A model generated the notes under the pieces. The model was not told the origin of the DNA. It was given only the letters and a program-made list of their open reading frames with translations, and ran no database searches. Below are positions 1 through 41,843 of a stretch of DNA of 41,843 nt, one piece after another; position 1 is the first letter of the stretch, and every line of letters begins with the position of its first letter. Position numbers and translations under genes: made by a program. Source of the DNA: Candidatus Argoarchaeum ethanivorans (GTDB lineage Archaea > Halobacteriota > Methanosarcinia > Methanosarcinales > EX4572-44); NCBI GenBank assembly GCA_905067555.1, contig CAJHIS010000006.1, positions 1-41,843 on the forward strand, in the 5' to 3' direction.

Positions 1-1
1 A

Positions 2-412
2 CTCGGAAATGATACGATAGCGTATGATGCTGTGAAACAATACAATGCGACTAGCCACCATTTCGAGGACGCAACAACGATGGATCCGGGTACCGGATAT
101 TTCGTGCATGTCACAACCGCCGGCAACTGGGGATATGAGGGCACTGCAGTAGATTCGACGAGCACCGGACTGAAGGCAGGGCTGAACATGATCGGCGTTC
201 TGAACTGCACGAAGACTGTCAGCGATACGATGAGTTCGATTGCAGGCGACTACCGGTATGTTGCGAGATGGAATGCGACAGCACACAAGTTCGAGGTGTA
301 CAACCCAAATGCACCATCTGCGTTCCACCACTTCACAACGATGACAGCAGGAGAAGGATATTTCGTATCTGCCAAGACTGATTGTACACTAAACATAACC
401 TGTACTGGCTAA
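2..412 (+). CDS. C-terminal part of a surface repeat protein (5' end outside window)
   Basis: The reading frame is open from the first bases, so the gene starts before the window; a GTG at 32 is probably internal. What remains is two copies of a repeat whose end reads F-x-T-M-x-x-G-x-GYFV, separated by a GLNMIGVLNCTKT segment and a YRYVARWNATAHKFEVYN segment. Such repeats (a hydrophobic 'we are stable' segment, then a W-x-V/F-x-x-Y stretch, then a GYF/GYW ending) occur in tandem in large archaeal cell-surface proteins. The N-x-S/T sequons fit an exported glycoprotein. No membrane anchor or sorting tail is present at the C-terminus, so attachment, if any, must lie upstream or be non-covalent. 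A stem-loop with a T-rich tail follows directly, so the gene ends a transcription unit. Function beyond surface location is not readable. Confidence 0.7.
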   Translation, partial: LGNDTIAYDAVKQYNATSHHFEDATTMDPGTGYFVHVTTAGNWGYEGTAVDSTSTGLKAGLNMIGVLNCTKTVSDTMSSIAGDYRYVARWNATAHKFEVYNPNAPSAFHHFTTMTAGEGYFVSAKTDCTLNITCTG

Positions 413-438
413 CGCTGCAAGGCGTTGGCTTTTATTTT
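411..438 (+). terminator. Stem-loop terminator after the first gene
   Basis: Arms AACGC (411-415) and GCGTT (422-426) enclose a six-base loop and are followed by GGCTTTTATTTTTTT. The stem overlaps the TAA stop codon of the upstream gene. The short stem plus T-run is consistent with an archaeal terminator. Confidence 0.5.
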
Positions 439-524
439 TTTAACAGGACAGTAACCCCTCTATAACCCCTCTATAAATTGGAGTATTACGAAAATGACGT
501 TTTGGAGATATAAAGTATTAAAAA

Positions 525-637
525 CTGCACAACTTCGTTGTGCAGAAGCAACTCTTGACTCTCGCAAGCACTGCATAACTCCGTTCTGCAGAAAACAACT
601 ATCAACTGCATAATTCTTGATTGCGATAGCAATCAAG
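525..637 (+). repeat. Composite palindromic repeat, locus A
   Basis: This gene-free stretch holds a perfect hairpin (CTGCACAAC / GTTGTGCAG around TTC, 525-545), a degenerate copy of it (571-591), and a second hairpin type (CTTGATTGC / GCAATCAAG around GATA, 616-637). The first hairpin is identical, base for base, to one at 34748-34768, and the second type recurs at 34777-34797 and 40548-40568, always in the same order. No reading frame crosses it sensibly. It behaves like a dispersed small non-coding repeat family rather than a terminator, since no T-run follows. Confidence 0.75.
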
Positions 638-686
638 TGCAAGAGAAAATGGTTGCGTTTTATACTTTCCTATAAGTTAAAAAAAG

Positions 687-787
687 TATTGATATGACAG
701 AAACAGGAAGAACATCGCCGAAAGGCGATATACAGGGCAGGCGAACCCTGCAAGATATTTGGATAAACATAAAAGGAGGAAGATAAC
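687..787 (+). promoter_or_regulatory. Duplicated structured leader, copy 1
   Basis: About 100 bases directly before the gene at 788 match the leader of the gene at 7961 with only a dozen or so differences. It contains a hairpin with arms ATCGCC / GGCGAT closed by a GAAA tetraloop (714-729), then GCAGG / CCTGC around CGAAC (737-751), then an AT-rich spacer and a strong ribosome binding site AAAGGAGGA ending seven to eight bases before the ATG. A weak TATA-like stretch (TTTTATAC, near 658-665) lies upstream. Conservation of a non-coding leader between two paralogous surface genes could mean shared translational or RNA-based control, or simply recent duplication. Confidence 0.6.
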
Positions 788-3262
788 ATGAATAAGACAA
801 TAATAATCGCTCTCTTGAGCGTAATAATGGTGTGCCTGCTGGCGGTGCCGGCAATGGCAAACTACAGTTTCGATGGTTGGGATGTGACAACCAGAACGAA
901 TGGCACCATCAATGGCAGTGTCTTCACTGACAGTGTTGCATGGAATGGACAGACAACCCTCACACTGAGTACCGATGTGCCAAATGGAACTGTTAAAGCG
1001 GCGTATCTGTACACAGGCGTATGGGGCGGCAACCCATCCAATGCTGGATGGCATAATGTTACATTCAACGATAACTGCACTGCAAACGGTCTTGGTCCAA
1101 TACATCTCGAGGGCAATAAACCGGATGGAAATCCAAATGTCTGGTGCACAGGCTACGGAAAGTATTGGTGGTGGTATAATGTAACCAACCTGACCAATGC
1201 AGGAGAGACAAACACTGCAACCACATCGAAGATCAACGGCTCGCTTGACGGCAGGGTCTATGGCACTGTCCTCGTGGTAGTGCTGGAGAACACAAGCGAA
1301 CCAAGGATTCAATACTGGATCAATGACGGAAGCGATGCTCTTAATTATGAGACGCCAATTAACGATGGAACGACATACTTCAATGGCAGTGTGGATAATG
1401 CTAGCGTAACCAAGTCAGCACTTACGGTGGTGCATCTGACCGGCTACTCTCCAACCTGCAGTAATTGCCTGGATTTCAATGACCATCCGCTTGATACAAG
1501 CATGGTTGACAGCAACACCATTGAGGTGAATACATGGGATGAGACGAACAACAACGTAAAACCAGAGAACGTGACGTCGTCTGGAAACCATGCCGACTAC
1601 CGTCGGGGTGAAGATCCCCTTGTTAACATCTGCAATGCAATTCTGGTATTGCAAAAGGAAGCAGCAGAGAAACCAGACCTCACAGTTACTGACATTGAAT
1701 TCCCGGATGTCATAAGACCGGACAAGGATGCCACGATCAACGCAACGATAACAAATCAGGGCAGTGCATGTGGAGCGTTCAATGTAAGTCTGTACGTCGA
1801 TGATGTCCCAAACGGTACAACAGTAAATGTTACTAACGGGCTCTCAGCAAGCAGCAGCATAGACGTAAACTTCACTGTGAATCTGTCAGAAGGCTGCTAC
1901 ACATTCAAGGTGGTTGCTGACTCAGGCGGCGTTATAACTGAATCAAACGAGGGCAACAACGAGAGTTCAGAGAACTATCAAGTTGGCTATGTCATCATTG
2001 TGAAATCCAACAGCGACTTCGAGAAGTTAAACACTTCCGGGGATTACGCTTTGCCTGACGACTGCTTCAAGAATGTTAGCGGCACCTACTACATACAGAA
2101 CCTGACGATAGAGAACTGCGCTGGCAAAGGCATCTCCATAGAGAATACGGATGCGACGTTCGTGATCAATAACTGCACGGTCAAGAACTGTGCAGACAGC
2201 GGCATATACTTCCACGACCTCTCGTATGGAACGGTCAATGGCAGCACCGTACAGAACAACACAAAGTACGGCATAGAAGTCGGATTGGTACCGCTGGGCA
2301 GCGATGATCCGGAGTTTGTTAATATAACGAACAACACGATCGAAGAGAATCTATACGGCGTTGAACTGATCTGTTCTAACTGCACCGTGGATAAGAATAC
2401 GATCCTGAACAACACCGACTATGGGGTATACCTGCTTGCAAATGACACCAGCGTAACTGACAACATCATAACAAACAGCAGTGACTACGGCGTGAAGCTG
2501 TATAACAGCGCCAGGAATTATGTCTACTGCAACACCTTTACCGACAACAACGCCGGCAACCCAGGACTCCAGGCATGGGATAACGGGACTACCAACTACT
2601 GGAACACAACTGATGCAGGCAAGAACTACACAGGAAACCGCTGGAGCGACTGGAAGGATAACAGCGGATTCCCAAGTAACTATACCATAGACGACGGTAG
2701 TAATGCTGACGAGAGGCCGAAGGGACTCTACGACTTCCTTACCGGTGCAGGCACAGATAAGTGGGCATTCAGACCTCAAATAAATCAAGCAGAGTTTGAC
2801 TCCGGCTCGCCCATATACCCAAGCACCGTGTTATCAACAGAACCAGTGGATCAGTACGTCAACATCACAGTGGATGATGGAACGTTCCTGTTAGATAATA
2901 GCGGAAACGATGGCTACTATGCAGCGCATCGGTTCAACTTCAGTATTACAGAAGGTCCCTCAGATATAGCCAAAATCAACGTTACATGGAACGGTATAGG
3001 ATACCATGAACAGGTTACTGATGGCGCAGTGCTATACATCTGGAATTTCAGTTCCACAGGATATGAACAATTGGCAGATAGCGGGAATACTGATGCAGAA
3101 GTAACTTTGACTGGAGAGGCAACAACGAGCATCAGCAGCTACATCAATGCAGGTATTGTGACGGTACTGGTGAAACAAAAAAGTGCACATACAACCCCAG
3201 GAAACAATATCAGAATGTCGTGGATCAAGACGGATTATGTTAAGCTGGTGGTCGCACCATGA
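788..3262 (+). CDS. Secreted DUF3344 / CARDB / parallel beta-helix surface protein
   Basis: An 824-residue exported protein. Signal peptide at residues 1-24 (ends AMA-NYS). Residues about 26-290 form a DUF3344 domain (recognisable by the AAYLYTGVWGG start and the YWINDGSD core). A CARDB Ig-like domain follows (about 296-396, PDLTV...GNNESSE). Residues about 430-590 are parallel beta-helix (PbH1/NosD-like) turns rich in N and G, ending in an NYWN...NRWSDW segment. A C-terminal beta-sandwich (about 645-824) is homologous to residues about 627-795 of the protein at 16125-18902. Start is fixed by AAAGGAGGA just upstream. No transmembrane anchor or sorting tail, so it is probably secreted or held non-covalently. 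Beta-helix and CARDB domains commonly bind carbohydrate or protein partners, but no catalytic residues are recognisable. Confidence 0.85.
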   Translation: MNKTIIIALLSVIMVCLLAVPAMANYSFDGWDVTTRTNGTINGSVFTDSVAWNGQTTLTLSTDVPNGTVKAAYLYTGVWGGNPSNAGWHNVTFNDNCTANGLGPIHLEGNKPDGNPNVWCTGYGKYWWWYNVTNLTNAGETNTATTSKINGSLDGRVYGTVLVVVLENTSEPRIQYWINDGSDALNYETPINDGTTYFNGSVDNASVTKSALTVVHLTGYSPTCSNCLDFNDHPLDTSMVDSNTIEVNTWDETNNNVKPENVTSSGNHADYRRGEDPLVNICNAILVLQKEAAEKPDLTVTDIEFPDVIRPDKDATINATITNQGSACGAFNVSLYVDDVPNGTTVNVTNGLSASSSIDVNFTVNLSEGCYTFKVVADSGGVITESNEGNNESSENYQVGYVIIVKSNSDFEKLNTSGDYALPDDCFKNVSGTYYIQNLTIENCAGKGISIENTDATFVINNCTVKNCADSGIYFHDLSYGTVNGSTVQNNTKYGIEVGLVPLGSDDPEFVNITNNTIEENLYGVELICSNCTVDKNTILNNTDYGVYLLANDTSVTDNIITNSSDYGVKLYNSARNYVYCNTFTDNNAGNPGLQAWDNGTTNYWNTTDAGKNYTGNRWSDWKDNSGFPSNYTIDDGSNADERPKGLYDFLTGAGTDKWAFRPQINQAEFDSGSPIYPSTVLSTEPVDQYVNITVDDGTFLLDNSGNDGYYAAHRFNFSITEGPSDIAKINVTWNGIGYHEQVTDGAVLYIWNFSSTGYEQLADSGNTDAEVTLTGEATTSISSYINAGIVTVLVKQKSAHTTPGNNIRMSWIKTDYVKLVVAP

Positions 3263-3298
3263 AACATAATCCTTTTTTATTTTTAAGAGGTGCATAAC

Positions 3299-6200
3299 AT
3301 GAGAACAGCATATATTGTCGGTATTATCGTGCTGTTATGTGCGATGATGGTGATGCCAGCAGCAGCAGAATTTGAACCCTGTGAATGTGATGTATATGTC
3401 CACGAGGGTGAGTATATACATTGGGCGATCAGAGATCGCGCATCTCCCGGTGACACGGTCTGTGTTTATAACGGAACACATGCGTTTTTTTATACACAGA
3501 AACCGAATATAACAGTGAAAGGAGAGGGTGCAGATGTTGCAACGATCGATGGTGGAGGAGGCAATTGGGTTAAAATGAATTCACCTGGATGTGTTCTCGA
3601 AGGATTTACGCTTGTGAATTCTCCCCTAGCTGTAGAGGTAACCTCTCCAGATTGCATCATCAGAGACTGTGTCTTTGATTGCATGATTGAAAGCTTCTCG
3701 GCAAATATTGCGCTATACTCAGACAACATCACTTTCGAGAACAACGTCGTAAATGCAACTGCTGAACATTTTGCCATTCACCTCCAATACGGTACATCAA
3801 ATAACACTATCAGGAACAACGTTATTTCATTATCGCCAGTAACATACAAGGCAATAGCGATGACCGGACTGGATTGGGTATGTGCAAACAACGTAATTAC
3901 AGAGAATACTATCATCACCGACAACGGATACGCTATCGGGATCGAGCTATATGCCGATGATGTGGACAACAAGGTATATCGTAACAACATCATCAACAGC
4001 AGCATAGACATATATCGTCTTAATGCTCCATTCTACTGGAGCTCGCCAGAGCCGATCGAGTATATCTACAACGGCGCCACCTACACAAGCCACCTCGGCA
4101 ATTACTGGAGTGATTATACAGGAACCGATGCTGGCGGAGATGGAATAGGAGACACAGCCTACACCATAAAGAAGCCCGCTAATGTTGACGACTATCCGCT
4201 GATGGAGCTGTTCGAGAACTATCCTGAGGCGAAGCTGCCAGACCTCACGACCGCAGCAATGACCGCCCATCCGCTGGTCATGAACCAGCCGAGCACGATC
4301 ACAGCAACGATCGCAAACATCGGCACTGATGACGCTTCTTCGTTCAATGTATCGCTATCTGTGAACGGAAGCGTCGTTAACTCGACAAGCATCCCGGCAT
4401 TGAGCGCAGGCACAAGCACGGACGTGATCTTCCCGTGGACTCCGGCATCGACCAGCGACTACGAGCTCTGCGCTGCTGCTGACCATGGTGACGTGATCCG
4501 CGAAAGAGATGAAGCGAACAACGATAGATGCACAACTGTAACGGTTGGTGCACCCGACCTCACAACAACTGCGATAAACGCTCCACCGCTCTTTGTGGAT
4601 CTGACGAGCACGATCACAGCAACGATCGAGAACATCGGTACTGCTGAGGCATCCGCATTCAGTGTATCGTTGAGTGCTGGCGGAAGCGTTGTTAACACAG
4701 CAAGCGTTCCATCGCTTGGTGCCGGGAGTTTAACGAACGTGAGCTTCTTATGGACGCCGGATTCGGCTGGTGACTACAATCTCTGCGTTGTTGCTGACAC
4801 GGATAATGCGATCGATGAAACTGACGAGACGAACAACGCAACCTGCATAATGGTAACAGTCAGTGAGGTCTCAGCAGAGATCGTCTGGCAGCATGGTGCG
4901 CTTATACCGTGGGATGCCGGGCGGCTTACCGATGGCAATACGCTGATCACCGAGTTAGGGGGTCATACCATAACCGAGGTAACCCCTGCCGGAGCGACTG
5001 TCTGGCAGTATGGGACAGGAACACAGGGTTCAGATCCTGGTGAGCTTAACTGTCCACATGATGCCAAACGGCTTACCGATGGCAATACACTGATCACCGA
5101 CTACAATAACCATCGTGTCATTGAGGTGGACATTTCAGGGGCGATAGTCTGGCAGTACGGGACCGGCACGGCAGGCAGCGGGACAGATCAGCTTGACTAC
5201 CCGACTGACGCCGAGCGTCTCTCAAACGGCAATACGCTCATTGCAGACCGTCTCAACAATCGTGTCATCGAGGTTGACAGCACCGGAACAATAGTCTGGG
5301 AGATGACCGGGCTTTATCATCCCTTTGATGTCGACCGTCTTGACAACGGCAACACGCTAATCGCCGACTACCGGAACCACCGTGTCATTGAGGTGGACCT
5401 TTCAGGGGCGATAGTCTGGCAGTACGGGACCGGAATACCGGATGAATACGGCTCAGGGGTAAATGAGCTCAACTTCCCGACAGATGCCGAGCGGCTCACA
5501 AATGGCGACACAATGATCGTGGATGCAATGAACGACCGTGTCATAACGGTCAGGACATCGCATTGCGACCCTGCAAGAGCGAACAACGGGTTTACCACGC
5601 GCAGCATCGTCTGGGAGTATCATTCTAACTACCCCACGGATGCCGAGCGGCTCCCAGGCGGCAACACGCTGATTGCTGAGGCTGGAAACAACCGTGCCAT
5701 CGAGGTCCTCACACCGGCTGCGGAATCTGAGTCATCGATCCCGTTCCTGATCTTCGGCGAAGTCAATCACGACATCGATGAACCTATCCTGGATCTGAAC
5801 GTTACCGTTGAGAATATGGATACGACAGGAGACTTCAATGTTGAGATACATGATAACTTCTATCAGGTCATAACCGCTTCAGGACGCATACTCGCAGGTG
5901 ACACACTGCACTTCCGTGCGAGCGATGACAACACGACCGAGTTTGACCATACCGTGACCGTGGAAGAGATGGACAGCGGCGGATTTGTGCAGAATATCAC
6001 CATCGTCAGCCCCATTGTGTGGATGCCTGACCTTGTGGTGACAGCGATCAATGCATACCACTATAGCACATACGCATCAGCATGGTTCAACCTTTCGAAT
6101 GAGGTGGACGTTACAATCGAGAATACTGGCACCACACCTGCAAATGAATCCAATCTCAGTCTTTACATCGATGGCGTATTCTTTGGCAGTCTGCCTGTAT

Positions 6201-7630
6201 CTGGTTTGGGTGCAGGCGAGAGTGCAACCGTGACATTCACAGGCTGGATGCCGGTTGGAAAAGACTGCCTGCAAGAACCTTGTGTATTCGAGTGGTCATC
6301 CGAAGAGTACAACTTCACTGCTGTTGCGGACTGCGACAACGATGTTGATGAACTCGACGAGACGAACAACGAGATAACCGTAGTGGACATGGCATGCTAC
6401 AATGGATACACGGCAGACGAACCACTGGAAAACGTTGCGCACGGAACGCTTCACGGCGGACTGCTCTTCACGACCGGTGACGGACAATACAGTAGTTTGT
6501 ACTCTGTCGGTGATGCTCAAGTTACGAACTATGACATCACACTACCAGACGGAGCTACTGTGGAACTCGCTCACCTGAATGTCTACTACACGTGGAACAA
6601 GCCCTTAGGGACGTGCCCGGAGATGGAAGTGAACATAACAACTCCAGGTGGAACAACATACACGGCGCTGCCACTGCTGAAGGCATACAACGACGTCAAA
6701 TGTGAATGCGAAGGTTCGGCGTGGGTATTACCATTCGGCAACTACGTCTATGACCTCACTGATTACATCACTGAGAGCGGAACTTACACGGTAAGGGTGA
6801 CGAATGTCTGCACTGCATGTCAAAACTTCTGCCTGGCCGCTCCCGGCATCGTGCTTGTCTACGGGGATGCAAACGCACCTATGATCGAGTACTGGATAAA
6901 TGAGGGTGCTGATGAGCTCATCGGTGGGCGGAGAATCGATGGCGGTTCTCTCTCGCTTGAAGAATGCATAAACAACGCAGCGTTCCCCGGAAGCATTGAT
7001 CTCAGCACCGTTATGAATGCAACGCTCGGTGTGGTATCGCCATGGGGTGACGAAATGCCGGACGATGTGCTGTACTTCAACGAGATAGAGCTCGGAAGAG
7101 GTGTGTATCATGGATATAGCAGTCCATACAGCGCAACAATAGACGGCATCTCAATGGAGATAGGAGCTGGTAATGCGCAGGTAGGTGTGAACGTTTCCGA
7201 TGTAACCGACCAGCTCAGTGACAGCAATAATGTGGCTGGTCAGGGCGATGACGCTGACTGCATGATGCCTGCGAATGCGTTCTTGCTCGTTGAGTACGGA
7301 GGAGGAGCTGTCATACAAGCAAGCGTGAGGATAGAGCCCGAGGTACTGAACCTTGATAACAACGGAGTTGGAGTCTTCACAGCATTTATCACGCTGCCAG
7401 ATGGCTACGATGTTGCAGAGATAGACATAGACACAGTAATATGTGAGGGTGCACCTGCCCGGAGTGGAACGGTTGCGGCTGCGGGCAACGGCACGTATGT
7501 TGTGGATTTCAGAAGAAATGACCTGAGAGACGACCTGCCGACTGATGATGTTCTGATGACGGTTGAAGGAAACCTCTTTGATGGAACGCCATTTGAGGGA
7601 AGCGATACGGTAGAGGTGATAGGGAAATAA
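3299..7630 (+). CDS. Giant secreted beta-helix / CARDB / beta-propeller / DUF3344 protein
   Basis: A 1443-residue exported multidomain protein. Signal peptide 1-23. A NosD-like parallel beta-helix fills about 24-305, ending with the family's GNYWSDY...GDGIGDTAYTI signature. Two CARDB domains (313-416, 418-520) are followed by a beta-propeller (527-805) with repeats of the form L-x-x-GNTLIxD-x-x-N-x-R-VIEVD-x-x-G-x-IVWQYG. Then come one copy of the window's recurrent ~95-residue module (811-902), a third CARDB (908-1030), a DUF3344 domain (1035-1335) and a short Ig-like end. The ATG at 3299 is preferred over GTG 3290 because GAGGTG lies at proper spacing. It follows the 788 gene by 36 bases and is likely co-transcribed. 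Residues 811-1335 are closely paralogous to residues 389-906 of the 9187 protein. No membrane anchor is visible. Confidence 0.88.
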   Translation: MRTAYIVGIIVLLCAMMVMPAAAEFEPCECDVYVHEGEYIHWAIRDRASPGDTVCVYNGTHAFFYTQKPNITVKGEGADVATIDGGGGNWVKMNSPGCVLEGFTLVNSPLAVEVTSPDCIIRDCVFDCMIESFSANIALYSDNITFENNVVNATAEHFAIHLQYGTSNNTIRNNVISLSPVTYKAIAMTGLDWVCANNVITENTIITDNGYAIGIELYADDVDNKVYRNNIINSSIDIYRLNAPFYWSSPEPIEYIYNGATYTSHLGNYWSDYTGTDAGGDGIGDTAYTIKKPANVDDYPLMELFENYPEAKLPDLTTAAMTAHPLVMNQPSTITATIANIGTDDASSFNVSLSVNGSVVNSTSIPALSAGTSTDVIFPWTPASTSDYELCAAADHGDVIRERDEANNDRCTTVTVGAPDLTTTAINAPPLFVDLTSTITATIENIGTAEASAFSVSLSAGGSVVNTASVPSLGAGSLTNVSFLWTPDSAGDYNLCVVADTDNAIDETDETNNATCIMVTVSEVSAEIVWQHGALIPWDAGRLTDGNTLITELGGHTITEVTPAGATVWQYGTGTQGSDPGELNCPHDAKRLTDGNTLITDYNNHRVIEVDISGAIVWQYGTGTAGSGTDQLDYPTDAERLSNGNTLIADRLNNRVIEVDSTGTIVWEMTGLYHPFDVDRLDNGNTLIADYRNHRVIEVDLSGAIVWQYGTGIPDEYGSGVNELNFPTDAERLTNGDTMIVDAMNDRVITVRTSHCDPARANNGFTTRSIVWEYHSNYPTDAERLPGGNTLIAEAGNNRAIEVLTPAAESESSIPFLIFGEVNHDIDEPILDLNVTVENMDTTGDFNVEIHDNFYQVITASGRILAGDTLHFRASDDNTTEFDHTVTVEEMDSGGFVQNITIVSPIVWMPDLVVTAINAYHYSTYASAWFNLSNEVDVTIENTGTTPANESNLSLYIDGVFFGSLPVSGLGAGESATVTFTGWMPVGKDCLQEPCVFEWSSEEYNFTAVADCDNDVDELDETNNEITVVDMACYNGYTADEPLENVAHGTLHGGLLFTTGDGQYSSLYSVGDAQVTNYDITLPDGATVELAHLNVYYTWNKPLGTCPEMEVNITTPGGTTYTALPLLKAYNDVKCECEGSAWVLPFGNYVYDLTDYITESGTYTVRVTNVCTACQNFCLAAPGIVLVYGDANAPMIEYWINEGADELIGGRRIDGGSLSLEECINNAAFPGSIDLSTVMNATLGVVSPWGDEMPDDVLYFNEIELGRGVYHGYSSPYSATIDGISMEIGAGNAQVGVNVSDVTDQLSDSNNVAGQGDDADCMMPANAFLLVEYGGGAVIQASVRIEPEVLNLDNNGVGVFTAFITLPDGYDVAEIDIDTVICEGAPARSGTVAAAGNGTYVVDFRRNDLRDDLPTDDVLMTVEGNLFDGTPFEGSDTVEVIGK

Positions 7631-7657
7631 AACAGGAATAAAACCACAACATGGCAT

Positions 7658-7777
7658 GATGCACCTGAAGCCAGAACCGACGGCAGGTGCATCGACATGC
7701 TTGCAACCCGTATCAGCAACTCGCCAGATGCCGATTGGGCATCTGCACTTTATAATCTGCTGATATTTATGGGTTGC
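7658..7777 (+). ncRNA. Strongly structured intergenic element (RNA or mobile palindrome)
   Basis: Part of a 330-base gene-free stretch. First a perfect 10-bp inverted repeat, GATGCACCTG (7658-7667) with CAGGTGCATC (7684-7693). Then a nested structure: outer arms GCAACCC (7703-7709) / GGGTTGC (7771-7777), middle arms TATCAGCA (7711-7718) / TGCTGATA (7758-7765), inner hairpin CAGATGCC (7725-7732) / GGCATCTG (7738-7745). All stems are perfect. No T-run follows, so it is not an ordinary terminator. It could be a structured RNA, a 3' end processing element for the upstream mRNA, or a tiny palindromic mobile element. Confidence 0.5.
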
Positions 7778-7802
7778 TTGCGTTGGCCGCTGGTCATGCG
7801 CC

Positions 7803-7834
7803 GGAAATGTATATAACGGGCAGGGAACTGCCCG
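7803..7834 (+). promoter_or_regulatory. TATA-box promoter with overlapping perfect inverted repeat (possible operator)
   Basis: GGAAATG followed by TATATAA (7810-7816) fits an archaeal BRE/TATA pair. Immediately behind it, CGGGCAG (7817-7823) and CTGCCCG (7828-7834) form a perfect 7-bp inverted repeat around GGAA. With transcription expected about 26 bases after the TATA centre (near 7839), the repeat would sit between TATA box and start site, a classical repressor-operator position in archaea. It would drive the gene at 7961 with a leader of about 120 bases. Confidence 0.5.
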
Positions 7835-7858
7835 GATGAACAACAGAGACAAAAGAGG

Positions 7859-7960
7859 TATTGATATGATAGAAACAAGCAAAACAGTGCCGAAAGGCGA
7901 TATATGGGGCAGGCGAACCCTGCCAGATATTCAGATAAACATAAAAGGAGGAAGATAAAT
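7859..7960 (+). promoter_or_regulatory. Duplicated structured leader, copy 2
   Basis: Near-identical to 687-787. The GCC-GAAA-GGC tetraloop hairpin is kept, and the second hairpin is lengthened to GGCAGG / CCTGCC around CGAAC because one base differs from copy 1. The same AAAGGAGGAAGATAA ribosome binding region ends just before the ATG at 7961. An ATG at 7904 lies inside the hairpin region and is open into the gene, but it lacks a ribosome binding site and would add a non-signal-peptide extension, so it is not taken as the start. Confidence 0.6.
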
Positions 7961-9034
7961 ATGAAAAGAACAATATATATTCTTTGCATCATTGCGCTGA
8001 TAAGTGCAATGGCAGTGCCGGCAACGGCAGAGTACGTAGCTGAGCACAAAAAAATGAGCATCTACGAACAAGGCGCAGGCGACTTAGCCTATACGTATGG
8101 AACACCATTCTACCAGTGTATATGGGGTTACGATAGCGTGGGTAGTAACGCTGAGACTGCAACGTACAACATAAACCTCAGTAGTTTACCTGATAATGCG
8201 GTAGAAGCTCGATTGTACGTGTACTGGACATGGAGTGCAGTTGATGTGTGTGACAAACTGACTTACATGTCGTGGTATAGAGACTATGCTGTCTATCCCG
8301 AGTTAGAGGTGGAGTTCAATGGTGAAACGGTGTCATTTGACTACGCTGATGGTACCAACTGGATTGACCACTACACTGACGCTAAAAACATTTCCGCTGT
8401 TGGTCTACAATACGGGCAGCCTGGTTACCAAACTTACAACTTCCCAAGCGGAACGAACTGCTCTTCGATACCACTAAACTTAGTGTCAGGCAATAACGCC
8501 GTGAACGTGACGAATGTGAAGTCATATCAGGGACCTGACTGTGCCGGTTATTGTACAGGATCGTACATTAGTAGTATTAATAGCGGCAGGGCAAGAGTCT
8601 GTATCCAGGGTGTTGGTCTATTGTTGACACTTGAAGACGATGACAAGATGTACTGGATTGCCGAGGGAAACGATATGACTTACACCAAGTGGAAAAACGG
8701 TGCATGGACATATGGGATAACCCCGGATATGACCATCACGAAGGTGAAATTCCCAGGTCCGGTACCATCAGGGATGGATACAGCAACGTTGACAAGTGTG
8801 GTTCCTGCTGGTGACCTCGGTTACAACAGGCTCTATTTCAACGCATTGAGCGAATATTGGTGGGACGGCTTGTGGAATAGTGTACCTGATAAGAACCTTG
8901 CTGTAAGCGAGACCGATGTCTCAGCCGCCCTTAGAAGCCAGAATAACATGGCAAGGTTCCAGAATGGACTGGAGAACCCAAATAACGGCGATAAGCAGAT
9001 GAACGTAGCCAATGCGTTTTTGGTAGTAGAATAG
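7961..9034 (+). CDS. Secreted single-domain DUF3344 protein
   Basis: A 357-residue exported protein consisting of a signal peptide (1-23, ending ATA-EYV) and one DUF3344 domain. Family features seen are the VEARLYVYWTWS segment near residues 81-92, a MYWIAEGNDM core, an LYFN motif late in the protein, and the terminal NAFLVVE strand found at the end of the other DUF3344 domains in this window. The ATG at 7961 is set by GGAGGA and by the signal peptide. No anchor is present. It is the minimal version of the domain that is embedded in larger proteins at 788, 3299, 9187 and 31007, so it could be a soluble partner or subunit. The molecular function of DUF3344 is not known to me. A good stem-loop terminator follows. 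Confidence 0.85.
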   Translation: MKRTIYILCIIALISAMAVPATAEYVAEHKKMSIYEQGAGDLAYTYGTPFYQCIWGYDSVGSNAETATYNINLSSLPDNAVEARLYVYWTWSAVDVCDKLTYMSWYRDYAVYPELEVEFNGETVSFDYADGTNWIDHYTDAKNISAVGLQYGQPGYQTYNFPSGTNCSSIPLNLVSGNNAVNVTNVKSYQGPDCAGYCTGSYISSINSGRARVCIQGVGLLLTLEDDDKMYWIAEGNDMTYTKWKNGAWTYGITPDMTITKVKFPGPVPSGMDTATLTSVVPAGDLGYNRLYFNALSEYWWDGLWNSVPDKNLAVSETDVSAALRSQNNMARFQNGLENPNNGDKQMNVANAFLVVE

Positions 9035-9079
9035 ACTCACATAAGAGCGAGAAAAAAACGACAGAAATAGAAACAAGTT

Positions 9080-9111
9080 GAGAAGGATTTATTTCCCTTC
9101 TCATTTTTATT
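9080..9111 (+). terminator. Stem-loop terminator
   Basis: Perfect 7-bp arms GAGAAGG (9080-9086) and CCTTCTC (9096-9102) around a nine-base loop, followed by ATTTTTATT. It separates the 7961 gene from the one at 9187. Confidence 0.75.
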
Positions 9112-9186
9112 CAGGTAAGAAAATGATGAAGAAAGATAGGATAAAGACGAAAGAAAAATGAGAAAAAATTCAAGAGGTGAAAACAG

Positions 9187-12100
9187 ATGAAAACACGATA
9201 TAGATACATAGTGCTGCCGATAGTGCTGATAGCGTTGTTGGCAGCGTTCAGCGTACCGGTAAGTGCGGTAACCGGTGGCTGCCCTTCAGAAACTAAATAC
9301 AGTGAGACAATCCATGGCGGCATTTACTATGTGGCGCAAGCTCCCCCGTCGGCTGTATTTACTGACGTGCCCGATGGAATAAAACTTGCACGGCTTTATA
9401 CCGGTGCCTGGGGTGGCTCTCCGGGTAGCTGTGTGGACTTTAGCTTGACCATTAACGACTTTACCACGGAAACCTACCATGCATGCGACCCGGACAGTTA
9501 TCCGGAGCGATGCAGCGTTATTGATACACCGGAATGTCACGATTGTGTCACTGGCTGCGGTGTCCACTTTATCACCTATAATGCAACTCCTCATATCGTT
9601 ACCGGTAACAACACGATATCAACGAGTGTGCCGAGTTATTACGGTTACGTGCTTGGTCTTTTAGTCGTGTACGAGGACCCGAGCATGCCGGAAATCACAT
9701 ACTGGATAAACGAAGGAAGCCCGCTGATGATCAGTGGCAGCGGCTGTGATCCGGATAGCGATGAAATTTACATACATTTTAACGGCACTACCGGCAGTAC
9801 AAGTGCAATGAAATACTGGACCTTGGGGTTCCCAAGTAATTCCGGGGTAAACCCGGAGCTTAACGGAAACGATATCGGTGCACCTGACTATATGAGTTAT
9901 CTGTACAGGTGGGACAACATACTAACCAGTTATCTAAACCCATCAACCAATCTATTCCATTATTACCACCCGGGTGCTGATTACGAGCGTGTTCACTCTG
10001 CCGTGCTCATGCTCGAACATGGCGAGTCATCTCCTGACACAACACCACCCTACACCACTGGACATGGCCCGGCAAAAGGTGCGGCAGATGTTCCTCTCGA
10101 CACGAACATCGTTGTTCATGTCAAGGATGACAACACTGGCGTTGATAATACAACGATCGTGATGACAGTTGAAGGCAGCCCGGTAACACCAGTTACCACT
10201 GGCACTCAGGCTGATTACACACTCACTTACAACCCGCCAGCCGATTTCGGCTACGGGCAGGTAGTGGACGTAACAGTTGACGCCAGTGACTTGAACGGAA
10301 CACCGAATGTGATGCCCGTTGATTCGTACTCGTTTACGATAATGGAACTTGAGTCATCAACACCGTTTTTGATCTTGGGCTGGGTCAACAACAGCGCAGG
10401 AAGTCCTGTGAACAATCCCCTGGTGAATGTAACAAACACGAACACCTCCGAGGTCTTCACCGCGGAGACGACTGCTGATTCCAGTTACTACCAGGTACTG
10501 ACTTCATCAAACAACGTCAGCGCAGGTGATGTGCTGCACTTCTATGCCAGTGACAGTAGCAATGTGGAAGAGTTCGACCATACCGTTTCCGAAAGCGAGA
10601 TGAATGCAGGCGGCTTTGAAGAGAACATCACCATACGCTTCCCGTATACCGACCTGGTCGTAACAGGGATCGATGCATACCACAATGCCACCGGTTATCC
10701 GGCATGCTTCAACCTCTCAAACGAGATCGACATAATAGTTGAGAATACAGGCACCAAAGCTGCAAATTCGTCCCATGTTGCTTTGTATATAGACGGCGAG
10801 TTCTATGGAAAGCAGAGTGGGCCGTCAATAAATCCCGGATGCAGTGCAACCGTGCAGTTCGAATGGACTCCAACCGGAACCGACTGTGAGGATGGAGGCA
10901 CTCCAACTACCTACACGCTAAAAGCGGTTGCAGACTGCGATGGTGAGATAGGTGAGGAGAACGAAGGAAACAACGAGTCAACTACGCTGGAAACGGCATA
11001 CTGGGCTGGATACAGTGCCGATGAGGTGTTAAGCACCGCGTTCCATGGCACGGTTCACGGCAGTTTGAACTTCACAACCGGTGACGGCGTCTATACGGCT
11101 TTGAACGGTCCGGGAGCATCTACGGATATAAACTACGACATAACACTGCCGGATGGCGCCAGCGTGGAACTTGCACGGCTGAACGTGTACTACACATGGA
11201 GCCAGATCGATGAGACAGGTGTTTACCCATCCATGGGTGTAAATATTACAAAACCATCTGGTGGAACATACACGCTTTTATCTGTCGCGGAATACAATGA
11301 CAGACCCTGCGACACTCCCGCAATTACATACAACTATCCTTTCGGAAACTACGTGTACGATCTGACGGCTTATGTTACAGAGAGCGGAACCTACACCGTG
11401 ACCGTGGAGAATACAGGAACCACAGGGCACAGCTTTGCCATTGACCCACCCGGACTCGTAATCCTATACAATGATACGACAAAGCCAGAGTATGAATACT
11501 GGATACTCGAGGGAGCGGACCTGCTCGAAGGCGGACGCAGAGGCGGTGCTGGTAATCTCGCACTGAGCGAATGCATCAACAACGCGACTATCGAAGGGAC
11601 GATCGACCTCAGCATGATGGGGAGTGCAACACTCGGACTGGCAACTCCATGGGGCGGAGATGGCGGAGATCCAAGCTACCTGTACTTCAATGGCGTTGAG
11701 ATCGGGAAGGATGTCTATCACGGCTACAGCGAAACATACAGCGAAACATTGAACGGAATGTCGATGCACATAGGAAGCACGCATGCGCAGATGGGTGTTA
11801 ACCTGACTGATGTGACGACTCCTCTTGCTGCAAGCAATAATGTTGTTGGCCAGGGAGATGACGGCGATTCGATGCTGCTGGCTAATGTGTTCATGCTGGT
11901 TGAGCGTGGGGAAGCGAAACAGGACGACGTGGCAAATGCGGACATACCTGTTTCTGGCACGATGTCAGGCAGCTATGTGGATACACAAACCACTAATAAT
12001 GTATCCGAATCCATAACCGAAGTGGAGAGTAAAGGAAAGCCCGCTAACAGATACAGCTATCTTGAGCACAAATGGACGGTTGATGTAACCGGTGGAAACA

Positions 12101-13344
12101 GCGTTACCTTCTACCTTGAGGCGTATCGCAGTTCAAGCAACGATGGCGATGACTTTGTGTTTGCATACTCGACCGATGACAACACCTACACTGACATGGC
12201 AACGGTTACCAAGATCGCTGATGACGACACATATCAGACTTTTGATCTGCCGGGCGATCTCAGCGGCACAGTTTACATCCGTGTGGTGGATACCGATCAA
12301 ACTGCAGGAAACAAAGCTCTGGATACGATTTGCATCGACCATCTATTCATTCGCTCGGTACTTGGTCCACCGAGCTACGAGGTTACTGTTACTGTCGATG
12401 AGGCATCACAGACAGTGGCACCCGGGAATGGCACGACCTACACGGTCCGGGTTAAGAACACAGGCGATCTCAATGCATCCTACAGTGTTGTGATGGGCGG
12501 GACTGCGGTTGACGAGGCTACAATTGATGTTAGTCCGCTCAACTGGAACACAGGAACCTTAGCACCGAATGCAGAGTATGTGCAGACAGTCACGGTTTCC
12601 ACAACGGCAGGCACTCCGGAGACTACATACACGTTGACTGCGGCAGCTACATGTGACCAGGATGTAAGCGCTACCGATTCTGTCACTTCTGATCTCGTGG
12701 TTTCATCGGCTGGATATGCAGATGACAAAGCCAATGTGGACACACCAGTAACTGGCACGGTGTCAGGCAGCTATGTGGATACTCAAGTCTCTGACGATGT
12801 GTACGAATCCATAACCGAAGTGGAGAGTAAAGGAAAGCCCGCTAACAGATACAGCTATTTGGAACACAAGTGGACGGTTGATGTAACCGGTGGAAACAGC
12901 GTTACATTCTACCTCGAGGCATATCACAGTCCGAGCAGCGATAGCGATGACTTTGTGTTTGCATACTCGACCGATGACAGCACGTACACCGAGATGGTAA
13001 CGGTTACCAAGACTGCTGATGACGACACGTACCAGACTTTTGATCTGCCGGGCGATCTCAGCGGCACAGTTTACATCCGCGTGAAAGATACCGACCAAAC
13101 TGCAGGAAACAAAGCTCTGGATACGATTTACATCGACCATCTATTCATCCGTTCAGTATCTGGTGCACCAGATACGACGGCGCTGGCAGCAGTAACTGAT
13201 TTAGCAGCCAGCGACCCAACTCCCAGCTCGATAAAGCCAGCACCACAACCCGCTGGTTCGGGTGATACGTTCACAGTAACCGGGTTGGATGCAAGCATTA
13301 CATACGATTCTACGCAAACAAAACCGAAACGTTTATTGATATAA
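9187..13344 (+). CDS. Giant secreted protein with two DUF3344 domains and tandem beta-sandwich repeats; 3' end broken
   Basis: A 1385-residue exported protein. Signal peptide 1-28; DUF3344 about 36-280; a bacterial Ig-like domain (287-387, KGAADVPLDTNIVVHVKDD); one recurrent ~95-residue module (389-484); CARDB (488-600); second DUF3344 (606-906); then two nearly identical ~146-residue beta-sandwich repeats (912-1058 and 1178-1323) with an Ig-like domain between. It ends in an FN3 domain that is damaged: PTPSSI jumps straight to PAPQPAGSG, missing the central strands, and the frame then runs into unrelated sequence and a TAA. Homologous continuation of the FN3 and a further domain lie downstream out of frame (13382-13760). 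Start ATG at 9187 has GAGGTG upstream. The surviving protein has no anchor. Confidence 0.85.
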   Translation: MKTRYRYIVLPIVLIALLAAFSVPVSAVTGGCPSETKYSETIHGGIYYVAQAPPSAVFTDVPDGIKLARLYTGAWGGSPGSCVDFSLTINDFTTETYHACDPDSYPERCSVIDTPECHDCVTGCGVHFITYNATPHIVTGNNTISTSVPSYYGYVLGLLVVYEDPSMPEITYWINEGSPLMISGSGCDPDSDEIYIHFNGTTGSTSAMKYWTLGFPSNSGVNPELNGNDIGAPDYMSYLYRWDNILTSYLNPSTNLFHYYHPGADYERVHSAVLMLEHGESSPDTTPPYTTGHGPAKGAADVPLDTNIVVHVKDDNTGVDNTTIVMTVEGSPVTPVTTGTQADYTLTYNPPADFGYGQVVDVTVDASDLNGTPNVMPVDSYSFTIMELESSTPFLILGWVNNSAGSPVNNPLVNVTNTNTSEVFTAETTADSSYYQVLTSSNNVSAGDVLHFYASDSSNVEEFDHTVSESEMNAGGFEENITIRFPYTDLVVTGIDAYHNATGYPACFNLSNEIDIIVENTGTKAANSSHVALYIDGEFYGKQSGPSINPGCSATVQFEWTPTGTDCEDGGTPTTYTLKAVADCDGEIGEENEGNNESTTLETAYWAGYSADEVLSTAFHGTVHGSLNFTTGDGVYTALNGPGASTDINYDITLPDGASVELARLNVYYTWSQIDETGVYPSMGVNITKPSGGTYTLLSVAEYNDRPCDTPAITYNYPFGNYVYDLTAYVTESGTYTVTVENTGTTGHSFAIDPPGLVILYNDTTKPEYEYWILEGADLLEGGRRGGAGNLALSECINNATIEGTIDLSMMGSATLGLATPWGGDGGDPSYLYFNGVEIGKDVYHGYSETYSETLNGMSMHIGSTHAQMGVNLTDVTTPLAASNNVVGQGDDGDSMLLANVFMLVERGEAKQDDVANADIPVSGTMSGSYVDTQTTNNVSESITEVESKGKPANRYSYLEHKWTVDVTGGNSVTFYLEAYRSSSNDGDDFVFAYSTDDNTYTDMATVTKIADDDTYQTFDLPGDLSGTVYIRVVDTDQTAGNKALDTICIDHLFIRSVLGPPSYEVTVTVDEASQTVAPGNGTTYTVRVKNTGDLNASYSVVMGGTAVDEATIDVSPLNWNTGTLAPNAEYVQTVTVSTTAGTPETTYTLTAAATCDQDVSATDSVTSDLVVSSAGYADDKANVDTPVTGTVSGSYVDTQVSDDVYESITEVESKGKPANRYSYLEHKWTVDVTGGNSVTFYLEAYHSPSSDSDDFVFAYSTDDSTYTEMVTVTKTADDDTYQTFDLPGDLSGTVYIRVKDTDQTAGNKALDTIYIDHLFIRSVSGAPDTTALAAVTDLAASDPTPSSIKPAPQPAGSGDTFTVTGLDASITYDSTQTKPKRLLI
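11920..13155 (+). repeat. Tandem intragenic duplication (two ~146-codon repeats)
   Basis: Codons 912-1058 (11920-12360) and 1178-1323 (12718-13155) of the 9187 gene are near-identical at DNA level, including a stretch of more than 50 bases beginning GAATCCATAACCGAAG at about 12006 and 12806. Silent sites are also conserved, which points to recent duplication or gene conversion. The protein repeat contains ESITEVESKGKPANRYSY and an HLFIRSV end, reading as a carbohydrate-binding-like beta-sandwich. Confidence 0.85.
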
Positions 13345-13760
13345 AGTACATTTGCTCTATATCAAGATAATTTGGTCAAAATACTTTGCAGTGAAAACAT
13401 CGGATGAAGTACAAATGAATCGCCACTTTCCAACGTTGCAAGCAACACGACAAAAGAAGCATCTTTAAATACGATGCATGTTAATAGCATTGATATGTTG
13501 CTTAAAACATAACGATTGTTGATGCCACTGGCGCGCCAGTCGATGGTGCAACAGTAGAAGGTCACTGGTGTGATGCAACCAGCGATACCGATTCTGGCAC
13601 AACAGATGCAAGTGGACAGGTATCATTGAATTCAGACAAGGTGAAAAACGCTCCCGGTGGAACAACCTTTACCTTCGCGGTGGATGGTGTTTCGCTTGCT
13701 GGACGGGCATACGACTCAGGAGCAAACGTGGAGGCGAGTGACGGCATAATAGTGCCATAA
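13345..13760 (+). pseudogene. Decayed 3' end of the 9187 surface gene
   Basis: Beyond the TAA at 13342-13344, gene-like sequence resumes. From 13382 it reads YFAVKTSDEV, then loses one base (a CCA codon reduced to CA), and in the next frame continues NESPLSNVASNTTKEASLNT-MHVNSIDM. After a further deletion and a stop it resumes as TIVDATGAPVDGATVEGHW and runs to a TAA at 13758-13760. The FN3 continuation and the last domain match the intact version in the neighbouring 16125 protein (residues about 516-625, NVMHVHSINMSVSK ... TIVNATNSPVEGAAVYGTW). So the original gene ran to 13760 and was broken by about 80 bases of foreign sequence, a one-base deletion and a larger deletion. An assembly error could explain a single frameshift but not all of these. 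Confidence 0.8.
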
Positions 13761-13790
13761 AAGCAGATGACAGATAAGTGCAAAAGCAGG

Positions 13791-13820
13791 AGAGGGATCT
13801 CGATTCCTCTTCTTTAATTT
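13791..13820 (+). terminator. Stem-loop terminator
   Basis: Arms AGAGGGAT (13791-13798) and ATTCCTCT (13803-13810) pair over 8 bp with one G-T wobble around a CTCG loop, followed by TCTTTAATTT. It terminates the original long form of the 9187 gene, 30 bases after the relic stop codon, supporting the idea that the relic was once the gene end. Confidence 0.75.
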
Positions 13821-14009
13821 ATTCCAAAACCATTACTTAAAAAATCCGAGGTGTACGGGGATTTGCCTTTAGATGGGTGATGTTGCTCATCATGGGTGAG
13901 GTGGTAAGTGCATCATACGTCGGAAACGGCGCGCATATAGAGTGACTCATGCTGCTCTGTGGAATCGAATATGAACAAACAACACAATAAAATAAGAGGT
14001 GAATATAAA

Positions 14010-14039
14010 ATGAAAGAAGTAGAGGTGAATATAAAATGA
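14010..14039 (+). promoter_or_regulatory. Duplicated ribosome-binding/start segment creating a 9-codon upstream ORF
   Basis: The 26-base unit with GAGGTGAATATAAAATGAAA occurs twice in tandem, so there are two ribosome binding sites and two ATGs (14010 and 14036). The first opens a nine-codon frame (MKEVEVNIK) whose TGA overlaps the ATG of the real gene as ATGA. This may be a simple slippage duplication or a coupling leader peptide. Confidence 0.6.
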
Positions 14040-14815
14040 AAGGAATATTAGCCATATTGATGGTAGGTATAATGGTACTGGCGATGATTACGCCAGCTAT
14101 GAGTACAGATACGAGTGCGACCGTGACTGACGCAACTTCAACATACGACTGCACTGCAACTGATATAACTACGCAACCAGACCCAGTCACTCCTGCTGAT
14201 GGAACAGTAAGCTATAATCTTGTGGTTTCTGACGACAATGGTGATGACACCATACCTGCTGGTACATGGAAGGCAGAGGTAAATTTCGGCGCTGGTCTTC
14301 AGACTACAACGCTAACCGCCGATGCTGTAAATGGCGACCTGCAAAGGACTTGCACGGGAACTGATTCTGTACCAGCTAATACAGCATCAGGCAACTACGT
14401 AGTAACCTTCAGACTCGATGCTGGTTCCTCGATTTGCACTAAAACCGTTAATGTCGGCGAAGTGATGTCTATCAGTGTAATGGATATGAGCTTTGGCGCA
14501 GTGAACCCAGGAGAATTGGACAAACCTGGAAAACACGTCGTGACCAATACAGGAAATGTTAAAGTAAAGTTCGTTGATACCACCCCATTAGGTTATGACA
14601 CTACCGGTGATGGAATCACATGGGAAAATATGGCAGGGTCGGGAACTGCTGCTGGTGAAACAATTGCAGATAGTCAGCTAACAACAAACTGGGCTGCTGC
14701 AACAGAAATTGCAGTAGGTGGAAATGCTGATGCCAACTTCGAGTTAGATGTGCCAACAGGATTGAAGGCAGGACCTTACGGAGGATCGACCACTTTTACA
14801 CCGACTAAGGCGTAA
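14036..14815 (+). CDS. Secreted protein with WxL-like C-terminal domain
   Basis: A 259-residue exported protein. Signal peptide 1-23 (ends AMS-TDT). The N-terminal half (about 28-145) is a threonine-rich Ig-like domain with a YNLVVSDDNGDDTIPAGTW segment. The C-terminal half (about 150-259) begins MSFGAVNPGELDKPGKHVVTN and ends in a PYGGSTTFTP strand. This is the same fold signature as the end of the 18899 protein and resembles the WxL/camelysin type of surface beta-sandwich (FG-x-x-x-PG near the start, N-x-GN, then a final AG-x-Y-x-G-x-x-T strand). No anchor. The next gene encodes a DUF916-like partner, as in bacterial WxL loci; that pairing is my inference. The start is the second of two duplicated ATGs, chosen because it leads directly into the signal peptide. 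Confidence 0.75.
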   Translation: MKGILAILMVGIMVLAMITPAMSTDTSATVTDATSTYDCTATDITTQPDPVTPADGTVSYNLVVSDDNGDDTIPAGTWKAEVNFGAGLQTTTLTADAVNGDLQRTCTGTDSVPANTASGNYVVTFRLDAGSSICTKTVNVGEVMSISVMDMSFGAVNPGELDKPGKHVVTNTGNVKVKFVDTTPLGYDTTGDGITWENMAGSGTAAGETIADSQLTTNWAAATEIAVGGNADANFELDVPTGLKAGPYGGSTTFTPTKA

Positions 14816-14836
14816 AGTAAATTGAGAGAAGCATAG

Positions 14837-14870
14837 AAGGGATAATAATTTTTTTCCCTTTTTTCCCTTT
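14837..14870 (+). terminator. Weak stem-loop with T-tracts
   Basis: Arms AAGGGA (14837-14842) and TCCCTT (14855-14860) with T-rich loop and tail (TTTTCCCTTTTTT). Probably a partial terminator between the 14036 gene and the next one. Confidence 0.5.
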
Positions 14871-14901
14871 TTTGAAGGAATTGAAAACAAGAAATAAGAA
14901 A

Positions 14902-16119
14902 ATGAAGCAAAAAGTGAGTATGAGGAAAATGAAACTGACAGCAGCGGTAATTGCCGCATTCTTAATCTTGAGCTTATGCCCTACTGCAAATGCTACCATT
15001 GGTATTGGTATATCACCAGCAAGCATCATAATCAGCGATACCTTTAAAGGTGGGTCGTATGAGAGGACGATAACGGTTTTTAATAGTGGTGACGAAACAG
15101 GCACATTTGGGCTCACCGCCGAAGGCGAATGTGCCGAATGGATTTCTTTTTGTAAAGAAGACGAGCCAGATATACCACTAACAGAGATTACAATACCAGG
15201 CAAAGATAAAGCAAAAGTCCTCGTAAAGTTTGATATACCCAAAGACATCGCAAATGCTGATTATACCACAACGGTCTATGCGCATAGCATTCCAAAGGAA
15301 GAAGCACCGGAAGGAGGTGCGGTTGCTCATGCGGTTGTCCGCATACCGTTAGAGGTTCTTATCCAGGTCACAGGTACGCAAATCCTGAAAGGAACCGTAA
15401 AAAGCATAACGACCGCGGATATCGAAATCGACTATCCATTAAAGATAAAAGTTGAGTTCAAAAACGAAGGCAACGTGGTTGCAAAACCGAAGATCGCGGT
15501 TGCAATAACAAAGGGTGGCAAACTAGTCGACAGTTTTGTCCACGATGAAACCGGCATAAAACCAGACTGTGAAGACACGGTAACAGTGCTCTGGAACACG
15601 ACAGAACAGGGGACAGGAGATTACACCACAGATGTGGCTGTTTCACTCGGTGAAGAGCTTCTTATCACAAAGAGTCTGCCCTTCAAGATCCTTCCTTTCG
15701 GCACGCTCACAAGGCAGGGCGAACTTACGAGTCTCGTAACCGAAGGTGAACCCATGATCAGCCGTGTGATAAAGATACTCGCAGACTTCGAGAACACCGG
15801 AAAGATCGACAGCCGGGCAACATTCAGGGGAGAGGTATACCGTGATGGCGAATTCGTTGATGTGATCGAGAGCGATGAAATGATAGTCGAGGTTGGCGAG
15901 ACCAGCAGGTTGACCGCCTACTACAAGATACTGTCGTCTGGCAGGTACGTGGTGAAGGGATATGTGCTCTACGAAGGAAAGGAGACCGGTACAGAAGAGA
16001 TCTTGTTCGATGTGGCTTCAACAAATTCTAAATCAGGAACTTTTGACATTCCAGGGTTTTCCGGATCAATATTAATTATTGCAATCGTGTTAATTTATTT
16101 CATATACAAAAAAAGGTGA
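14902..16119 (+). CDS. Membrane-anchored DUF916-like surface protein with sorting-type tail
   Basis: A ~405-residue exported protein. Signal peptide (MKLTAAVIAAFLILSLCPTANA) lies just after a basic N-terminus. The first mature domain starts IGIGISPASIIISDTFKGG and contains a VFNSGDETGTF strand and an FDIPKDIANADYTT stretch. This resembles the N-terminal domain of DUF916-type proteins that accompany WxL surface proteins, or COG1470-type NEW3-like domains. Two further Ig-like domains follow. The C-terminus is FDIPGFSGS, then a hydrophobic segment and YKKR, matching the PGF-CTERM pattern recognised by archaeosortase A. Start is uncertain: a TTG at 14872 and ATGs at 14902, 14923 and 14932 are all open. 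I chose 14902 because it gives a normal basic n-region. The end overlaps the GTG and ribosome binding site of the next gene, implying coupling. Confidence 0.75.
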   Translation: MKQKVSMRKMKLTAAVIAAFLILSLCPTANATIGIGISPASIIISDTFKGGSYERTITVFNSGDETGTFGLTAEGECAEWISFCKEDEPDIPLTEITIPGKDKAKVLVKFDIPKDIANADYTTTVYAHSIPKEEAPEGGAVAHAVVRIPLEVLIQVTGTQILKGTVKSITTADIEIDYPLKIKVEFKNEGNVVAKPKIAVAITKGGKLVDSFVHDETGIKPDCEDTVTVLWNTTEQGTGDYTTDVAVSLGEELLITKSLPFKILPFGTLTRQGELTSLVTEGEPMISRVIKILADFENTGKIDSRATFRGEVYRDGEFVDVIESDEMIVEVGETSRLTAYYKILSSGRYVVKGYVLYEGKETGTEEILFDVASTNSKSGTFDIPGFSGSILIIAIVLIYFIYKKR

Positions 16120-16124
16120 TAAAA

Positions 16125-18902
16125 ATGCATAATAAAATACCAATTGTAATTGTGGTTGTATTAACGGCATCGATACTACTGGTCAGTTCATCTGTTTATG
16201 CAAACGATGCGACATCGAGCACAACCGTGCTCAACGCAGCCCCGGCAATGGCGATTGAATTGGCACCAGATGACAATCCGGTAGCACTGGGTGTACAGGT
16301 AATTAATCCAAACTGGGAAACCCAAAACAGGACAGTCATGATCACAGCGACTGTGACCGATATGAACGGCTGGGATGATATTGTTAATACCAGTGTTACA
16401 GCAACTGTTACTGGTCCAAGCGTGGTTGAGGACAGTCCTGTGAGTTTGAGTTTCGACAGCGTTGTTAACGTAACTACAGCCACTTACACGGGCTCGTTTA
16501 ACATGTCAACCCACACAGAGGGCGATTATAAAGTGGTGGTTACCGCAACCGATGTCGGGGGATTGACTGCTGCCGGGTCTAAGAATTTCACTTATCTATA
16601 TTCCACTCCGGTGGTGACGATTACGGTTGCACCGGAATCGGCATTTGACAGCATGGGGAACGATGTAACCACAAAAGTTCTTAATCCCGATAGCGAGTAT
16701 GCCGTGTTAACCGTTAGAAAAGGGACGGAGGCATACGTTGGAATGAACTTCGTAGCTGACATTCCTGATTCCGCAATCATCGAATCCGTAACCTTTTACT
16801 ATGAACACCATGAATCGTCTACACTTGACAGTATATTTATAGAGGTCTATGATAACGACACTGCCGAATGGGTGAGATACTCAGGGACTACGAGTGGGAC
16901 AGACACCCTCGACAGCCAGGATGTAACCATGCAGATCAACACATCGACAGAGGCTGGAAACAACAGGATTAGATATGTGTGCTATGAGAGTGGTGGCAAG
17001 ACGGAAAAAGGCTATCTCGACCATGGGTATCTGAACATAACCTATTCTTATGTTCCGGACACAACGCCGCCTGCAAAGGTGACTGGTGTTACAGTAACAC
17101 CAGTTAGCTGCGCACAACTTGATGTTTCTTGGACTGCGAACAACGAGTCAGACCTTGCCCATTACAATGTGTACCAAAACGAAAATCTTGTCGCTTCGCC
17201 AACGACTAGCTCATATTCTGATACCGGGCTGACTGCCAATACAACTTACTATTACAAAATAACAGCCGTTGACAACGCATGTAATGAAGGAACGCCATCT
17301 GATGAAAAATCCGGCACGACCGCCACAGACACTATCGGTCCTGTAACCTCAGACATGGTTGCTGAGCCGAACCCGACCAATGGTGCAGAAACGGTAACGT
17401 TGACTGCAACTATTAGCGATTCGAGCACCTGCAATTCCATAATCGCTGCTGCGGAATATTTTGTTAACGCAACTGGCGATAACGGTAATGGAACAGCGAT
17501 GAGTGCATCAGACGGGGCATTTAACGCTGTAACGGAAGCAGTAACAGCAGATATAAACGTATCCGGCTGGTCTGCCGGTGATTATACATTATACGTGCAC
17601 GGCAAGGATGAAGCAGGCAACTGGGGAGGAGCATCACCGGTGGTACTGGAGGTAACAGAAGAGTCCGTTAATGTCATGCATGTTCACAGCATCAATATGT
17701 CGGTAAGCAAGAGAACAGCCGGCAAAAATACGTTTACGCATGCTACGGCAGTGGTAACGATTGTTAATGCTACTAACAGTCCTGTTGAAGGCGCAGCAGT
17801 ATATGGTACATGGAGCAATGCAACCAGTGATAGTGATTCCGGCATTACAAATTCTGCCGGGCAAGTGTCACTCGATTCTGACGAGCTTAAAAATGCTCCA
17901 TCGGAAACAACTTTTACCTTCACGGTGGATGACGTCAGCAAAGCTGGCTGGACTTATGACCCGGCAGCAAACGTTGAGACCAACGACAGCATAACTGTGG
18001 GTACTTACGACTTCTCAACCGGTGCAGGCTCAGATAAATGGGCATACCGGTATCAATGTAATGCCAATCCGCCATCCATCAGTGATGTCCCGGATGATGA
18101 GTTCAAAATAAAGCAATACAAGGGTATCAAGATAGACGATGATACGATGCAGGGGGATGCCAGCTCTGCTAATGGCTTCTACGCAATTCATCGGTTCAAA
18201 TTCGACATTGAAGAACCCGAATCAAGCATAACAAAGCTCGATATTCTATGGGATGGCGCTGGATTCCGGCGATATGGAACGCACGGTGCAATGCTGTACA
18301 TCTGGAATTTTGAAGCGGGCAAGTATGAACAATTAGATAGGAAAACTGATACTTACATAACTCTGGAGGGAACCATAGCCACTAACATTGGGAATTACAT
18401 TGACGATGGCACCATGATTATAACAGCAGAGCAAAACAGTCCGCAAGTGAGACTCCTTTGGTGGACGTTCCGCTCACGACTCGGCACGGATTACGTGAAG
18501 GTGGAGGTTACGCACACACCACAGCCGAATGTTGTTATACTCGATGTAACGCCGGGTGCTGCTGCGGTTCATCCTGGTGATAGCATAACTTTTGCAGTTG
18601 ATATCAGAAACGATGGCGCACCTGCTTATGGCTATGCCGGTGGTGCAGCACGCTATCCCGATGGAACGTACTGCAACACAGAGTGGGAGAAGACCAATTA
18701 TCTGGATACCGGAGACACCGCAACCGTCGACATTGACTGGACGGTTCCGGCAGATGCGCCTGCTGGCTCGTATGGGTTCGTATCCGCAACCTGGGATGGA
18801 TGCTGGACCGGATGCGAGGGAACTCCATGCTATCTTGATGGATGCTGTGATGGTGAACAGGACAGGTATGAAGAGGCTAATCTCTTTGAGGTGGTATCAT
18901 GA
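16125..18902 (+). CDS. Large secreted Ig/FN3 surface protein with cysteine-rich tail
   Basis: A 925-residue exported protein. Signal peptide 1-26 (ends VYA-NDA). Order: Ig-like (about 45-157), beta-sandwich with YEHHESSTLDSIFIEVYDN (160-310), FN3 (313-400), Ig (403-512), an Ig/CNA-like domain (516-625) whose damaged relative lies at 13480-13760, a beta-sandwich (627-795) shared with the end of the 788 protein (YDFSTGAGSDKWAYR, FYAIHRFKFDI, GAMLYIWNF), and a CARDB-like end (800-925) that carries a cysteine cluster C-x3-C-x4-C-x4-CC. AGGTGA five bases before ATG 16125 sets the start over GTG 16116. The end overlaps the next gene by four bases (ATGA), so the two are translationally coupled. No anchor; it may pair with an anchored neighbour. 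Confidence 0.82.
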   Translation: MHNKIPIVIVVVLTASILLVSSSVYANDATSSTTVLNAAPAMAIELAPDDNPVALGVQVINPNWETQNRTVMITATVTDMNGWDDIVNTSVTATVTGPSVVEDSPVSLSFDSVVNVTTATYTGSFNMSTHTEGDYKVVVTATDVGGLTAAGSKNFTYLYSTPVVTITVAPESAFDSMGNDVTTKVLNPDSEYAVLTVRKGTEAYVGMNFVADIPDSAIIESVTFYYEHHESSTLDSIFIEVYDNDTAEWVRYSGTTSGTDTLDSQDVTMQINTSTEAGNNRIRYVCYESGGKTEKGYLDHGYLNITYSYVPDTTPPAKVTGVTVTPVSCAQLDVSWTANNESDLAHYNVYQNENLVASPTTSSYSDTGLTANTTYYYKITAVDNACNEGTPSDEKSGTTATDTIGPVTSDMVAEPNPTNGAETVTLTATISDSSTCNSIIAAAEYFVNATGDNGNGTAMSASDGAFNAVTEAVTADINVSGWSAGDYTLYVHGKDEAGNWGGASPVVLEVTEESVNVMHVHSINMSVSKRTAGKNTFTHATAVVTIVNATNSPVEGAAVYGTWSNATSDSDSGITNSAGQVSLDSDELKNAPSETTFTFTVDDVSKAGWTYDPAANVETNDSITVGTYDFSTGAGSDKWAYRYQCNANPPSISDVPDDEFKIKQYKGIKIDDDTMQGDASSANGFYAIHRFKFDIEEPESSITKLDILWDGAGFRRYGTHGAMLYIWNFEAGKYEQLDRKTDTYITLEGTIATNIGNYIDDGTMIITAEQNSPQVRLLWWTFRSRLGTDYVKVEVTHTPQPNVVILDVTPGAAAVHPGDSITFAVDIRNDGAPAYGYAGGAARYPDGTYCNTEWEKTNYLDTGDTATVDIDWTVPADAPAGSYGFVSATWDGCWTGCEGTPCYLDGCCDGEQDRYEEANLFEVVS

Positions 18903-21900
18903 GGATGAGTGGATTGCCAATATTAGTTGTAGCAGTAATACTGCTTGCCGCTGTATTAGCGCCTGCAATGGGTATGAGTTTGATGAATAACTCTAACTCT
19001 TCGTCCAACTTCAACGAAAGTTTGAATAACACAACAAATCCTGTCCATGACTCTAAGACGCCATGTCTATCTCCGTCAATTGAAGCTGCTCTACCGATTG
19101 GCTCGCCTGATGAACCTCCAGTTGTAGCCACTCCCAGAACCTACGGTAACACCACCCTGGAAGAGAAGACCGTTTTTGAAAGAAACGATTCCATGTTTAT
19201 CAATGTCTCCATAAGTGATGTTAATGGAGCTTCAGACCTGAATACCATTCTAATAACGATCTTAAATGCAAACAGTGATACTATCCTCGACAATGACATC
19301 ATGACACAGGACACTCCAGTAACCAGTGGCTATGTTTATAACTACTTTTGGATGGTGCCAGACGATGCGGATTCAGGAACATGGACAATAGAAGTTTACG
19401 CCAATGACACGCTTGGAAACATGGGTTCAGCAAGTGTTCGGTTCATTGTGAACATTACGAACGCAACCGTTCCCGAGAACAAGAACGTTACGGTAGATTT
19501 AATCGCCACGAAAGAACACTTTGTTTTAAATGAAAATCCGGAATTTACATTCATAGTTAATTACAACACAACCGGGGGTGAATCAAAAGCAAATAAAACC
19601 GGTTTAAAAGCTCCTGCTCTTGGCGAACCAAAGCCGAATATGAAGCCCTTTTCTGTCAACGCTTTTTCTAAAAGGGTTGGATTGAAAACTCTGGCAACAC
19701 CCACGGAAACGATTAGTACCTCTGTTTACTATAAAGACGAATTACTTGACATCGAACCAGAGATAGAGAAAATAGGGGAAGGCGATTTCTCTATAAAAAT
19801 ACCATCGAAAAGAGCATTCCGCGCTGGTTTGTATAAATTGAAAGTGGAGTTGGCTAAAGATAACGTAACTTATGTAGAAGAACAAGAGTTTGAATGGGGT
19901 TTGGTTTCTCTAAACACCAGAAAGAGCATCTACAAACCCGGCGAAACAGGCAAGTTCATTATTGTCGTTCTGGATAAGGCTGGACACCCGGTCTGTGATA
20001 CCGATGTTTCTCTGGTCGTTACCAATCCCAATAACGAAAAAGCTGTTTATTCTACCGCTGACGGCACAATTTTACCGTGCAATGAATGCGGGATTTATAC
20101 TGCTGATTACCCAACTGAGGTAGAAGGAAACCATATAATAGATATCACTGCTTTGATTGACGGTACCGAGGTTGATTTTTCAACCTACTTCTTGGTTCAA
20201 CAGGATTATGAATTTGATATTATAAGAACCGCCAAGAGCAAGATTGACCCTGTAAAGCGGGACTGGTTCGACGTTGCGATAAATGTAGAATCTTTTGCCG
20301 GTGCAAACGTGAACTCAATAACAATAAAGGAGTTTGTTCCTGCAGAGTTCGATTTGAACACCGATGCTGATATTATTGAAGCAGGAGATACAAAAGTACT
20401 AACGTGGAATAAAAATTTAACTGGGAACAAAGCGTCTGTCAGTTATTCATATTCTGTTCCTCACATCTGGCCTTATCTGTATGCGTTGGGTCCTGCTGAG
20501 ATTGGATATGGTTCTGAAAGGTTCACAGAGGCAAGAGCGTGGTATGTAGCTGTTGACCCGGAAACCATTTTCCACGAGACATTCCCAAATTCCACCGGTA
20601 CTGGTGGATGGGATGGGTCCGCACAGGATAAGCCGGGCTGGGTAACAATTCAGGGGGACGGTGATCCCAATGACATTCAGATCAACGCCGAGGACATAAA
20701 CGCAGGAACATTACCCCCATCTGGAGGCAATAATTTAAATTTTGAGGACTGTGATCATGGTTTTCACACACCTGAGGATTTTGACATTGCTTACGTATCC
20801 GTAGACCTGAGTGGTTACAGTGGTGTTGAGATAAGTTACTACTGGCAGGACGGCGGTTGTGGTTCAACTGAAGGGATGAGATCTGCCTATTCAACAGATT
20901 CAACAGACGGAAAAGACGGAACTTGGACGCTAATGTATGAGCATGTTGACGAGGCTGATGATGTATGGGTTAAAGATACATATTCACTGCCTGATGCTGC
21001 CTGTGTAGCAACCTTCAAACTCAGGTTCTCTGCGAAAATGAGCGCATCAAAGGAGCATATTTATATTGACGATGTAATGGTTACGGGTAGTTTACCAGAT
21101 ACGACATCTCCGTGGTGGTCAAGTCCGGAGACAGACCCAGTAATAATCTACGAAAACGATGTGGTAGCCTTCTTTACCGATTGGAACGACAATGTGGCTC
21201 TTTCTGGTTACATATTCTCAACGAACCACTCCGGAACGTGGGTAAACGAGAGTTTCACATCCTTTGGCTGCACTCCGGACACCGCAGAGCAGGAGATGAC
21301 AATAACGGCATCCGCGGGAACTACGGTTGGATGGAGGTTCTATGCGAACGACACATCAGACAACTGGAATGTGACAGATGTTCAAACCTTCGTTGTTCAG
21401 GATGGAACACCTCCAGAGTGGTCATCCCCGGAGACAGACCCTAAGACGGTTAAGGAAGACGATGTGGTAACCTTCTTTACCGATTGGAACGACAATGTGG
21501 CTCTTTCTGGTTACATATTTTCAACAAACCACTCTGGAGCATGGGTAAACAGCAGCTTCGTGTCATTCAGCGGCACCTTCAACATATCAGAAAACGTGAC
21601 GCAAATAACGGCATCCGCGGGAACTACGGTTGGATGGAGGTTCTATGCGAACGACACTTCAAACAACTGGAATGTGACCGCTAATCAGAGCTTTGTTGTC
21701 CAATCGGCAGAAGTAATAACGCCTGTAACCACATTCATGATTTGCGGACGTGTATTTTACGAGGATGGCAGCGAGTGCAACAATTCACTTGTAGTCAATA
21801 TAACCAATCTGAATAACAGCAAGCAATGGTCGGCTAAGACAAATGCAAGTTATAATTACTATCAGCTCATACTCGCTAATGGCACTGACCTGAATGCTAC

Positions 21901-23374
21901 CGAGGTATTGCAGTTCAATGTCTCGGATGGATTTCGGTATAACGTTACAAACCATACAGTAACGCAAGAGAATATAACAGATGGCGGACTGTTCAACTTT
22001 AATTTTACACTGCCGACACCGCCATCGCCGTCAACACCATACGTGATTTGCGGCAGGGTATTCTACAAGAATGGAACCGCATGCAACAATCCAACGGTGA
22101 ACCTAACCAATATGAACAACAGCAGGCAGTGGCAGGCTGAGACGAATGCAAGTTATAACTACTACCAGATAGCGCTTGCTGGTGGCACTGACCTTAACGC
22201 AACAGAGATACTGCAATTCAACGTTAAAGCTCCTGACGCATCACAGTTCAATACCACCAGCCACACAGTAACACAGGATAAGATAGACGGCGGCGGGTTA
22301 TTCAACTTCAACCTTACGCTTAAAGCGCCAGAAACGCCGTTCATAATTTATGGCCGGGTTAACTACGATAACGGCACTGCATGTGATGACCCAACCGTGA
22401 ATATAACCAATACTAACACGAGCATCACATGGCAGGCTGAGACGCATTCCGGTTATAACTACTATCAACTCGTTCTCGACACCACGAACATAAGCACCGG
22501 CAATGTGCTTTCGTTCAATGCTACAGACGGAACGGAGTTCAACGTTACTAACTATACGGTAACACAGGAGAATATGGCCGATGGCGGGCTGTTCGACTTC
22601 AATCTTACGCTCCTGTCAGGATCACAAACAGAGGGTCCGACCGTGGACAGCATTACGATAACGCCTGATGATAGTGGTGAAGCAGGGGTTCAGATAAACC
22701 CGACTCCAGGCGGTAACACGACTGTTAATATATCTGCGGTGGTAAGCGACCCGGAGGGCTGGGATGACGTAGATACAGTAAATGCAACTATAACAGGCCC
22801 AGGTACTGTTTCAGACAGTCCGGTTACATTGTCTTTCGTTTCAAACAGTAGTTTGATGACTGCAACTTACAACGGAACGTTCAACATGAGTTTCTATTAT
22901 GCTAATGGAACTTACACGGTGGACGTAACGGCAACAGACAACGGCAGCTTAACAGGCAGCAATTCCACTACATTTAATTACACAACTGCAATCGCTCTGG
23001 AACTCGATACAGGTACGGTAAACTTTTCCAGTAGCGGTCCGATTGACCCCGGTGAGATGAACGAAGTACTCGGTGACGAGGATATGTCAACGCTGAACAA
23101 TGCTACCGTTCGAAACATCGGGAACGTGGTAATTGACATGAATGTGAGTGGAACAGACATGACTTCTGCGGGCAACGTAGTCACAAAGGATAACATAGAA
23201 GCACGAATAAATGAAACAAACTATCAGAACATGAGCATGTCAAGATGCTTTGATGTGGACATGTCCATAGGGTTTTCAAGTCTTGAGAACGCAGACTTCA
23301 CGCTGTTTGTACCTTACGGGACACAGCAAGGGGATTATAGCGGAACGATTACACTGACCGCAAAACCATCGTGA
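18899..23374 (+). CDS. Giant surface protein: macroglobulin-like, tandem repeats, three shared modules, WxL-like end
   Basis: At 1491 residues this is the largest protein here. Signal peptide about 1-25. An Ig domain (75-185) is followed by a region ending in an alpha-2-macroglobulin MG-type domain (335-434; SIYKPGETGKFIIVVLDKAG and VSLVVTNPNNE are typical). Then come another Ig-like domain (436-555), a jelly-roll/CBM-like domain (557-731; ETFPNSTGTGGW, IYIDDVMV), two near-identical WSSPETDP repeats (738-833, 837-935), three consecutive copies of the recurrent ~95-residue module (943-1038, 1046-1141, 1146-1238), an Ig domain (1245-1362) and a WxL-like end (1366-1491) like that of the 14036 protein. 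Many N-x-S/T sequons suggest heavy glycosylation. No membrane anchor and no thioester motif (GCGEQ) were seen, so it is not a full macroglobulin. Confidence 0.82.
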   Translation: MRMSGLPILVVAVILLAAVLAPAMGMSLMNNSNSSSNFNESLNNTTNPVHDSKTPCLSPSIEAALPIGSPDEPPVVATPRTYGNTTLEEKTVFERNDSMFINVSISDVNGASDLNTILITILNANSDTILDNDIMTQDTPVTSGYVYNYFWMVPDDADSGTWTIEVYANDTLGNMGSASVRFIVNITNATVPENKNVTVDLIATKEHFVLNENPEFTFIVNYNTTGGESKANKTGLKAPALGEPKPNMKPFSVNAFSKRVGLKTLATPTETISTSVYYKDELLDIEPEIEKIGEGDFSIKIPSKRAFRAGLYKLKVELAKDNVTYVEEQEFEWGLVSLNTRKSIYKPGETGKFIIVVLDKAGHPVCDTDVSLVVTNPNNEKAVYSTADGTILPCNECGIYTADYPTEVEGNHIIDITALIDGTEVDFSTYFLVQQDYEFDIIRTAKSKIDPVKRDWFDVAINVESFAGANVNSITIKEFVPAEFDLNTDADIIEAGDTKVLTWNKNLTGNKASVSYSYSVPHIWPYLYALGPAEIGYGSERFTEARAWYVAVDPETIFHETFPNSTGTGGWDGSAQDKPGWVTIQGDGDPNDIQINAEDINAGTLPPSGGNNLNFEDCDHGFHTPEDFDIAYVSVDLSGYSGVEISYYWQDGGCGSTEGMRSAYSTDSTDGKDGTWTLMYEHVDEADDVWVKDTYSLPDAACVATFKLRFSAKMSASKEHIYIDDVMVTGSLPDTTSPWWSSPETDPVIIYENDVVAFFTDWNDNVALSGYIFSTNHSGTWVNESFTSFGCTPDTAEQEMTITASAGTTVGWRFYANDTSDNWNVTDVQTFVVQDGTPPEWSSPETDPKTVKEDDVVTFFTDWNDNVALSGYIFSTNHSGAWVNSSFVSFSGTFNISENVTQITASAGTTVGWRFYANDTSNNWNVTANQSFVVQSAEVITPVTTFMICGRVFYEDGSECNNSLVVNITNLNNSKQWSAKTNASYNYYQLILANGTDLNATEVLQFNVSDGFRYNVTNHTVTQENITDGGLFNFNFTLPTPPSPSTPYVICGRVFYKNGTACNNPTVNLTNMNNSRQWQAETNASYNYYQIALAGGTDLNATEILQFNVKAPDASQFNTTSHTVTQDKIDGGGLFNFNLTLKAPETPFIIYGRVNYDNGTACDDPTVNITNTNTSITWQAETHSGYNYYQLVLDTTNISTGNVLSFNATDGTEFNVTNYTVTQENMADGGLFDFNLTLLSGSQTEGPTVDSITITPDDSGEAGVQINPTPGGNTTVNISAVVSDPEGWDDVDTVNATITGPGTVSDSPVTLSFVSNSSLMTATYNGTFNMSFYYANGTYTVDVTATDNGSLTGSNSTTFNYTTAIALELDTGTVNFSSSGPIDPGEMNEVLGDEDMSTLNNATVRNIGNVVIDMNVSGTDMTSAGNVVTKDNIEARINETNYQNMSMSRCFDVDMSIGFSSLENADFTLFVPYGTQQGDYSGTITLTAKPS
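21110..21703 (+). repeat. Two tandem WSSPETDP repeats, third copy in the 24058 gene
   Basis: Codons 738-833 and 837-935 of the 18899 gene are near-identical at DNA level: CTTCTTTACCGATTGGAACG and the bases after it are the same in both, as is a GCATCCGCGGGAACTACGG stretch. A third, slightly diverged copy lies at about 24832-25125 in the 24058 gene. The strong DNA identity implies recent duplication and exchange between genes. Confidence 0.85.
21725..22612 (+). repeat. Triple tandem array of the recurrent ~95-residue module
   Basis: Three consecutive copies in the 18899 protein. Consensus: start PF-x-I-x-G-x-V-x-Y-x-NG, then a C-N/D-N/D-P turn, VNITN-x-N, a W-x-AET stretch, YNYYQ, a GTDLNATE or TTNIS-x-GN segment, LQFN, HTVTQ and GG-x-F-x-FN-x-TL. 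Single copies occur in the genes at 3299, 9187, 23413, 24058, 26433, 30287 and 31007. Confidence 0.85.
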
Positions 23375-23412
23375 CAATTTTTTAAAAGAATAAGAAGAGG
23401 TGGAATATAAGA

Positions 23413-24054
23413 GTGAAAATAAAATTGAACGGGATGGAAAGTAAAAAGAACAGAATAATGATATCTGTATTTGCAATATGCATAGTGTCTGCGGCATTAG
23501 TATCTGCAACGGCAAGTGCAGTGAGCTTACCATTTGAAATCTCCGGCTACGTATTCAACGCTGATGGCTCTGCGTGCAACGGTCCAACGATAACCATAAC
23601 CAATTTGAACACCGGTGAAACGTTCTCTACAATGACGTTACCATCGAGTAATTATTATTGTACAAAACCAGCGCCGTTATTGGACGATGTGGATGAAGGA
23701 AATGTGTTGCAGTTTAACGTAACTGCTGGACTTGAATCAGGTGATATAGAGCACCACATATCTGCATCAGATCTTAACCGTGCTGCACTGCAATTCAATA
23801 TCACGTTTAGTGAAGGTGGAGCTAAAGGTGAGAGCGTTGTAGAAGAAGAACAAATACAAACACCAATCCAGACACCAATCCAGACACCGGTGCTTCCACC
23901 TCTGCCGCAGGGACCAAACACAACGCCAACAACGGCACCATCAGAAGAGGAGGAGGGTAAAGGAATACCGGGATCCGAAGCTGTATACGCAATAATAGGA
24001 TTTATTGCGACGATATTATATTTAACATTGAAGGGAAAAAAAGGAGGTTCATAA
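23413..24054 (+). CDS. Small membrane-anchored protein carrying one shared module
   Basis: A 213-residue exported protein. Signal segment about 14-36 after a basic N-terminus. One copy of the recurrent module (about 39-132; FEISGYVFNADGSACNGP). Then an acidic/proline linker with QTPIQTP repeats (148-182), and GIPGSEAVYAI leading into a transmembrane segment (about 187-206) and a KGKKGG tail. The layout (module, low-complexity stalk, hydrophobic helix, basic end) is that of an anchor protein; the IPGSE start of the tail is a variant of the PGF-CTERM pattern. GTG 23413 is chosen because GAGGTGG lies nine bases upstream. The gene sits three bases before the next start and carries that gene's GGAGGT ribosome binding site in its final codons, so the two are co-expressed. 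It may tether module-bearing partners to the membrane. Confidence 0.75.
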   Translation: MKIKLNGMESKKNRIMISVFAICIVSAALVSATASAVSLPFEISGYVFNADGSACNGPTITITNLNTGETFSTMTLPSSNYYCTKPAPLLDDVDEGNVLQFNVTAGLESGDIEHHISASDLNRAALQFNITFSEGGAKGESVVEEEQIQTPIQTPIQTPVLPPLPQGPNTTPTTAPSEEEEGKGIPGSEAVYAIIGFIATILYLTLKGKKGGS

Positions 24055-24057
24055 AAT

Positions 24058-26346
24058 ATGAAAACAAAAGGATTGACCGGTCTGATCATAACGGTTGCGA
24101 TGTGTATGCTTACGGTGCAAGTAGCAGCGCAGTCCACACCGTTCATGATCTATGGATACGTATCTTACGAAAATGGTGATACGTGCAATAATCCAACGGT
24201 GAACATAACGAATCTGGATACAGGTGTAGAGTGGCAGGCTGAGACAAGTGCAAGTTATAATTATTATCAGCTTATTCTTGACACCACGAACATAAGTGTT
24301 GGCAATGTGATTGAGTTTAATGCCACATCCCCGAATGGAAACCAAACAAATATTACAGAGCATACTGTGACGCAAGAAGAAGTAAATACTGGCGGGTTTA
24401 AGTTTAATATCACGCTCGCACCAAACGTTGTGATTAATGAGTTTGTTTCGAATAATGCAACCGAATGGGTTGAACTATACAACAAAGGCACCACATCGGT
24501 TAATCTGAGTGGCTGGACACTTAAGGATGGCGCTTTAGCAGCAAAACCCCTGTCCGGGATGATTCTTGCGAATGACTACTTGGTATTCAGTTATAGTAGC
24601 GGCTGGCTAAACAACGATGATGATATTATCTATCTGAACAGCACCATTACAAACATTGATAAGGTTGCATACGACGACTGGGATGATGGAAACACTGCAG
24701 ACAATGCGCCTAAAGCTGGTGCAGGTGAATCCACCGGCAGATTCCCCAATGGCGTGGACACAAATAATGACAGTGCAGACTTCCGGGTTTTCGATAATCC
24801 AACGTCTGGAGCGCCGAATATTATAGACACAACACCTCCGTGGTGGTCATCTCCGGAGACAGACCCGGAAACAATCAACGAAAGCGATGTGGTAACCTTC
24901 TTTACCGACTGGAACGACACTGTGGCTCTTTCCGGGTATATCTTCTCAACGAACCAAACTGGCTCATGGGTAAACGAGAGTTTCACAGCCTTTAGCTGCA
25001 CTCCGGACACCGCAGAACAGGAGGTGACAATAACAGCATCCGCGGGAACTACGGTTGGATGGCGGTTCTATGCAAAAGACACATCAGACAACTGGAATGC
25101 ATCCGATATTCAAACATTCGTTGTCTATGACACCACAGCACCGGCAAGCATCACCGATCTGCAGAACACAACATACCAGGAGACCTGCATCAACTGGACA
25201 TGGACTGATCCAGCGGATGCTGACTTCTCGCATGTGAAGGTTTATCTCGATGGAATATACAAGGAAGATGTCCTGAAAGGAGTCCGGTTCTACAATGCAA
25301 CCGAGCTCACTCATAATACCACATACGAGATTGCCACGCGTACGGTCGACGAATCCGGAAACATCAATGCAACATGGGTGAACCACACCTCATGGACAAA
25401 GACATCTTCCACCTCTGTCGAAATAGGCAATTACGGGATGTCATCACCATCGGGCACCCTGACAGTACCGATAATGCTTCAAAACATTATGGGCTACGGT
25501 ACAGCCACGGTAATCTTGGAGTATAACGAGAGTGTTGTGCATGTTACAAATGTAGCAAACGGATCGTTCTCATCAGTGCAAGCTTGCAACATCAATAACA
25601 CAACAGGCACCGTGAACATATCCGCACTGAACACGAGCGGAGTTAATGGGAGCATCGAGTTCGCGCTAATCACATTCGAGGCAGTTGGAGGCGATGGCGA
25701 TACCACACCACTCACTTTGAGCGTACAGAAGCTTTGCGATACCGGTTACCATAATCTGGCAAACCATACCAGCAACGGCTCAATCACCCTGATAGAGGGT
25801 ACGCCACCAGTAATCAGCAATGGAAACGCAACTCCCGGCGCGATTATACAGACCATCCTGAGTGATAGGAATAGGACTGTCAGCAGGAATACCACAACTT
25901 TGAGTGTCAATGTTACGGATACAGGCGGCTCTGGTGTGAAGAACGTAACCATCAATCTCACCCTAATCGGAGGAAGTGCAAATACATCAATGACCAATGG
26001 AGGCAGCGGCGATATCTACTCAGTAGATACGACTGCCACAGATGGCATCAACCTGACACACAACCTCGTTGTAACAGCCATGGATAATAACAACAACACC
26101 GCAACCTCCACCATAACGCTCGAGGTGCTTCGAAGAGGTGACGTGGTAAGGAACGACAAGGTTGACATAGGCGATGCACTATACATTGCACGGTATACTG
26201 TAGGACTTGAACCGCTTGCAGATAACTGGCTGCTTGTTGGTGATATTGTAGGAGAAGACGGCAACGAACTGGGCGATAACTCTGTCGATATGGGCGATGC
26301 ACTATACATTGCACGGTACACCGTTGGGTTGGAGGAAGAACCATAG
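24058..26346 (+). CDS. Secreted lamin-tail / cohesin-like / dockerin surface protein
   Basis: A 762-residue exported protein. Signal peptide 1-24. Order: shared module (27-120); lamin-tail (LTD) domain (122-255; VVINEFVSNNATEWVELYN, LSGWTLKDG); WSSPETDP repeat (259-356); FN3-like domain (361-449, closely matched in the 26433 protein); a cohesin-like domain (452-582; SVEIGNYGM, VPIMLQNI, ATVILEYNESVVHV); an Ig domain (584-690); and a C-terminal dockerin duplication (692-760) with two near-identical VDxGDALYIARYTVGL helices. The first calcium loop reads DVVRNDKVDIGD, so position 3 is V instead of N/D; the second is also irregular. Having cohesin-like and dockerin domains in one chain would allow head-to-tail polymerisation or docking to the 26433 protein. 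LTD domains in secreted proteins are often linked to nucleases or adhesion. Start is set by GGAGGT. Confidence 0.85.
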   Translation: MKTKGLTGLIITVAMCMLTVQVAAQSTPFMIYGYVSYENGDTCNNPTVNITNLDTGVEWQAETSASYNYYQLILDTTNISVGNVIEFNATSPNGNQTNITEHTVTQEEVNTGGFKFNITLAPNVVINEFVSNNATEWVELYNKGTTSVNLSGWTLKDGALAAKPLSGMILANDYLVFSYSSGWLNNDDDIIYLNSTITNIDKVAYDDWDDGNTADNAPKAGAGESTGRFPNGVDTNNDSADFRVFDNPTSGAPNIIDTTPPWWSSPETDPETINESDVVTFFTDWNDTVALSGYIFSTNQTGSWVNESFTAFSCTPDTAEQEVTITASAGTTVGWRFYAKDTSDNWNASDIQTFVVYDTTAPASITDLQNTTYQETCINWTWTDPADADFSHVKVYLDGIYKEDVLKGVRFYNATELTHNTTYEIATRTVDESGNINATWVNHTSWTKTSSTSVEIGNYGMSSPSGTLTVPIMLQNIMGYGTATVILEYNESVVHVTNVANGSFSSVQACNINNTTGTVNISALNTSGVNGSIEFALITFEAVGGDGDTTPLTLSVQKLCDTGYHNLANHTSNGSITLIEGTPPVISNGNATPGAIIQTILSDRNRTVSRNTTTLSVNVTDTGGSGVKNVTINLTLIGGSANTSMTNGGSGDIYSVDTTATDGINLTHNLVVTAMDNNNNTATSTITLEVLRRGDVVRNDKVDIGDALYIARYTVGLEPLADNWLLVGDIVGEDGNELGDNSVDMGDALYIARYTVGLEEEP

Positions 26347-26356
26347 ATAATATAAG

Positions 26357-26396
26357 ATGGTATTCGTAAGAATGCCATTTCTATTTTTTTTTATTT
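26357..26396 (+). terminator. Strong stem-loop terminator
   Basis: Arms ATGGTATTC (26357-26365) and GAATGCCAT (26370-26378), 9 bp with one G-T pair around GTAA, followed by TTCTATTTTTTTTTATTT. It ends the long operon that includes 23413 and 24058. Confidence 0.85.
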
Positions 26397-26432
26397 AATG
26401 TGATTATACGATTTCCATCGAAATGTTAATAT
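26389..26432 (+). promoter_or_regulatory. Promoter for the cohesin-like gene, near-leaderless
   Basis: TTTATTTAA (26389-26397) and GATTATACG (26402-26410) are TATA-like. Either would place transcription start within about 15 bases of the ATG at 26433, and no Shine-Dalgarno sequence is visible there, unlike most surface genes in the window. The gene is therefore likely a separate, short-leader transcript. Confidence 0.4.
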
Positions 26433-29400
26433 ATGAAAATCAACACAATTTCAATAAAAGTGCTATTCATTGGTTTACTACTGTCATTTGCTGTGCAATG
26501 CTGCGCAGCCACAACGGTATCCATCGGAGATATCACGGCTGATCAGGGCGATACGGTAACCATACCAATCGTGATCGATAGTATTGAAGGCTATGGCGCT
26601 GGTACGATAAATCTTGCATACAATTCAACTGTTGTTTTTGTTGAGGGTGCCACAGGTGGTTCAGATTCAACAGTCAGTGGAAAGAACATCAACAACACCG
26701 CGGGACTTGTCAGAATATCTGCATGGAATCCGGGTGGAGTCAGTGGGACTATCGTCTTTGCAAATGTTACGATCAAGGCGGTTGGCAATAGTAATGACTC
26801 AACCACGCTTACGCTCACTGTTGATACGTTACAGGATATTTCATACAATGAGATTCCAGTGGACATCACCAATGGGTCGTTTATGATCACAGGGCAGGCG
26901 TCAACCATACCCTCATCTACAGCACCAGCACCGTTTCTGATCAGCGGATATATCTATTACGAAAACGGTACTCCATGCAATAACCCACTTGTGAATATAG
27001 CCAACTTGAACACTGGCAGGGAATGGACAACTGAAACGAATGAGATCTTCAACTACTACCAGCGCATACTCGTCAATGGCACTGACCTGAATGCCAGTGA
27101 AGTACTACAGTTCAACGTCTCGGATGGAATAGGGTATAACACTACTAACTATGCGGTAACTCAGAGCGATATCAACAACGGCGGACTGTTCGAGTTCAAT
27201 CTCACACTGCCGTCACTGTCAAATCCTCCAACACTTGTTGAATACACCATAAGCAACAGGACGATCGCGCCCCCACAAACGACTGATATCGATGTGAAGT
27301 TCTCTGAAAAAGTAACATGGAAGATCGCTATCGAAAACGGTGGTGCGGTCTACGATTGGACTGGAACAAGCACGAATCCAACTTCAAAGCAATGGAATGG
27401 AACATACGAGGGAAATAGTACGATCGTGCCGGATGGCACATACACAGTAAACATCACATGGACGAATACAACGACAGGTCTTGGCGGTCAGAATAACACA
27501 GAGACGATAACCGTATCAAAACCACCAGCAAGCATCACGAATCTGCAGAACACAACTTATGAGCAGACCTACATCAACTGGACATGGACTGATCCGGAAG
27601 ATGCGGACTTCTCGAAGGTGATGGTGTACCTCGATGGAACATTCAAGGAAAATGTCACAAAGGGAATCCAGTTCTACAATGCAACAGGACTCACTCCTGA
27701 CACCGAATATGAGATCAGCACACATACGGTCGGTAATGCTGGAAACACCAATGATACATGGGTTAACCACACCTCGAGGACAAAGCCGACTCCGGATACT
27801 ACAGCACCTGTCATCAACACAGTGATCCTGAACACAACCACACCAAACACTGGTGATGCGATTCTGGTTACAGTGGATGCAACCGATGATGTTGCAGTGA
27901 CAAGTGTGATAGTAGGCAGTGTTGAATTCACATCCCAGGGTGGAAACATCTGGAATGGAACGATCACAGCAATAGAGGGAACTCATTCTGTGAATGTATC
28001 AGCAAAGGATGCAGCAGAAAAAACTGGATGGAACAACTCAACCAGTTACACTGCAACAACACCAGACACCACGGCGCCTGTCATCACCGACGTCGCAAAT
28101 GGTACGCCATCAGCCAGTTCGGTAACCATCACATGGACTACGGATGAAGCAAGCGACAGCGTTGTCAAGTACGGCACTGTATCTGGCGATTACCCGTACA
28201 CCAAATCCAATACAGCGATGGTAACCTCACACAGCATCACGCTGACTGGGCTTGATCCATCCACCACATATTACTTCGTGGTGAGCAGCACGGATGCAAG
28301 TGATAATTCGGCACAAAGCGCAGAGCACAACTTCACAACGGCAGCATGGAATGTAGCCGCCAACGGATCAATCACCGGTAAAGTCACCGATAGTGTCACA
28401 AAATATACTATCGAAGGCGCTACCGTTACCGCTGGTGGCGCGGCAGTACAAACAAACAGGGAGGGTGACTATACCATCTCACTGAAAGCTGGTACGTATA
28501 CTGTGTCTGCAAATAAAGCAGGATACGTTGATCCAACACCTGTAAGTGTGAATGTTGCAGCAGGAATCCAAGCGACGAAAGACTTCGTACTCGTACGTGA
28601 TTACGTCGAACTTGAGCTTGAAGCGGGCGAGACTACCACAAAAATAGGAAACGTCAATGAAGATATTTCGTTTAATTTGACGGTTACGAATCACGGAGAA
28701 TCTGCTACGTACAATATTACCAATTCAAGCACAACTGCCAATATACTTATCAACCCGATCACAACCGGATTATTACACGACAGTAATACAAGTAATATAT
28801 GGGTGAAGATAAATGCTTCGATCACTGGAAGTTATCCAGTTACAATATCGGCGATCACTGGTAGCAAATCCGCAGCGATAACTATTGTAACACTTGCGTT
28901 GAACAGAAGTGAAGCTGGGATAAACGATTCCAGTAGTGTCACTAATAATTCAAAACTGTTGAACGGTACGCTTGTACAGAATAATTCCGCAGTAAACGAC
29001 TCCACGGTAACTAGTTCCATAGTCGATAATTCGACTGTACTCGACGCCAATGTAACAGATTCTTTCCTATCTGAGGACACGAATGTAACAGGTGGAGATG
29101 TAACCAACTCGACATTGACAAACGCAACCACAACCGGCACAAACGTTACTGGTTCTGAGATCGAAGATTCGACGACATCAGGAGGAACGGTAGAAGGGTC
29201 TATAGTTACAGGCTCAACCACAACGGATACAACGGTTAGCGGTTCGAAATTAGATAATGTTAATGCAACAGGCAGTACGATAACCGATGTAACCCTGCAT
29301 AACATCGAACTCACGAACGCGACTGTATGGAATACAACTGCTGGTATGCCAACGGTAAAAGGCAGTGAGACTACAGAAGTGACAACAAAGGGCGTACACT

Positions 29401-30209
29401 TCACGAAAGTTTACGAAGATGTTGCGGTAGCCAACCTCGTCAAGAATCAGACGAGGGAGCAGCCTGTTCCCGCGGATACGCCTACAACCACACCACCGGA
29501 TGAGGCGAGAGAAGTTGGAGCTTCACTCACACTTAATAGTAGTGATGTTGGAAACGTCACGATCTCCAGATGTGGTATTAACCCAGGCGGAAGCACATTC
29601 GCATTGAGAGGGTTTAGCGGTAATATAGTGGGAGATTATATACACATCACCCATGACATACCAGAGGACGCTGAGGTGAATGTTACAATCGACCTATACT
29701 ATGGAACAGATAAGCCAGGTGACGACAAGCACATCACATGGTACAATGAAACTGCAGATCCAATGGTATGGGAGCAGCTTTCGACAACTAAAGTCGAGAA
29801 GATTGATGGATGGTACTTACGCGTGACTAATCTTAACCATCTCAGTACCTTCGCGCTCGTCACATCCTCAGCACCATCCGACAGTGTCAGCAGCTGTGGA
29901 GGTGGAGGTGGCGGCACATATCCACTGATACCAGCATCATCCCCGGCGATAACATCTGCTGCAGGAACGCCAGTAGAAGAGGGGGCAGCAGCGGAAACAC
30001 CGACACCGGAACAGGTCATGGAATTCCGCGCAGAACCGCCATCGCTTCCACCCCCAATTTTGTCTCCGATCGCTGGAATTGTTATAGTGGCAGTAGCAGC
30101 GATTTTTGGGATAGTGATGGCGACCCGCGCCGCGGAAGATCATAAGAAGGCAACCATCGGCATTGTTATCGTTGCGGTTGCTGCGATCATTGGGATGATG
30201 CTGATGTGA
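26433..30209 (+). CDS. Membrane-anchored cohesin-like scaffold with pentapeptide-type helix
   Basis: A 1258-residue exported protein. Signal peptide 1-25. Domains: cohesin-like (27-153; VSIGDITADQGDTVTIPIVI, LAYNSTVVFV, GLVRISAW); shared module (166-260); Ig (265-362); FN3-like (364-450); Ig (455-545); FN3 (546-636; TITWTTDEASDSVVKYG); carboxypeptidase regulatory-like domain (643-722; GSITGKVTDSVTKYTIEGATV); Ig (723-825); a region of strict five-residue repeats (about 833-985; units such as NSTVL, DANVT, TGGDV, TNSTL); a globular domain (1027-1143); a glycine linker; and two hydrophobic segments (about 1210-1230, 1241-1258) with a DHKK loop. The pentapeptide stretch predicts a rigid square beta-helix acting as a spacer. 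As the only anchored cohesin-like protein here it is the natural dock for the dockerin proteins at 24058 and 31007; the pairing is inferred. Confidence 0.82.
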   Translation: MKINTISIKVLFIGLLLSFAVQCCAATTVSIGDITADQGDTVTIPIVIDSIEGYGAGTINLAYNSTVVFVEGATGGSDSTVSGKNINNTAGLVRISAWNPGGVSGTIVFANVTIKAVGNSNDSTTLTLTVDTLQDISYNEIPVDITNGSFMITGQASTIPSSTAPAPFLISGYIYYENGTPCNNPLVNIANLNTGREWTTETNEIFNYYQRILVNGTDLNASEVLQFNVSDGIGYNTTNYAVTQSDINNGGLFEFNLTLPSLSNPPTLVEYTISNRTIAPPQTTDIDVKFSEKVTWKIAIENGGAVYDWTGTSTNPTSKQWNGTYEGNSTIVPDGTYTVNITWTNTTTGLGGQNNTETITVSKPPASITNLQNTTYEQTYINWTWTDPEDADFSKVMVYLDGTFKENVTKGIQFYNATGLTPDTEYEISTHTVGNAGNTNDTWVNHTSRTKPTPDTTAPVINTVILNTTTPNTGDAILVTVDATDDVAVTSVIVGSVEFTSQGGNIWNGTITAIEGTHSVNVSAKDAAEKTGWNNSTSYTATTPDTTAPVITDVANGTPSASSVTITWTTDEASDSVVKYGTVSGDYPYTKSNTAMVTSHSITLTGLDPSTTYYFVVSSTDASDNSAQSAEHNFTTAAWNVAANGSITGKVTDSVTKYTIEGATVTAGGAAVQTNREGDYTISLKAGTYTVSANKAGYVDPTPVSVNVAAGIQATKDFVLVRDYVELELEAGETTTKIGNVNEDISFNLTVTNHGESATYNITNSSTTANILINPITTGLLHDSNTSNIWVKINASITGSYPVTISAITGSKSAAITIVTLALNRSEAGINDSSSVTNNSKLLNGTLVQNNSAVNDSTVTSSIVDNSTVLDANVTDSFLSEDTNVTGGDVTNSTLTNATTTGTNVTGSEIEDSTTSGGTVEGSIVTGSTTTDTTVSGSKLDNVNATGSTITDVTLHNIELTNATVWNTTAGMPTVKGSETTEVTTKGVHFTKVYEDVAVANLVKNQTREQPVPADTPTTTPPDEAREVGASLTLNSSDVGNVTISRCGINPGGSTFALRGFSGNIVGDYIHITHDIPEDAEVNVTIDLYYGTDKPGDDKHITWYNETADPMVWEQLSTTKVEKIDGWYLRVTNLNHLSTFALVTSSAPSDSVSSCGGGGGGTYPLIPASSPAITSAAGTPVEEGAAAETPTPEQVMEFRAEPPSLPPPILSPIAGIVIVAVAAIFGIVMATRAAEDHKKATIGIVIVAVAAIIGMMLM
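28929..29387 (+). repeat. Pentapeptide-type repeat region
   Basis: Codons about 833-985 of the 26433 gene. Every fifth residue is V, L, I or T/A and the rest are mostly N, S, T, G, D: for example EDTNV, TGGDV, TNSTL, TNATT, TGTNV, TGSEI, EDSTT, SGGTV, EGSIV, TGSTT, TDTTV, SGSKL. Roughly 25-30 units. The usual A(D/N)LXX preference is replaced by T/S/V, as expected of an extracellular variant. Confidence 0.75.
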
Positions 30210-30286
30210 GCGGTGACGGCAATTCTCGCAGTTGGCCGAGGCGATGTCGTGAGTAACGGGAGCGATGAACAGGAGGAATAAACAAG

Positions 30287-30646
30287 ATGAGAACAGAGAT
30301 GAGAACAAGCAGACTCATCGTGGTTGCAGCACTGCTCATGCTTGCTGCACCAGCGATGGCGGAGCCAGCACCGTCGATGCCGTTTGTGATCGATGGATAT
30401 GTACACGAATTCTGCGGCGACCCATGCAATGGGACATGGGTGCAGATAACGAATGCGAGTGTGAGCTGGGATGCCGAGAACAGTTCAGACTCGAACTACT
30501 ACCGGCTCGTGCTGGACAGTAGTAATGTGAGTGCTGACAATGTCCTGCGGTTCGATGCATCAGGATGCTTCCGGTCAAAGACGATCGAATATACAGTGGC
30601 CGCGGGTGAAATACGGGACGGTGGATTTACAGAAGAGATAGAATGA
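30287..30646 (+). CDS. Secreted stand-alone copy of the shared module
   Basis: A 119-residue exported protein made of a signal peptide (about 1-25; ends AMA-EPA) and a single copy of the recurrent module (FVIDGYVHEFCGDPCNGTWV, NYYRLVLDSSNVSADN, GGFTEEI). It defines the boundaries of the module as an independently folding unit of about 90 residues. AGGAGGAA lies nine bases before ATG 30287; a second ATG at 30299 would give a tidier signal peptide. The stop overlaps the next start by four bases (ATGA), so it is translationally coupled to the small membrane protein at 30643. Conserved cysteine pairs suggest disulfides. It could be a capping or bridging subunit. Confidence 0.75.
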   Translation: MRTEMRTSRLIVVAALLMLAAPAMAEPAPSMPFVIDGYVHEFCGDPCNGTWVQITNASVSWDAENSSDSNYYRLVLDSSNVSADNVLRFDASGCFRSKTIEYTVAAGEIRDGGFTEEIE

Positions 30647-30861
30647 AGATTTTGAAATCGCTTTTAGCTGGAACGAGTTCGATTCTCGTGTTCATCGCTG
30701 TCATATTCTCGCTTGGATTCATTGGATATACAATACCGTTCTGTGCAGTGGTTGGTGCATACTTGCTTCCTCTTGTGATACCTCTGTCAGTGGTTTTCAC
30801 GCTGTGCACACTTTTGAAACTGCATGTAAATGTAAGTGGTGGATGCTGCGATCAAAGTTGA
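30643..30861 (+). CDS. Small two-helix membrane protein
   Basis: A 72-residue protein with two hydrophobic segments (about 9-30 and 36-59), a basic N-terminus (MKILK) and a C-terminal VSGGCCDQS. I do not recognise a family. Its ATGA overlap with the upstream secreted module gene means the two are made together, so it may be a membrane anchor or export helper for that protein. The double cysteine near the end could form a disulfide or accept a lipid; this is speculation. It is short, and reality rests mainly on the overlap, hydrophobic pattern and coding context. Confidence 0.55.
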   Translation: MKILKSLLAGTSSILVFIAVIFSLGFIGYTIPFCAVVGAYLLPLVIPLSVVFTLCTLLKLHVNVSGGCCDQS

Positions 30862-30873
30862 GGAAGTTCGGAG

Positions 30874-30904
30874 TTTGATCCACTATCAAAATAGTAGATT
30901 CAAA
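30874..30904 (+). terminator. Hairpin after the two-gene unit
   Basis: TTTGATC-C-ACTAT pairs with ATAGT-A-GATTCAAA around CAAA with one mismatch and one bulge. There is no T-run behind it, so terminator status is uncertain. Confidence 0.4.
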
Positions 30905-30941
30905 GTGCAACAATTTCCAAAAGGTGAGTAGTTACGATACG

Positions 30942-30950
30942 TTTATATAA
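30942..30950 (+). promoter_or_regulatory. TATA box for the 31007 gene
   Basis: TTTATATAA preceded by GATACG, about 60 bases before the ATG. Start of transcription would be near 30972, giving a ~35-base leader that includes GAGGT at 30999-31003. Confidence 0.5.
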
Positions 30951-31006
30951 TAATATGATACCTTTCTTGTTATGTATCATTATATCCTACAAAAACATGA
31001 GGTAAT

Positions 31007-32725
31007 ATGAATATGAACATATATACAAGAATGCTAATATGCTTAACAGTGATGGCTATTCTCATAGTGCCATCCTTTGCACAGCCGACGCCATTTGCGA
31101 TTAAGGGGTGGGTTTTCTACGAGGGTGGTAATCCATGCGATGATCCCATGGTCAATATAACGAATCTGGACACCAGTGCGAAATGGCAGGCTGAGACAAA
31201 CGCGAGTTCCAGTCACTATCAGATCATTCTCATAAGCGGTACCGATCTGAACGCAACTGAGATACTGCGGTTTGATGTTACTGGTGGAACGAATACCAGC
31301 GTCACAAATCATACCATAAGCGTAAGTGAAGTGAATGATGGTGGGATATTCAATTTCAATATCACGCTTGGACCGACATCGAGCGATGCAGATCTGAACG
31401 TAACAGGTGTCACCGTAAACTGCGGCTATCTCTTCGGTAACGAATCGAATGAAATCAGCGCAACGATAAAGAACAATGGCTCTGGCAATGCAGGTGCCTT
31501 CAACGTGAGCTTCAGTGTGGGCGGTATCAGCGAGCAGGTAACAGTAAGCAGCCTGGCCGCCGGTAACAGCACAACAGTATCAGTTACTGATCCAACGATT
31601 AGAAATGCTGGCGATTCCGTGCCGATAACCGTGACTGCAGATTGCAACGGTGAGATTGTAGAATCAAACGAGACGAACAACGTATCAAGCATCACTAAAA
31701 CGGTGGTGAACAATGGCTACAAGGGCAAGCGATACACTGGCGGTACGAACATGACCACATGGAAGTCGTATGATCTCAACGGCAATCTGGTATATTCGGC
31801 TGGTGACAGCTACTATCTGAGTAGTTATTCCTATCCAGACTGGACAACATACAACGTAAGCTGGACTGCAAGTGATCTCCCAGTTTCAGGCACAGTTATA
31901 GAAGCAAGGCTGTATACGATGTACACATGGGATAAGAAGGATGTGATGTCGAATAATGCCAATTTGAAGTTCAATGATGCTCTTCAGACAGTGGATAAGC
32001 ACTACAAGGATGAGAAGATGTATGCTACCAGCTACCCTTATGGAATGCTGGTATACAACGTGACCGATGACTTCAACGCAACCGGAAACTATGCGAATCT
32101 CACTAACTCATATCCGGGTGGAGGTAACGTATCGATGCGCGGTATGCTTCTCGTAGCGATATACGAGGATGCAGGTAAACAGCGAAGGGTGATCTATATC
32201 AATGAGGAGTTTGACCTGCTCTATGGTGGCTCAGGTAAATGCACAACACCAGATGAGGCAACTGATTATGCACCAATCGGTGGTTCGATCGATGCGCCAA
32301 ATGCATCGTGTGCCAGACTGATAACAATCGCACCAGGGGCTGATGGTTCTGGTAGTACCGGTGAAGGTGAATTAATCTTCAACGGACATGTCTGGAACGA
32401 TGAGTGGAGAGATAACGAGGTTCACCAGATTGGAATCAGTGATCGTGATGTGACCTTGTATCTGCAGTCAACAGACAATCTGGTAGGATTCCAAAGTAAC
32501 GCAGACTGGATGGAAGCAAGCAATGCATTCCTCGTGGTCACTTTTGGGATACTGGGCGATGTGAATCAAGATTCTGAGATCACACCTGCCGACGCCGTGA
32601 TGGTGCTTGAGATGGCTGTTCGTGGTGAATACTCAGAAGCGGCCGATGTGAGTGAAGATGGGTGCGTAACATCTCTTGATGCACTGATGATCTTACAGGC
32701 AGTGGCTAATAACGTAACGCTATAA
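31007..32725 (+). CDS. Secreted module / CARDB / DUF3344 protein with canonical dockerin
   Basis: A 572-residue exported protein. Signal peptide 1-25 (ends SFA-QPT). Domains: shared module (27-121); CARDB (127-232); DUF3344 (236-512; IEARLYTMYTWDKKD, IYINEEFDLLYGG, ASNAFLVVTFG); and a C-terminal dockerin (516-570). The dockerin has two calcium loops with D at 1, N/S at 3, D at 5 and D at 12 (GDVNQDSEITPAD and ADVSEDGCVTSLD), each followed by an amphipathic helix, so it should be functional. GAGGT lies three bases before ATG 31007 and nine before ATG 31013; the second may be the real start. With its own TATA box it is the last complete gene of the plus-strand array and a likely ligand of the cohesin-like domains at 24058 or 26433. 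Confidence 0.88.
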   Translation: MNMNIYTRMLICLTVMAILIVPSFAQPTPFAIKGWVFYEGGNPCDDPMVNITNLDTSAKWQAETNASSSHYQIILISGTDLNATEILRFDVTGGTNTSVTNHTISVSEVNDGGIFNFNITLGPTSSDADLNVTGVTVNCGYLFGNESNEISATIKNNGSGNAGAFNVSFSVGGISEQVTVSSLAAGNSTTVSVTDPTIRNAGDSVPITVTADCNGEIVESNETNNVSSITKTVVNNGYKGKRYTGGTNMTTWKSYDLNGNLVYSAGDSYYLSSYSYPDWTTYNVSWTASDLPVSGTVIEARLYTMYTWDKKDVMSNNANLKFNDALQTVDKHYKDEKMYATSYPYGMLVYNVTDDFNATGNYANLTNSYPGGGNVSMRGMLLVAIYEDAGKQRRVIYINEEFDLLYGGSGKCTTPDEATDYAPIGGSIDAPNASCARLITIAPGADGSGSTGEGELIFNGHVWNDEWRDNEVHQIGISDRDVTLYLQSTDNLVGFQSNADWMEASNAFLVVTFGILGDVNQDSEITPADAVMVLEMAVRGEYSEAADVSEDGCVTSLDALMILQAVANNVTL

Positions 32726-32740
32726 ATGAGGTGAGAGGCT

Positions 32741-32788
32741 ATGAAAAGAACAATACTGATACACCACACGTTGAATATGCTCACGTAA
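32741..32788 (+). pseudogene. Orphan surface-gene start (15-codon remnant)
   Basis: GAGGTGAGAGGCT followed by ATG AAA AGA ACA ATA, the same beginning (MKRTI) as the signal peptide of the 7961 protein, but the frame stops after 15 codons at TAA 32786. It looks like the 5' stub of a further array gene whose body was lost, at the boundary where strand and gene content change. Confidence 0.5.
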
Positions 32789-32803
32789 TTCTAACTTTAC
32801 GTG
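32782..32803. terminator. Stem-loop between convergent genes
   Basis: Perfect 7-bp arms CACGTAA (32782-32788) and TTACGTG (32797-32803) around eight bases, with only 108 bases between the convergent stop codons. Probably a two-way terminator, though T-runs are weak. Confidence 0.5.
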
Positions 32804-32833
32804 GATTTCCACACAATACATAAGTAATGGATT

Positions 32834-34408
32834 TCATCTGAACCTGCCGATCAGATACACCACAAAAAGCATACTTACTGCAAGCAGTATCTCGTACACT
32901 ATCGTCTCTGATAGTTTCTGTTTCGGTGGCGTGCTTACAGTTTGTGGTGTGTCGATAGTACTATTTTTATCATTATCTATTCTCTTGATATCTGAACCTG
33001 TTATTTCAATTACAGGCATCCTTGATGTGGTAACACTGCTGTAACCACTGCTAACAACTGCTATTTCAGGTGAGTCGAGCATGATATTCGTGGTTGAGTT
33101 AATCGTCATCGTGTACACCATTGTATCGATCTCTCCTGGTGAAAGAGTCGTCTGCATGGTTGTATTACCATTAATCACAAAAGCATTTACAGGTATGACA
33201 TCTGCAAGTTTGATGATTGCATCCTTATTTCCGGTGTTTGTCACTGTCACTGCAACGGTTACATTCTGTCCCTGTATCACTTCTTCCGCTTGTGCTGTTT
33301 TATTGACGATGATGTACGCTCCATCCACCATAACAGTACAGGCATTTGAAGTAATATTCAGTGTTTTTCCATGCACTGAAAATAGAATAGTTGCTGGCGG
33401 AACTTCAAAGATTCCGGGTCGTGTTGGTTTCATGAAATACGAATAATGCAGCATCTCTCCCTGTGTGAGGTTATATTCCCATGTGAGGTTTTGATTATCA
33501 CACAGGTTGAAACATGGTGGAAGGGTATCGTTTAGCCTGATAGAAAGATTTTTCCCCCCTTCGTTTTCCACATCAATGGAGACCAGTGCTTTCTGTCCCA
33601 TCGTTATGTTCGTTACAGTTTTCCTAATCTTTAAATTAAATCTCGGAAGTACTGTTATCTCTGTTGAAACTGATTCTGTATGCATTAGATTTTTCTCATC
33701 AAACCCGGTTGCATTAAGAAAAACAAGAAATGATTTTCCTTCTGAACCAGTGATCTCTGGTGGAACCTGCAGTCTTGCATAAAATTCCTCTTCCTCATCT
33801 ACCAAAAGACTTACCCAGTGTCTGGTAAGGTCTCCGCCGATCAATCTTAATTCACCCGGGTTAATTGAAGCACTCAGATTCTTGATTACAGCGTCCCCTT
33901 CATTTTCAATCGTTGCTGTAAGATAAATTAGAGAATCCTGTGCAGTATATGTTTTAGTGTTTGTTGCAAGCTCAAGTGAAATATCTGGTTTATTTCGCAG
34001 ATAGAAATTGATGTGAATGCATGGATTTGGCCAGTTAATCGGACTATTAGACCGTGGATCTTCATCAGTATCAGCATAAATCTCGATTTTGACTTCATCA
34101 TTCCAGATTAATTCATCACAGACCGTTGTTGTCGTACTTGACACATTACAGGAAGAATTGAGAATAGACTCATTTAATATGCTTTCCCCTTTTCGAAGCT
34201 GTATGAGTACAAAGTTGCCTTCAAACTTAACAGATTCATAGTCGACAAATTCAACGGTGTAACCTTCTACATTGTATGTGTCTCCTTTATACAATGCTGC
34301 ATCGCCGACATCATCCCAGTAATAGGGGTCTTCTGCATCAAAGGAAGCGGATGTTGCATGTATCGATGCCATACACAGCATCACTATCAATATTACCCGA
34401 ATGGTCAT
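32834..34408 (-). CDS. Exported S-layer-like/DUF11-like protein of a Tol-type operon
   Basis: A 524-residue protein. Signal peptide 1-20 (MTIRVILIVMLCMASIHATS). The N-terminal domain (about 22-150; YTVEFVDYESVKFEGNFVLIQLRKGESI) resembles archaeal S-layer-family domains. Three Ig/DUF11-like domains follow (about 150-265, 265-370, 375-475; VTVTNTGNKDAIIKLADVIP is DUF11-type). A transmembrane segment near 501-519 ends in a short basic tail (GRFR), so the chain is anchored with its bulk outside. Its start overlaps the stop of the DUF2149 gene by four bases (34405-34408), so the two are translationally coupled. In context it is the extracytoplasmic partner of the channel proteins, perhaps the element that receives the mechanical force. 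No enzyme motif seen. Confidence 0.75.
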   Translation of the reverse strand: MTIRVILIVMLCMASIHATSASFDAEDPYYWDDVGDAALYKGDTYNVEGYTVEFVDYESVKFEGNFVLIQLRKGESILNESILNSSCNVSSTTTTVCDELIWNDEVKIEIYADTDEDPRSNSPINWPNPCIHINFYLRNKPDISLELATNTKTYTAQDSLIYLTATIENEGDAVIKNLSASINPGELRLIGGDLTRHWVSLLVDEEEEFYARLQVPPEITGSEGKSFLVFLNATGFDEKNLMHTESVSTEITVLPRFNLKIRKTVTNITMGQKALVSIDVENEGGKNLSIRLNDTLPPCFNLCDNQNLTWEYNLTQGEMLHYSYFMKPTRPGIFEVPPATILFSVHGKTLNITSNACTVMVDGAYIIVNKTAQAEEVIQGQNVTVAVTVTNTGNKDAIIKLADVIPVNAFVINGNTTMQTTLSPGEIDTMVYTMTINSTTNIMLDSPEIAVVSSGYSSVTTSRMPVIEITGSDIKRIDNDKNSTIDTPQTVSTPPKQKLSETIVYEILLAVSMLFVVYLIGRFR

Positions 34409-34734
34409 TTTTCTTCCACGTATATGGTGGCACCTTCTGGTGTTTCATAGAGGATAGCAAGTTTCCTTCCAGTGGTTGTAACTGTTTCCTCAGTCATATT
34501 CAATGTCTCGATTTCTGTTCCGTTCTTGATAATCACTTCCATGTTCTCCTGCCCCGGATTTTTTACAATGGTCATGTCCTGTGTGGTGAGAAGCTCTGTA
34601 AGATTAAAGTGCATCATTGTCACAATAAGCAGACCAACAGCAAATAGCATCGCCACATCAAAGAGGTTTGCAACACCAGTCAACGGGTCTTCCTCATCTT
34701 CAAACGTTTTTGTTCTCTGTTTCATAAATTTCAT
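34405..34734 (-). CDS. DUF2149 protein, ExbD/TolR-like channel partner
   Basis: A 109-residue protein with a short cytoplasmic N-terminus, one transmembrane helix (about 22-43, NLFDVAMLFAVGLLIVTMM) and a small extracytoplasmic domain. The layout and an aspartate at the start of the helix (D26, in FDVAM) are those of ExbD/TolR/MotB-type subunits, where this Asp carries the proton. DUF2149 genes commonly sit beside MotA/TolQ/ExbB genes in methanogens. It follows the channel gene after a 90-base spacer that contains a paired palindrome; the GGTGAT ribosome binding site lies against the end of that hairpin. A second ATG six bases in is also possible as start. Confidence 0.8.
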   Translation of the reverse strand: MKFMKQRTKTFEDEEDPLTGVANLFDVAMLFAVGLLIVTMMHFNLTELLTTQDMTIVKNPGQENMEVIIKNGTEIETLNMTEETVTTTGRKLAILYETPEGATIYVEEK

Positions 34735-34747
34735 CGTATCACATCAC

Positions 34748-34797
34748 CTGCACAACTTCGTTGTGCAGAAATAACTCTCGATTGCGGAGCAATCGAG
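34748..34797 (-). repeat. Composite palindromic repeat, locus B
   Basis: CTGCACAAC / GTTGTGCAG around TTC (34748-34768), then AAATAACT, then CTCGATTGC / GCAATCGAG around GGA (34777-34797). The first hairpin is identical to the one at 525-545. It lies inside an operon, between the channel gene and the DUF2149 gene, and touches the latter's ribosome binding site. Confidence 0.8.
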
Positions 34798-34824
34798 TTT
34801 CATAAATTTCATAAATTTTTTAGA

Positions 34825-36048
34825 TCACCCTGTCTTAACAACGCGTCCCGGCAAGATTGCATGTAGGATTCCAAGATTGTGTGAGGAATCTCTTTCAACA
34901 CATCCAATATCGATCCATTTATCTCTTGTCAGGATTTTCATCGAATGCTTGTGCCATGATTTCATAACCTCTACGCCAACGATGTCCTTGTAGGCGATCT
35001 CAAAATTATATGCATCATCCTTTAAAATATCCTCCGGATGTAACTGCATGAGGCGATCTAATTTTTTTCGTGCATGCATCTTACTCAGGTGCATCGTAAC
35101 AATAAGCACAGCACAGATAAATAAGTTAATAACTATCAAATAGTTAAAAGAAATAACAATCTCAAAATACCTTGCAATAATTGTTATAGCATTGATACAA
35201 ACGATTAAGATCATAAAAACGATCGGATTAAAAAAGAATGAGCTGTTGGTTTTTGCAACGATTACTTTTGTTGCAGTAAAAAACAGACTGCAAGAGATAG
35301 ATCTGCCAGATCGAAAGGAATTTGTGTTGATGACACCGGAAATATCTGACGAATCGTTGTTATCTGTTTTATTATGCCTTGCGGATGCAATCGTTTTCAC
35401 TTCGCTTTTTGATGCAGCATCTCCAAACATTACCTCAGATATATATTCAATATCACTCATATCCTGCCCGTACCATCGGGCTCGTACCATCGAGACCATA
35501 AAACCAATTACTCCTGCTGTCAGTCCGACAACTGTCGTACCAAACGCGATCACAAGATTATTAGCAAGAGCTACCACATCGCCTCGTATAAGTCCCATCA
35601 GTGCCGGACCCATTGGTATTAGTGTTCCCATCAGCCCAAACATTGGTCCGGCTCTTGTCAGAAATTTTGTCTTCTCAAGCCGCTTTCGCATCGTTACCTC
35701 ACAGTCCTGGATGAGTTTTTGCATCTTGACTGACAGAAGTTCTGGCCTAAATTCTACACAGCTCTGTATATCTTCTATAAAGTTTTGAACGAAGTAATTG
35801 GAACCACTCTTTCTCATTGCCTGCACCGCTCCGGAAAGGTCTTCATTCTGCAGAAGTGCCCTTGCATGGAGTGCCCCATACTCAAGCTGTTTCAGGTCCC
35901 TGTGTCGAAAACGATACTCAAAGATAAAACCTCCAAGTTCTAAAATACTCCATGCCGCAAGTGCGAGAAGTATGATCATTACAGGATAAAGCATCGAGGT
36001 TGATACTGTATAGATAGCAGACTGAAGTAGTGATGCAATACTAAACAT
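34825..36048 (-). CDS. MotA/TolQ/ExbB family channel with C-terminal membrane and PH-like extension
   Basis: A 407-residue membrane protein. Residues 1-205 are a MotA/TolQ/ExbB channel: a helix near 20-42, a cytoplasmic loop, and two helices (about 130-155 and 166-188) with the family's GPMFGLMGTLIPMGPAL and FGTTVVGLTAGVIGF. A linker (205-250) leads to two more helices (about 276-320) and a cytoplasmic C-terminal domain (325-407) with VVGVE-type strands that look PH-like. The usual family length is about 200-240 residues, so the second half is an extra module. Function: proton (or sodium) conduction coupled to work on an envelope partner, together with the DUF2149 protein. A TATA box TTTATATAG (36082 to 36074) would start transcription within a few bases of the ATG, giving an almost leaderless mRNA. 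Confidence 0.82.
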   Translation of the reverse strand: MFSIASLLQSAIYTVSTSMLYPVMIILLALAAWSILELGGFIFEYRFRHRDLKQLEYGALHARALLQNEDLSGAVQAMRKSGSNYFVQNFIEDIQSCVEFRPELLSVKMQKLIQDCEVTMRKRLEKTKFLTRAGPMFGLMGTLIPMGPALMGLIRGDVVALANNLVIAFGTTVVGLTAGVIGFMVSMVRARWYGQDMSDIEYISEVMFGDAASKSEVKTIASARHNKTDNNDSSDISGVINTNSFRSGRSISCSLFFTATKVIVAKTNSSFFFNPIVFMILIVCINAITIIARYFEIVISFNYLIVINLFICAVLIVTMHLSKMHARKKLDRLMQLHPEDILKDDAYNFEIAYKDIVGVEVMKSWHKHSMKILTRDKWIDIGCVERDSSHNLGILHAILPGRVVKTG

Positions 36049-36073
36049 TATTGTGTAAACTGTTTATTCTATT

Positions 36074-36135
36074 CTATATAAATAGATTATCATAACAATT
36101 ATTGTTATATTTTTTAGTTTTTGTAACATATAAAT
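36074..36135. promoter_or_regulatory. Divergent promoters of the channel operon and rps8e
   Basis: Minus strand: TTTATATAG at 36082-36074, about 30 bases before the ATG at 36048. Plus strand: CATATAAAT at 36127-36135, about 50 bases before the ATG at 36183. Neither gene has a clear Shine-Dalgarno sequence. Confidence 0.55.
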
Positions 36136-36182
36136 GAAGCACAACTTTAAAGTACAAGTTCTATTACTTTATGTAGTAAATT

Positions 36183-36560
36183 ATGAGATGGCAAGGAAAT
36201 TCAAAACGTAAATTTACCAGCGGGCGACTTATCAGAGCACGTGGAAAAAGAAAATTTGAAATTGGACGCGATGCAGCAGACACACGCGCCGGCAAAAACA
36301 TAAAAAAAGTCATTAAATGTTTTGGAGGCAATAAGAAATACCGACTCCTACAAACAGATACTGTAAACGTAACAGACAAAAAGAACAACACTACCAGAAA
36401 AGCAACGATTGAAACCGTCACAGAAAATCAGGCAAACCAATATTATGTCAGGCGGGACGTTATGACAAAAGGTGCTGTGATTAAAACAAGTATTGGGCAA
36501 GCGAAAGTTACAAACAAACCAGGGCAAGATGGCATCGTAAATGCTGTGTTAGTAGAATAA
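36183..36560 (+). CDS. rps8e: 30S ribosomal protein S8e
   Basis: A 125-residue basic protein, the normal size for archaeal S8e. The start MRWQGNSKRKFTSGRL and the segments KRKFEIGRDAADTR, VNVTDKKNNTTRKATIETV, and RRDVMTKGAVIKTSIGQAKVTNKPGQDGIVNAVLVE are family hallmarks. It is a small-subunit protein found in archaea and eukaryotes. It stands alone with its own TATA box and a leader of about 25 bases; no ribosome binding site is visible. It marks the change from the accessory surface array to core genome. Confidence 0.97.
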   Translation: MRWQGNSKRKFTSGRLIRARGKRKFEIGRDAADTRAGKNIKKVIKCFGGNKKYRLLQTDTVNVTDKKNNTTRKATIETVTENQANQYYVRRDVMTKGAVIKTSIGQAKVTNKPGQDGIVNAVLVE

Positions 36561-36589
36561 GCAGCAATTATAAGTGTTTGGGGTTCTTT

Positions 36590-36664
36590 ATAATCTCACG
36601 TTGCAGTGAGCTTATAACCTATCCAGAAGAATCGGAAGCATTTTGTGGTTAGTTACAGCGTAAC
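36590..36664 (+). terminator. Hairpins after rps8e
   Basis: ATAA-T-CTCAC / GTGAG-C-TTAT around GTTGCA (36590-36615) and GTTAC / GTAAC around AGC (36652-36664). The first could end the rps8e transcript; T-runs are poor. The rest of the 215-base gap holds only an AT-rich promoter-like stretch (ATAAATAT at 36731) for the next gene. Confidence 0.4.
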
Positions 36665-36775
36665 TTTGTATAAATGGATTTTTCTTCACCTGAGTCCACA
36701 ATTTTTCAGACCTTTGGCACCAGACTTGTGATAAATATCTAATAGTAGTAACTCTTTATTGTTTGATGTATAATT

Positions 36776-37963
36776 ATGGATCTAAATAAATATAAAAATC
36801 TTAAACGAGGCATCCAGGATAATTATATCAATGTCAACCCGATACAGCGCGGCGGTGTGCTGACTGGCGAGGCTCGAAAAGCTCTGCTTGAGTTTGGGGA
36901 TGGGTATTCTGTATGTGATTATTGTTTTGACTCTCGTGTTGATCTGGTACAGAAGCCTCCTATACGCGATTTCACGATGGATGTTGCAAAGTTTTTGAAT
37001 GTGGATGAAGTGCGTTTTACAGCAGGCTGCCGCCATGCTATGTGGGCGATCATGCATATGATCACAGAGCCTGGTAATACGATAGTTCTTGACTCTCTTG
37101 CGCATTACACATCATATCTCGGTGCCGAGGCAAATCAACTTGATGTAGTGGAAGTACCGCATACTGGCCACCCTATGTTTCATATTGACCCTGAGATGTA
37201 TGCACAGAAATTTGAAGATGTAAAGAGACACACAGGAAACCTGCCAGTACTTGCACTTCTCACCCACGTGGATTCTCGATATGGAAACCTTGCTGATGCG
37301 GAAGCTGTTGGGAAGATCTGCAAGCATTATGGTGTGCCACTTATTCTAAATACTGCGTATTCAACTGGTGTCATGCCTGTTGATGCAAAAAAATTCCGTG
37401 CAGATTTTCTCACTTGCAGCTGCCACAAAAGCTGGGCGGCATCAGCTCCAATTGGGATACTTGCAGCATCGTCTGAGTGGAGTGATAAGGTGTTTGGCAA
37501 ATCAAAGATTACAGGTGACTGGAGTGGATGCAGTTTCAACAAGAAAGAGGTTGCCCTCTTTGGTTGCCCTCCGGTTTTTGGAGCTCCGGTTGCTACTCTT
37601 ATGGCATCATTCCCAACAGTTGTTGAGCGGGTAAAACACTGGGATGAAGAGGTCAAGAAAGCCTGCTATTTTGTTGATGAACTTGAAAAAATTGATGGAA
37701 TCTGCCAGATAGGCCACAAACCCAAACAACACACACTGATAAATATTGAAAGTCCTTCTTTTCATGCAGTTGCTGGAAAAGATCGCAGAAAAGGATACTT
37801 CCTCTACCGTGAGTTAAAAAAACGCAGAATCATGGGAGTTCGCCCTGGTATGAGTAAAAGTTTTGAAATCAACACGTATGGGCTAAGCTGGGAACAGGTC
37901 AAATACGTGGCAGAAGCTTTCAAGGATATTGCACTTAAGAATAGTATATGTGTAAAGCCCTGA
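36776..37963 (+). CDS. pscS: O-phospho-L-seryl-tRNA:Cys-tRNA synthase (SepCysS)
   Basis: A 395-residue PLP enzyme that converts phosphoseryl-tRNA(Cys) to cysteinyl-tRNA(Cys) with a sulfide donor, the second step of tRNA-dependent cysteine formation after SepRS. Seen: NPIQRGGVLT near the start, the C-x-x-C pair C47/C50 (VCDYC), a third cysteine C264 (LFGCPP) at the place of the catalytic/Fe-S cysteine, the PLP lysine K218 in CSCHKSWA, and RPGMSKSFEINTYGL near the end. Length is normal. The family is typical of methanogens, Archaeoglobus and ANME archaea, which supports the taxonomic reading. Single gene with an ATAAATAT box about 40 bases upstream and no clear ribosome binding site. SepRS is not in the window. 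Confidence 0.97.
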   Translation: MDLNKYKNLKRGIQDNYINVNPIQRGGVLTGEARKALLEFGDGYSVCDYCFDSRVDLVQKPPIRDFTMDVAKFLNVDEVRFTAGCRHAMWAIMHMITEPGNTIVLDSLAHYTSYLGAEANQLDVVEVPHTGHPMFHIDPEMYAQKFEDVKRHTGNLPVLALLTHVDSRYGNLADAEAVGKICKHYGVPLILNTAYSTGVMPVDAKKFRADFLTCSCHKSWAASAPIGILAASSEWSDKVFGKSKITGDWSGCSFNKKEVALFGCPPVFGAPVATLMASFPTVVERVKHWDEEVKKACYFVDELEKIDGICQIGHKPKQHTLINIESPSFHAVAGKDRRKGYFLYRELKKRRIMGVRPGMSKSFEINTYGLSWEQVKYVAEAFKDIALKNSICVKP

Positions 37964-38017
37964 AAACCGACTCCTATTGTTATTTTCTCTGGAAATCTGT
38001 ACAATCACGTGGTTAAC

Positions 38018-38881
38018 TTATATGGACGCATGGATACATTCACCGGCAACGACTCGCTCAATGAATCCATCATCACATTTAATGATGAGCGCACCTTCAC
38101 GATCCACCCCAACTGCCTTTCCGTAGATGGTTGTTAACGGGTTGTTGATTTGCACTCTTTTTCCAGTAGTAGCAAGAAGATATCTCCACTCATCTAATAT
38201 TCGTGGGAACTGTTTATATAGCCGAAGATATTCGTATTCAAAGCCTGTAAGCAATCTTTTGATAAATTCTACACGATCTATTGACTCGCCGAGTTCTGTT
38301 TGTAAGGATGTGGAACGGTCTCTGATCTCTTCAGGAAATAAACGTGTGTCAATATTTGCATCCACTCCAATACCAACGATTGCATGTTTTAGTTGCTCTG
38401 CTTCCGCGTTTGTTTCTGTGAGTATGCCGCACACTTTTTTGTTTCCTATAATTATATCGTTTGGCCACTTTATCTTTGCATCAATCTCATAGGCGCGGAT
38501 TGTTTTTGCTGCTGCAAGCCCGGCAGCAATGGTCAATCTATATGCTCGTGCAGCAGGCATTCTTGGTTTTAATACAATGGATAGCCAGATTCCGCCCCTT
38601 GGAGATACCCAGGTTCTTCCTATCCGACCACGTCCACGCGTTTGTATCTCTGTAATAATGGTTGTACCGTCTTCCACGTCATCTGCCATGCTTGCTGCTA
38701 CACTATTTGTTGATTTAACTTCTCTGTAATATTCTATTGTTTTACCAATAATTGATGTGTTAAGCCCTCTCTGGATTTCTGCTGGAATCAGATCAGGTAC
38801 TTCTTTGAATATGTGTCCCATACCGAATGTTGAATCGACACGGCTTTTATCTTCTCTTTGTCTTTCAATGTCCATCAACAC
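38018..38881 (-). CDS. birA: Biotin--[carboxylase] ligase lacking the N-terminal HTH
   Basis: A ~287-residue enzyme that makes biotinyl-AMP and attaches biotin to the carrier lysine of biotin-dependent carboxylases. Seen: STNS (residues about 57-60), the ATP/biotin loop GRGRIGRTW (83-91), GGIWLS, KWPND (138-142), CGILTE, and a C-terminal SH3-like domain (GKAVGVDREGALIIKCDDG). Residues 28-46 (EVPDLIPAEIQRGLNTSIIG) are the linker that in many BirA proteins follows a DNA-binding HTH, but here only about 27 residues precede it, so the regulatory HTH appears lost. The start may be GTG 38881, TTG 38878 or ATG 38875; AGGAG lies just upstream. Convergent with pscS, 54 bases apart. Confidence 0.93.
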   Translation of the reverse strand: MLMDIERQREDKSRVDSTFGMGHIFKEVPDLIPAEIQRGLNTSIIGKTIEYYREVKSTNSVAASMADDVEDGTTIITEIQTRGRGRIGRTWVSPRGGIWLSIVLKPRMPAARAYRLTIAAGLAAAKTIRAYEIDAKIKWPNDIIIGNKKVCGILTETNAEAEQLKHAIVGIGVDANIDTRLFPEEIRDRSTSLQTELGESIDRVEFIKRLLTGFEYEYLRLYKQFPRILDEWRYLLATTGKRVQINNPLTTIYGKAVGVDREGALIIKCDDGFIERVVAGECIHASI

Positions 38882-39063
38882 TGTACTCCTAATACTATTT
38901 TTTTAGTGTGTTTCCTGAAGGTTTTGAGTGGGTCATCTTTTGTATCCATAAATGATCACTTTTTACCTTTATAGTACATAAACATTGATGAATCAAAAGA
39001 AAGGTAGTAAAGGAAAATTGTGAAAACCAGAGGCAGAACCTAAAAGTGGACAACGACAGGCAG

Positions 39064-40431
39064 TTATTTTAAATAGCCATCGTTTTTCAACAGTTTTAAC
39101 AGATTCAAAACAGAAAATCCTGCACGTGTTAAACCCATACTTCGTCGGTCAGTATCAGTTCCAACAAGGTATAAATTCTTAACAGGTGTTCTGTTCTCTG
39201 CAATATAGCCATTGATCGTCACCGATGCCTTTTCAGGTGTTGCTATCTGATAATGTTCCATTTCTATGGACTGCTCAACCCGTGGCACAGCCTCAATAAT
39301 TGTATCCATTGCCTTTCGTTTTTCAGACTCGATCGTTTTGGTCTCATCAACAACAAACGTGAAACCAACGAGTTGCTTGCCTTTTGGTGCAAGACCATCA
39401 GTATAGTTACTGATCGGCATCGCCCAGTATGCATGCTTCTGAAACCATATCTCAGAGCCGATATAATTAAATTCAGGCATCTCATGCGACAAACCGAGCC
39501 ACACTGTTAAACTCTTGGTCTGGGTGATACGTCCGAGATTAGAAACGTACTGCTCTGGCAGCTCATTTACAAGAGACGGCAGTTGCTTTGCAAAACCAGA
39601 ATATACAACCACATCACAGGTAACCAATTCATCATCAGTTTCAACACCCATAACAATCCCGCCAGATGACAGGATTTTATTAACACGCTGGTTTGTTCGA
39701 ATTTCAACGTTTTTGGGCATGGAATAAATAACCGCGTTTAAAAAGGATTTTAATCCACCTCTCACGTATGCTTGCGACTTGGAGACCCTGTTTGTTGCAA
39801 GGCGACTTAATCTGGTAATACGACTCGTGAGCTGTTCAGTCAGTGTTGAGTGATTTGCATCTTCTTTCATCTCATCATCAACAAAATTGCTGCCTGCAAG
39901 CACGCGGTGAACCGATGTTTCTCTCATGCTTCTACCTGTCAAAAAATAACATATTGCATCTGTAAATTCAATCGACTGACTAGATAGATTCCCTGGCAGA
40001 AAATCGTAGACTGACTGTAGAGAAGTATCAACTCCAAAGCTTGTAAGTGTCAACGCTTTGGTAATAGCCTGCGATATCATCAGTCGATCACGTCGCGGCA
40101 GCACATCAAAACCAACAAACTCTGCAATAGTGGATGGGATCTTTGTAATGCCTTTTGAAGTGCGCACAAAATACGTGCCATAGGTTAAAAAAACCGGCGT
40201 ATAATCAAGGTACTCGTTGATAATCTGTCGAAGCGGTCCCTGTATAAGCCCTGTAATGGCGTGAGGTCCTGTATCCACCTGAAAACCATCAACCATATAA
40301 CTATTACAATTACCACCAAGAAGACTTTGCTCTTCGACTACCAGCACCCGTTTTCCATGTTTCCCAATGGCAAGAGCAGTCATCAATCCACTGATGCCGC
40401 CACCAACAACTATCACATCATATCTATTCAT
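39064..40431 (-). CDS. FAD-dependent oxidoreductase, phytoene desaturase family
   Basis: A 455-residue enzyme. N-terminal Rossmann motif VIVVGGGISGLMTALAIGKHGKRVLVVEE with the acidic ending that binds FAD, then GGNCNSY and FQVDTGPHAI, and a C-terminal NLYLVGTDTDRRSMGLTRAGFSV segment that closes the FAD site. These are features of the phytoene dehydrogenase/CrtI-like group, which in methanogens includes carotenoid-type and isoprenoid-reducing enzymes; the substrate cannot be read. The ATG at 40431 is chosen because the frame upstream (to 40563) is translation of the palindromic repeat region and precedes a non-FAD sequence. A TATA box CATATATAAT (40620-40611, minus) would give a leader of about 160 bases made up largely of those hairpins. 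Confidence 0.88.
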   Translation of the reverse strand: MNRYDVIVVGGGISGLMTALAIGKHGKRVLVVEEQSLLGGNCNSYMVDGFQVDTGPHAITGLIQGPLRQIINEYLDYTPVFLTYGTYFVRTSKGITKIPSTIAEFVGFDVLPRRDRLMISQAITKALTLTSFGVDTSLQSVYDFLPGNLSSQSIEFTDAICYFLTGRSMRETSVHRVLAGSNFVDDEMKEDANHSTLTEQLTSRITRLSRLATNRVSKSQAYVRGGLKSFLNAVIYSMPKNVEIRTNQRVNKILSSGGIVMGVETDDELVTCDVVVYSGFAKQLPSLVNELPEQYVSNLGRITQTKSLTVWLGLSHEMPEFNYIGSEIWFQKHAYWAMPISNYTDGLAPKGKQLVGFTFVVDETKTIESEKRKAMDTIIEAVPRVEQSIEMEHYQIATPEKASVTINGYIAENRTPVKNLYLVGTDTDRRSMGLTRAGFSVLNLLKLLKNDGYLK

Positions 40432-40442
40432 ACATTTCAACC

Positions 40443-40576
40443 CTGTACAACTTTGTTGTGTAGAACTGTACACTTCGTGTACAGAGATAACCAGTAACGG
40501 CACAACTTCGTTGTGTAGAACCGCACACTCCGTATGCGGAAATAATTCTTGATTGCGAAGCAATCAAGTGCGTAAG
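40443..40576 (-). repeat. Composite palindromic repeat, locus C (expanded)
   Basis: Five consecutive hairpins: CTGTACAAC/GTTGTGTAG (40443-40463), CTGTACAC/GTGTACAG (40466-40484), GCACAAC/GTTGTGT (about 40500-40516), CCGCA/TGCGG (40521-40539) and CTTGATTGC/GCAATCAAG (40548-40568), plus a partial extra GCAATCAAG arm. Sequence family and order match loci A and B. It fills the leader of the FAD oxidoreductase gene. Confidence 0.8.
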
Positions 40577-40610
40577 CAATCAAGATATGTATAATCTTGT
40601 TCTCCTTAAT

Positions 40611-40620
40611 ATTATATATG
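40611..40620 (-). promoter_or_regulatory. TATA box for the FAD oxidoreductase gene
   Basis: On the minus strand the sequence reads TTTAAGCATATATAATATT, a good archaeal TATA box. Start of transcription is expected near 40590, upstream of the palindrome cluster. Confidence 0.5.
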
Positions 40621-40672
40621 CTTAAAGCAGATCATTGAAAAACAGGTCTTAAAACATTATAGAGTCCCGCGT

Positions 40673-41347
40673 TCAATCTTCTATCACATATTCAAAGACA
40701 AGCTGTGCCACGATAAAAAATATGATGTCGTAGATAACAAGTATTTGTACCTCTTCTGTTATGTTTGCAAATCCAGCGCCTGTTAGTATTTTGGATGTTG
40801 CTGTTACCGATGAGATAATTACCGGTATTAGTACCGGGAAGATTAATACTGGCAGGAGGATTTCACGTGTTCGTGTGTTTACCGTCAGGGCTGATAGTAA
40901 TGTTCCAACAAACATAAATCCAAGTGTCCCAAGAAGGATTATTAGTACAAGAAGCGGCATTCCTGTGATTGTGTAATCAAATAATACGATGAACAAAGGT
41001 ATTGTGAATAGTTCCATTATAAACATTAAAACCGTGCTGGATATTACTTTGCCTTGAAACAAACTTGTTCTCTCGCATGGGCAGAGTTTTAATCCATCGA
41101 GGCAGCCTTCTTCCTTTTCGCCTGCAAAAGAACGTGAAAGCCCGAGCATGCCTGCGAAGAGAAATGAGATCCACAAAATACCTGGGGCAACCATTGTAAT
41201 AAGATCCTGGTCTGTAAGAAACTCAGCAAAGGAGAAGCTAAAGATGATTATTACCAGCAGGGAAAAGATAATCATGGAGTTTAGCATTTGTTTTGTGCGA
41301 AACTCTGTTTTAAGATCCTTGTATGCAATATGCAGGGCATGATTCAC
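40673..41347 (-). CDS. ccmB: CcmB, membrane subunit of a haem-exporter-type ABC transporter
   Basis: A 224-residue integral membrane protein with about six hydrophobic segments. CcmB features seen: AYKDLKTEFRTKQMLNSM at the N-terminus, a first helix with FSLLVIIIFSFSF, APGILWISFLFAGMLGLSRSFAGEKEEGCLDGL, and VSTRTREILLPVLIFPVLIPVI-like VNTRTREILLPVLIFPV. With CcmA it forms the ABC transporter of cytochrome c maturation, where it helps release holo-CcmE. Start is GTG 41347 with GGGAGAG just upstream, overlapping the end of ccmA region (five-base gap). Presence of Ccm genes suggests the organism makes c-type cytochromes, as Methanosarcinales and ANME archaea do. Confidence 0.9.
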   Translation of the reverse strand: MNHALHIAYKDLKTEFRTKQMLNSMIIFSLLVIIIFSFSFAEFLTDQDLITMVAPGILWISFLFAGMLGLSRSFAGEKEEGCLDGLKLCPCERTSLFQGKVISSTVLMFIMELFTIPLFIVLFDYTITGMPLLVLIILLGTLGFMFVGTLLSALTVNTRTREILLPVLIFPVLIPVIISSVTATSKILTGAGFANITEEVQILVIYDIIFFIVAQLVFEYVIED

Positions 41348-41352
41348 AATCG

Positions 41353-41843
41353 TTACTCTCCCGTTACCAGATGTTCATACACACCGCGATACTCTTCAAT
41401 ACTGCTGATTTTATCACGTACAACTTCGTTAACGAAGCTTCCATTGTTTAAAATAAATGCTCTGTTACAGAGCTTGAGTCCGCGTTCAATATCATGCGAA
41501 ATCATAATCCGTGTGATGTGTTCTGTACCAAGCTGCTGCATGATTTTATCAAAGATTGCAGATGCATGCTGATCCAAACCGGTATATGGTTCATCTAATA
41601 ATAATATCACTGGATTGTGAAGAATTGCACGTGCGATGGATAGCCGTTGTTTCATGCCGCGGGAAAACGTGCCAACACGGTGGTTTCCACGATGAGCTAA
41701 ACCGACACGCGAGATAACATCGCGAATACGCTCTTCGATATGGTCTATCTCATACATTTGCCCATAAAACCTGAGGTTCTCAACAGCAGTAAGTTCATGG
41801 TATAAATATGTGTCGTGTGATATTACGCCGATAGACCGACGCA
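41353..41843 (-). CDS. ccmA: CcmA, ATPase subunit (N-terminus outside window)
   Basis: The frame is open to the window edge; visible residues begin RRSIGVISHDTYLYHELTAVENLRFYG, so the Walker A region lies outside. Seen: the Q-loop area just before LTAVENL, the ABC signature FSRGMKQRLSIARA, Walker B VILLLDEPYTGLD, and the H-loop MISHD. ISHDTYLYHELTAVENLRFYGQMY is close to CcmA-type and related archaeal ABC proteins. It powers the CcmB membrane subunit encoded five bases downstream. An internal ATG at 41757 is not the start. Confidence 0.9.
   Translation of the reverse strand, partial: RRSIGVISHDTYLYHELTAVENLRFYGQMYEIDHIEERIRDVISRVGLAHRGNHRVGTFSRGMKQRLSIARAILHNPVILLLDEPYTGLDQHASAIFDKIMQQLGTEHITRIMISHDIERGLKLCNRAFILNNGSFVNEVVRDKISSIEEYRGVYEHLVTGE

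Follow-up and report, generated by a model that had tools for sequence, protein, structure and literature searches.

Three protein genes

Which cohesin receives which dockerin when both domains are encoded several times over in one archaeal locus, and what would such an assembly do on the cell surface? The window analysed here, a stretch of 41,843 nucleotides from Candidatus Argoarchaeum ethanivorans, contains three relevant open reading frames, all on the forward strand (24058-26346, 26433-30209 and 31007-32725), as delimited in a first-pass annotation. Judged by its McrA, whose nearest relative is the ethyl-CoM reductase 7b1s, the host is an ethane-oxidizing archaeon of the GoM-Arc1 type. 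What is new here is a conserved cohesin-Ig-dockerin cassette, and the locus is probably part of a cell-surface cohesin-dockerin network in which the protein carrying this cassette acts as an adaptor that docks to an anchored receptor encoded by the next gene.

The candidate adaptor, P0001 (24058-26346, 762 aa), consists of a signal peptide, an N-terminal module, a Lamin tail domain (24421-24672, PF00932, 49.7 bits), an Ig-like region and the cassette. The N-terminal beta module (24130-24426), with the pattern PFxIxGxVxYxNGxxCNxPxVNITNL, is present in ten copies in the window and had no Pfam family above cut-off. The cassette cohesin (residues 450-582, 25405-25803) was missed by Pfam, giving no PF00963 match on its own, but the proposal of a second cohesin inside this protein was borne out by homology to the P0002 cohesin (44% identity, E 1.3e-23), by the family profile and by the AlphaFold model, a jelly-roll beta sandwich resembling the solved cohesins 2xdh, 1aoh and 5nrm (Foldseek TMt about 0.8). 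An Ig-like module modelled as beta strands (25807-26133) occupies the interval between cohesin and dockerin, the position of the X module in CipA, and a divergent type B dockerin (26137-26343), both repeats of which carry GDALYIARYTVGLE, ends the chain.

P0002 (26433-30209, 1258 aa) is a membrane-anchored cohesin protein. Its N-terminal cohesin (26508-26891) exceeded the Pfam cut-off, as the first-pass annotation would predict (PF00963, 38.5 bits against 24.1, E 1.6e-9), and is followed by another copy of the N-terminal beta module (26928-27209) and by Pur_ac_phosph_N/fn3-like and CarboxypepD_reg-like beta domains (28095-28592). The chain ends in two hydrophobic helices (30069-30125 and 30150-30206), the likely membrane anchor, and thus combines a cohesin with a cell-surface anchor in the manner of an anchoring cohesin protein.

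A conserved C-terminal cassette

The cassette comprises the last 313 residues of P0001, and its domain order is conserved. Searching genome contigs with the whole protein returned zero matches, and the cassette alignment returned 43 loci. The cassette occurs in ANME-1, ANME-2, ANME-3 and the lineage of P0001 itself and is almost absent in methanogen relatives; it was also not found in three same-genus genomes searched, every one of them incomplete. None was found in the viral contigs searched, and there is therefore no sign of a viral origin. The 33 aligned members share 33-46% identity with the window copy across its 313 residues. Pfam Cohesin was matched by 26 of these relatives (E 0.01 or better), Dockerin_1 by 28, and the Ig-like module matched Big_13 in eight. 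The family profile matched the solved cohesins 2vn5 (1e-8) and 2xdh (2e-7), the latter a non-cellulosomal cohesin of Archaeoglobus fulgidus and the closest solved archaeal single-cohesin relative (Foldseek TMt 0.78).

The AlphaFold model of the cassette (pLDDT 91.2, pTM 0.71) had as its top PDB matches 4fl4 and 3kcp, the Coh9-X-DocII trimodule of C. thermocellum CipA (Foldseek E 2.6e-12, probability 1.00), which has the same order of cohesin, Ig-like module and dockerin at the extreme C-terminus of a secreted scaffold protein. By this C-terminal order the cassette is a candidate X-dockerin adaptor of the CipA tail type. The match is one of fold order, since the rmsd of 11-12 Å implies that the domains are placed differently relative to one another, and the archaeal version is very remote, sharing about 12% identity across the structural match.

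The adjoining gene and the choice of partner

Among the 42 cassette loci with downstream room, 31 are directly followed on the same strand, at a distance of -195 to +87 nt, by a gene that encodes an N-terminal-cohesin protein. The C-terminal endings were scored on the 26 next-gene proteins whose 3' end is complete; a hydrophobic anchor was found in 12, including P0002, and another dockerin in 11, whereas the adaptors of cassette loci lack a C-terminal anchor. This recurrence of an N-terminal cohesin in the next gene, mostly on a chain ending in an anchor or a dockerin, makes adaptor and surface receptor the most likely roles of P0001 and P0002. In bacterial cellulosomes, the scaffoldin X-dockerin binds the cell-surface cohesins of anchoring proteins (PMC5141474), and scaffoldin genes are clustered, for example those of ScaA-D of Acetivibrio (PMC3413522), as are the scaffold genes of the window. 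By analogy with CipA and the anchoring cohesins of SdbA, OlpB and Orf2p, the expected partner would likewise be a cell-surface anchoring cohesin protein, and the P0001/P0002 pair likely functions as does the component that tethers cellulosomes to the bacterial surface. The conserved gene pair and the CipA-like trimodule also lend support to the original reading of the locus as a scaffold.

We infer the following partner assignments for the locus. P0001 would be a secreted adaptor with the cohesin-Ig-dockerin trimodule at its C-terminus, and P0002 a membrane-anchored receptor presenting a single cohesin at its distal N-terminus. The receptor cohesin would take the dockerin of the adaptor, and the adaptor's own cohesin would stay free for another dockerin protein, candidates being the CARDB-DUF3344-dockerin protein P0003, an S-layer protein with a dockerin and further clients. 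The network may help to build a matrix on the cell surface for a consortial lifestyle.

Alternatively, the adaptor dockerin could bind the cohesin of a second copy, giving a head-to-tail polymer in which the P0002 cohesin perhaps forms the cap at the membrane. Every intact cassette does carry both partners in one chain, and one dockerin may fit both cohesins: cassette and next-gene cohesins share on average 48% identity within a locus and 37% between loci, and in the cohesin tree, built on a short domain and with many weak forks, adaptor and receptor cohesins group by locus and not by position. Because both cluster in this way and are alike in the window, the dockerin may not distinguish adaptor from receptor cohesin. 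We nevertheless consider a homotypic fibre rather unlikely, as two loci (L073 and L079) are cassette-cassette-anchor series, in which different adaptors precede an anchor, suggesting sequential docking of different chains, and as the X-dockerins known so far bind to anchoring cohesins rather than to the type I cohesins of the scaffoldin itself (PMC5141474). Polymerization of P0001 is thus possible but stands behind the relay from adaptor to anchor, which is favoured by the downstream, often anchored, partner with its N-terminal cohesin.

A mirror-tree test was also applied, in which dockerin distances correlated with next-gene cohesin distances (r 0.75). The Ig module gave the same r of 0.75, so the correlation is explained by co-inheritance and was dropped as evidence of pairing. 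Between the P0001 and P0002 genes, a hairpin followed by a T run on the forward strand (26355-26380) is a possible terminator, and co-transcription of the two genes is therefore not assured; hairpin and T-run sites were no commoner here than in shuffled sequences.

Profile searches, the check suggested in the first-pass annotation, placed the P0002 cohesin and the P0003 dockerin above their Pfam cut-offs and the P0001 dockerin just below (PF00404, 21.2 bits against 22.9). In loop 1 of the P0001 dockerin, DVVRNDKVDIGD, positions 3 and 5 are moreover occupied by V and N, respectively. Such features might mark a decayed, non-binding remnant, with the dockerin of P0003 as the only working one, but we regard decay as improbable. 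The divergent loop pattern is common to a subfamily in ANME-1, -2 and -3, D246, D257 and D298 (cassette numbering) are invariant in 33 of 33 aligned members, and the first and last dockerin helices were modelled with good confidence by AlphaFold; the family profile matches solved dockerins too. For what the early description called a degenerate C-terminal dockerin, 'divergent subfamily' is therefore the better term, the pattern being the norm of a conserved group.

Clients, related systems and significance

P0003 (31007-32725, 572 aa) is a candidate client in which a signal and an N-terminal module are followed by a CARDB domain (31388-31690, 77.9 bits), DUF3344 (31733-32542, 183.8 bits) and a canonical type I dockerin (32552-32698), a type frequent throughout the genome. 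The dockerin was called canonical from the start, and rightly so: it scored 39.5 bits (PF00404, cut-off 22.9), and its two calcium loops, DVNQDSEITPAD and DVSEDGCVTSLD, are near-canonical, departing from the pattern only in the first loop, where position 6 is S instead of G. The DUF3344 model is mostly beta and had no confident relative in the PDB by Foldseek; its dockerin part is of low confidence, being based on one sequence only.

Genome-wide profile searches found eight Pfam cohesins above cut-off, that of P0002 among them, and about 20 dockerins. The dockerins are carried mostly by S-layer proteins, PQQ and other beta-propellers, NosD beta-helices and proteins with PKD, CARDB or DUF3344 domains, in keeping with the proposal of non-enzymatic clients, which fails for a dockerin-bearing phospholipase-D-like protein and for a subtilase with a partial dockerin. 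The beta-helix proteins of the window, initially counted among the scaffold members, have no Pfam-detectable dockerin. A degradative machine in which dockerins gather hydrolases, as in clostridial cellulosomes, is very improbable given this spectrum of carriers, the two enzymes just named notwithstanding, and given a glycoside hydrolase domain in 0 of 10 scanned dockerin proteins of the genome, from which enzymes could be missing as it is only 57% complete.

The portions of Chadwick 2022 (PMC9012536) and Timmers 2017 (PMC5244752) considered here document ANME-1, -2a and -2c archaea, of the same broad archaeal group, as rich in these same domains, including scaffoldin-like proteins that combine several cohesins with one dockerin, and S-layer proteins that bear dockerins. 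The locus therefore adds to a known kind of system, and the initial picture of scattered archaeal examples without known roles is superseded. The cohesin-Ig-dockerin cassette, the tandem anchored-cohesin gene and an ethane-oxidizer example are not described in those portions, and the function of the many ANME cohesins and dockerins is called unclear in that of PMC9012536, whose authors asked which pairs bind. A conserved Ig-dockerin and an adjoining anchored cohesin constitute a concrete, testable pair, of which ANME-1, -2 and -3 offer dozens of natural variants. If binding occurs as proposed, surface assembly in archaea and in clostridia would rely on one and the same tow-hook of three modules, and a physical component of alkane-oxidizing consortia would come within reach of in vitro work, even though the organisms are uncultured. 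More tentatively, adaptor and tandem anchored-cohesin gene might represent a dedicated scaffold of methane- and ethane-oxidizing consortium archaea, common to unrelated ANME lineages and ethane oxidizers, that builds an extracellular matrix binding archaeal-bacterial consortia and perhaps docks proteins of the bacterial partner.

The likeness to CipA is accompanied by clear differences. The likely anchor of P0002 is a pair of C-terminal helices, in contrast to the SLH domains of the CipA partner system, the dockerin of P0001 has an insertion in loop 2 unlike that of CipA, and a cellulose-binding or hydrolase context is lacking in the window system. P0001 and P0002 have one cohesin per chain, unlike CipA and short of the several cohesins that characterize a cellulosome-type scaffoldin; multi-cohesin chains do occur in relatives (L069 and L126).

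Architecture of the scaffold genes

Three surface-protein genes lie on the + strand, with a short fourth gene (30287-30646) between the second and the third. The proposed adaptor (24058-26346, 762 aa) has a signal peptide, an N-terminal module shared with the 31007 protein, LTD and Ig-like regions, followed by a cohesin (25405-25803), an Ig-like module (25807-26133) and a dockerin (26137-26343), which in this order form its last 313 residues, here termed the cassette. The proposed receptor (26433-30209, 1258 aa) comprises a signal peptide, a cohesin, beta domains and two C-terminal hydrophobic helices, and the proposed client (31007-32725, 572 aa) a signal peptide, the common N-terminal module, CARDB, DUF3344 and a dockerin.

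The first-pass annotation had placed a cohesin-like domain at the N-terminus of the anchored 26433 protein, in agreement with the Pfam score of the isolated domain (38.5 bits, cut-off 24.1) and the paired hydrophobic helices; the domain was absent from the Pfam scan of the full-length protein and was detected in isolation and in the six-frame genome search. The C-terminal dockerin proposed for the client is a good Pfam match. The second cohesin, suggested within the adaptor, is real because it is 44% identical to the receptor cohesin, the profile of the 33-member cassette family alignment matches solved cohesins as well as solved dockerins, 26 of the 33 members match Pfam Cohesin, and the window cassette model is confident (pLDDT 91.2). 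The adaptor dockerin itself scores slightly below the Pfam cut-off; 28 of the 33 family members match Dockerin_1.

The top Foldseek matches of the cassette model were the C-terminal Coh9-X-DocII trimodule of CipA, the cellulosome scaffoldin of C. thermocellum (4fl4, 3kcp; E 2.6e-12), with the A. fulgidus cohesin 2xdh ranked beside them. The modelled likeness is one of fold and domain order; the rmsd is 11-12 Å, and the predicted relative placement of the domains therefore differs. The X-dockerin of C. thermocellum and Acetivibrio attaches the scaffold to cohesins on cell-surface proteins, and the Ig-like X module is thought to stabilize the dockerin (PMC5141474).

Gene order and proposed pairing

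The gene following the cassette encodes an N-terminal-cohesin protein at 31 of the 42 loci with enough downstream sequence (spacing -195 to +87 nt), a neighbourhood resembling the Acetivibrio scaffoldin gene cluster (PMC3413522). Among 26 3'-complete next-gene proteins examined, 12, including the receptor, have a hydrophobic C-terminal anchor, which in several includes a PGF-like sorting motif; 11 carry another C-terminal dockerin, and three fit neither group clearly. Two loci (L073, L079) encode a cassette, a second cassette and an anchored cohesin in series. It is mainly because this Acetivibrio-like arrangement recurs that we propose the adaptor dockerin and the receptor cohesin as putative partners. 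A distance-matrix test did not separate pairing from co-inheritance. Adaptor and receptor cohesins group by locus, which suggests that the adaptor dockerin may bind both and makes polymerization of the 24058 protein, as raised in the first-pass annotation, possible. In the window, a hairpin and T run lie between the two genes.

Host and distribution of the cassette

The McrA-like protein of the host genome (1.22 Mb, 57% complete) scores 587 bits against the ethyl-coenzyme M reductase 7b1s and no more than 309 bits against any methyl-coenzyme M reductase, and a one-contig 1.92 Mb genome of the same family reaches 1104 bits to 7b1s across all 469 compared residues. These matches identify the host as an anaerobic ethane oxidizer of the GoM-Arc1 type; its genus is probably Argoarchaeum, the sister of Ethanoperedens.

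Scanning 85,000 prokaryote species recovered 43 cassette loci. Those with the complete unit belong to archaeal MAGs annotated as ANME-2, Methanosarcinales, Methanosarcinaceae (including ANME-3) and Methanophagales (ANME-1), the exceptions being a handful of contigs that are short or carry unexpected labels (L061, L085, L086, L088). The contigs of L061 and L086 are short, bear the labels Bathyarchaeota and Aenigmatarchaeota, and may be misbinned; the L086 cassette is close to ANME-1 copies. Among 186 genomes of the order, strong matches (full-length, E < 1e-60) were found in the host, four genomes of family f2, about a dozen of f3 (including the Methanogasteraceae, ANME-2c) and three of f4 (two in the ANME-3 genus, and G083, of unassigned lifestyle), the names of f3-f5 being partly inferred. 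One genome of f5, probably Methanoperedenaceae, has a diverged copy, and the remaining ~100 f4 genomes (Methanosarcinaceae, mostly methanogens) gave cohesin or Ig fragments at best.

Dense cohesin-dockerin repertoires, scaffoldin-like proteins and S-layer dockerins are already published for ANME archaea (PMC9012536, PMC5244752), and SRB partners express such proteins too (PMC10553843). The passages considered here describe neither the cassette, the tandem receptor gene nor the ethane-oxidizer case, which we therefore count as new relative to them, the cohesin-dockerin kind itself being known. Within the open-access papers searched, Argoarchaeum or Ethanoperedens combined with cohesins or dockerins led only to two of the genomic papers above.

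Wider repertoire and neighbouring genes

The host genome has eight Pfam cohesins and 22 dockerin matches (19 above cut-off). Dockerins are carried by tandem S-layer proteins, PQQ and other propellers, NosD beta-helices, PKD domains, a PLD-like protein and, in partial form, a subtilase. Several proteins combine cohesin and dockerin in one chain, and the dockerins, sorted by eye, represent at least four types of sequence. Cohesins occur in 30 of 40 relatives across the order, with up to 46 per genome. Tandem S-layer proteins (PF07752) with terminal dockerins are encoded at L001 (3400-7578; host contig C1) and L015 (1566-3656; host contig C42; weak dockerin), so the S-layer itself may serve as a docking platform. 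In a second relay-like cluster (L007, 3880-10661; host contig C4), one large secreted protein and one protein with a cohesin end in the same dockerin-like tail, DLNNN..ADGGDVTAMWSAWRGEI, unlike that of the cassette; after them comes a further cohesin protein, whose dockerin is of the common type. An Ethanoperedens-like genome (G004:C1) has two copies of a cohesin cluster (180598-183432 and 842107-844941) that includes a scaffoldin with three cohesins and a dockerin; with identical scores and a uniform shift of 661,509 bases, the doubling is either a large duplicated segment or a repeat from the assembly.

A ~95-residue module (PFxIxGxVxYxNGxxCNxPxVNITN...YYQ...GG.F.FN.T) has ten copies in the window (5735-6004, 10354-10635, three in 21728-22612, 23521-23808, 24130-24426, 26928-27209, 30371-30634 and 31079-31375) and is also found in many ANME surface proteins. 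It matches no Pfam family above cut-off (weakly CarboxypepD_reg) and is an unannotated domain. DUF3344, modelled as mostly beta with no confident PDB relative, is present in five window genes (788-13344 and 31007-32725), in four of which no dockerin was detected; at L096 (7140-8579) it is fused to an Ig-dockerin of the cassette family, with a cohesin gene nearby. Adjoining the scaffold genes on the - strand (32834-36048), BatD/DUF11-like, DUF2149 and MotA/TolQ/ExbB proteins are encoded side by side, possibly forming an energized membrane complex tied to the surface proteins.
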